A stretch of DNA of 39,733 bases. Origin: Bacteroidota bacterium. GTDB taxonomy: Bacteria > Bacteroidota > Bacteroidia > Chitinophagales > Chitinophagaceae. Under the pieces are notes generated by a model, which was given only the letters and a program-made list of their open reading frames with translations, did not search any database and was not told the origin of the DNA. Of this stretch, positions 1 to 39,733 are shown one piece after another. Where the stretch lies: assembly GCA_013289175.1 (NCBI GenBank), contig JABDAN010000021.1, positions 1 to 39,733 on the forward strand, read 5' to 3'. The stretch's first letter is position 1. Each line of letters starts with the position of its first letter. Position numbers and translations under genes: made by a program.

Positions 1-77
1 TTACCCGATAAATTCACGAGTATTAGTTTTTGCATTTAGTCATAGAAAATTTAAATTTAGTTAGTCATTCGCTGCTT

Positions 78-2699
78 ATGAGATTCTCCATTTTAATGAC
101 GATCATCGTGTATGGTGGAATCGCTGTCAGCGCAGATGCCCAGAATATCAGCTTTTCTGGTAAAAATATTTCCCTGCCGGTTTTTTTTTCAGTGATTACT
201 TCTCAAACCGGCTATACGGTATTCTATAGCAATGAAGTCATATCTCAAAGTCGTCCGGTTGACCTGAACCTGCAAAATGTTCCGCTCCAGGATGCATTGA
301 GCGAGGCGCTCAAAAACCAGCCTTTAACATATAAGATACGGGACAATACGATATTCATCAATATTTCAGAATCAGGAAGCAAGATTTCGGATACCAGTCG
401 GGGGTATACAAAGATTGTGCACGGAAATGTCAGGGACCATTCAAACCACTCAATTCCCGGGGCATCTGTTTCCGTATTAGGCGGATCCAAGATTGTCATG
501 ACCACTGAAGACGGGAACTTTTCGATCCAGGTAAAAAAAAGAGATTCCATCCTGATCATTTCCTGTGTGGGTTATGAAAATAAAGAAGTAATAATATTTC
601 CTGGTTATTTAGATATTGAGATGACTACCCATGCAAACCCCTTGGAGCAGGTTGTTGTGGGCGGCAACATGGCTGCCATCAAAAGAAAAGCAGAAACCAC
701 TTCACTGACTATTGTCGATTCAAAAACACTGGATATACTGCCGGTCAACAATATTTCGCAGATCTACAGGGGTTTGGTACCAGGCACGAATAGTTTTTCT
801 CCAGGCGATTTTCCTGAAGAATATACCACATTGAGCATACGTGGCACGAGTAACAGTACACCTATCGCAGTATATGTAGACGGCATTGAATATGCGGGCG
901 GCTCCGGTTATCTTTTTACTTTGAACAAACAAAATATAGACAGATTAGAAGTACTGCGAGGACCTTCATCATCCACTCTATATGGAACCGGAAGTAACGG
1001 CGGAATAATCCAGGTTTATACCAAGCAACCGGTTCCCGGACAAAGCAGCCTTGATTTTACAGGAAGTGCGGGATTCCTGCGAAGTAAATGGGTTCATAGC
1101 GACCCCTTCCAGCAATTCTATAATTTAGAGTCTGTAACCGGCTTAAAAAAAGCCGCCATTACACTGGGTGGATCTTTTATGTCCTATGGACCATTTCTTC
1201 CCGATGGGGGTGGAAGAACGGAGGCAGTATATGGGGGCGCAAAATGGAATCCTACAGAAAAATTAACAACAAACTTCATTGTGCAGTATGAAAATACCAA
1301 GCGCCATCTGTCCAGGAATCCTGAACTAGATACGGCAATCCATCCGACCGCGGCAGCTATTGCTGCGGGCTTTGGGCCTTCCAAATCAAGTCATATCGAT
1401 ATGGCGGATGAAAGTTATCTAATCGGAATAAATCTTACTTACCAAGCGACCGATCATTGGACGAATCACTTGACTGCTGGTTATACGCAAAACGGATACA
1501 ATCAAATCCCAGCTACGAACGATTCTGGAAATATCCCGTTGGCGCCTCATTATCTAATTACAATAAATAAAGCAACGACACTGCGTTACTTTAATGATCT
1601 CCAATGGGGAGATAATACTATCCCTGGTTTTAACCTGCATATCATGAGCGGCCTGGAATATAAAAAATATTTTTACCAGGAAGCATTTATAGCTCAGACC
1701 GGGGCGCTGAATTTCAGTGGTGATCCACCCAATGAGAACTATGGAATTTTTGCTCAAGCCAATCCTTCTTACAAAAATATTTTTCTGACACTGGCCTTGC
1801 GGTATGATCACAACAATTTATTTCAAAATGATGGTTCATTTAATCCCAGAATTGGTGTCACTACTAATTTTAAAATCGAAAATGCGTTGATCGTAAAACC
1901 TAGGATTGCCTGGGGAAGCGGTATTACAGCTCCTACCTATTCGGCCCGTTATGGCGATCCCACGAATGGTGTCGTTCCCAACCCGAATATAAAACCAGTG
2001 GATCAGCGGGGATTTGAATATGGCCTGGAACTTTTCGGAACAAAAGGACGATTTAATTTCGAAACGGTTTACTATGATAACAAACTGGAAAATTTTCTAT
2101 CTCTAAATACTATAGCGCCATCCGGTTCAACTTCCCTTTATCAATTTATGAATGTAGGCCTTGTGGTCAATACAGGCTGGGAGTTTTCGGCTTTCTTTAA
2201 AGCAAATGATCATTTTTCAGTGCGTGGAACATTTTCAGCCATGAGTTCGATCATTAAGGATACTTCGGGCTTAAGTCAATACACGCCTCTGGGAGGTATG
2301 AGCCCGGGTAGTCAGGTAAGAAATTTACCCAGGCATACAGCGGGTTTATTTCTGACATACAATGCCTCCAGACTGCCCGTACAAAAAGGTCACCTGGATA
2401 TATCCTTTAATATTACGGAAGTGGACGGTATCATTGGCTTAGACACCTGGAGTTATCTGGCGGATCTTGGTTATGGGCGTACTAGTTTTAGCACTCCCAA
2501 TCTCATAAATTCGTATTGGAAAAAATCCGGAGTAATTATACAATTTGGTTTAAACGTGGATTATTTCATAAATGAAAACCTGCGATTTTTTATACAAGGT
2601 TCCAATATAGCCAACAACAACAAATTTGAAGAAACCTCCGCAGTTCCCACCTACGGAGCTTCTTGGATGTTTGGAATTAAGTATAATATGATCCATTAG
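78..2699 (+). CDS. STN-type TonB-dependent outer-membrane receptor
   Basis: Outer-membrane TonB-dependent receptor, probably a substrate importer that can also signal. Counted from the ATG at 78, the signal peptide covers about residues 1-22, ending near the SADAQ motif. An STN (secretin/TonB short N-terminal) domain follows at about 24-96, then a carboxypeptidase-regulatory-like beta sandwich at about 112-185. The plug spans about 195-318, with the typical TLSIRGT, VYVDGIEY and LEVLRGPSSSTLYG segments, and the beta barrel runs to the C-terminus. The STN domain is the part that touches FecR-type anti-sigma factors in known systems. The frame stays open upstream to a TTG at 30, but the ATG at 78 fits a signal peptide better. 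No SusD-like partner is visible downstream; the next genes are convergent. The transported ligand cannot be read from sequence. Confidence 0.9.
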   Translation: MRFSILMTIIVYGGIAVSADAQNISFSGKNISLPVFFSVITSQTGYTVFYSNEVISQSRPVDLNLQNVPLQDALSEALKNQPLTYKIRDNTIFINISESGSKISDTSRGYTKIVHGNVRDHSNHSIPGASVSVLGGSKIVMTTEDGNFSIQVKKRDSILIISCVGYENKEVIIFPGYLDIEMTTHANPLEQVVVGGNMAAIKRKAETTSLTIVDSKTLDILPVNNISQIYRGLVPGTNSFSPGDFPEEYTTLSIRGTSNSTPIAVYVDGIEYAGGSGYLFTLNKQNIDRLEVLRGPSSSTLYGTGSNGGIIQVYTKQPVPGQSSLDFTGSAGFLRSKWVHSDPFQQFYNLESVTGLKKAAITLGGSFMSYGPFLPDGGGRTEAVYGGAKWNPTEKLTTNFIVQYENTKRHLSRNPELDTAIHPTAAAIAAGFGPSKSSHIDMADESYLIGINLTYQATDHWTNHLTAGYTQNGYNQIPATNDSGNIPLAPHYLITINKATTLRYFNDLQWGDNTIPGFNLHIMSGLEYKKYFYQEAFIAQTGALNFSGDPPNENYGIFAQANPSYKNIFLTLALRYDHNNLFQNDGSFNPRIGVTTNFKIENALIVKPRIAWGSGITAPTYSARYGDPTNGVVPNPNIKPVDQRGFEYGLELFGTKGRFNFETVYYDNKLENFLSLNTIAPSGSTSLYQFMNVGLVVNTGWEFSAFFKANDHFSVRGTFSAMSSIIKDTSGLSQYTPLGGMSPGSQVRNLPRHTAGLFLTYNASRLPVQKGHLDISFNITEVDGIIGLDTWSYLADLGYGRTSFSTPNLINSYWKKSGVIIQFGLNVDYFINENLRFFIQGSNIANNNKFEETSAVPTYGASWMFGIKYNMIH

Positions 2700-2726
2700 G
2701 CCGTTTACAGCTGGCGGTTAGTATCC

Positions 2727-3812
2727 CTATTTAAAAATCGTTTTCCAATCATTCTTCATACTGATTACCACCCAATTGCTTCTTTTTGCCTGGTCATAAA
2801 GAGCCTGTGTAAAGGTGCCCACTTTAGAATCCGGTAAACCTTGTGCCGGTCCATAGGCATACTCACGGGTGGAATCATCATGTAATACCAGCATCGCCAG
2901 CCTGGCACCTGAACCTCCTTTTGTATATTCCAGCATCTGCTGATCGCCGGTGGAATTACCGAATGCCGCATTGGGCCGGCGCCCGATGATCAACTGAATG
3001 CCCTGCGCTTTGCCCGGACCATTATCGTTCAATACCAGTTTTGGATTTTTGAGCAGGGAAGATTTACCCGTTGCCGTATCATATTGATAGGTTGTTGAAC
3101 CCGCAGTGCCAACCACCTGTTCGGGAGGAATACCATATACCTGATCAGCATAAACGCGTACAAAATCCTGACCCCCGCCGGTTACAATATATGTCTTGTA
3201 TCCATTGGCACGCAAATACTGCATGATCTCCAGCATGGGCTGGTAGATCAGTTCTATATGTAATTTGTTCCAGCGTTTATCTTTTGCTGTAGACACCCAT
3301 TCTTTTACCTGTTGTTTAAAATCTGCTTCCGTCATGCCGGTCAAGGTCGCTGCTGCTATTTTCTCCAGATCGGTGTTGGGTAATTTTGCAATCGCCCCCA
3401 TATTTCCCGTAAGAACCGTTTTAAATGGTTCCACATTTTTCAATGCGGGCTTGGCTTTTACAACATCCGGAACGCGATCCAGGCAATAGATCACTTGACT
3501 ATAGATTGGCTTTTCTACCCAGAGTGTACCATCCTGATCAAAAGTGGCGATCCGTTCACCAGGTTTTACATAGGCGGAATCGGATGAATCGGTTGTTGAA
3601 TGCACAAACTTCAGAATGGCCTGTTTGGCGTCGCCTTCATTCCAGGAAGGAAGCGGGTCGGTAGCGACTTCTTTTGTTTGCCCTGTGGTATCGGTAGCGG
3701 TTGTGTTACTTTCTGATGCATTGTTTCCGCATCCGGAGAAGATTAGGACAAGAAAAATAAAAAGAAGCAGGCTTTTAAAATCCGACAGTCGAGAAGAGGA
3801 TATTTTTTTCAT
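2727..3812 (-). CDS. HAD-superfamily phosphatase, lipoprotein
   Basis: Probable envelope-anchored phosphohydrolase of the haloacid dehalogenase superfamily. It starts with a lipoprotein signal peptide; the lipobox FSGC places the lipidated cysteine at residue 28. A Ser/Thr-rich linker follows. HAD motif I is ATFDQDGTLW, with nucleophile Asp92 and general acid Asp94. Motif II is the YIVTGGG stretch and motif IV the GNSTGDQQM stretch. The length of 361 residues and the inserted helical cap between motifs I and II fit the phosphoserine-phosphatase-like (PF12710) group. It lies downstream of the arylsulfatase on the same strand, but a terminator hairpin sits between them, so it may have its own promoter. 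Substrate is unknown; with its neighbour it could release phosphate and sulfate from esters outside the cytoplasm, which is inference. Confidence 0.85.
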   Translation of the reverse strand: MKKISSSRLSDFKSLLLFIFLVLIFSGCGNNASESNTTATDTTGQTKEVATDPLPSWNEGDAKQAILKFVHSTTDSSDSAYVKPGERIATFDQDGTLWVEKPIYSQVIYCLDRVPDVVKAKPALKNVEPFKTVLTGNMGAIAKLPNTDLEKIAAATLTGMTEADFKQQVKEWVSTAKDKRWNKLHIELIYQPMLEIMQYLRANGYKTYIVTGGGQDFVRVYADQVYGIPPEQVVGTAGSTTYQYDTATGKSSLLKNPKLVLNDNGPGKAQGIQLIIGRRPNAAFGNSTGDQQMLEYTKGGSGARLAMLVLHDDSTREYAYGPAQGLPDSKVGTFTQALYDQAKRSNWVVISMKNDWKTIFK

Positions 3813-3833
3813 AATAGATAAATTCCTTTCGTT

Positions 3834-3870
3834 AAAAAATACGCTGACCGTCCTTGTGAACGGTCTGCGT
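3834..3870 (-). terminator. Rho-independent terminator of the arylsulfatase gene
   Basis: Arms at 3841-3851 and 3860-3870 form an 11-bp stem with one T-T mismatch and an 8-base loop. On the minus strand the hairpin is followed by six Ts (3834-3839). It lies 16 bases past the sulfatase stop codon and before the HAD gene. Confidence 0.75.
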
Positions 3871-3886
3871 AATAAAATGAATAAAG

Positions 3887-5578
3887 TTATTGTCCTGAAT
3901 GATTTTTTTGCATTTCTTCAATTTTCTGTTTTACCGCATCCAGGTTAAATGAAGCAGGGGACTGCATAGGAGGATAATCTATAGCCGTCATCGCCAGTTT
4001 GCCCACAATGGCCTGTACTTCCACAAAACGCCAGAATTCACGCCCGTAAAATTCATTATTATAACCAGCAGCACCAACATTCAGACTTTCGCCCCGATCG
4101 GCAGGCGTGCGTTCAAAAGGATCCTGTCGAAGATTTATGATTGTCGGCATGTCTGTAGTTATTTTTTCTCCAGGCCACCCAAATGGTTGCTGGTAGAATT
4201 GGTATTTGAAATCTCTAAAACGTACGGCACCGAGGGTTGCACCTCCAAAATAGAATATTTCGTCTCTTTTGGAGGGCCCCTTGCCGGTGATCAGGTCGGT
4301 CTGATCATATCCGTCCAAGTGATTTTTGTATGTAGTACCTCCAAGGTTGACTCCTTTCAGCAACTGGTCGATAATGTTGGGATTACCTGCCGCTGTTAAC
4401 AGGGTCGGAAACCAGTCCAATCCTGAAATGATCCCGTTTTCAACGGTACCTGGGGGAACATGTCCGGGCCAGCTTATGATCGCAGGACAACGAAATCCTC
4501 CTTCAAATACAGTTCCCTTGGTGCCCCTGAATGGTGTCATACCTCCGTCAGGCCAGGTGAATACTTCGGCGCCGTTGTCGGTAGAAAAAATGATAATGGT
4601 ATTATCCCGTTCGCCAATGTCGTCAATATGTTTCAATAGGGCCCCGATAGCGTCATCCATTTGTTCCATACCGGCTTCTTCTAAACCATAGTTGCTTTCG
4701 TGGTTCATTTTCGAATAGTATTGTTTAGAGAGAAAACTCCATACATGCATACGGGTGGTATTGTGCCACAGGAAAAAGGGTTTGCCATCTTTTTTTGCCT
4801 GATCCATAAAGCTGTTGGAAGCCTGAACCAACACTTCATCGAAGTTGGTCATGTTGTACTTGGGTTTGAGAAAAGGCAGGTCATGCATATTAGGCACATT
4901 GGTCATATCTGGAAAAGGAGGCAGCGGGCCTTCATCCACAATTTTTTGTTTACCAATTTTCCCCCAGCGCGGCTGAACGGTGGGATCATCAGTAGTAGTG
5001 GCCCAACAATGCAGTACATCCCTGGGTCCATATGCATTAAAAAAAGCTTCGTCAGACGGATATGAATACCAATAGGGATCCGACATCGCATCCAGATGGT
5101 AGAGATAACCAAAGAACTCATCAAAGCCGTGTACCGTTGGGAGAAACTTGTTCAGGTCGCCCAGATGGTTTTTTCCGAACTGCCCAGTAGTATAACCCAG
5201 CGCCTTCAATGCTGTGGCGATTGTGCACGCCTGTGCCGGAAGTCCCACATCGGCACCTGCTTGACCCACGGTGGTCATACCCGTGCGTATCGGGAGCTCA
5301 CCCGTGATAAAATTGGCTCGGCCCGCCGTGCAACTGGCTTCTGCATAGTAATCTGTAAAGCGCATACCGCTGGCGGCTAGCTTGTCTAGATTGGGTGTTC
5401 TGCCAGACATGACCCCCTGATGATAGCAACTCAGATTATACCAACCCACATCGTCGCCCATAATGAAAACAATATTGGGTTTTTTCGTTTGGGCACCAGC
5501 CTGAATAAAAAACATGGATAACGCCAAGACGGATATGACATTCCCGTATCGCATTATGTAAAGGGATAAGCGTTTCAT
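3887..5578 (-). CDS. Secreted arylsulfatase (type I, formylglycine-dependent)
   Basis: Sulfatase that hydrolyses sulfate esters, exported to periplasm or surface. The signal peptide ends at about residue 29 (QAGA before Q30). The metal-binding pair GDD lies at residues 41-43. The activation motif is SCTAGR, with Cys83 and Arg87, matching the bacterial C-x-[PA]-x-R pattern in which Cys is converted to formylglycine. Later STDNG and the FRGTKGTVFEGGFR stretch supply further metal and sulfate ligands. The length of 563 residues is normal for the family. It needs a formylglycine-generating enzyme or anaerobic maturase; neither is in this window. The upstream ABM-like gene ends 90 bases before it on the same strand, so the two may be co-transcribed. 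The natural substrate is not determinable. Confidence 0.93.
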   Translation of the reverse strand: MKRLSLYIMRYGNVISVLALSMFFIQAGAQTKKPNIVFIMGDDVGWYNLSCYHQGVMSGRTPNLDKLAASGMRFTDYYAEASCTAGRANFITGELPIRTGMTTVGQAGADVGLPAQACTIATALKALGYTTGQFGKNHLGDLNKFLPTVHGFDEFFGYLYHLDAMSDPYWYSYPSDEAFFNAYGPRDVLHCWATTTDDPTVQPRWGKIGKQKIVDEGPLPPFPDMTNVPNMHDLPFLKPKYNMTNFDEVLVQASNSFMDQAKKDGKPFFLWHNTTRMHVWSFLSKQYYSKMNHESNYGLEEAGMEQMDDAIGALLKHIDDIGERDNTIIIFSTDNGAEVFTWPDGGMTPFRGTKGTVFEGGFRCPAIISWPGHVPPGTVENGIISGLDWFPTLLTAAGNPNIIDQLLKGVNLGGTTYKNHLDGYDQTDLITGKGPSKRDEIFYFGGATLGAVRFRDFKYQFYQQPFGWPGEKITTDMPTIINLRQDPFERTPADRGESLNVGAAGYNNEFYGREFWRFVEVQAIVGKLAMTAIDYPPMQSPASFNLDAVKQKIEEMQKNHSGQ

Positions 5579-5668
5579 TTTACTTGATCTTAAATGAATA
5601 ATTAGTTTCTGATTGGCCTGTTCTTATAGCATTTTTTCAGGTGGTGTCTTTCATTCTGGAATGGTTTA

Positions 5669-5986
5669 TTAATTAATGTAAATGGTTCTGATTTCAACAT
5701 GGTATCCGATCTCGATTTTTTCCAAAACGCCCATCACATCATAGGCGGTCCGGATCAATTGATATTCCCCGGACTGAATAAACTTTCTCAATGCCGCTTC
5801 GGTGGTCCATTGGGAGAAAAAATAATAGGTATCGGCTGCAAAAATCTTGGCAGACAAATTCTTCACCAGACATTCTTCCGGGAATAACTCGCAGGCATAT
5901 CTGACCGTATTTTCAAATTCACGTTTTCTCAAATCTGTAATCATACCCGAAATTTTCAAAAAATGGATGATTTGCAGCTCAGACAT
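5669..5986 (-). CDS. ABM-like dimeric alpha-beta barrel protein
   Basis: Small 105-residue protein with no signal peptide. The layout is that of an antibiotic-biosynthesis-monooxygenase (ABM) domain, a dimeric ferredoxin-like barrel. It has an N-terminal helix rich in charged residues, then a strand YYFFSQW and a helix with ALRKFIQSGEYQLI. The FFSQW...AL..F..S.EY pattern resembles the YgiN-type quinol monooxygenase group. It is first in the leftward set ahead of the arylsulfatase and faces the ECF sigma gene across a 156-base shared upstream region. Function is unproved: members include monooxygenases and simple ligand-binding proteins. The start is the ATG at 5986. Confidence 0.6.
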   Translation of the reverse strand: MSELQIIHFLKISGMITDLRKREFENTVRYACELFPEECLVKNLSAKIFAADTYYFFSQWTTEAALRKFIQSGEYQLIRTAYDVMGVLEKIEIGYHVEIRTIYIN

Positions 5987-6045
5987 GGCTTCAGTTTTCG
6001 CTTAATTCGCCTGGTTTTTGTTGTTTTACAGGGCAATTCAGGTAT

Positions 6046-6066
6046 CGACGTCAGATAAAGACGTCG
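6046..6066. promoter_or_regulatory. Inverted repeat in the divergent ABM/sigma promoter region
   Basis: CGACGTC (6046-6052) and GACGTCG (6060-6066) form a perfect 7-bp inverted repeat with a 7-base spacer. It lies about 75 bases before the sigma factor gene and about 60 before the ABM-like gene. The size and position suit an operator for either gene; no regulator can be assigned. Confidence 0.35.
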
Positions 6067-6142
6067 TGACGATTTGATTTGTATTAATTGTTCTGAAAAA
6101 ATTTATTTCAGCTTGTTGTGTTCAATCGATTAAAGTGTAGAT

Positions 6143-6850
6143 TTGAACCCTCCTATTCCCGATTACAAGGGAATTCGGGGAGTGAACGAGAGTGGCTTAA
6201 AAAAAAAGGACTTGGTTCAGGAACCTTTGCATAATGAAAGGCAGTTACTTCGGAAAATCTCGGAGGGTGACGATACCGCTTTCAAACATCTTTTTGAAAA
6301 GTATTACGGACAGGTCTATTCCGCCTCTTTCCGATTTCTCAAAGTACATGAGCTGGCGGAGGATTTGGCCCAGACAAGTTTTCTGAAAATTTGGGAAAAG
6401 CGCAAACATCTCAGTCACGTAGAACGCTTTGATGATTATTTATTCGCGATCGCACACAATGAAATGGCCGATCACTTTCGAAAACACAGCAGACGCGAAA
6501 AACACATTCAGCGAATCCGGGAATTATTTGAAGAAGAAACTGGAAGTCCGGAAGAGTTGCTGATTACCAAACAAAAAAGAGCCCTGATTGCAGATGCCAT
6601 CAGCAACCTGCCTCCACAACAAAAAAGAGCTTACACCCTTAGCCGCGACGAAGGCCTCAGCTATCAGGAGATCGCCGATCGAATGCAACTCAGCGTGAAT
6701 ACCGTTAAAGCACATATCTACTTGGTGCTGAAAACATTAAAGGCATTCTTTGCCAGTCACAAAAATGAATACCTGATCTGGCCGTTTATTTTTTCGGTAG
6801 CAGCGGGGAAAATATTTACGGTGACATTAAGCCTTTTCTTAAAGTCATAA
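6143..6850 (+). CDS. ECF RNA polymerase sigma factor (FecI-like)
   Basis: Extracytoplasmic-function sigma factor of the Bacteroidota FecI-like type. Region 2 spans about residues 48-115, including the ELAEDLAQTSFLKIW stretch. Region 4 spans about 143-198, with the helix-turn-helix GLSYQEIADRMQLSVNTVKA. A short hydrophobic C-terminal tail follows, as in many family members. The start is uncertain: no in-frame ATG precedes region 2, and the candidates are TTG at 6143 or GTG at 6182. The FecR gene follows after 16 bases, so the pair is an operon. In the known system the anti-sigma holds this factor until a receptor with an STN domain is occupied. The only STN receptor here is at 78-2699, separated by three opposite-strand genes. 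Confidence 0.92.
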   Translation: MNPPIPDYKGIRGVNESGLKKKDLVQEPLHNERQLLRKISEGDDTAFKHLFEKYYGQVYSASFRFLKVHELAEDLAQTSFLKIWEKRKHLSHVERFDDYLFAIAHNEMADHFRKHSRREKHIQRIRELFEEETGSPEELLITKQKRALIADAISNLPPQQKRAYTLSRDEGLSYQEIADRMQLSVNTVKAHIYLVLKTLKAFFASHKNEYLIWPFIFSVAAGKIFTVTLSLFLKS

Positions 6851-6866
6851 CGTCTAAATAAGAGAA

Positions 6867-8075
6867 ATGGATCATTCTGGACCCTTCGTATTTAATGAGC
6901 TTCTAAAAGGCTATCTGAGCGAATCGCTGAATCCACAGCAGCTGGCTCTTTTTTTTGAAATGTCAGCTGCCCCCGAAAACACTGAGATTCTTGCGGAGAT
7001 TTTTCGTAAGGAACTAAAAACCGTTTTACCCGACCTGACCAACCAGGAGCAAATAGAGGAGGCCTGGGTGAAGCTTCGAGCAGAAAAGGAAAAACATCCA
7101 CGGCGTTTTGTCCAAATGCGAATGGTTTATCGATGGGTGGCGATCGTGATTTGCCTGCTGGGTGTTACATTAGTTTTATACCAACTCAAGCAATCAAAGA
7201 ATCACGCGGTTATCGCCAGCATCCAAGCGGCGGTAAAAACGCCGGCATGGCTGAAAGCGGAACATATGGGCGCCGTATTGATCCTGGCCGGAGGTGATTC
7301 CCTTGCGCTGGATGATCAAGATAAAGGAGTCATTGCAACGCAGGACGGTATTCAGGTGATACAATCGGGCGGTGTAGTCCGTTATTCCGGCATAAGCCAG
7401 AGCCTAGTGTACAATGAAATCCGCACAGGAAAAGGAAAACTCTGGCGTGCCATCCTACCGGATCAAACGGTGGTATGGTTGAATGGGAACTCGTCCATAA
7501 AATACCCGTTGCAGTTTAGTTCAGATACCCGTTCTGTAGAGATGACCGGCGAAGTATATTTTGAAGTTGTCCACAATCCTGCAAAACCATTTCTTGTTCA
7601 CATTCTGTTAACCACTCCGGCAAGCAGGCGGGATCAACAGTCAACCATTGAAGATCTGGGCACCACATTTAATGTCCGGTCTTATAGAGATGATTCCGTT
7701 ACAACGGCCACGCTGGTGGAAGGTTCTGTGATGGTCACCCAGAATATTCAACAGGCCACCCTGACTGCGGGGCAGCAATCGGTGGTGGGAACCGATAGGA
7801 ACGAATTCCGTATTGTTCAGAAAGCAAATATCAATGAGGCTCTCGCATGGAAAAACGGGGTTTTCTATTTTCAGAATGCCGGGCTGCCTAAAGTGATGAA
7901 ACAGATCGCTGATTGGTATCAGGTGGGCGTGGTATATAAAGGCAACGCGGGCGGAAAATTATTCAGCGGGCAGATTAGTAAATCGCTACCACTTTCTTAT
8001 GTGCTGGAGGGTCTTCAACAACCCGGGGTGAAGTTTAGCCTGAACGGCGATCAGATAACCGTAATTCAGGAATAA
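6867..8075 (+). CDS. FecR-type anti-sigma factor (FecR + DUF4974)
   Basis: Inner-membrane anti-sigma factor that should relay outer-membrane receptor status to the sigma factor encoded just upstream. The cytoplasmic N-terminus covers about residues 1-86 and carries the sigma-binding helices. A single membrane segment lies at about 88-106 (WVAIVICLLGVTLVLYQL). The periplasmic FecR beta domain spans about 187-290, including VVWLNGNSSIKYP and MTGEVYFEV. A C-terminal DUF4974 domain at about 333-400 includes FYFQNAGLPKVMKQIADWY; this domain has an STN-like fold and is the expected contact with the receptor. The length of 402 residues is normal. It sits 16 bases behind the sigma gene and 24 bases ahead of the 2H phosphoesterase gene. 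Confidence 0.93.
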   Translation: MDHSGPFVFNELLKGYLSESLNPQQLALFFEMSAAPENTEILAEIFRKELKTVLPDLTNQEQIEEAWVKLRAEKEKHPRRFVQMRMVYRWVAIVICLLGVTLVLYQLKQSKNHAVIASIQAAVKTPAWLKAEHMGAVLILAGGDSLALDDQDKGVIATQDGIQVIQSGGVVRYSGISQSLVYNEIRTGKGKLWRAILPDQTVVWLNGNSSIKYPLQFSSDTRSVEMTGEVYFEVVHNPAKPFLVHILLTTPASRRDQQSTIEDLGTTFNVRSYRDDSVTTATLVEGSVMVTQNIQQATLTAGQQSVVGTDRNEFRIVQKANINEALAWKNGVFYFQNAGLPKVMKQIADWYQVGVVYKGNAGGKLFSGQISKSLPLSYVLEGLQQPGVKFSLNGDQITVIQE

Positions 8076-8099
8076 AAAAACAATTTAAACTTTCATTTT

Positions 8100-8816
8100 A
8101 TGCAGAAAAAATCACTCTTTAAAGTGATCAGCTGCCTCGCACTGATCCTGTTTTCTTTCAGCTTTAAAGCCTCCATGGCACAAACCAACGTGACTGCTAT
8201 TGATATCCTGCTCAATCCAGACCAGACCATGCTGGATTCTGCAAAGGCCTACAATGGACTCATGCGAAAAAATTATTCCGGTCCCGGCAGCTTTTCATTG
8301 GATGCGGTACACACGCCGCACGTGAGTGTACTGCAATGTTTTGTGGAAACCGCCAACCTGAAAAAAGTATTTGATGCAGTGGACAAAGTGGTCAAAAGTC
8401 AGCAGCCACAAAAAGAAACGCTTACTACCAAAGGATTTTACTACATCCCGGATAATACTATGGGATTAGCTGGTATTACGATCAATACGACACCTAAACT
8501 GTTAGAATATCAATCGAAAATAATTGAGGCAGTGAAACCCTATATTGTGACGGGCACGGACGCAGCATTCGTACAAAACGCAAACGGAAGACCCCTTGTA
8601 AAAGGCCTGTCTGAATATGTAAATGGTTTTATTCCAGACCATAGTGGCGCAAAATATCTCCCGCATGTAACGATTGGACTGGCTAAAGAAACTTATTTAA
8701 AAGCGTTGATGGCTAAACCTTACCAGGCATTCTCTTTCAAAATTTCTTCTGCTAGTATTTATCACCTGGGGGATTATGGCACTGCACAGAAAAGATTATG
8801 GACAAGTACAAAATGA
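8100..8816 (+). CDS. Secreted 2H phosphoesterase (2'-5' RNA ligase-like)
   Basis: Probable periplasmic phosphodiesterase of the 2H superfamily. The signal peptide ends at about residue 28 (MAQ). The two hallmark His-x-Ser/Thr motifs are present: HVS at residues 74-76 and HVT at 189-191, 115 residues apart, each in a hydrophobic strand (THPHV-like and LPHVTIGLA). The superfamily includes 2'-5' RNA ligases, LigT/ThpR and cyclic phosphodiesterases, which open or hydrolyse 2',3'-cyclic or 2'-5' phosphodiester bonds. Most characterised members are cytoplasmic, so an exported one is less usual. It follows FecR by 24 bases, where a TonB receptor would normally be, and is followed by a clean terminator. 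It is therefore probably the output gene of this sigma operon. The substrate is unknown. Confidence 0.8.
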   Translation: MQKKSLFKVISCLALILFSFSFKASMAQTNVTAIDILLNPDQTMLDSAKAYNGLMRKNYSGPGSFSLDAVHTPHVSVLQCFVETANLKKVFDAVDKVVKSQQPQKETLTTKGFYYIPDNTMGLAGITINTTPKLLEYQSKIIEAVKPYIVTGTDAAFVQNANGRPLVKGLSEYVNGFIPDHSGAKYLPHVTIGLAKETYLKALMAKPYQAFSFKISSASIYHLGDYGTAQKRLWTSTK

Positions 8817-8847
8817 AAATGAAATACCACCAGTCCAGGGCACAAAT

Positions 8848-8875
8848 AACCTCTCATCTTCGATGAGAGGTTTAT
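8848..8875 (+). terminator. Terminator after the sigma/FecR/2H operon
   Basis: A perfect 11-bp stem (8848-8858 with 8862-8872) with a 3-base loop is followed by a short T run. It begins 31 bases after the 2H phosphoesterase stop codon. The T tract is short, so termination strength is uncertain. Confidence 0.7.
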
Positions 8876-9026
8876 GCATTCATTCGAGAAGCTTCAAAAG
8901 AAAATTCAAATTGACTCAAAACTCCAATAGAAAAACGACCCGCCTTTCCAACAACATCACTTGTTCAAACATAAAAATAAACGACACAGAGCTGACATGT
9001 GAAGACTCCCACTACTTTCTAGTTCT

Positions 9027-9638
9027 TTAATGCCCCCCAAAATCGAATACCAATCCGCCGGTAAATCCAAACAGGAGAATCGTGGAGTAGGTGGTATAAG
9101 AATAAGGAGGGTAGCCATATCCCGGGGAATAAAATGCAGTTCCCGTTGCCTGTGCCGCACCCAATAATTGAGCACCGATTTTAACTCCGACAGAGCTGCT
9201 GGCTTTAAATTTCACCCCTGCTTTCAGATCCCAAGCAAATTTGGTGGTGTTGGCGGAGGCAGTGATAATGGCTGCACCCAAACCAATTCCGCCGTAAGGT
9301 TGGATCTTGGGATTGTTCAACAAGTATTGTTCAAAATTCAGCAAAATAGTAGAAATCGTTGCCGTCGTATTACTGAATAGCTGATTGTTGCCAAGATAGG
9401 AATACATGGGAATATGGGTCCTCTGGTATTGATACAACAATTCTAGTCCTGTTCCTTGCGGGTTTACCCCTTCAAGAGACGCTCCAAATATGCCGCCAGC
9501 ATTGATATAGGCATAGGCATTTCCAAAATTGACCTTGTCGCGGAAATCATACCCGCCATACAGATTCAAAGACAAATGCTGTGAAAAACCGGTTGCCGCC
9601 ATAAATAGGACGACGGAAGTGATCAGTAATTTTTTCAT
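9027..9638 (-). CDS. Outer-membrane beta-barrel protein, paralog A
   Basis: Small outer-membrane protein of 203 residues. The start at ATG 9638 gives a clean signal peptide (MKKLLITSVVLFMAATGFSQ); the frame stays open for 36 codons further upstream but that extension has no signal. The mature part is a run of short alternating aromatic/glycine strands ending in GGLVFDFGGH, the profile of an eight-stranded barrel. It shares YGGIGLGAAII and overall length with the protein at 10292-10903, so the two are paralogs lying back to back. No enzymatic motif is seen. Function is unknown; such proteins are usually structural or porin-like. Confidence 0.75.
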   Translation of the reverse strand: MKKLLITSVVLFMAATGFSQHLSLNLYGGYDFRDKVNFGNAYAYINAGGIFGASLEGVNPQGTGLELLYQYQRTHIPMYSYLGNNQLFSNTTATISTILLNFEQYLLNNPKIQPYGGIGLGAAIITASANTTKFAWDLKAGVKFKASSSVGVKIGAQLLGAAQATGTAFYSPGYGYPPYSYTTYSTILLFGFTGGLVFDFGGH

Positions 9639-10291
9639 AATAGTTTTAATATGGTGATGATAGGATTGACTATAACAAATGGATTGATCCAAATTTTCTC
9701 TTACCTGCGCATGTGCAGAACTTTTTCCAACCTGAATGCTCAACATTCACTACTTAATGAATCTTCAATTGCCAAATTACGTGTTTAACCCATTTCAACA
9801 TCCATCGGCTCAAAAATTCCATTAAGTAAATCAAGCATCACTATGGCGGGTTTTGGGTTGAAGGCATCGTAGATTGTTATTTTTAGAAAATATAAAGTTA
9901 CTTTAAACGGATATTAATTTTTTCAAGTTTGCCTGATGACTTGAATGGCACTTATAATCTGCAGAAACCGGAAATCCGGTTTCATTCCCAGATCCATTAT
10001 CTCATCCAAAATGAACCGATACCAGCATTCCTGTTATTTTGGTAATATAATTTGGGACACTGTAAATCCAACATAATCAATTGAATATCAATAATTTTTG
10101 CTTTCTTTGGTTAGATGCCTTTCTAAATAAATTAAAATGTTTTTATTTTTTTGACTTGTAATCTTTCTTGTAGGTGCGACTGGCACAAATAAGGCGTCAC
10201 TTCGAATATCCATCTTATTTTGGTAGCACCCTGGTTGGTGAGATTACACTGTATAAGACTTGTAAATCACAACTATCCGTAACTTCATTTC
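9639..10291. other. Intergenic region between divergent barrel genes
   Basis: Shared upstream region of 653 bases for the two divergent barrel paralogs. It is AT-rich, with no convincing coding frame on either strand. The one clear structure is the inverted repeat at 9965-9982. Confidence 0.5.
9965..9982. repeat. Short inverted repeat AAACCGGA-aa-TCCGGTTT
   Basis: Eight-base arms around a two-base centre, between the divergent barrel genes. A related imperfect version lies at 18702-18723 (AAACC, GGA, TCC, GGTTT in the same order with small insertions). It could be an operator or a small hairpin; no T run follows. Confidence 0.4.
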
Positions 10292-10903
10292 ATGAAAACC
10301 AGACTAACTTTAATATTACTTTTCAGTTTTTTTAGCATGTTTTCTTATGGCCAGCATTTTGAAATTACGGCTTTTGGAGGTGGTACCTTTGATGCCGGGA
10401 TTGATAGTTATAGTGCCAACTACTACAAGGCAAAAGTAGGCGGGAGCTTTCATTTTGGAGGCGCTCTCGATTATTTTGTAAGTGCGCATACCAGTATTGG
10501 CGTAAACGTAATAAGTCAACCCACATCCGGATATTTATACGGAAGTGGAATGCAAGAGAATGTCAGCGATCCAATGAATATTACCTATATTCTTGCTGAA
10601 GGAAATCAGTTTTTTGGGCAGGGCAAAATAAAAGAATATGGTGGTATCGGTCTTGGAGCTGCCATCATCTCTCCTTCCGGGTACACCAGCGCGACTCGGT
10701 TTGCGGTAGATATTCATGCAGGCCTGCATTTCGAAATTTCTGACAACATCGCAATTCGAATACAGCTTCAGTTGGATCAGCCTATTGACGGGGGTGGATA
10801 TGGTATCGGTATTGGTACAGGAGGAGGTAATGTGGATGTCACTGGCTACGCTACCATTTTACAATTCGGCGGAAATTTAGGGATCGTGTATCGGTTTAAA
10901 TAA
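10292..10903 (+). CDS. Outer-membrane beta-barrel protein, paralog B
   Basis: Secreted small barrel protein of 203 residues with a signal peptide ending at about residue 20 (FSYGQ). The mature chain has short amphipathic strands, glycine-rich turns (IGIGTGGGN) and a terminal strand GGNLGIVYRFK, consistent with an outer-membrane barrel. It shares YGGIGLGAAII, length and layout with the divergent protein at 9027-9638, from which it differs mostly in the loops. The pair probably arose by duplication and inversion. No function can be assigned. The start is the ATG at 10292. Confidence 0.75.
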   Translation: MKTRLTLILLFSFFSMFSYGQHFEITAFGGGTFDAGIDSYSANYYKAKVGGSFHFGGALDYFVSAHTSIGVNVISQPTSGYLYGSGMQENVSDPMNITYILAEGNQFFGQGKIKEYGGIGLGAAIISPSGYTSATRFAVDIHAGLHFEISDNIAIRIQLQLDQPIDGGGYGIGIGTGGGNVDVTGYATILQFGGNLGIVYRFK

Positions 10904-11005
10904 GCATTTAAGTTTTATAGTATAGTCTGGATATCCTGAGCCATCAGTTCCTGCAAAACTCGTTTTTCAGATGAAATCATCTATCTTAAACGAAATATTT
11001 TCAGT

Positions 11006-11557
11006 ATGAAAAACAGGAGAGAATTTTTCCATCTAAGTTCGCTGGGGTTTTTGAGTCCTTTGATGTCTTCCCCATTGCTGCAAAGCTTAAGAGAGAATGA
11101 CAATAAAAAGGGCATAGTGTGTCAACCAGAAGATGGGGAAACTTTTCTCGTCAGGGAAAACACGCCAATAACAATACAGGTTTCTAAAAAGACGGACTCC
11201 GTCGAAACCATTTCGATTTGTACGGAAGAAATTCAGCCGGGTAACCAAATACCTGTTCATAAGCACCTGTATGCAGACGAATTCTTCATATTTCTGGGGG
11301 GCAATGGAACTATTGAAATTAATGGCGTGGAATTCCCCGTCAAGTCCGGAACCAGTGGATTTGTTCCCCGTGCCACCTGGCACAGCATCCGGAATATTGA
11401 TAATTCTGCCGTACTGGCTTTCAGTTTTGGATATTCTCCGGCAGGGTTTGAAGATTTCTTTCGCCAGATTGGTACACCGAAAGGATTTCCTTTCAAGGCA
11501 AAACCAAGGGAGGAAGTTTTAGTGATCTCGGAAAAATATGGAATGGTTTTTAAATGA
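11006..11557 (+). CDS. Exported cupin-domain protein (Tat-like signal)
   Basis: Single-domain cupin of 183 residues. The N-terminus KNRREFF followed by a weakly hydrophobic stretch looks like a twin-arginine signal, suggesting that it is folded and metal-loaded before export. Cupin motif 1 is visible as PGNQIPVHKHLYADEFF, with two His and a Glu as metal ligands. Motif 2 is GFVPRATWHSIRN, with the third His. Cupins of this size include dioxygenases, isomerases and sugar-binding proteins, so the reaction cannot be named. It has 102 bases before it and 395 after it and seems to be transcribed alone. Confidence 0.75.
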   Translation: MKNRREFFHLSSLGFLSPLMSSPLLQSLRENDNKKGIVCQPEDGETFLVRENTPITIQVSKKTDSVETISICTEEIQPGNQIPVHKHLYADEFFIFLGGNGTIEINGVEFPVKSGTSGFVPRATWHSIRNIDNSAVLAFSFGYSPAGFEDFFRQIGTPKGFPFKAKPREEVLVISEKYGMVFK

Positions 11558-11952
11558 TGACGGAATAAAGAACCTGAATGCTCAAAAAAATCCCACTCAC
11601 TAAAGTCGCAGTTTACCAATAGCATCTTATTCTAGTTGGATAGATGAAAAAACTGATTCATATACCCTATTCACGTGCAGTAAGCGCCCGTCCTGATCCA
11701 TCCGCCTGCTTCCGTGATCATCCATATCAATAAGAATAAACACCTACTGCATTAAATGACAGTACCTCAAACATTTTTAGGTATATTATTATGGTTAATA
11801 TCTATCATAGGCTACTTCCCACTACCATGATTTGGATAATGCTATAACAAATTTATTTTCAATAAGCCATCTTATTCTCATGCATCGCGAACAATCTTCC
11901 ACTCTGCCCTGTTACACCTGATATAATTCATCGAAATTCATTCATAAATAAA
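11558..11952. other. Gene-free stretch before the flavoprotein reductase
   Basis: AT-rich sequence of 395 bases. Only very short frames exist, including a 29-codon one from an ATG near 11643, and none has recognisable protein character. No terminator hairpin, repeat or RNA gene was seen. Confidence 0.5.
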
Positions 11953-12618
11953 ATGAAGGAAATAGTCAGAATAAAGGAAATTTTCCAAGTCACTCACGAT
12001 GTAAAATGCTTTCGTGTCGAAAAACCGGACTGTTATATTTACATGCCGGGGCATGCCACAGATGTGTCTATTAACAAAACGGGTCTGGAAGAAGAAACCA
12101 GGCCATTTACTTTTACAGGTTTGACGGATGCACCTTTCCTGGAGTTTACAATTAAACGATACCCAAACCATCACGGAGTGACCGACCGATTACACCAACT
12201 TGTAGTAGGTGATGAATTAATTATTCGTGATTCTTGGGGTGCAATAGAATACAAAAAACCGGGCTATTTCATCGCCGGAGGCGCCGGGATAACACCTTTT
12301 ATAGCAATTCTTAGATCATTGTATGCTACGAATCAAATCCTGGGCAACAAGCTCTTTTTCTCAAATAAGACTGGTTCCGACATTATTTACAAGGAAGAAT
12401 TACTTAAAATAATGGGACCAAACGTCATTTTTGTCCTAACCAGAGAAAAGGAAGATAAAATGTTGAACGGCCGGATCGATAAATCTTTTTTGACTAACCA
12501 TGCGACTGATTTCAATAAAAACTTTTACGTCTGCGGCCCTGACGCAATGGTTATTGAACTGACTTCCATCCTACAAGAAGCTGGGGTGTCACCAGATTCA
12601 CTTGTTTTTGAAAAATAG
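11953..12618 (+). CDS. FNR-type flavoprotein reductase
   Basis: FAD/NAD(P)-dependent oxidoreductase of the ferredoxin-NADP reductase superfamily, 221 residues, cytoplasmic. The N-terminal FAD domain has the RPFTFTG flavin-binding motif near residue 50. The C-terminal nucleotide domain has GGAGITPF near 108-115 and the closing motif YVCGPDAM near 193-200. There is no 2Fe-2S domain before or after it, so it must pass electrons to a separate partner such as a flavodoxin, ferredoxin or oxygenase. No such partner is adjacent. It stands alone, convergent with the SnoaL-like gene. Confidence 0.85.
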   Translation: MKEIVRIKEIFQVTHDVKCFRVEKPDCYIYMPGHATDVSINKTGLEEETRPFTFTGLTDAPFLEFTIKRYPNHHGVTDRLHQLVVGDELIIRDSWGAIEYKKPGYFIAGGAGITPFIAILRSLYATNQILGNKLFFSNKTGSDIIYKEELLKIMGPNVIFVLTREKEDKMLNGRIDKSFLTNHATDFNKNFYVCGPDAMVIELTSILQEAGVSPDSLVFEK

Positions 12619-12781
12619 GAATCAAACTGGCTGGCTAGAAGAAGTTTTTCTGGAAAAAGCACTTACTGCTGCAAATCCAATATATGAAACACTTTTTTTC
12701 GTAACAGTAGCAACTTATGCAGATTAAACTTTTTCAATTCATAGTCGGTCTGTTTTACTTTTGCACTTAAATTATCTACGC

Positions 12782-13231
12782 CTACCTATTTTCTATCCAA
12801 TCAACCATTAGCTTTCGCTGAGCGAAAAGCCATTTCCCACTTTTCTTTACAAAACTGTCATGATATTTAATATTTGCAATCATTAGTTTTTGAACTCCTT
12901 CATTGATGGTTTGATGATGCGCAATACAGTATGCAATACCGGTTGCAGTGTCATCACTAAGTTGCAGCACCGTACTTTGTCCGTTAAAATGCATGGTTGC
13001 GCGATACGTGTTAAGGTTATCAAATACTGGCAACAGGTCTGATCTTTTGCTAATGTTTTGAGTCGGCACAGATGACTTAGCATCCATATAAACAATAAAG
13101 CGCGTGTCTTCTGTAAAGAGATCCATTTGTCCCTGCGCATCCCGGGTGTCTGCACAATACGCATACTGATCTATCAGGTTGCGGATGGCCAATCTGTCGG
13201 CCGCTTGTTGTAATTCATTTTCAATGTTCAT
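12782..13231 (-). CDS. SnoaL-like (NTF2 fold) protein
   Basis: Cytoplasmic protein of 149 residues with the NTF2/SnoaL_4 layout. It has N-terminal helices (LAIRNLIDQYAYCADTRDAQ), then MDLFTEDTRF, a central sheet and a final strand near WLFAQRKLMVDWIE. The D/H positions seen in polyketide cyclases and ketosteroid isomerases of this fold are only partly recognisable, so catalysis is uncertain. It lies 10 bases downstream of the AraC regulator gene on the same strand and probably belongs to the same transcript. It may be a target or partner of that regulator. Confidence 0.75.
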   Translation of the reverse strand: MNIENELQQAADRLAIRNLIDQYAYCADTRDAQGQMDLFTEDTRFIVYMDAKSSVPTQNISKRSDLLPVFDNLNTYRATMHFNGQSTVLQLSDDTATGIAYCIAHHQTINEGVQKLMIANIKYHDSFVKKSGKWLFAQRKLMVDWIENR

Positions 13232-13241
13232 GGTATTTAAT

Positions 13242-14078
13242 TTAAAATATCTTTTTTCGTTTAATGCTTCCGGGAGTTACACCAAATTTCCGCTTGAAAG
13301 AAGTATAAAAATGAGAGAGATTTTCAAATCCAACTTCAAGATAAATTTCCGTAGGCTTTCGTTTTGTTTGTTTAATAAGATGGTAAGCTTCTGTCAATCT
13401 CTTGCCCTGCAACCATTTTCGGGGAGAAGTATGAAAGGTTTGGCTAAAATCTCTTTTAAAAGCTGGCAAACTCCTTCCTGTGAGCTTTGCAAAATGGCCT
13501 ATCGGCACATTGTAATGATAATTTTGTAACATAAATTTTCCAAGGTCAATTTTATACGGCTCTGAAAAATCGAACAAAAAAGACTTTAAAGTAGGTTTTA
13601 GATCTAAAAGCAGTTCTATTGCTTCATTGATTTTAATAGCCACCAATTTTTTGCTTACTTTTTTAGAATTCGTTACATAGGGTAATAAAGACTTAAAATA
13701 ACCTCTCAGCAATTCACCAGGATTTAGCAACAGGATTTTTTGCCCTGTATACCATTTGTTTTCGCAAATTGCATTGTCTGCTGCATATTGTCGTACAGCT
13801 GCATCTGTTAGTATTATAGAAATACTTTTATATACTTTATCAGTGCCAGGAATTTTTATGGATTTTGCTAATTGGTTTTTTTGAGTCAGAAGTAGCTGAT
13901 TCTTTTTTAAGGTCAGCTTCCCGCTTTGATGCTGAATAAATGTTTCGCCCGAAAACTGAAACGACAAAACATGGTAGGGTAAAAATTGTTCATAGTTACT
14001 ATATTTCCGCTCAAATGTGCAGGAATACACAAAGCTGTCTTCTAATACTCGTGTTACAGGTATGACCTTTGCTTTCAT
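13242..14078 (-). CDS. AraC-family transcriptional regulator
   Basis: DNA-binding regulator of 278 residues. The N-terminal part (about 1-165) is a cupin-like ligand-binding or dimerisation region with no close family visible. The C-terminal part (about 178-275) holds two helix-turn-helix motifs, IGHFAKLTGRSLPAFKRDF and PTEIYLEVGFENLSHFYTSF, followed by KRKFGVTPGSIK, the AraC signature. Its ATG overlaps the stop of the upstream membrane-protein gene by four bases (14075-14078), indicating translational coupling. A direct repeat upstream of that operon (14621-14661) is a plausible autoregulatory site. Confidence 0.9.
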   Translation of the reverse strand: MKAKVIPVTRVLEDSFVYSCTFERKYSNYEQFLPYHVLSFQFSGETFIQHQSGKLTLKKNQLLLTQKNQLAKSIKIPGTDKVYKSISIILTDAAVRQYAADNAICENKWYTGQKILLLNPGELLRGYFKSLLPYVTNSKKVSKKLVAIKINEAIELLLDLKPTLKSFLFDFSEPYKIDLGKFMLQNYHYNVPIGHFAKLTGRSLPAFKRDFSQTFHTSPRKWLQGKRLTEAYHLIKQTKRKPTEIYLEVGFENLSHFYTSFKRKFGVTPGSIKRKKIF

Positions 14079-14578
14079 TGTTTTCCGGCTAGTAGCTCTT
14101 GATGATATGCCGTATTTCTGGCTCCAGTGTTGCTATCAATAAACACTAATACGGTCATCAATGCAATAGTAGTAATGCCAATAGCTCGCCCCAAAGGTGC
14201 ATTTACAAACATTATGACTAATGCAGCTGCAATAATAACAATGGGAAGCACTTTAAAAACCAGTGAAAGGTCATGTTGAGATTTTGCTGTACGCAATGTT
14301 TCTGCTTGGACAAATGCCTTTGAGTTAGTATTACAAGCTGTTTCAAATTGCTCAATACGTGGATAGTTAGCAAAATACAAACCCGCCGCTACGGCGACAA
14401 CCAATAGACCGGCTACCAACATTGGAAATACAAAGGCTTTTGCCATAGCAGTTTTGCCCAATTGCCAAAAGCCAATAGATGTCAAGAAAAATAGAAAACT
14501 GATCAGTAAACTAATTTTAGCAGAAAATATTTCGGCTTTTGCCCAATCTAAACTTACTTTTAAAATATCCATTTCCAA
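14075..14578 (-). CDS. Four-helix integral membrane protein, AraC operon leader
   Basis: Hydrophobic protein of 167 residues with about four membrane segments in two pairs: ISLLISFLFFLTSIGFW and AFVFPMLVAGLLVVAVAAGL, then VFKVLPIVIIAAALVIMFV and IGITTIALMTVLVFI. A soluble loop of roughly 40 residues lies between the pairs (FETACNTNSKAFVQ). No enzymatic motif is seen. It is translationally coupled to the AraC regulator and heads the operon membrane protein - AraC - SnoaL. It could act as a sensor or as the target of the regulator; function is unknown. Confidence 0.65.
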   Translation of the reverse strand: MEMDILKVSLDWAKAEIFSAKISLLISFLFFLTSIGFWQLGKTAMAKAFVFPMLVAGLLVVAVAAGLYFANYPRIEQFETACNTNSKAFVQAETLRTAKSQHDLSLVFKVLPIVIIAAALVIMFVNAPLGRAIGITTIALMTVLVFIDSNTGARNTAYHQELLAGKQ

Positions 14579-14620
14579 ATGACATTGAGTTTTGTAAAGG
14601 TGAGTTTTTTTGGGGGGAAT

Positions 14621-14661
14621 TTATTTGCTGTACGGCTCAATTATTATTTGGTGTAAGGCTC
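14621..14661. promoter_or_regulatory. Tandem 18-bp direct repeat upstream of the AraC operon
   Basis: Two copies of TTATTTGsTGTAmGGCTC (14621-14638 and 14644-14661) match at 16 of 18 bases and are spaced 23 bp start to start, about two helical turns on one DNA face. They lie 43-83 bases upstream of the first gene of the leftward operon. AraC-family proteins typically bind direct repeats with about this spacing, so this is a candidate operator. Confidence 0.5.
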
Positions 14662-14775
14662 TTTTTGGTAGACTATAATTTCTATTTATCCAGTGCTCAC
14701 CAAAGTATTTACTAGTAATTAGCACACCCACAGCCCGTGTATAGACGAGAATAAATCGTTGTTGCCGATCGCTGC

Positions 14776-15780
14776 TCACGATTTTAAAAACTGTAACAAT
14801 GGTTGAATGAACCTATTAAATGCTTCGATGTGTGGTACGTGGCCGAGGCCATCGAGCTCGACAAGCAGCGACCCTTTTATTTTTTCATGCGTCAATTTTC
14901 CTAGTTCAGGATAATTGCCTAAGGTTTTTCTTACGTCTTCGCTTACTAAATTTTTCCCCAACGCTGTTCTGTCCAATTGGCCAATGATTAACAATGTAGG
15001 TGCTTTTATATTTTCAAATTCGTAGCACACCGGTTGCGTATATATCATGTCATATGTAAGGGCGGAGTTCCAAGCAATTCGTGCATAGTTTTTATCCAAG
15101 GTCCATCCTGCTTCCACTTTCAACAATTCTTCATACTCAGGTTTCCATGTGCCGTGATAATAGCTTTCCTGTTCATATTTTTTAAAAGAATAATAATCTT
15201 CCTTTAGTTCAATCTGGTACCATTGATCAACAGATTGATAAGGTACTTTAACTTTCCAGTCTTCCAAACCAATTGGATTTTCTAAAATAAATTTTTCAAC
15301 TGATTCAGGATACATCAAGGCAAACCTTGTCGCGACCATCCCACCCATTGAATGGCCAAGTAAGTAAATTTTTTTTATGCCAAGTGTATCCAGTATTGCT
15401 TTTGTGTTTTGGCAAAGCAACTGAAATGTATATTGTATGTGCAGCGGTTTCGAGGATTTCCCAAAACCGATTTGGTCAGGGATGATTACTCGGTATCCAT
15501 TTTCTGCTAATACTTGGGCGGTTTGTCCCCAATATGCGCCGTTAAAATTTTTTCCATGCAACAGCATTACCACATTACCGTTTGCATTCGCTGGATTCAC
15601 ATCCATGTAGGCCATTTTTAAAGTTTCTCCCTGGATCTTAAGTGTAATAAATTGAACAGGATAAGGATATTGGTAATTAGTAAGATCAATATCATAAGGT
15701 GTAATAGCTGGCTGTTGTGCTATGGCATTCGAAGCGATCAATAGGGAACACATAAAAATTGATTTAGTTAGTGCATACAT
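14776..15780 (-). CDS. Secreted alpha/beta hydrolase
   Basis: Exported serine hydrolase with alpha/beta fold, 334 residues from the ATG at 15780. The frame is open 20 codons further upstream, but the start chosen gives a signal peptide ending near SNAIAQ. An oxyanion segment MLLHGKNFNG is followed by PDQIGFGKSSKP. The nucleophile elbow is LLGHSMGG, the acid is the Asp in IIGQLDRTA, and the His is in DGLGHVPHIEAF, so the triad is complete. It resembles the epoxide-hydrolase/haloalkane-dehalogenase/esterase branch, which cannot be split further by eye. It is transcribed leftward and ends 197 bases before the membrane-protein/AraC operon. Confidence 0.88.
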   Translation of the reverse strand: MYALTKSIFMCSLLIASNAIAQQPAITPYDIDLTNYQYPYPVQFITLKIQGETLKMAYMDVNPANANGNVVMLLHGKNFNGAYWGQTAQVLAENGYRVIIPDQIGFGKSSKPLHIQYTFQLLCQNTKAILDTLGIKKIYLLGHSMGGMVATRFALMYPESVEKFILENPIGLEDWKVKVPYQSVDQWYQIELKEDYYSFKKYEQESYYHGTWKPEYEELLKVEAGWTLDKNYARIAWNSALTYDMIYTQPVCYEFENIKAPTLLIIGQLDRTALGKNLVSEDVRKTLGNYPELGKLTHEKIKGSLLVELDGLGHVPHIEAFNRFIQPLLQFLKS

Positions 15781-16014
15781 ACATCCTGGTTTACGGGTAT
15801 AACCATTTATACTGAAGGCATCAGATGAAAGTGAGGACACTGAAATTAAGAAATTCTTGGACTTCCCGGCTCAAAATTAATCAATAAGGAACTTGGGATA
15901 ATCGCCAAAACGCGCATAACCCTTTAGTTCCCTGGCTCAGAATTTGGGAAGACATTAGGAAGTTGGCTGATAGATTGGTACAGGATTTGAACCCATCCCC
16001 TGATAACGATTTAT

Positions 16015-16215
16015 ATGAAAAAATCTTGGACAGAAAATAAACGCGGATCTGTGACTATTACAGATTTTAGTGACCAAAATATATTCAAAGATCTAGAGCT
16101 GGCACAACGTACGCAGCTGCCACCCTCGAAAGAGGAGATTAAACGGTTGAACGAAATTGCATCTCAACCTCCTTTCAGTTATATCTACAAAGCGAAAGCA
16201 AACAAAGTGCGTTAA
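16015..16215 (+). CDS. Small protein of unknown function
   Basis: Frame of 66 codons from an ATG. The product is charged and soluble, with SKEEIKRLNEIASQPP in the middle and a basic tail. There is no signal peptide, membrane segment or known motif. Amino-acid usage looks protein-like. Its start overlaps the end of another open frame (15888-16040) that lacks a start codon. It may be a real small gene or the surviving part of a decayed locus. Confidence 0.4.
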   Translation: MKKSWTENKRGSVTITDFSDQNIFKDLELAQRTQLPPSKEEIKRLNEIASQPPFSYIYKAKANKVR

Positions 16216-16475
16216 CAAACCATTTTATATTCCCCCATCAAGATGGAATTAGATTTTGCCGGGTTTGCATAAATTGTTTTTGACGTGTAATGAGCGGGTC
16301 CTTACAATCATCGTAAACGATTGATTATAAACCTTTAATGTGTCAGGTTCTGGAATAACTTCTACATCGTGTATTTGCCGAATATATTGGGATTCCAGTA
16401 AAGGTTATTTCTTTGCATTACCTCTAAAAGAATGAGCATTAAACTTCTTTTGCTCTATTATGCCCAATATTGTTA

Positions 16476-16847
16476 CTAGTTTCCCAAAGGATCTATGTTA
16501 CTCGTTTCAACCATTAGCATTACCGTTTTTTCTTTGGCTCGCGTTCGGTGCATGACTCCTTTCGGGACTGTAGTTCCTGTCATTGGTAGCAGTTCAATGG
16601 TTCTATCCTTCAGGTCAATATAAAGTTTACCGGAGAGTACAAAGAAAAATTCATCATCCTCGTCATGTTTGTGCCAATGATACTCGCCTTCTACGATTCC
16701 AAGCCTAACAGCGCTATCATTCACGCGGGTCAACGTCTGATTGAACCATTTTTCAGTGTTCTCTGCAATGATAGCGGGCACATCGATAAGTTGTAAATTT
16801 TCATATTTTACATTCATCAGCTGTTTATATTCAACAGGATTATTCAT
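16476..16847 (-). CDS. Small cytoplasmic cupin protein
   Basis: Single cupin domain of 123 residues with no signal peptide. Motif 1 reads GEYHWHKHDEDDEFFFVLSG, with two metal-ligand His and a Glu. Motif 2 is GTTVPKGVMHRTRA, with the third His. The Asp/Glu-rich stretch between them and the small size are typical of stand-alone bacterial cupins whose ligand is unknown. The ATG at 16817 is an alternative start. It is divergent from the dienelactone hydrolase gene across 294 bases. That spacer contains a 7-bp inverted repeat at 17018-17035. Confidence 0.8.
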   Translation of the reverse strand: MNNPVEYKQLMNVKYENLQLIDVPAIIAENTEKWFNQTLTRVNDSAVRLGIVEGEYHWHKHDEDDEFFFVLSGKLYIDLKDRTIELLPMTGTTVPKGVMHRTRAKEKTVMLMVETSNIDPLGN

Positions 16848-17141
16848 GGTATACTATTATTAAGATTCTTTAACTATAAAATTAAGGTGAAATTTCTAAT
16901 TCACTAAGTTCGCTTCTTACTTAAAACACAGAAACATATCAAATCAATTCTATTAGTTTTATCGACCATCCTTATCTGACAGGACTACAAAGAAGTGCCA
17001 ACCGGTCAGCATTCATCGATTTTTCGATAAAAATCAGTCAGAAAGGTTTCTGCTATCTTACTGCTTTAGTTGACTATCTTTAAAAAGCTACGACGTTGCT
17101 TCAGGGCCTAAAAAGTCCACAATTCCAGGCAAAATTAAACT

Positions 17142-17993
17142 ATGAATTTACTTGCGGCTACGAACCTCTCCATTTTCACATTTTGCTCAATTTATTTGTA
17201 CCAAGGCTCCCATTCATCAAAAAAAAATTTAAATCAAGGAATCATGAACATTACAAAATCGATTCCGAAAATTAAATCAGAAGAAGTATTTTATACATCA
17301 AACGGTAGACAATCAAAGGGATTTATCGCTTACGATGAAAACGAAAAAGGAAAATTACCTATTGTTATTATCGTTCATGAATGGTGGGGCTTAAACGACT
17401 ATGCCAAATCTCGAGCCAGACAGATCGCAGCACTGGGATATTTTGCATTTGATGCAGATTTGTTTGGCGACGGGCAACTGGCCAATAATCCCGAAGAAGC
17501 CATAAAATTGACAAAACCATATTATTCAGATCCGGTAAATACATTGCAACCCATACTAGACGCAATTGCCAAAGCGGCAACTTTCCCGCAGGCAAATCTT
17601 TCCAAAGTGGCCGCGATGGGATATTGTTTTGGTGGCTTTGTGGTAGTGAATGCCGCAAAGCAAGGTGCGCCACTTTTAGGAGTCGTAAGTTTTCATGGAA
17701 GATTGATCGGCATCCAACCCAAAAAAGATCTTCTAAAGAGTCAAATTCTAATTTGCCAGGGAGGCGATGACGAGTTTGTCCCTTTGTCAGATCAGGTAGC
17801 ATTTAAAAAAAGTATGGATTCAGTCGGTGCGAAGTATAACTTTATAACTTATCCTGGCGCCAAACATGCCTACACAAATCCGGACGCAACTGCACTCGGA
17901 ATAAAATTCAATATGCCGATTGCGTACAATGCCATCGCTGATACGGCTTCATGGAACGATATGCAGGCGTTTTTCTTAACCGTTTTTAAATAA
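17142..17993 (+). CDS. Dienelactone hydrolase family protein
   Basis: Alpha/beta hydrolase of the dienelactone hydrolase family, which cleaves lactone or ester bonds with a Cys nucleophile. Counted from the first ATG, the family Glu is in VHEWWG (Glu80), the nucleophile is Cys162 in GYCFGG, the acid lies in GGDDEFVP (about Asp210), and the His is His242 in GAKHAYTNP. An internal ATG at 17244, with AAGGA just upstream, is an equally good start and gives a product of the usual cytoplasmic size. The longer form adds a weakly hydrophobic leader. It is monocistronic and convergent with the DUF421 gene. Confidence 0.85.
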   Translation: MNLLAATNLSIFTFCSIYLYQGSHSSKKNLNQGIMNITKSIPKIKSEEVFYTSNGRQSKGFIAYDENEKGKLPIVIIVHEWWGLNDYAKSRARQIAALGYFAFDADLFGDGQLANNPEEAIKLTKPYYSDPVNTLQPILDAIAKAATFPQANLSKVAAMGYCFGGFVVVNAAKQGAPLLGVVSFHGRLIGIQPKKDLLKSQILICQGGDDEFVPLSDQVAFKKSMDSVGAKYNFITYPGAKHAYTNPDATALGIKFNMPIAYNAIADTASWNDMQAFFLTVFK

Positions 17994-18090
17994 ATATTTT
18001 TCAAAATAATTTTGAACTAAACAAGTCGGTTGGCTCTAATTTCGAGACGAGAATATGCCTTAGGTGGCAAATTTTGTCATTTTATTCGCC

Positions 18091-18576
18091 TCATTTTTTA
18101 ACTGAATTAACTTCGCCGTTTCTTTCCATATATATTTTCTCGATCCCGACCAAATCTTCTGTTAGGGCCGTTTTCCTCACTTCCGCTAGGATTTCCTCTC
18201 TGCCAATCTGGGCTTTGTCCATATTCCTTTCAATAAAATTGCCATCTTTAAACAGCAAGATCTTTTCTCCTGAAATTATTCTGGCAAGCCATGGATGATA
18301 GACCATACCATACGCTAAGAACCGGTGAATAAGGACGAGGGTTGTACTCGATGCGATTACGGGTAAAAAGTCGGATGCTCCGACAATCGCCCTGCTCAGT
18401 ACAGCGCCGAGCACTATTGTAATGATGTTATCGAGCGGAGTATGGAGTCCGAAAGACCGACGTCCAGAAATCCGGATAAGAATCAACGCTATGACAAATA
18501 TCACAACTGCCCTTGCTGTCATTTGAAGTATTGTAAGGTTTTTGCCTTCGCCAAATAACTCGTATATCAGATGCAT
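18091..18576 (-). CDS. DUF421 (YetF/YcaP-like) membrane protein
   Basis: Inner-membrane protein of 161 residues. It has three membrane helices in about residues 15-90, with the family signature RISGRRSFGLHTPLDNI between the first two. A small cytoplasmic alpha/beta domain follows, with LLFKDGNFIERNMDKAQI and EEILAEVRKT. This arrangement is that of DUF421/YetF proteins, whose role is not settled and which are often linked to stress or sporulation. It is transcribed away from the small HisKA-like gene. Confidence 0.85.
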   Translation of the reverse strand: MHLIYELFGEGKNLTILQMTARAVVIFVIALILIRISGRRSFGLHTPLDNIITIVLGAVLSRAIVGASDFLPVIASSTTLVLIHRFLAYGMVYHPWLARIISGEKILLFKDGNFIERNMDKAQIGREEILAEVRKTALTEDLVGIEKIYMERNGEVNSVKK

Positions 18577-18741
18577 AGTATAAGAAATTTTATTTGCTAA
18601 AACTTAAAAAAAGATAGAGTAATATGAAACTAAGTAGCAACGCCTGAATCAGATTTTTGTGAAATTTAAAGCCTAAATCATTGTAAATATATTGTTTATG
18701 AAAACCTCTGGAAATCCGGGTTTCGTCCTCTTTCAAAATTT

Positions 18742-18774
18742 TTTGGAAAATAATTCGGTCTTCAAATAAATTTG
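18742..18774 (+). promoter_or_regulatory. Bacteroidota-type promoter
   Basis: TTTG (18742-18745), a 21-base spacer and TAAATTTG (18767-18774) match the TTTG / TAnnTTTG (-33/-7) consensus. It ends 56 bases before the ATG of the small gene at 18831. Confidence 0.55.
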
Positions 18775-18830
18775 TACCGGAACATTTTTTGTTTTTCGAT
18801 CAGTTGATGTAAATCTTAAAACTTAAAATT

Positions 18831-19037
18831 ATGAGCACCCCAACTACAAGGTTACAGCGTGATACAGTTGCCCCATTCACACACATTTTCCTTTCTCTTG
18901 ACTTGCTAGATGCCTGTTCACTGAATGAGGAAAATCGTTCGTACTTGACCATAATCAGACAGAATACCGAAAGACTGCAATTACTAATTAAGCAACAAAC
19001 GTCAGAATTGGTTTCTAGGTCGTTTGCACCAAAATAG
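18831..19037 (+). CDS. Small HisKA-like helical-hairpin protein lacking the His
   Basis: Product of 68 residues, predicted all helical. The segment from APFTHIFLSLDLLD through ENRSYLTIIRQNTERLQLLI reads like the two helices of a histidine-kinase dimerisation domain: P-[LF]-T-x-I-x-L-x-L-D-L-L, then SYLxxIRxNxERLxxLI. The phosphoacceptor position five residues before the Pro is Arg10, so it cannot be phosphorylated in the usual way. No ATPase domain follows. A good promoter lies directly upstream, which supports expression. It might modulate a kinase by hetero-dimerisation; that is inference. Confidence 0.6.
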   Translation: MSTPTTRLQRDTVAPFTHIFLSLDLLDACSLNEENRSYLTIIRQNTERLQLLIKQQTSELVSRSFAPK

Positions 19038-19129
19038 TCAGTGCCTATCCCATTGAAAAAATCTCGTCACTGGGAGTCTAAACCAAACGGCTCAAATTGG
19101 ATGTCGTCGGGTTACGATAATCACTATAC

Positions 19130-19624
19130 CTAAGTCCTGTTTTTCTTCAAATCATCCATGATATCCTCCTCTCGTTCTCTTTTTATCTGCACCATACTTT
19201 CAGCTTCATCAATTGAATGAGATTGTTGTAGGCTTTCTTCCTTTTTTGTCAGATTACTCAGACCGGCATAATATTTCTGAATCACTTTGAGATCTTCTTC
19301 TGACATGTTCTCGACATTAACCAACCGGTTACTTGCAAATTCATGGGCGGCGACCAGCTCATTTAGTTTCAGCTGAATTGCAAGGGAGTCTTTGTTTTGT
19401 GCCTTTTGAATCAAAAACACCATTAGAAATGTGATAATTGTGGTACCTGTATTGATAACCAGTTGCCAGGATTGAGAATAATGAAAAAAAGGGCCTGAAA
19501 CTGCCCAGATCAAAACGAGAAAAAAAGCCAATATAAAAGCTGCAGTACTACCTGTTATTCGTGTAACAGTTACCGCAAATTTTTCAGCAAATCCTGCCTG
19601 ATGAGATGGATTTTCATTTTGCAT
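19130..19624 (-). CDS. Low-affinity iron permease-like membrane protein
   Basis: Protein of 164 residues with two membrane helices, AAFILAFFLVLIWAVSGPFF and LVINTGTTIITFLMVFLIQ. The pattern after them (QNKDSLAIQLKLNELVAAHE) is the signature of the Fet4-like low-affinity iron permease family (PF04120). A charged C-terminal tail of about 60 residues, rich in Glu/Lys, follows. Bacterial members are half the length of fungal Fet4, and transport is not demonstrated for them. The DUF748 gene ends 21 bases upstream on the same strand, so the two are likely co-transcribed. Confidence 0.82.
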   Translation of the reverse strand: MQNENPSHQAGFAEKFAVTVTRITGSTAAFILAFFLVLIWAVSGPFFHYSQSWQLVINTGTTIITFLMVFLIQKAQNKDSLAIQLKLNELVAAHEFASNRLVNVENMSEEDLKVIQKYYAGLSNLTKKEESLQQSHSIDEAESMVQIKREREEDIMDDLKKNRT

Positions 19625-19645
19625 ATTTAACGATTTTTTGGTTTA

Positions 19646-20890
19646 CTACTTTTTGCTTTCTTCTTCTTTCTTTTTTTTCTCAGCCTTTTTTTTAGCACGC
19701 TTTTCTTGCCTGAGTTGTTTTTTTGTTTTCTTCGGCTCCGATTTATTTTTTATAATTCCGCCTGAATTATCTATTTCCTTTTTTAAAGGTGAATCTTTGA
19801 TTTCCCCTTTGCCGACAGTGTTAATATTCACAGAATTTTCCAAGGATGGATACAAAGCTTGTATAAAAGCATTTTTTAATACCTCACCAATTAACTCCCA
19901 GATATCGATGTTGGGATTTTTGATATTCCCTTCAAATTCAACCTTGGTAGCTAGCTGTTCCTTATTGTGATTTTTGAATATCCAGGCAATTGCACCTACA
20001 ACGGCTTCATAAGCAATTTTTAGGGGTTTATTCTTATCCTTTTCCCAGTTTACAACCTTTAGATTTTTTATTATTGGCTTGGTATAGCCTATGATTTTGC
20101 CATTTTTGGCTGCAGCTTCCGTATAGATGCTGATCTCACCCGATTTAATATCGAATCGAGCAAAAGCATCAATAAAATTATTGAGATTTGCGAGATTTAG
20201 GCCTTGCAATATTGCCTTGCCTTCAAAAGTGGGTGTTTTGGCTAAAGCATCCATTTTCATCGTTGCAGTCGCTTTGCCACCATACACATCTGCGGAAGCA
20301 GTTATGGTAGAAGGAAGAAGCTCTTTATTCTTTTCGGCATTATTCAAGTTTTCGGCAAGAATATGAACCTGTTTAGTATAAATATCAAATGTCGGTTTAC
20401 TATTAAAATCTCGATAATGAATCTGGCCTTCAACAATCTCAAATTTATTCAACTTTAACGGCATTAGTTTTTTCACGACATCTGTCCAACTGGAATCAAT
20501 TCTAGTCTGACTAGTCTCTTCCGTGGGACCTTTCACAAAATTCAAAACAGGCTGATCTACTTCAATTTCACCAACAATTCTACCGTGAAACAGAGACTCC
20601 CATTGTAAGCTCAAGTCAATCAATGGCGCAGAGAAAAAAGGCACTGGTACTTTACCCCCAGTTTTATCCAACCTAATAGATTTAATCTTGTAAGCTCCCC
20701 GAATGAGAGCAACATCAATATCATCTACATGACCAGTATATCCCTTAATATGCTGAAGTTCCTTGTTGACTAATCTAAGTAAGATATAAGGAAGTGCAAT
20801 CCTGAATGCAACCAGAAGGATCACCAGAGACCCCAAGACAATTACAAGCCTTTTTCTTGATTTGATAAATACTGTAAAATTTTTTTTCAT
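19646..20890 (-). CDS. DUF748/AsmA-like envelope protein
   Basis: Protein of 414 residues from the ATG at 20890; a GTG 15 bases upstream is possible but less likely. One N-terminal membrane helix (RLVIVLGSLVILLVAFRIAL) is followed by a long beta-rich periplasmic part. It includes AYKIKSIRLDKTGG, FEIVEGQIHYRDFNSKPTF and a GEISIYTEAAAKNGKI stretch, the profile of DUF748/AsmA-like proteins proposed to act in lipid transfer or outer-membrane homeostasis. The final 45 residues are an almost pure Lys/Glu tail (KKAEKKKKEEESKK), unusual for the family. It precedes the iron-permease-like gene by 21 bases. Confidence 0.75.
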   Translation of the reverse strand: MKKNFTVFIKSRKRLVIVLGSLVILLVAFRIALPYILLRLVNKELQHIKGYTGHVDDIDVALIRGAYKIKSIRLDKTGGKVPVPFFSAPLIDLSLQWESLFHGRIVGEIEVDQPVLNFVKGPTEETSQTRIDSSWTDVVKKLMPLKLNKFEIVEGQIHYRDFNSKPTFDIYTKQVHILAENLNNAEKNKELLPSTITASADVYGGKATATMKMDALAKTPTFEGKAILQGLNLANLNNFIDAFARFDIKSGEISIYTEAAAKNGKIIGYTKPIIKNLKVVNWEKDKNKPLKIAYEAVVGAIAWIFKNHNKEQLATKVEFEGNIKNPNIDIWELIGEVLKNAFIQALYPSLENSVNINTVGKGEIKDSPLKKEIDNSGGIIKNKSEPKKTKKQLRQEKRAKKKAEKKKKEEESKK

Positions 20891-20946
20891 AATGCTAAGC
20901 TTCACTATTATCCGATTTCTAAACCTTAATCCCAGAAATGTAAATA

Positions 20947-22152
20947 CTAGTGCTTTCTTTCAAATCCAAATATTTCAATATCTGGATTTTTATTTCCCAG
21001 AAGAAGATCCCGTATAATCTCCGCAGCTATAACACTAAATGTTATGCCATTGCCGCCAAAACCCAACGCATAGTATGTATTGGGTGTCTTTTTGTAAGAA
21101 CCTATATAGGGAAGAGAATCTTTGGTTCGACCAAAAGTTCCGCTCCAAGCGAATTCACTTCTAAAGGAAATATTAGGAAATAGTTTCTCGAAGTCTTTTC
21201 TTAAAAGATCAGATTTCTTCACATATAGGTCCTTTGACATACTGGCATTGAACCGCTCATCTCTTCCACCAATTAAAATCCTATTGTCATCGGCAAGCCG
21301 CATATAGAGATAAGGATCGTCCGTATTCCACATCATTATTTCATTTTTCCACATTTCTTTCATTTCTCTTGCATTTTCCGATACCACCGCATATGTACAA
21401 AATAGTTCTACTATATTTTTAGATATAAAATTGACAATCTCAAATCCAGAAGCGTTAACCAGTTTGTCAGCCGACACCGAAAATCCGTTTTCCATTCTTA
21501 ATGACACACCCTTCTTGCCATAAATTACTTCCAGAACTTTCGAACGGTCAAAAACGCGTAGTCCATTTTTTATGCTATTTTTTAACAACGCATGGGTAAA
21601 TGTATATGCATTGGTAGTGGCTCCTTTCCCCGATAATATGGCATATTCAGCTTTTAATCCGTAGTTTTTTAATATATCTTCTTTTGTCAAAAATGAAACT
21701 TCAAATCCCGCCTGTCTGCGTGCATCAAATTCTTTTTTCATGAATGACTTCTGGCCTGTATGGGTGGAGAAAAATAAGCTACCGCGTTTATCGAATTCCT
21801 CAAAGCCGATCTTGTGCGCAATACCCTCCAAAACTTCAATAGAATAACTACACAACTGATAGGCTCTGGTTGCGCTGCGCTCGCCCACCTGTTTAGTCAA
21901 TTCATGAAGGGGTTTATCCAACTCATATTGCAATAAGGAAGTACTAGCGCAAGTGCTGCCTAAACCGATGGTGCGTCCATCCAATAAAATACAATCAATT
22001 CCGGCCTCTGTGAGGAAATAAGCGGTCAGTGCTCCGGAGATTCCCCCACCTATGATAGCGACCCGAGCCTGGTCGTTGCTTAATAATTTTGGATACTGAA
22101 AAGGGAGTCCATTCTTTATCACTGAAAAAGGATAACCTGTTGTCAATTCCAT
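20947..22152 (-). CDS. FAD-dependent oxidoreductase (DAO family)
   Basis: Flavoenzyme of 401 residues in the D-amino-acid-oxidase superfamily. The Rossmann dinucleotide motif is VAIIGGGISGALTAYFL (residues 31-47), with the closing acidic residue in CILLDGRTIG. GLGSTCASTSLLQYELD is the second flavin-contact segment. The C-terminal glycine stretch YALGFGGNGITFSVIA completes the FAD site. Related proteins oxidise amines or amino acids; some carry a C-terminal Rieske domain, which is absent here. It ends 56 bases before the DUF748 gene on the same strand, so it may head the run FAD oxidoreductase - DUF748 - iron permease-like. Confidence 0.85.
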   Translation of the reverse strand: MELTTGYPFSVIKNGLPFQYPKLLSNDQARVAIIGGGISGALTAYFLTEAGIDCILLDGRTIGLGSTCASTSLLQYELDKPLHELTKQVGERSATRAYQLCSYSIEVLEGIAHKIGFEEFDKRGSLFFSTHTGQKSFMKKEFDARRQAGFEVSFLTKEDILKNYGLKAEYAILSGKGATTNAYTFTHALLKNSIKNGLRVFDRSKVLEVIYGKKGVSLRMENGFSVSADKLVNASGFEIVNFISKNIVELFCTYAVVSENAREMKEMWKNEIMMWNTDDPYLYMRLADDNRILIGGRDERFNASMSKDLYVKKSDLLRKDFEKLFPNISFRSEFAWSGTFGRTKDSLPYIGSYKKTPNTYYALGFGGNGITFSVIAAEIIRDLLLGNKNPDIEIFGFERKH

Positions 22153-22243
22153 GGTTTGGAAGCTTTAAAAATTATACCATTCTACTCCTCCTCGTTGGCA
22201 TTATTTTTAGCATACCGACTCTATTTCACCTGAATACCACTAT

Positions 22244-22518
22244 ATGCCACAAGAACTTCACAAAAAAGCAGCTGAGCATTTTGAATAGGCAACAAAACAC
22301 CGTCGTTCTGCGGCTAAATACACTTCAGAAGGAAAGCACGAAAAAGCTGCCCATCATGCACAGCAACGGACGGACATCAGGCTCAAGGAAAAGACTATGC
22401 CAGTTAGGTATTGGGAAAATATGCGGAAAGCGCTGGTACGACGAGAAATGAGGATATAAAGGAGCATGAAATGGAGGAATCAGGTCACGATACCGGGCTC
22501 AGATCTAGCAATTCGTAA
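22244..22518 (+). pseudogene. Decayed small His/Ala/Lys-rich stress-type protein gene
   Basis: The ATG at 22244 starts MPQELHKKAAEHFE, then hits TAG at 22286-22288. The same frame resumes with ATKHRRSAAKY and GKHEKAAHHAQQ, typical of small Ala/His/Lys repeat proteins of Bacteroidota. Near 22370 the reading frame shifts, and the other frame continues GHQAQGKDYAS, a second TAG (22405-22407), then GKYAESAGTTRNEDIKEHE to TAA at 22516. Two nonsense changes and one frameshift in a readable product indicate a pseudogene. It is followed by a terminator, as an intact gene would be. Function of the intact family is not established. Confidence 0.7.
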
Positions 22519-22541
22519 ACCTCTTGAAGCTATTATCAGCA

Positions 22542-22577
22542 ACAAAGCTGTAAGCGTCAGGGCTCTTACAGCTTTGT
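22542..22577 (+). terminator. Terminator-like hairpin after the decayed gene
   Basis: A perfect 13-bp stem (22542-22554 with 22565-22577) has a 10-base loop, followed by GATTTTACTT. It lies 24 bases after the last stop of the pseudogene. The T run is interrupted, so it may be a weak terminator. Confidence 0.65.
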
Positions 22578-22825
22578 GATTTTACTTAATTCATTAAAAC
22601 TCCCCTAAAAAGACACGTACGTCCCCTTTACAGTCTTATTCAAGGTTAACCTCTATAAAATAAATATCTTGATCCGTGCGCGTAGGACCCATTGGGTCTC
22701 AATTTGTAAGATTAACGCCGAAGGTGGGCATTTCCTATAACTTTCTTGTATCAGCCCATACCCAAATCCAACACTTGAATGAGGATAAACCTTCCCATTC
22801 GATATTTTTCTAATATAAAAAAGCG
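22578..22825. other. Non-coding remainder before the REC-histidine kinase 3' end
   Basis: Together with the hairpin this makes a gene-free stretch of about 307 bases. Apart from the hairpin, only a 6-bp inverted repeat near 22687-22699 (GACCCA / TGGGTC) was noticed. No coding frame or RNA gene was seen. Confidence 0.4.
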
Positions 22826-24121
22826 CTATTTCTCTCCGGAACTTGCGCTGTGGCTTCCTGGTATCGGTATCAGTTCATTTGCCAGGTTTACTAAAGGCAG
22901 TGAAAGTATAAAAGTGGAACCTTTATTTACTACGCTGTTTACCGAAATCGCACCCCCATGCTTTTCTGCTATTTTCTTACAAAGTGCCAATCCTATCCCT
23001 GTTCCATCAAATTCGGCTCCAGGATGCAGTCGGCGAAACATATCAAAAATCTCCTTAGCATATTTTTGTTCAAATCCGATTCCGTTGTCCTCAATAAAAA
23101 TTCGACAATATTTTTTCTTTCCCCTTATTTCAGAAAATGACCCTTGCGAAACGGGAAGATCGGTACGAATACGAATAAAGGAGTCTTCAAAGTTTCGACT
23201 ATATTTTATCGCATTGCTTATCAGATTAGAAAATAAGGGATTCATCAATACCGGATTTACATAAAGGTGCGGCAGTTTGTCTACTATTACTTTTATTTTC
23301 TTTTGTTCTATCTGTTCTTCAAAGTCCGCCAATATTTGATCGATGATAATATTTAAGTCCACTTCCCTGAATAATTCTTTCTTCACTGAAATTTTAGAAA
23401 ATTCCAGAATATCATTGATTAATAGTTGCATCTGTTTACAACCATTCTGTATCCGGGTCAGGTGAGCTTGCCCCTCCTCATCTATTTTATTAACATAATC
23501 CATCATAAGACGGTCGCTAAACATCCTGATTTTTCGCAAGGGGGCTTGCAAATCATGGGATGCCATAAAAGCAAAAAGATCCAATTCTTTATTGGCTGAC
23601 TCCAATCTCGAAATATTTTGCAGCAATTGGAGGTTCAATGCGCTCACTTGTTCTTCAGAAGCTTTTCTTTCCTGAATTTCAAGTTCCAGGTTTTTATTAA
23701 TGGCAATTAACCGTTGCTCTTGGGCAAGCAACTGGGCATTTTTACGATATAATTCAATAAAAACTGCAACCTTTGCCCTTAATAACTCGGGATTAATAGG
23801 CTTATAAATATAATCCACAGCCCCTGAACGATAACCTTCGAATATGTTGTCTTCACCATAGTTGTTGGCGGTAATAAATATGATCGGAATATGTCGAAGT
23901 CGTTCTCTTTCATATATCAAGGTAGCCGTTTCAAATCCGTTCAGGTTGGGCATATTCACATCCATCAGAATTAGGGCAAAATCAACCTGGGTCAATAATA
24001 TTTTCAATACCTGTTTACCAGAAGTGGCTTTTACGAAGTTGTATTTCCCGGATTCCAAAATGGTTTCCATCGACAACAAATTGTCCTCCCGATCATCAAC
24101 TAATAAAATACTAGGATACAT
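22826..24121 (-). CDS. REC-histidine kinase (receiver at N-terminus)
   Basis: Soluble kinase of 431 residues. The N-terminal receiver domain covers about residues 3-122, with acidic pair Asp9/Asp10, phospho-acceptor Asp54 in LILMDVNMP, Thr84 and Lys107. A coiled coil spans about 125-180. HisKA follows, with His189 in FMASHDLQAPL, then HATPase_c with Asn303 in NLISNAIKY, the G1 box EDNGIGF (344-350) and the G2 box GTGIGLAL. There is no membrane segment or separate sensor domain, so the receiver probably acts as the input. Its ATG is 7 bases after the stop of the poly-HAMP kinase, so the two are one operon and this protein is a likely phosphorelay partner. Confidence 0.93.
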   Translation of the reverse strand: MYPSILLVDDREDNLLSMETILESGKYNFVKATSGKQVLKILLTQVDFALILMDVNMPNLNGFETATLIYERERLRHIPIIFITANNYGEDNIFEGYRSGAVDYIYKPINPELLRAKVAVFIELYRKNAQLLAQEQRLIAINKNLELEIQERKASEEQVSALNLQLLQNISRLESANKELDLFAFMASHDLQAPLRKIRMFSDRLMMDYVNKIDEEGQAHLTRIQNGCKQMQLLINDILEFSKISVKKELFREVDLNIIIDQILADFEEQIEQKKIKVIVDKLPHLYVNPVLMNPLFSNLISNAIKYSRNFEDSFIRIRTDLPVSQGSFSEIRGKKKYCRIFIEDNGIGFEQKYAKEIFDMFRRLHPGAEFDGTGIGLALCKKIAEKHGGAISVNSVVNKGSTFILSLPLVNLANELIPIPGSHSASSGEK

Positions 24122-24128
24122 ACCTTAT

Positions 24129-27100
24129 TTATTTATAAAACCAAACCCGCATTAGTGAAAGCAGTTGATCTATCTTTAAAGGTTTTGTAATATAATCGGA
24201 AGCGCCTGCTTCAATACATTTCTGCCTGTCGCCTTTCATAGCTTTGGCAGTCACCGCAATAATAGGAAGGCTATTATTCTTGTGTTCCCGACGTATTTTC
24301 AAGGTGGTTTCATACCCATCCATTTCTGGCATCATAATATCCATCAGGACCATCTCAATTTTTTGATTTTCATCGTTGAGGATGTCGATGGCATCTCGGC
24401 CGCTCTCTGCGGTAATCACATTAATATTGTAGCGTTCAAAAACCGTCGTAAGGGCAAACAGGTTGCGAATATCGTCGTCAACAACGAGAATGTTTTTGCC
24501 GGTCAGGATATCACTTTTTATTCGAATATTCTCAAGAATGCGCTTTTTTTCAAGAGGAAGGTCCTTGTGATCAATATGTAATTGAAGTACCGCTTCTTCC
24601 AATAGAAATTCCAGGGACTTTACACCTTTCAAGAGTATGGTATTCGAGTTTTTATAAATGTTCAGCAACTCCTTCTTGTCAAAATCCTTAGCCGAATAAA
24701 TGATTACAGGTGTAAGATTGCGTTTATTCTCTCCAAGTTTTTCTAACAAGTGGTGACCCGACATATCCGGAAGGGAATAGTCCATAATAATACAATCGAA
24801 GGAATCTAAATCTTGCGCGAGTGCCTTGGTGGCTGTTTCCGCAAGTACTACTTCAATCCGCTCATTGGTTAGCATCTTGATAATTTGAGAGGCGTCCGTT
24901 TCGTTATCTTCGATCACTAGGATTTTTCTGGAATCTTTTTTAGAAAAGGAGACGATATCCTCAAAGAGCTCTTTCAATGATTCGTTCTCTAATGGTTTTA
25001 AAAGAAAACTCCGCGCCCCCCGCTTGAGTGCCAGATCCCGATTTTCTTCACCGGAAATGAGGTGAATCGGAATATGTCTAAAATTCATATCATTTCTCAG
25101 GAGGTCCAGTACCTTCCAACCACTTGTATCCGGTAGTTTCACATCCAGCGTGATGGCGATAGGCGTAAACCGGGAGATAAAATCAAAAACTTCAAGATAA
25201 TTAGAGGCCACGATTGCTTTCAAATTGTACTGGTGTGCCATTTCGATCACGATCTTCCCAAAGCGAAAATCATCTTCCACGATCATTATGATTTTATCGC
25301 CTGGATGGATGTTCGTCCTGTCATCTCCTGTATCATTGATCATTTCATTTACGATCTGCAGGTGATCTGACTCCATTCCACCCGTTGTCACCCGCAATGA
25401 ATTTAGTAATGTATCTATTTCACCACTGTCTGATCCCAATTGCAACTGACGGAAGGCACTCATGTTTTCGGAGGTCTCTTTTTTAATTAGCCCAGCTTCG
25501 TTTTCAATGGGCAGAAAAAGGGTAAATGTACTTCCTTGAGATGGTAAACTTTCCAATTCAATGGTACCTCCCAATAGTTCCGCTAGCCCACGGCTGATGG
25601 ATAGACCTAGTCCAGTGCCACCATACTTACGGCTGGTCGAGCCCTCAGCCTGTTGAAAAGCCTCAAATATGATATTTTGTTTTTCCTGTGGTATACCGAT
25701 ACCCGAATCGCTAATTGCAAAGGCGACAACTCGATCTGCAAAGTCCAGATTACTGTTGCCAGTTTTCCAGTTGCGGTTGGCTTCATAAATCTTCAATTTT
25801 ACCTCTCCTTTCTCTGTGAATTTGAAAGAATTGGAAAGGAGATTTTTGAGGATCTGATTTAGGCGCTGTAAATCCGTATCGACCGATTCTGGAAGATTGG
25901 AATCGGTTTCAATGGTAAACCGGAGATGCCGGGCTTCCGAAATCGGTTTGAAGGTTGTTTCCACAAATGAGGCGATTTCGCTGAAACGTACCGGTGCAAT
26001 ATTGGCTGTAATAAATCCGGATTCAATTTTTGACAGATCAAGGATGTCATTTATGAGCTGAATGAGGTCATCGCCGCAGGAGTGAATCGTTTTGGCATAT
26101 CTGATTTGCTTGTCATTCAGGTTCCCTTCCGCGTTTTCATATAACTGTTGGGCCAGGATCAAAAGGCTGTTTAGCGGTGTTCTTAACTCATGTGACATAT
26201 TGGCCAGAAACTCAGACTTGTATTTAGATGTCAGGGTCAACTGCTCGGCTTTCTCTTCTAGCGATTTTCTGGCTTCTTCCACTTCCTTGTTCTTCGCCTC
26301 AACTTCATTCTTTTGTTTTACGAGCAGCAATGCCTTGTCTTGAAGTTCGTCATTTGTTCTGCGAAGCTCTTCCTGCTGAATTTTCAATTCACCCGCCAAT
26401 GACTGTGATTGAGCCAACAATCCTTCGGTGCGGGTATTGGCTTCGATCGTGTTCAGTACAATACCGATACTTTCAGTAAGCTGACTTAAAAAATCCAGGT
26501 GGGTTTCACTGAATTCATCCAAGGACGCCAACTCAATGACCGCTTTTACTTTATTTTCAAATAACACCGGTAAAATAATCAGGTTAGCTGGTTTTGCTCG
26601 CCCCAGACCAGAATTGATTTTTATGTAATTGCCTGGAATATTGGACAGAATGATTCGCTCCTTCTCAAATGCTACCTGACCAACCAGGCCTTCTCCAATG
26701 GAGAATTGAGTGGGTATTTGTTTATCAGTTTTATAGCCGTAAGCAGAAAAAAGACTCAAACTAACAGACTGACTATTTTCATCCTGAGTAAGAATATAAA
26801 ATGCACCATAGTGAGCCGTCACTACCTGAGCCAATTCGGAAAGAATTCTTTGTGTTACCGTTTTCAGATCCTTCTGGCCTTGAAGCATTTGAGTAAATGT
26901 AGCGAGGTTGGATTTCAACCAGTCCTGTTCCTGATTTCTCAAAGTCGTCTCCTTGAGATTGGCAATCATCTGGTTGATTGTATCTTTTAGGGCCTCCACT
27001 TCTCCCTTTGCTTCTACCCGAATGGTTCGGGTTAGGTCTCCCTTGGTAACCGCAGATGCTACTTCAGAAATGGATCTTACTTGGGTGGTTAAATTTTGCG

Positions 27101-30100
27101 CTAGCTGATTAACGTTTTCTGTCAAGTTTTTCCAAATACCGGAAGCACCTGGTACGCTGGCTTGTCCACCCAGGCGTCCGTCCACTCCCACCTCCCGCGC
27201 TACAGTGGTTACTTGATCAGCAAATAGGGCCAAGGTGTCGATCATTTCATTGATGGTATCGATTAGCTGGGCCACTTCTCCCCGGGATACGATGGCAAGT
27301 TTTTGTTTGAGGTTACCGGTTGCTACGGCCGTTACTACTTTGGCAATTCCACGGACCTGATTGGTCAGGTTCGAAGCCATCATATTTACACTGTCTGTTA
27401 GATCCTTCCAGGTCCCAGCAACCCCCCTGACCTCGGCTTGCCCCCCTAATTTTCCTTCCGTACCAACCTCCCTGGCCACCCGTGTCACTTCAAAGGCAAA
27501 AGAGTTCAATTGTTCCACCATCGTATTGATGGTGTTTTTCAAATCCAGAATTTCCCCCTTTACATCAATCGCTACGGTTTTGGATAAATCGCCACTGGCC
27601 ACCGCTTTCGTTACTTCGGCAATATTGCGTACCTGGGCAGTTAGATTACCCGTCATCTGGTTTACTGAGTCTGTTAAATCTTTCCATGTTCCGGCAACCC
27701 CTGGTACAAAAGCCTGTCCCCCTAGTTTACCATCGGTCCCCACTTCGCGGGCAACGCGCGTTACTTCAGAAGCGAATGCACGCAACTGATCCACCATGGT
27801 ATTCAGGGTCTCTTTCAGGCGGAGAATTTCCCCCCGCACATCTACGGTAATTTTTTTTGACATATCCCCATTTGCCACGGCTATTGCCACTTCTGCAATA
27901 TTTCGAACCTGCGCAGTCAGGTTTCCCGCCATTTGGTTTACTGAGTCCGTTAAGTCTTTCCAAGTTCCTGCTACGCCGGGTACATTGGCTTGTCCTCCGA
28001 GTTTACCTTCCGTTCCCACTTCGCGGGCTACACGGGTTACTTCAGATGCAAATCCTCGCAATTGATCTACCATCGTATTGATGGTATTTTTTAACTCAAG
28101 AATTTCTCCTCTCACATTTACCGTGATCTTTCTGGATAAATCTCCATTCGCCACAGCCGTTGTCACTTCCGCAATATTTCTAACCTGAGAGGTAAGGTTG
28201 CTGGCCATTTTATTCACACTGTCGGTAAGGTCTTTCCAGGTTCCTCCCACGCCCGGCACGTCAGCCTGGCCACCGAGTTGTCCTTCTGATCCCACTTCAC
28301 GGGCCACACGCGTAACTTCCGAACCGAATGAGTTCAGCTGATCCACCATGGTGTTGATGGTGTTTTTTAATTCGAGGATTTCACCCTTTACATCCACCGT
28401 AATTTTTCTAGACAGATCCCCTTTTGCGACGGCAGTGGTTACTTCGGCAATATTTCGCACCTGACCAGTAAGGTTACTGGCCATCCCATTTACACTATCA
28501 GTCAGATCCTTCCAAACCCCCCCCACCCCTTCCACTGCTGCCTGTCCACCCAGTTTGCCTTCAGAACCTACTTCGCGGGCAACCCGGGTAACTTCCGAGG
28601 CAAACCCACGCAATTGTTCCACCATCGTATTGATGGTATTTTTTAATTCCAGGATTTCCCCCTTTACATCCACATCGATTTTTCGGGAAAGATCTCCTGT
28701 GGCCACCGCTGTAGTCACTTCAGCGATATTTCGCACTTGAGAAGTCAGGTTACTGGCCATCTTATTGACACTGTCCGTTAAATCTTTCCAGGTTCCCCCC
28801 ACGCCCGGTACGTCGGCCTGACCGCCCAGCTTTCCTTCTGATCCCACTTCACGCGCTACCCGCGTTACTTCAGAACCAAAAGAATTGAGTTGATCTACCA
28901 TGGTATTGATGGTATTTTTCAATTCCAGGATTTCTCCCTTTACATCCACCGTGATTTTTCTAGACAAATCGCCCTTTGCCACAGCGGTGGTTACTTCGGC
29001 AATATTTCGAACCTGACCAGTCAGCGAACTGGCCATTCCATTTACGCTATCGGTCAGATCTTTCCAAGTTCCAGCGACGCCTTTTACCTGCGCCTGACCA
29101 CCCAGTTTCCCTTCCGTACCCACTTCGAGTGCAACCCGGGTTACTTCAGAAGAAAAAGAGTTCAGCTGATCCACCATGGTGTTGATGGTATTTTTCAATT
29201 CTAGTATTTCTCCCTTTACATCCACCGTGATTTTTCGGGATAAATCCCCTTTGGCCACCGCTGTTGTTACTTCGGCGATATTTCGAACCTGCCCGGTGAG
29301 ATTACTGGCCATCTGATTGACAGAATCTGTCAAATCTTTCCAAACACCGCCTACGCCTTTAACTTTAGCCTGACCACCCAATTTTCCCTCTGACCCTACT
29401 TCACGGGCTACCCTTGTCACTTCACCAGAAAACGAATTGAGCTGATCAACCATCGTGTTGATCGTATTTTTCAATTCCAATATTTCACCTTTTACATCCA
29501 CGGTAATCTGCCGGGATAAATCGCCCTTCGCAAAGGCTGTAGTTACTTCCGCGATATTTCGTACCTGACCAGTCAGGTTGCTGGCCATTTGATTTACCGA
29601 GTCGGTTAGGTCCTTCCAGGTTCCTGCTACGCCTTTTACCTGCGCCTGACCACCCAGTTTCCCTTCCGTACCCACTTCGAGTGCAACCCGGGTTACTTCA
29701 GAAGAAAAAGAGTTCAGCTGATCAACCATGGTGTTGATGGTATTTTTCAATTCTAGTATTTCACCTTTTACATCAACGGTAATTTTCTTGGATAAGTCTC
29801 CCTTGGCAACAGCGGTCGTCACTTCGGCAATATTGCGCACCTGCGCCGTCAGATTACTACCCATCTGATTTACGGAATCGGTCAAATCCTTCCATACCCC
29901 GCCCACTCCCTTTACTTTTGCCTGACCACCCAGTTTGCCTTCGGATCCCACTTCCCGCGCTACGCGGGTTACTTCCATGGAAAAAAGATTGAGTTGTTTT
30001 ACCATGTCGTTGACCTCTTTGGCAATTCTAGAGAATTCGCCCTGTAAAGCGTGGCCGCCAATTTCGGAAGGCATTTCTTGAGAAAGATTACCCTTAGCCA

Positions 30101-30548
30101 CGGAACTGATTACATGGGCAATTTCAATCGTGGGTGTAACAAGATCGGCAATCAACGCGTTCAGAGACCCCACACCAGTGCTCCAAGCTCCCTTGACACT
30201 CGGTACTTCAATGCGCTGGTTCAGTTTTCCTTGTTTACCGATCGTATTGCCGGCGCGTGTAAATTCAAGCATCATTTCCTCATTTAAGGAAATGATGTCA
30301 TTGAGTGTATCACATATTTTTCCCTGTATTCCTACCCTATCGATGGGCATGCGTACCTTAAAATTTCCATTTTTCACTTCTGTTAGGACAGTCAGCAACT
30401 CACGATCTTCGTACAAATTGTTCACTACGATATGGCCGTGCCCGTTAGATGGGTGATTTAAGTCGGTCTGGCTAGCAGTTTTGATTTTAGCAGGCTTTGG
30501 GGAAGTTTTGACTGGTTTGGCTGCAGTAGTCCTTTTCAAAACACGCAT
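24129..30548 (-). CDS. Giant soluble poly-HAMP hybrid histidine kinase with three receivers
   Basis: Hybrid kinase of 2139 residues with no signal peptide or membrane helix. A basic tail (1-40) is followed by a divergent HAMP-type unit (about 46-139), an atypical unit (140-236), ten regular 92-residue units (237-1156) and a final half unit. Each unit carries [17 protein letters not shown] and WKDLTDSVN signatures. A GAF domain lies at about 1225-1370 and a coiled coil at about 1375-1440. HisKA has His1453 in [13 protein letters not shown]. HATPase_c has Asn1573 and the DSGIGIP box at 1614-1620. Three receivers follow: Asp1802 (about 1753-1868), Asp1923 (about 1875-1990, with LLKG instead of KP) and Asp2070 (about 2019-2135). 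The layout is that of fungal group III (Nik1/Os-1) kinases, which sense osmotic or cell-wall stress. The signal here is unknown. Confidence 0.93.
27081..29840 (-). repeat. Ten tandem 276-bp HAMP-coding repeats
   Basis: In-frame 276-bp units encode residues 237-1156 of the giant kinase with no length variation. Unit variants alternate: units with ALEVGTEG...QVKGVAG (second and fourth of the array) and with AREVGSEG...DVPGVGG (fifth and seventh) recur two units apart, giving a 552-bp higher-order period. Confidence 0.9.
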
Positions 30549-30641
30549 TTCTGGAAGTATTTAATTTTAATTGGAATTGACAAAAATCTCGAGCTAGAAT
30601 GATTTTTTAATAATGAGAATATTAATAAATACATTAGCCGT

Positions 30642-31043
30642 ATGAAACCCAAAACCGGAAACCTGATATTTATAGTTGATGACGACCCCGACGACCGGCA
30701 GATTATTTTAGACGCTTTCGTAAAAAACAACGCCGAGTTGGATTTTGTGTTTGTCGACAGCGCTGAAGATCTTCTCCATAGGCTGCACATCATGGAAAGT
30801 GAATTTCCGAATCTCATTATACTGGATCTTAACATGCCTGGTATCATGGGGTTACAAGCGCTTAAGGAAATCAGATCGAATAAGAAGTTCAGTCAGATTC
30901 CAATTGTTATTCTCACCACTTCCACTTTAAACAATGATCGCAAAATATCTTATGAATTGGGAGCAAGCTGCTTTTTGACCAAGCCAGATTCATTTTCAAC
31001 CATGATCGCTTATGCCAATGCCATGATCACACTTTGGTTATAG
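30642..31043 (+). CDS. Single-domain response regulator (Rcp1-like)
   Basis: Stand-alone receiver domain of 133 residues with no output domain. The acidic pocket is VDDDPDD, the phospho-acceptor Asp is in LIILDLNMPGIMG, the conserved Thr is in VILTTST and the Lys is in CFLTKPDSF. It resembles the Rcp1/CheY-like regulators that receive phosphate from soluble hybrid kinases. It is divergent from the poly-HAMP kinase with only 93 bases between the starts, which suggests shared control and a role as substrate or phosphate sink of that kinase. Confidence 0.9.
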   Translation: MKPKTGNLIFIVDDDPDDRQIILDAFVKNNAELDFVFVDSAEDLLHRLHIMESEFPNLIILDLNMPGIMGLQALKEIRSNKKFSQIPIVILTTSTLNNDRKISYELGASCFLTKPDSFSTMIAYANAMITLWL

Positions 31044-31366
31044 CTCGCACAAATTATGGGGTAAATGTTAAAAAATCGTGCCCTTGACACATCGTACGAT
31101 TATGGCTATGGTTCCCAAGCAATTTCCTGTTTTGGGGAAAAATATCCACAAATTGAATGGGATTGAATCAGAGAATTTGGAACACCAGTGAAAAGGGAAC
31201 CACGACCTGTTATTCAATGCTCTTGGGGGTTGGTCAGCTGACTCATCCACATCCCAAACTGTTCGGGGCGCCTTGTTTGAAGAATATACCGGTCGTTTTG
31301 GGAATCACTGGTTGCTGAATGACCGCCAAAAGCAAGATATTGACCATCCATTGAAAATCTTGCCAA
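31044..31366. other. Gene-free stretch between response regulator and SnoaL-like gene
   Basis: Sequence of 323 bases. A minus-strand frame (31214-31456) overlaps the start of the next gene and includes the phrase MDGQYLAFGG, but it has no clear start or homology by eye. No hairpin or promoter was convincing. Confidence 0.4.
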
Positions 31367-31753
31367 ATGAGCAATGAATTGCAAATAAAAGCCTTGATTG
31401 TAAATTGGGCTGCCGCGGTACGAAGCAAGAATATTCCAGCAATACTGGCTCATCATGCCGCCGATTTTGTAATGTATGATGTACCCGAACCATTTAAATC
31501 AGTGGGGTTAGAAGCCTACCAAAAAACCTGGGACCTATTTTACCTCTATACCGAGCCAGGCGTTTTCGATATTCTTGAACTCAAAATTGTTACGGATGAA
31601 AACGTTGCGTTCGCCTACGCAGAAATGCGGTGTTCGAACAATCACGATGGCTTGGGGTTTAAGGTTTTGGACTTTAGATTAACCATTGGCTTAAGAAAAA
31701 TTGTGGGACAATGGACATTTGTGCATGAGCACCATTCCATACCGAGCGAATGA
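31367..31753 (+). CDS. SnoaL-like / SgcJ-type NTF2-fold protein
   Basis: Cytoplasmic protein of 128 residues. The N-terminus ELQIKALIVNWAAAVRSKNIPAILAHHA followed by DFVMYDVPEPF is the classic opening of SnoaL-like ketosteroid-isomerase-related proteins. The C-terminal strands contain RLTIGLRK and GQWTFVHEHHSIP. Members are hydratases, isomerases or ligand-binding proteins; no specific reaction can be inferred. It is transcribed alone, convergent with the SDR gene across 205 bases. Confidence 0.8.
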   Translation: MSNELQIKALIVNWAAAVRSKNIPAILAHHAADFVMYDVPEPFKSVGLEAYQKTWDLFYLYTEPGVFDILELKIVTDENVAFAYAEMRCSNNHDGLGFKVLDFRLTIGLRKIVGQWTFVHEHHSIPSE

Positions 31754-31958
31754 ATGGGAGCATACGCTACAGAAAAATTCATTTAGATGACCCATCAACC
31801 AAAGGGCGGCAAGGGGATGCCAATCGAGCGGATAGACGGTTGATTTGCGAACCTCGTTTTCAAACGAAAAAAATGGCTTGATCGTTAGATGAAGATTCTG
31901 GCAGCAATCTACCAACATCATGAAGTATAGAAAAGGTTAATAAATTTAATGCGGGAGG

Positions 31959-32798
31959 TCATTCGGGAGCCAGATCACCAAACCAGTAGGCGGCTGTTAC
32001 CCCACCATCCATTAAAAAATCGCTGCCAGTAATGAATCCTCCATCCGACCCCATCAATAGCGCACCAACAGCACCTACTTCATCGGGTGTTCCGGCTCTC
32101 CCCACCGCAGACACTCCGATCATGCGCCTGTATACATCGCCACGTGGACCGCTCAACTCGTCCTTGGCGAGCGGTGTGATAATAATTCCCGGACTAATGG
32201 TATTGATCCGAGCTCCGCGCTTACCCCATCGCACGGCTTCAGCCATCACCCGCAAAGAATTTCCACGTTTGGAGACCTGATACGCGTGCAGGGAGTCAGT
32301 TATCTGATCGGGCTGGAGCATTGGAAGAGACAGCAATTCGTCGGCAGGCGTCAAGGCCAGTGCCTTGTTTTGGTCAGCCGTAAGGGACCCCAAGCGATGT
32401 CCTGATTGCGAAGCGATCACCACCCCGGCACCGCCCGGTGCGATCACATTACCAAATTCTTCAAGCACCATCGCCGTGCCATACAAATCCACCTTGAGTA
32501 TGGTGGATGGAGATGCCTGCGAAGGAGATACACCGGCGGCGTGTATAAGACCCTTGATGTTTCCAATTGCTGTGGCTACGCTAATAAGTGCATGAACAGA
32601 ATCGCGGGAAGACACATCCACAACCGCCGTGCTTACTTCAAATCCCGCTTCACTCAAAATTTTTGCAGCCCTGTGGTTGTTTTCCGGATGAAGATCGGCG
32701 AGCAGAACCTGCTTACCAGCGCTGACTCGCCGCGCAATTGCCTGGCCGATCGATCCTGAACCAATGACGACAATAACTTCTGTGATATTTTCTTTCAT
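31959..32798 (-). CDS. Short-chain dehydrogenase/reductase (SDR)
   Basis: NAD(P)-dependent oxidoreductase of 279 residues. The Rossmann motif is VIGSGSIGQAIA near residues 11-22, a G-x-G-x-I-G variant of the SDR glycine motif. DVSS at 61-64 and HAAG at 86-89 follow. The catalytic residues are a Ser in ASQSGHR (130-132), Tyr173 and Lys177 in YQVSK. ISPGIIITPL and the FITGSDFLMDGG closing motif are typical of classical SDRs. A longer-than-usual segment between Ser and Tyr (about 135-170) forms an extra lid-like insertion. The substrate is unknown. Confidence 0.9.
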   Translation of the reverse strand: MKENITEVIVVIGSGSIGQAIARRVSAGKQVLLADLHPENNHRAAKILSEAGFEVSTAVVDVSSRDSVHALISVATAIGNIKGLIHAAGVSPSQASPSTILKVDLYGTAMVLEEFGNVIAPGGAGVVIASQSGHRLGSLTADQNKALALTPADELLSLPMLQPDQITDSLHAYQVSKRGNSLRVMAEAVRWGKRGARINTISPGIIITPLAKDELSGPRGDVYRRMIGVSAVGRAGTPDEVGAVGALLMGSDGGFITGSDFLMDGGVTAAYWFGDLAPE

Positions 32799-32910
32799 GA
32801 AGGGATATTTATCTGAGTTGGTTACTCCCTAGCTTGGCGCGATCACTCAAATGTACATTGCAAGGCATGTCGTTTAAAATAAAATAGATCAAGATTCAAG
32901 TATAAGGAAC

Positions 32911-34215
32911 TCAAATTTCAATACCAATAAATCCAATTTCGTTGACCCATGCTTTTTTGCCCCGTTCCCTCAAAACGGCTACAACTCCATCTGCATAGTT
33001 ATCACTTAATTGCTTAAAGGTCTTGCTCATGTTCGCCAATAATTGAACAGGTGGTAGGCCTGTGTTGACAAATCCCAGGTAACCTGCTGAATCCCTTTCG
33101 CAAACGGAATGTTCATGTAAAATCTTGTCAAATCCGGTATTGAATTCATCCATGAACACCTTATTTTGGCGAATCATTACCGCGTGCTGCAGCAATTGTT
33201 CTTGTTCAAAGTCATCGTTTCTAAAGGAAAAATAAGGAACACCTTCCAGGGGGCGTAGGTTTTCGATAGAAAAACTAAATTCCTTTAATTGCATGGCATT
33301 GTTCTCCCTACGGTACACAGAAAAGCGGCTATTGATGGATTCAGACCAGTTTAAGCCGCAGAAAAATATACCCCCTTCTTTGAGATGACGGCAGGCCCAT
33401 TCCAGTCCATCCCTGCGGAAAACCGGATCAAAATATACCAAAACATTCATGCATCGGATCATGTCCAAATGACTGGGAATTTCTTCATCCCCCATTCCCT
33501 TTTGAATAAAGCCAAGATTTTTCAGTTCATATCTCCTCAATGGGTTCCTCGTTATCGTCCAGCCATCCATTTGGAATTCTTCGTAGGTATTCGCATCCTC
33601 CGTCTGGGGCAGGTTTTTTTTGAGTTCATTGAATTTAATTGCAAAACGTTTTTTGGTGTCATCCAAATTCTCAAATATGAAGTTCCACGATTCCTGGCTA
33701 CCGGCTACGGGCTGTAAATAATTGATATGGCCGTCCTCCAATATACAGGCATAATTGCCCTTGCTGTCCGTTACAGTATACTTCCCAAAGGAGGGATCCG
33801 CCCCCGTAATTTGAACACGAGAGAATTTGCGAGCAAGATCAAGGGCTGTAAGCGGAGGAAAGCCACATCCCAGATCAACAACCTTGCTTCCTTCTGTTAA
33901 AGGTTTCCATTGGTTTTTTTTCATATAATCGTCCAGCAAGACGTGGCGATTGGGGAAAGTAATCGGCGGAACAATACCCGACCAGGCTCCGGGAAGTATC
34001 TTAGGCCAAATACTGGCCATCTCCCAAAAAATAAGTTCTCCGATATCCTTTGCGCTGACACCCATTCTTTGGATCCTTGCCATCGCGCCCTCCATAAAAT
34101 TTTTCGCCTCCGTATTCTTTGGGTCAAAGTCCTGAAGTCTTGTTATTTGGCTTTTCGAAAGTTTACCTTCGAAATACTTATGGTTGATGGAATCGATAAA
34201 TCCGTTATCAGTCAT
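32911..34215 (-). CDS. CheR-like SAM-dependent methyltransferase of unknown role
   Basis: Class I methyltransferase of 434 residues. Motif I is VVDLGCGFPPLTALDLA (112-128), followed by an acidic motif II ending in TGADP (137-141). The segment DMIRCMNVLVYFD (251-263), then HLKEGGIFFCGLNWSES, closely follows the CheR pattern (CRNVLIYFD...L.PGG.LF.G.SES). Protein-glutamate methyltransferases of chemotaxis or related signalling are therefore the nearest recognisable family. The protein is larger than CheR (about 280 residues) and has extra N- and C-terminal domains without visible homology. No cheB, receptor or motility gene is nearby. It is monocistronic. Confidence 0.75.
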   Translation of the reverse strand: MTDNGFIDSINHKYFEGKLSKSQITRLQDFDPKNTEAKNFMEGAMARIQRMGVSAKDIGELIFWEMASIWPKILPGAWSGIVPPITFPNRHVLLDDYMKKNQWKPLTEGSKVVDLGCGFPPLTALDLARKFSRVQITGADPSFGKYTVTDSKGNYACILEDGHINYLQPVAGSQESWNFIFENLDDTKKRFAIKFNELKKNLPQTEDANTYEEFQMDGWTITRNPLRRYELKNLGFIQKGMGDEEIPSHLDMIRCMNVLVYFDPVFRRDGLEWACRHLKEGGIFFCGLNWSESINSRFSVYRRENNAMQLKEFSFSIENLRPLEGVPYFSFRNDDFEQEQLLQHAVMIRQNKVFMDEFNTGFDKILHEHSVCERDSAGYLGFVNTGLPPVQLLANMSKTFKQLSDNYADGVVAVLRERGKKAWVNEIGFIGIEI

Positions 34216-34336
34216 GGAACTGGTATTACATTTTTTTAATTAAATTCAGAGGTCGTCATCACGCTGAATATTTAAGAAGATGAGTTTATTAAGGTATTTT
34301 TTTTTAGTTAGGGTAAGAAGTGCTTTTTATGGTCTT

Positions 34337-34654
34337 TTAACCTTTTTCCACCTGAGGCAAAGGCAAGCTCGACAAGGGTGCTACCGGCATCAGTCTTATT
34401 TTTTTAGAGGCGTCTATCGTCATCCAACAAAGCCCACACACAATCAAAACCCCGACCATTACAAATTGTGGTGATTCAAAACTATGCGTGAAATCAACGA
34501 TTTTTCCGAAAATAACCCCCATGACAAATGAACCCGATTGGCCAAAAAAATTCATGATCCCTGCGATGTAATCAAAACCAGGAAATAGAGAAGTATGATT
34601 ACCAGGTATCGTTGAGGGATCCTTAAAGACGAATGCATTGAAAAGAATGTACAT
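34337..34654 (-). pseudogene. C-terminal remnant of an MFS transporter
   Basis: A 105-codon frame whose last part holds two membrane helices, IAGIMNFFGQSGSFVMGVIFG and FVMVGVLIVCGLCWMTI, followed by DASKKI. The G-x-x-N-F-x-G-Q-x-G ... FGKIVDFTHS order is that of helices 11-12 of anion/sugar MFS carriers. The preceding ten helices are missing, and the upstream sequence in all minus-strand frames has no transporter character. It therefore looks truncated rather than frameshifted. The first ~25 codons are probably not original coding sequence. Confidence 0.6.
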
Positions 34655-34820
34655 ACAATGTAGCGTAATTAAAAGGAAATAATAAGTAGACAGACATAAA
34701 TTGCTCTTGTTAAACCAGAAACCAATTAAGGCATTTCAATACCGAACACCCGAATACCCTACTTAATTGTCTTGGTCAAAACAAAGCATCGATCCTCTAC
34801 CGGTTAACTCCCATGCGGCG

Positions 34821-35879
34821 CTATTTTCGGATTGCCCAGGCCAAACCATCCGGCCCCCCCAATTCAATATGTCCAGTAACTTCCAAAGTCTGAAGATTTA
34901 TTACCGCCACATAGTTATCGGGGGTACATCCGATAAACGCGCGCGATCCATCATCATCCACCAGAATGCCGGCCGCTCCATGTCCGATATTTATTCGTTT
35001 TAGTTCTTGGTGAGACTGGGCATCATATACAAAAAGATCACCCATTCTAAGACTGGTAACCAGTACCCGCTTGCCATCCGGCGTAAATTTAAGCCGGTTA
35101 GCTCCCAAGATCTTGGCATCGATCTTACTTATTAATTTTCGAGCGGCAATATCGATGATTGAAATGCTGCCATCCTCCGACGCTGCGGTCCATAACTGCA
35201 GGCCATCGGGGGATACGTCAAATCCTTCAGAGCCTTTGGATACCGGAATGACGGTTTGCATCCACTCCCACCGGGGCTTGGCTCCAGGAAATACTTGTCC
35301 TCCCGGTCCAACGGGCGGCGGCAGCAATGTATCTACCAGAATACTTACGGTACCGGCATTTACATTGGTGGTATAAACATTTTGTCCGTTTGCCGTTACA
35401 AACAACATATGTGTCCGATTTTGTCCTGTTCCCATACACCAGTCCATAATGCCCGCGCCAGGGTCATACCGTCCCACGGCTTTTGAGCCTTCCGCCGTAA
35501 ACCATACTTTCCCTGCTGCAAAGGTCAATCCATGCGGACCGATCAGTGGTCTGGTATCAATATTAGTCAAAGGCCTTTGCGAAAGAAGATCTATTACATT
35601 GAGTTCATGAAAGCTGCCTCCTCCATAGTTGGTAACGTAGGCCGTCTTGCCATCTTCGGATGCGATCACCTCATGGGGATCGGACCCCACAGGAACTCGA
35701 GCGATCACTGTCAAAGTCGTAGGATCTATAATCGCCAGCACATGGTCCGCTTTAGAAAGAGCCAGCAAGGAGCGATCTGGTTTGGATTGACCGGAACATA
35801 TATTTACTGTAAAAACGAATATGATCATTGAAATCTTTAAAGTCCGTGGACTTTTCAATGGAAATTTTATGACTTTCAT
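34821..35879 (-). CDS. Secreted YVTN-family beta-propeller protein
   Basis: Protein of 352 residues with a signal peptide ending near residue 30 (NICSGQ). The mature chain is a series of beta-propeller blades of the YVTN/NHL type: DGKTAYVTNYGGGSF, then AGKVWFTAEGSKAV, NGQNVYTTNVNAGTVS, DGLQLWTAASEDGSIS, DGKRVLVTSLRMGDL and DGSRAFIGCTPDNYV. That is about seven blades, each with the DG-x-x-x-(Y/V)-V-T turn. Such proteins bind ligands or metal or act as lactonase-like scaffolds; no catalytic set is evident. It is transcribed alone, with a candidate promoter at 35914-35943. Confidence 0.82.
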   Translation of the reverse strand: MKVIKFPLKSPRTLKISMIIFVFTVNICSGQSKPDRSLLALSKADHVLAIIDPTTLTVIARVPVGSDPHEVIASEDGKTAYVTNYGGGSFHELNVIDLLSQRPLTNIDTRPLIGPHGLTFAAGKVWFTAEGSKAVGRYDPGAGIMDWCMGTGQNRTHMLFVTANGQNVYTTNVNAGTVSILVDTLLPPPVGPGGQVFPGAKPRWEWMQTVIPVSKGSEGFDVSPDGLQLWTAASEDGSISIIDIAARKLISKIDAKILGANRLKFTPDGKRVLVTSLRMGDLFVYDAQSHQELKRINIGHGAAGILVDDDGSRAFIGCTPDNYVAVINLQTLEVTGHIELGGPDGLAWAIRK

Positions 35880-35913
35880 TTTCTTGGAGTTTTTAAAAAA
35901 GAGTGATCCGGTT

Positions 35914-35943
35914 AAAAATTATTGATTTAACATTTATTAACAA
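35914..35943 (-). promoter_or_regulatory. Candidate promoter of the beta-propeller gene
   Basis: On the minus strand, TTG (35941-35943), a 19-base spacer and TAATTTTT (35914-35921) approximate the Bacteroidota TTTG / TAnnTTTG promoter, lacking only the last G. It ends 34 bases before the ATG. Confidence 0.35.
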
Positions 35944-36221
35944 CTATAGTGCCTGCAGTGTCCGAAAAACGTTTGTAAATAATAATTCTCAAAACCTCGT
36001 CTTTAAAGTCCTTCCCGATTTTACTTCAGGGTTCACCCAATACCAGCCTTATTCATGTGCCGATTTTCGGCATTGGTCAAAAACGCTCGGAAAGAAATGG
36101 AAATTGCAGATCCTTATTCGCATGAATATCTATACTAAAACTAACTGGAGTTTGGAATGATCCCAAAAAAATGCGACTAAACCCAAATAATGTGCTGCAA
36201 AAAAGGATAATAATGAGTTAC

Positions 36222-36250
36222 TACCTTTGCTTTTGCTTAAGTCAAAGCAA
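36222..36250 (+). promoter_or_regulatory. Candidate -7 element with inverted repeat before the MFS gene
   Basis: TACCTTTG (36222-36229) matches TAnnTTTG. Overlapping it, TTGCTTT (36227-36233) and AAAGCAA (36244-36250) form a perfect 7-bp inverted repeat with a 10-base spacer. A repressor bound there would cover the start site. No clear -33 element is present. Confidence 0.4.
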
Positions 36251-36282
36251 TTCAACGGTTATTTTCTCACTACACCCGAAAT

Positions 36283-37533
36283 ATGAAAAGCGTTCATTCC
36301 GATAATAAATTAACCGTCATTTTACTATTGGGGTTGCTCACTGCCATAGGTCCTTTGTCCATTGATATGTATTTACCCGCCTTCCCCTCCATTGCCAAAA
36401 GCTTGCACACCACTGTTTCGGAAGTGACTTTATCACTTTCCAGCTTTTTTCTTGGAATTTCTGCAGGTCAGCTTATATACGGGCCCCTGCTTGAACGATT
36501 CGGGCGGAAAAAACCGTTGTATGGAGGGTTAAGTCTTTATTTCCTGGCCTCCATAGGTTGTGCTTTCGCCGGCTCCGTACATATACTAATATTATTCAGA
36601 CTTTTTCAGGCCGTGGGCGGCTGTGTAGGTCTTGTAGCTGCCAGAGCAATGGTGAGGGACCTATTTGAAGTAAAGGAAATTGCCAAAATATTTTCCATGC
36701 TGATGTTAGTAGTGTCCGTGTCCCCGATCATTGCACCTACCCTGGGTAGTTATATTACCTCCGTACTGGGTTGGCGTTATGTGTTCGTTGTGCTCATACT
36801 GGTCGTTCTTATCATTCTTTTAGGAACGTATTTTTTTCTGCCTGAAAGCAAGGCACCCGACGCGAATTTTTCTCTGAAACCGATTCCCATTATTAAGAAT
36901 TTTTTATCAGTAATCCGTTTTCCCCAATTCCTCACCTATACATTAACGGGAGCTGTTTCTTATGCGGGCCTATATGCATATATTGGTGGTTCACCCTTTG
37001 TATTTATGGAGTTATTTAAGGTAAGCAATACGCAGTTCGGTTGGATTTTTGCGGTAATTGCGATGGGATTGATCGGTGCTAGCCAGGTCAATAATTTAGC
37101 TTTAAGAAATTATAGCAGTGAACAGGTGATCCGAATCGCATCCGGTTTTCAATGTTTCATCGGAATTTTACTTTGTTTGACAACCTATTTGGGTTGGTCA
37201 AATCTTTTGATCACCATCCTCCTCATTTTTATTTTTCTTTCCTGCCAGGGATTCATCTTCCCCAACGCTACAGCGCTGGCGTTGGCTCCCATAGAGTACA
37301 ATGTTGGTAGTGCCTCGGCTTTAATTGGTGCCATTCAAATGACCATCGGCGCTATCGCTTCTGCCACTGTAAGTCTCTTGCAAAATCACACAGCATTGCC
37401 TATGTCTGGTGTTATGACTTCTTGCGCCATCCTAGCTTTTTCCATTTTAACCTGGGGTAAACAATTTATGGCCAAACGCATCAAACAACAAGATTTGGCA
37501 CAGGGAGAAATAGATGCCATTACTACTTTGTAA
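36283..37533 (+). CDS. Bcr/CflA-family MFS drug exporter
   Basis: Inner-membrane proton-coupled exporter of 416 residues with about 12 membrane helices. The N-terminal GPLSIDMYLPAFPSIAKSL stretch (residues 23-41) is diagnostic of the Bcr/CflA multidrug subfamily. Motif A, LLERFGRKKPL, lies between helices 2 and 3, and a motif-C-like stretch, VSVSPIIAPTLGSYI, is in helix 5. The length is normal. It starts an apparent run of exporter, cupin (10 bases downstream) and MDR oxidoreductase, suggesting a detoxification function. It may be repressor-controlled through the repeat at 36227-36250. Confidence 0.92.
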   Translation: MKSVHSDNKLTVILLLGLLTAIGPLSIDMYLPAFPSIAKSLHTTVSEVTLSLSSFFLGISAGQLIYGPLLERFGRKKPLYGGLSLYFLASIGCAFAGSVHILILFRLFQAVGGCVGLVAARAMVRDLFEVKEIAKIFSMLMLVVSVSPIIAPTLGSYITSVLGWRYVFVVLILVVLIILLGTYFFLPESKAPDANFSLKPIPIIKNFLSVIRFPQFLTYTLTGAVSYAGLYAYIGGSPFVFMELFKVSNTQFGWIFAVIAMGLIGASQVNNLALRNYSSEQVIRIASGFQCFIGILLCLTTYLGWSNLLITILLIFIFLSCQGFIFPNATALALAPIEYNVGSASALIGAIQMTIGAIASATVSLLQNHTALPMSGVMTSCAILAFSILTWGKQFMAKRIKQQDLAQGEIDAITTL

Positions 37534-37543
37534 ATAAAAGATC

Positions 37544-37951
37544 ATGAATAACTCAGAAAACCTCATCCCAATTTTTCCAAAAGGTGAAAAAGCTTCGGCC
37601 GATTACTTTGTTGGAAACGTATGGATCAAAAATTTGATCCCGGCTGATGAAACGTTCCATATGGTAATCGGTAACGTCGTATTTGAACCAGGAGCAAGAA
37701 ACAATTGGCACACCCATCCTGGCGGACAAATTTTAATTGCGACCGACGGCACGGGCTACTATCAGCAAAGAGGCAGCCCCGTTCAAATAGTTAGAAAAGG
37801 CGATGTTATCATAATTTCTCCAGGAATTGAGCACTGGCATGGAGCTTCACCCAACAGTAAATTCACCCATATTGCCGTTAACCCCAACGTCCAAAACGGA
37901 ATAGTCGATTGGCTACAAAAAGTTACGGATGAAGAATATAATAACATTTAA
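37544..37951 (+). CDS. Cupin protein, hydroxynitrile-lyase/TM1287-like type
   Basis: Single cupin of 135 residues. Motif 1 is EPGARNNWHTHPGGQILIAT, with two His ligands and Gln in place of Glu. Motif 2 is GDVIIISPGIEHWHGASP, with the third His, and the FTHIAVNPN strand follows. This His-His-Gln-His pattern is that of small Mn-cupins, which include bacterial hydroxynitrile lyases and carboxymuconolactone-decarboxylase-associated cupins. It is 10 bases downstream of the MFS gene, so the two are co-transcribed. The physiological substrate is unknown. Confidence 0.85.
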   Translation: MNNSENLIPIFPKGEKASADYFVGNVWIKNLIPADETFHMVIGNVVFEPGARNNWHTHPGGQILIATDGTGYYQQRGSPVQIVRKGDVIIISPGIEHWHGASPNSKFTHIAVNPNVQNGIVDWLQKVTDEEYNNI

Positions 37952-37960
37952 ATCCAGTAG

Positions 37961-37997
37961 ATAAATGGTTCCTGAAATGCATGGCCATTCCATTTAT
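37961..37997 (+). other. Inverted repeat downstream of the cupin gene
   Basis: ATAAATGG (37961-37968) and CCATTTAT (37990-37997) form an 8-bp stem with a 21-base loop. It lies just after the cupin stop codon and before the MDR gene. It could be a weak terminator or mRNA-stability hairpin; no T run follows. Confidence 0.3.
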
Positions 37998-38051
37998 TTG
38001 ACTACAACTCAGATAATTTAGCAAAGTAAATTACCCAACTCAAACTATTTC

Positions 38052-39026
38052 ATGATGAAAGCGGCCGTTTTGTATCAAAAAGGAGATTTGCCCCAATATT
38101 TAGACATTCCAGAACCAAAGGCAAAAGCCGACAACGAAGTTTTGGTGTCCGTAAAAGCGGTCGCCATAAAACATTTTGATAAGGGAAGGGCAACGGGCAA
38201 ACACTATTCAAGCCATACGCCGATGGATGGGGGCCGGGTAATAGGAGGAGACGGTGTATGCATGCTGAGTGACGGCTCCAGGGTATATGGAATGGCCGTC
38301 GAGGGAATGCTGTCTGAGCAAGCACTTATTGAAAAAGATCGGATCGTAAAACTCCCTTCGAAATTGAGTAATGCTGTCGGGGCCGCATTACCAAATGCAG
38401 TAATCGGAGCAGCGATGGGCCTGCGCTTTAAAGCGGATATTCAAGCAGGAGAAAATGTTCTGATTAATGGCGCCACAGGCTTTACTGGCAGGGTAGCTGT
38501 TCAAATTGCTAAACATTATGGAGCTAAAAAAGTTATCGCAACCGGAAGAAATCAAAAGTCTCTGGAAGACCTCCTTAAGTTAGGTGCCGATGAGGTTATC
38601 GTAATAGATCAAAGCGATGAAAAGATTCTCACAAGGCTGCGGGAGATTCAAAGGGACTCACCCATTGATGTAATCATCGACTATTTATGGGGTCATTCAG
38701 CGGAACTGATCCTGGCATCCTTAAAGGGTACCGGTTCATTTACCCCTAAAACCAGGTTCGTTTCCGTGGGCAGCATGACGGGAGATCTTATTCAATTGTC
38801 AGCGGCCAATTTAAGGAGTGCAGACTTGCAATTGACAGGCTCTGGTCTGGGCAGCTGGTCTAAAGAACAAATACGAAAACTTTTCACGGAAATATTACCA
38901 GAAATGTATGAACGGGCCGCAAATGGACTACTCATTGTTGATACCATTGAGGTAAAACTAAAAGACATCGCCGACCTCTGGAATTTGGAAGTGCCAGACG
39001 GTCGGCGATTGGTGGTTACGATATAA
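38052..39026 (+). CDS. MDR-superfamily (quinone reductase-like) oxidoreductase
   Basis: NAD(P)H-dependent oxidoreductase of 324 residues in the medium-chain dehydrogenase/reductase superfamily. The N-terminal GroES-like domain starts MKAAVLYQKGDLPQYLDIPEP and lacks the zinc-ligand cysteines of alcohol dehydrogenases. The coenzyme domain has NGATGFTGRVAVQIAKHYGA, followed by VIATGRN. The absence of zinc ligands points to the quinone-oxidoreductase/enone-reductase branch. The second ATG (38055) is an equally likely start. It follows the exporter-cupin pair by 100 bases and may have its own promoter. Confidence 0.88.
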   Translation: MMKAAVLYQKGDLPQYLDIPEPKAKADNEVLVSVKAVAIKHFDKGRATGKHYSSHTPMDGGRVIGGDGVCMLSDGSRVYGMAVEGMLSEQALIEKDRIVKLPSKLSNAVGAALPNAVIGAAMGLRFKADIQAGENVLINGATGFTGRVAVQIAKHYGAKKVIATGRNQKSLEDLLKLGADEVIVIDQSDEKILTRLREIQRDSPIDVIIDYLWGHSAELILASLKGTGSFTPKTRFVSVGSMTGDLIQLSAANLRSADLQLTGSGLGSWSKEQIRKLFTEILPEMYERAANGLLIVDTIEVKLKDIADLWNLEVPDGRRLVVTI

Positions 39027-39133
39027 TTCATCTCGCTGATTATCTCGTCCTTATCACAAAAAAACCAAGGAAATAGGATTGTTTAGCCCGGTAAGCTTTA
39101 CATTTTATCCCAAGGTGGAACTACCCCAATTGA

Positions 39134-39517
39134 CTATTGGGAGGCCTTCGCCCTGTCTCCCTCCGCATCAAACATTCCCATCAGGCTACCCGTAATATGA
39201 TCCTCGTCTTTCCTATTCATCACCAGGTTTACATCATATCCTTGAGCGACGAAATAAACGGTGGCGGTCATTCCAGTCAATACTACGCTGTCAATTTTTG
39301 AAATTTGTTTGCCCGTAGAATCCATTACCATTCCCGACAGGGTTGAATCTTTTTCATCAAATACAAAGGACATTTTGGTATCTCCATTCGGTAGACCCTT
39401 TACCAATACATTCCATTTGCCCGCAAAATAATCAGCACCCTTCTTTGATTGCGCTTGGGAATGAATAGACAACAACAGGATACATAGTCCAAAATAAAGG
39501 CGATTAAGTCTTCTCAT
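39134..39517 (-). CDS. Small secreted protein of unknown function
   Basis: Product of 127 residues from the ATG at 39517, which gives a signal peptide ending near HSQAQ. The open frame begins 17 codons further upstream but would overlap the end of the next gene. The mature part begins GADYFAGKWNVLVKGLPNGD and continues with alternating strands (FVFDEKDSTLSGMVMDSTG), like a small lipocalin-type or extracellular beta barrel. No catalytic residues are recognised. It follows a GH3 glycosidase gene on the same strand, 47 bases downstream, so it may be an accessory of that operon. Confidence 0.65.
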   Translation of the reverse strand: MRRLNRLYFGLCILLLSIHSQAQSKKGADYFAGKWNVLVKGLPNGDTKMSFVFDEKDSTLSGMVMDSTGKQISKIDSVVLTGMTATVYFVAQGYDVNLVMNRKDEDHITGSLMGMFDAEGDRAKASQ

Positions 39518-39564
39518 GTCAACAGTTATTTTTATTTTTTTACTTCTTTTTGAAATTTCGAATA

Positions 39565-39733
39565 TCAATAGCTTAAGCCAAAACCAAATTTATAAAGCGG
39601 ATCTTTGGTGTCGTAGGGCATATCTTCCTTTTGGTTGCGAACCGCTTCCATAGAAGACGGTAATTCAATTGGAAGATGACCTCCGGGTTTGCTCATGCCA
39701 AAAACAACATCCAATAGAGCCTTGTCATTGGAT
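39565..39733 (-). CDS. Glycoside hydrolase family 3 beta-glucosidase, C-terminal fragment
   Basis: Partial gene entering from the right edge; only the last 55 codons are present. They read LPIELPSSMEAVRNQKEDMP, then YDTKDPLYKFGFGLSY and stop. The LP-x-E-x-P and PLY-x-FG-x-GLSY pattern is the hallmark C-terminus of GH3 beta-glucosidases/xylosidases, lying just after the catalytic C-terminal domain and before any fibronectin-III extension, which is absent here. The catalytic residues are outside the window, so activity and substrate cannot be judged. Confidence 0.8.
   Translation of the reverse strand, partial: SNDKALLDVVFGMSKPGGHLPIELPSSMEAVRNQKEDMPYDTKDPLYKFGFGLSY

Follow-up and report, generated by a model that had tools for sequence, protein, structure and literature searches.

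A soluble bacterial poly-HAMP hybrid histidine kinase whose array is highly conserved, variable in unit number, and fixed at its end

A poly-HAMP hybrid kinase gene

The window analyzed here is all of contig 21 (39,733 nucleotides) from a 3.2 Mb Bacteroidota genome assembly, which comprises 130 contigs and is rated about 80% complete. An earlier note on this DNA described a gene for a soluble hybrid kinase with an array of HAMP domains, as in the fungal kinases Nik1/Os-1. The gene is real: it is an exact, single open reading frame (Table 1). The kind of protein was also identified correctly. A Pfam search of the protein gave HAMP (PF00672) in 11 stretches (379 bits, far above chance) and HAMP_2 (PF18947) in 12 stretches, as well as GAF_2, HisKA, HATPase_c, and three stretches of Response_reg, which are all of the domains that had been placed after the array. 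The phosphoacceptor His1453 and the receiver aspartates Asp1802, Asp1923, and Asp2070 are all present. As the note had claimed, we found no membrane segment in the kinase: the highest mean hydropathy over 19 residues was 1.46, versus 2.3–3.1 for three membrane proteins of the window that served as controls. The GAF domain, which could act as a separate sensor, sits between the array and the kinase and not inside the array.

Table 1. Features of the kinase gene and of the adjacent signaling genes, in window coordinates.
Feature	Coordinates	Strand	Remarks
Poly-HAMP hybrid histidine kinase gene	24129..30548	minus	2139 aa, single ORF
N-terminal tail, aa 1-46, low complexity	30411..30548	minus	K+R 8 vs D+E 1 in aa 1-44
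Divergent cap, aa 47-191 (145 aa), predicted three HAMPs	29976..30410	minus	homologous to solved 9trk/9trj
Central units 1-7 (7 x 92 aa, predicted 14 HAMPs)	28044..29975	minus	count differs among relatives
Units 8-9 (2 x 92 aa)	27492..28043	minus	retained in the short genus/family arrays L052 and L054
Unit 10, first HAMP regular, second HAMP divergent	27216..27491	minus	penultimate in 59/66 complete relatives
Unit 11, both halves divergent	26940..27215	minus	last unit in 66/66 complete relatives (L082 unreliable)
GAF domain, aa 1226-1365	26454..26873	minus	Pfam and structure model
HisKA, aa 1444-1511, phosphoacceptor His1453	26016..26219	minus	Pfam and residue check
HATPase_c, aa 1559-1682	25503..25874	minus	Pfam
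Receiver 1, Asp1802	24939..25292 (approximate bounds)	minus	Pfam
Receiver 2, Asp1923	24579..24923 (approximate bounds)	minus	least conserved among compared domains
Receiver 3, Asp2070	24153..24491	minus	Pfam
Rec-HK (receiver-HisKA-HATPase, 431 aa; Asp54, His189)	22826..24121	minus	7 bp downstream of the kinase
Single-domain receiver (133 aa, Asp62)	30642..31043	plus	divergent, 93 bp upstream of the kinase

Pfam also returned matches of the protein to SpoIIID (63 bits), RHH, FliE, and the like. No single stretch passes alone, and we regard these matches as artefacts of the repeats. The matches of the helix-turn-helix type overlap the HAMPs.

Repeat anatomy and HAMP count

The array comprises eleven units at a spacing of exactly 92 residues (aa 192-1203). 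The earlier note had the spacing right but counted ten regular units; it also placed two divergent units ahead of them and half a unit after. Upstream of unit 1 we find a divergent cap that is about one and a half units long, and there is no half unit after unit 11. Units 1–9 are 75–97% identical to each other (82–97% among units 1–7). Unit 10 is 64–67% identical to units 1–9: its first half is 83–89% identical to theirs and its second half just 41–50%. Unit 11 is 51–58% identical to the remaining units.

Each unit is probably a pair of HAMPs, which would give a total of about 25 in the protein instead of the roughly eleven that had been proposed. We call the first half of the unit a HAMP because of the predicted structure and because CaNik1p has 92-residue HAMP pairs (PMC3848655). 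A single-chain AlphaFold model of the cap and two units has eight helices, and the six internal ones, of 24–33 residues, alternate with the connectors. Of the seven connectors, three lie in the cap and the other four are split equally between the units. The model's top PDB matches are to the poly-HAMP of Aer2 (3lnr; probability 1.00, E = 0.024), and no PDB match is below E = 0.001. The modeling that the earlier note suggested thus agrees with a HAMP array, at modest confidence overall (mean pLDDT 63.6): the cap is mostly above 70, but the two units are mostly below 60 and much of them is below 50. In a sequence search, the solved chains 9trk and 9trj matched the cap and the units that follow it (E = 5e-117 and 4e-66). 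These chains of 356 and 264 residues are fused to Gcn4p, and 9trk spans a homolog's cap and its first unit and a half. Our search of the open-licence literature found no paper that we could tie to either entry.

HAMP profiles match the array, as had been expected, but they do not recognize every part of it. The second HAMP of unit 1, cut out alone, matches PF00672 (43 bits), while the first, cut out alone, matches no Pfam family. When the trimmed halves of the unit were aligned as profiles, the result was not significant (probability 2%); an untrimmed run aligned only the stretch that is common to both segments.

Distribution of the family

One scan found at least 588 matching stretches (which are not distinct genes), and the cap region is matched by 168 plasmid records. 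Among the at least 588 matches listed, the cap's nearest named relatives are from a Chitinophagaceae MAG (87% identity) and from Niastella (85%), which suggests that the window also comes from a Chitinophagaceae bacterium. Among 296 genomes sampled from the window's phylum, 17 have a match at E ≤ 0.001, and ten of these, including the window's own, have a match below 1e-40. Among relatives, the fraction is 24/58, again with the window's own included. The family is known, broad, and patchy in its distribution, and the protein is a bacterial relative of the group III (Nik1/AskA/AskB) hybrid kinases, which is a published kind. So the array is of the fungal type, as proposed, but it is not rare in bacteria, as the earlier note implied: besides the scan, there are the published Amb07, AskA, and AskB.

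The number of units varies but the end of the array is fixed

We searched for homologs with differing unit counts, as the note advised. Across 66 complete relatives, the number of units ranges from 6 to 13, so the window's eleven is mid-range and not extreme. These relatives span ten groups (phyla or proteobacterial classes), with labels that were assigned by hand and in part by kinship to the window. Another 40 ORFs were set aside because they were cut by contig ends, had broken arrays, or had no visible kinase, GAF, or cap. In 65 of the 66 complete proteins, all spacings are 92 residues, or multiples of this where an anchor was missed, and the offset from the array to the GAF domain is constant in 65/66 as well. 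Both odd and even counts occur, so the idea that units are gained or lost only in pairs is not supported.

The last unit resembles unit 11 in all 66 proteins, counting L082, which we kept although the unit walk failed (a spacing of 149) and whose call is unreliable. The penultimate unit resembles unit 10 in 59 of the 66, and we found no 10-like unit at any other position in these proteins. The seven proteins without a 10-like penultimate unit are six of the seven from β-proteobacteria and L082. Also, outside of the Bacteroidota, the margin by which units were called 10-like is small (group medians of 4–11 points where called). Both of these observations count against the mechanism that we propose below. 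The shortest arrays from the genus or family (L052 and L054) have no units of the 1–7 type and keep units 8 to 11. The ends of the array are fixed and its middle varies in number. The open-licence literature that we searched did not describe such a pattern for bacteria. It does agree with fungal genetics, where regulation maps to the final two repeats: in DhNik1, repeat 4 of the five is required for regulation through repeat 5 (reviewed in PMC5159414).

The array is highly conserved

We compared the window's protein to nine orthologs whose arrays likewise comprise eleven units. Units 1–7 are 94–99% identical, units 8–9 are 96–99% identical, unit 10 is 88–100% identical, and unit 11 is 91–100% identical. 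HisKA is similarly conserved (97–100%), as are the coil before it (91–97%) and the short linker (91–95%). Identities are 78–85% for the cap, 75–87% for GAF, 82–92% for HATPase, and 73–84%, 51–58%, and 88–90% for receivers 1, 2, and 3. Among close orthologs, no part of the protein evolves more slowly than the array and HisKA. For comparison, the HAMP of a conventional membrane kinase from the same genome is 62–81% identical in genus members (the best 15 matching, the window's own aside).

Is this just because little time has passed, or because the units were copied from each other? In a codon-by-codon comparison with five orthologs, 11 to 32 of the 1012 residues of the array have changed, while the codons of unchanged residues differ at a rate of 0.54–0.60. 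With independent draws of codons, that is, at saturation, we expect 0.58–0.63. Within the window's array, same-residue codon pairs differ at a rate of 0.49–0.53, depending on which units are chosen, and with 49–53% of these silent choices differing, the units must be old. It is therefore very improbable that the units are alike only through recent duplication or gene conversion, and we rejected this explanation: silent sites are near saturation even though units 1–7 retain 82–97% residue identity, and when we compared the 55 units of five eleven-unit arrays from the genus, 53 were most similar, as protein, to the window's unit at the same position (93–100% identity as protein and 75–82% as DNA). 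A slight excess of silent similarity does remain, which is the sign that recent copying would leave. It is largest in units 2 and 4, and the longest exact repeat is 95 bp.

To look beyond close relatives, we used the median best match in 17 proteins from outside the Bacteroidota. The central units are 81–89% identical, as compared to 71–81% for HisKA, 57–65% for HATPase, 48–59% for GAF, and 44–54% for the cap. Choosing the best match inflates the figure for the central units, but the plain mean for non-Bacteroidota units against the window's units 1–7 is still 83.7%. Across phyla, the array is the most conserved of the parts that we measured.

GAF is a type of domain that can act as a sensor, so the array might be no more than a passive spacer or relay, and the true sensor might be the GAF domain, which would bind a small ligand. 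A GAF domain is present in every complete protein with units and a kinase (although our filter for the 66 also demanded it), and the top structure matches of the GAF model include cAMP/cGMP-type GAFs, ptsP-type GAFs, and fRMsr (best E = 2.4e-08). The freely variable number of units would also suit a spacer. On the other hand, it would be surprising for a passive spacer to exceed the other parts in conservation across phyla: with Bacteroidota included (20 proteins), the median best match is 81–93% for the central units and 48–68% for GAF. We consider this explanation unlikely.

We scored 504 central units, drawn from 65 proteins, and 63 of the 92 positions reach 90% conservation or more (this analysis left out L040, L044, L062, L082, L096, L114, and L132). 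When units 10 and 11 are compared within their own classes, the numbers are about the same (63/92 and 60/92), which counts against the special role that we propose for them. Conservation at 63 positions is probably more than a four-helix core needs. The conserved faces might instead serve lateral assembly, with many dimers or mixed kinases in a cytosolic signaling cluster. Consistent with this, AskA and AskB from Myxococcus xanthus bind each other, but the accessible text of PMC7643160 does not map their contact to the array. Lateral assembly seems to us quite unlikely.

A basic N-terminal tail

Another possibility is that the basic N-terminal tail, or the array, anchors the kinase to the nucleoid. 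The first 30 residues have a net charge of +2 to +8 in all 18 proteins from the genus or family (the window's and 17 others), and across the Bacteroidota, the median charge of the tail is +5 (range −3 to +14, n = 38). There are precedents: in FrzCD, a basic N-terminus engages DNA (PMC12077210), the fungal kinase TcsC is directed to the nucleus by its N-terminus (PMC11253588), and two assays showed binding of AskB to promoter DNA, while for AskA only a pull-down did so (PMC7643160). However, cyanobacterial tails are short and have a median charge of −2 (n = 10, with start codons taken mechanically), so a basic tail is not a trait of the whole family. One of the 25 other ORFs of at least 160 residues in the window has an N-terminus as positive as the kinase's, and the helix-turn-helix and SpoIIID matches described above do not help, as they overlap HAMPs or look like repeat artefacts. 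Overall, a tether to the nucleoid seems improbable.

Neighboring genes and a putative phosphorelay

The gene just downstream of the kinase encodes a Rec-HK, with a receiver at its N-terminus, then HisKA and HATPase, and with its phosphorylatable Asp and His intact. We examined 73 loci, including the window's, that have a kinase-bearing array gene with a closed 3′ end and at least 1.5 kb of downstream sequence. A receiver-first kinase lies directly downstream in 45 of these: 35/38 Bacteroidota (window included), 4/5 α-proteobacteria, 2/4 Acidobacteriota, 2/9 Cyanobacteriota, 1/3 Myxococcota, and 1/1 Dormibacterota. As background, there are 13 other receiver-first kinases in the 1355 kb of the same loci. 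Twenty of the loci belong to the window's own genus or family, so these counts are not independent. They are also low, since the profile missed the Rec-HK of L048, which tblastn places, and that of L135, from Pseudomonas, whose neighbor is receiver-HisKA_3-HATPase by Pfam.

By profile, the other 28 loci have no receiver-first kinase downstream, which counts against the proposed mechanism. None was found in the eight loci from β-proteobacteria, the two from γ-proteobacteria, or the single loci from Elusimicrobiota, Verrucomicrobiota, and Bacillota. Two β-proteobacterial loci that we tested have REC-GGDEF-EAL upstream instead. The common theme among the neighbors is a receiver-headed enzyme, though many loci are without one. 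A divergent receiver gene lies upstream in 13 of 16 loci from the genus or family (L039–L054).

It is plausible that the Rec-HK is the next step of the relay from the hybrid kinase, by analogy to LvrA and LvrB of Leptospira, which are encoded in an operon and are likewise a cytoplasmic hybrid kinase and a Rec-HK. According to the available portions of PMC5863495 and PMC13269768, LvrA phosphorylates the receiver of LvrB, which raises LvrB's activity; the helices of phosphorylated LvrB then come together as a coiled coil, and this releases the catalytic domains. The same portions describe PAS domains in LvrA and do not describe a poly-HAMP array. The earlier note had asked why there is no HPt. 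If the relay is of the LvrA/LvrB type, then plausibly none need be encoded at this locus; the answer may lie 7 bp beyond the gene that the note considered. Receiver 2 is the least conserved domain and may have a regulatory role more than a catalytic one.

Comparison to characterized systems

The closest published proteins in overall design are AskA and AskB from M. xanthus and Amb07 from Sorangium, which belong to a different phylum than the window. According to PMC7643160, these too are soluble hybrid kinases from bacteria; they carry several receivers as well as a poly-HAMP region, which is described as longer than NIK1's. A receiver-bearing kinase gene, askC, is directly downstream of askB, which is the same order as in the window, and the products of the two genes bind each other. 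The paper describes AskC as a hybrid kinase with a receiver domain. Of these three M. xanthus kinases, it was AskC alone that bound ambruticin in vitro, which counts against our mechanism.

The fungal group III kinases (Nik1/Os-1, DhNik1, CaNik1p, TcsC, and Bos1) also have 92-residue HAMP pairs and no membrane segment, and they also carry HisKA, HATPase, and a receiver (PMC3848655). CaNik1p has nine HAMPs there (four pairs and a single one), versus about 25 predicted here. In fungi, the relay runs through the HPt protein Ypd1 (PMC10512271; PMC3848655 also mentions the HPt), while the neighbor here is a Rec-HK. Group III has been called fungal-specific (PMC11253588). The window's protein is encoded in a bacterial genome and so falls outside a group of fungal proteins that feed the HOG pathway, and unlike the fungal proteins, it has a GAF domain and three receivers. 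We presume that the units of the array are strongly similar to those of fungal group III. Aer2 shares the stacked HAMP fold with the predicted array, but it is a chemoreceptor, and its HAMPs number three plus two (PMC3570549).

A proposed mechanism

We infer that the kinase is cytosolic and presumably dimeric, with its roughly 25 HAMPs stacked end to end as a long rod of perhaps 60 nm (a rough estimate, at about 24 Å per HAMP). The 92-residue spacings and the constant offset from the array to GAF fit with a rigid stack in which phase matters. The cap would start the stack; the near-identical central units would set the length of the rod and would be the part that is exposed to the input; and units 10 and 11 would turn the state of the stack into a decision between kinase and phosphatase. 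Their output would pass through the short linker, GAF, and the coil into the helices of HisKA, with GAF as a second, ligand-type input. His1453 would then phosphorylate the protein's own receivers as well as the Asp54 receiver of the adjoining Rec-HK, whose phosphorylation would release the second kinase to act on a regulator encoded elsewhere. The divergent single receiver could act as a phosphate sink or as a third branch. As the input, the physical state of the cytoplasm (osmolarity or crowding) or a partner protein seems most likely.

We think that this proposal, taken as a whole, has about an even chance of being correct. Fungal studies give mixed guidance. In favor of the proposal, CaNik1p that lacked all of its HAMPs activated the pathway in yeast without a stimulus; its activation of Hog1 was read as less phosphotransfer (PMC3848655). 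In contrast, DhNik1 without four of its five repeats is reported to be a constitutively active kinase. The differing directions of these deletions count against the mechanism, as does the report that fludioxonil does not act directly on the kinase (PMC6433957).

A stronger version is that the central units are a frozen polymer of variable length that is itself the sensor of the cytoplasm's physical state: its near-identical units, each with two states, would respond jointly, with the last two units reading the sum and the receiver-headed neighbor carrying the output. This version is speculative and unlikely.

Implications

The window's gene is not exceptional in itself: its family was already known, and it contributes one more member. 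The comparative patterns are the more useful outcome. Fungal research has yet to settle how a soluble HAMP array senses anything, a question that is linked there to the action of fungicides. With the bacterial family, this question can be put to the test: the array evolves under tighter constraint than do most catalytic and receiver domains, natural differences in unit number preserve the frame, the terminal pair of units is set apart, and a specific partner for phosphotransfer is predicted. If the array is a polymer that senses the state of the cytoplasm, then one receptor design would be shared across many bacterial phyla and the fungi.

Repeat matches and apparently interrupted genes

SpoIIID and RHH Pfam matches extend across the array of 92-residue HAMP-type units, and no single stretch of the array passes alone. 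In a passage of the paper on AskA, AskB, and AskC from Myxococcus xanthus (PMC7643160), SpoIIID-like partial matches are taken as possible DNA-binding domains. These partial matches may be repeat artefacts.

Among the relatives, the poly-HAMP genes of loci L040, L044, L096, L114, L125, L131, and L132 each appear as at least two ORFs, interrupted within or near the array. Because repeats are difficult to assemble, these interruptions may be assembly faults; L040 contains an ambiguous base.

Elsewhere in the window's genome, the reading frame of a membrane histidine kinase is interrupted between the HAMP/PAS half and the HisKA half, which leaves two ORFs. The 15 best-matching members of the genus have open frames of 568–599 amino acids at this position, and the split kinase is either a broken gene or an assembly error.

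Coordinates of the features discussed
Feature	Location	Positions	Context
Poly-HAMP kinase	window	24129-30548 (-)	SpoIIID and RHH matches across array
TonB-dependent receptor, sulfatase, ECF sigma factor, FecR genes	window	30-8075	uptake-type; link to poly-HAMP kinase not evident
Split membrane histidine kinase, one ORF	L001 (window genome contig 51)	928-1845	
Split membrane histidine kinase, other ORF	L001 (window genome contig 51)	1850-2722	
Receiver-GGDEF-EAL gene	L095 (β-proteobacteria)	8069-9952	immediately upstream of poly-HAMP kinase
Receiver-GGDEF-EAL gene	L133 (β-proteobacteria)	8054-9889	immediately upstream of poly-HAMP kinase

Possible horizontal spread and alternative outputs

The patchy occurrence of the poly-HAMP kinase in a sample of 296 genomes of the phylum, together with the very high conservation of its units across phyla, suggests horizontal spread. 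Plasmids may be the vehicle. In PLSDB, the divergent cap region ahead of the array was matched by 168 plasmid records, of which 111 are from Rhizobium and 69 are predicted to be conjugative. In β-proteobacteria, the receiver-GGDEF-EAL neighbour hints that a c-di-GMP output replaces the second kinase, the receiver-HisKA-HATPase protein encoded beside the window's poly-HAMP gene.
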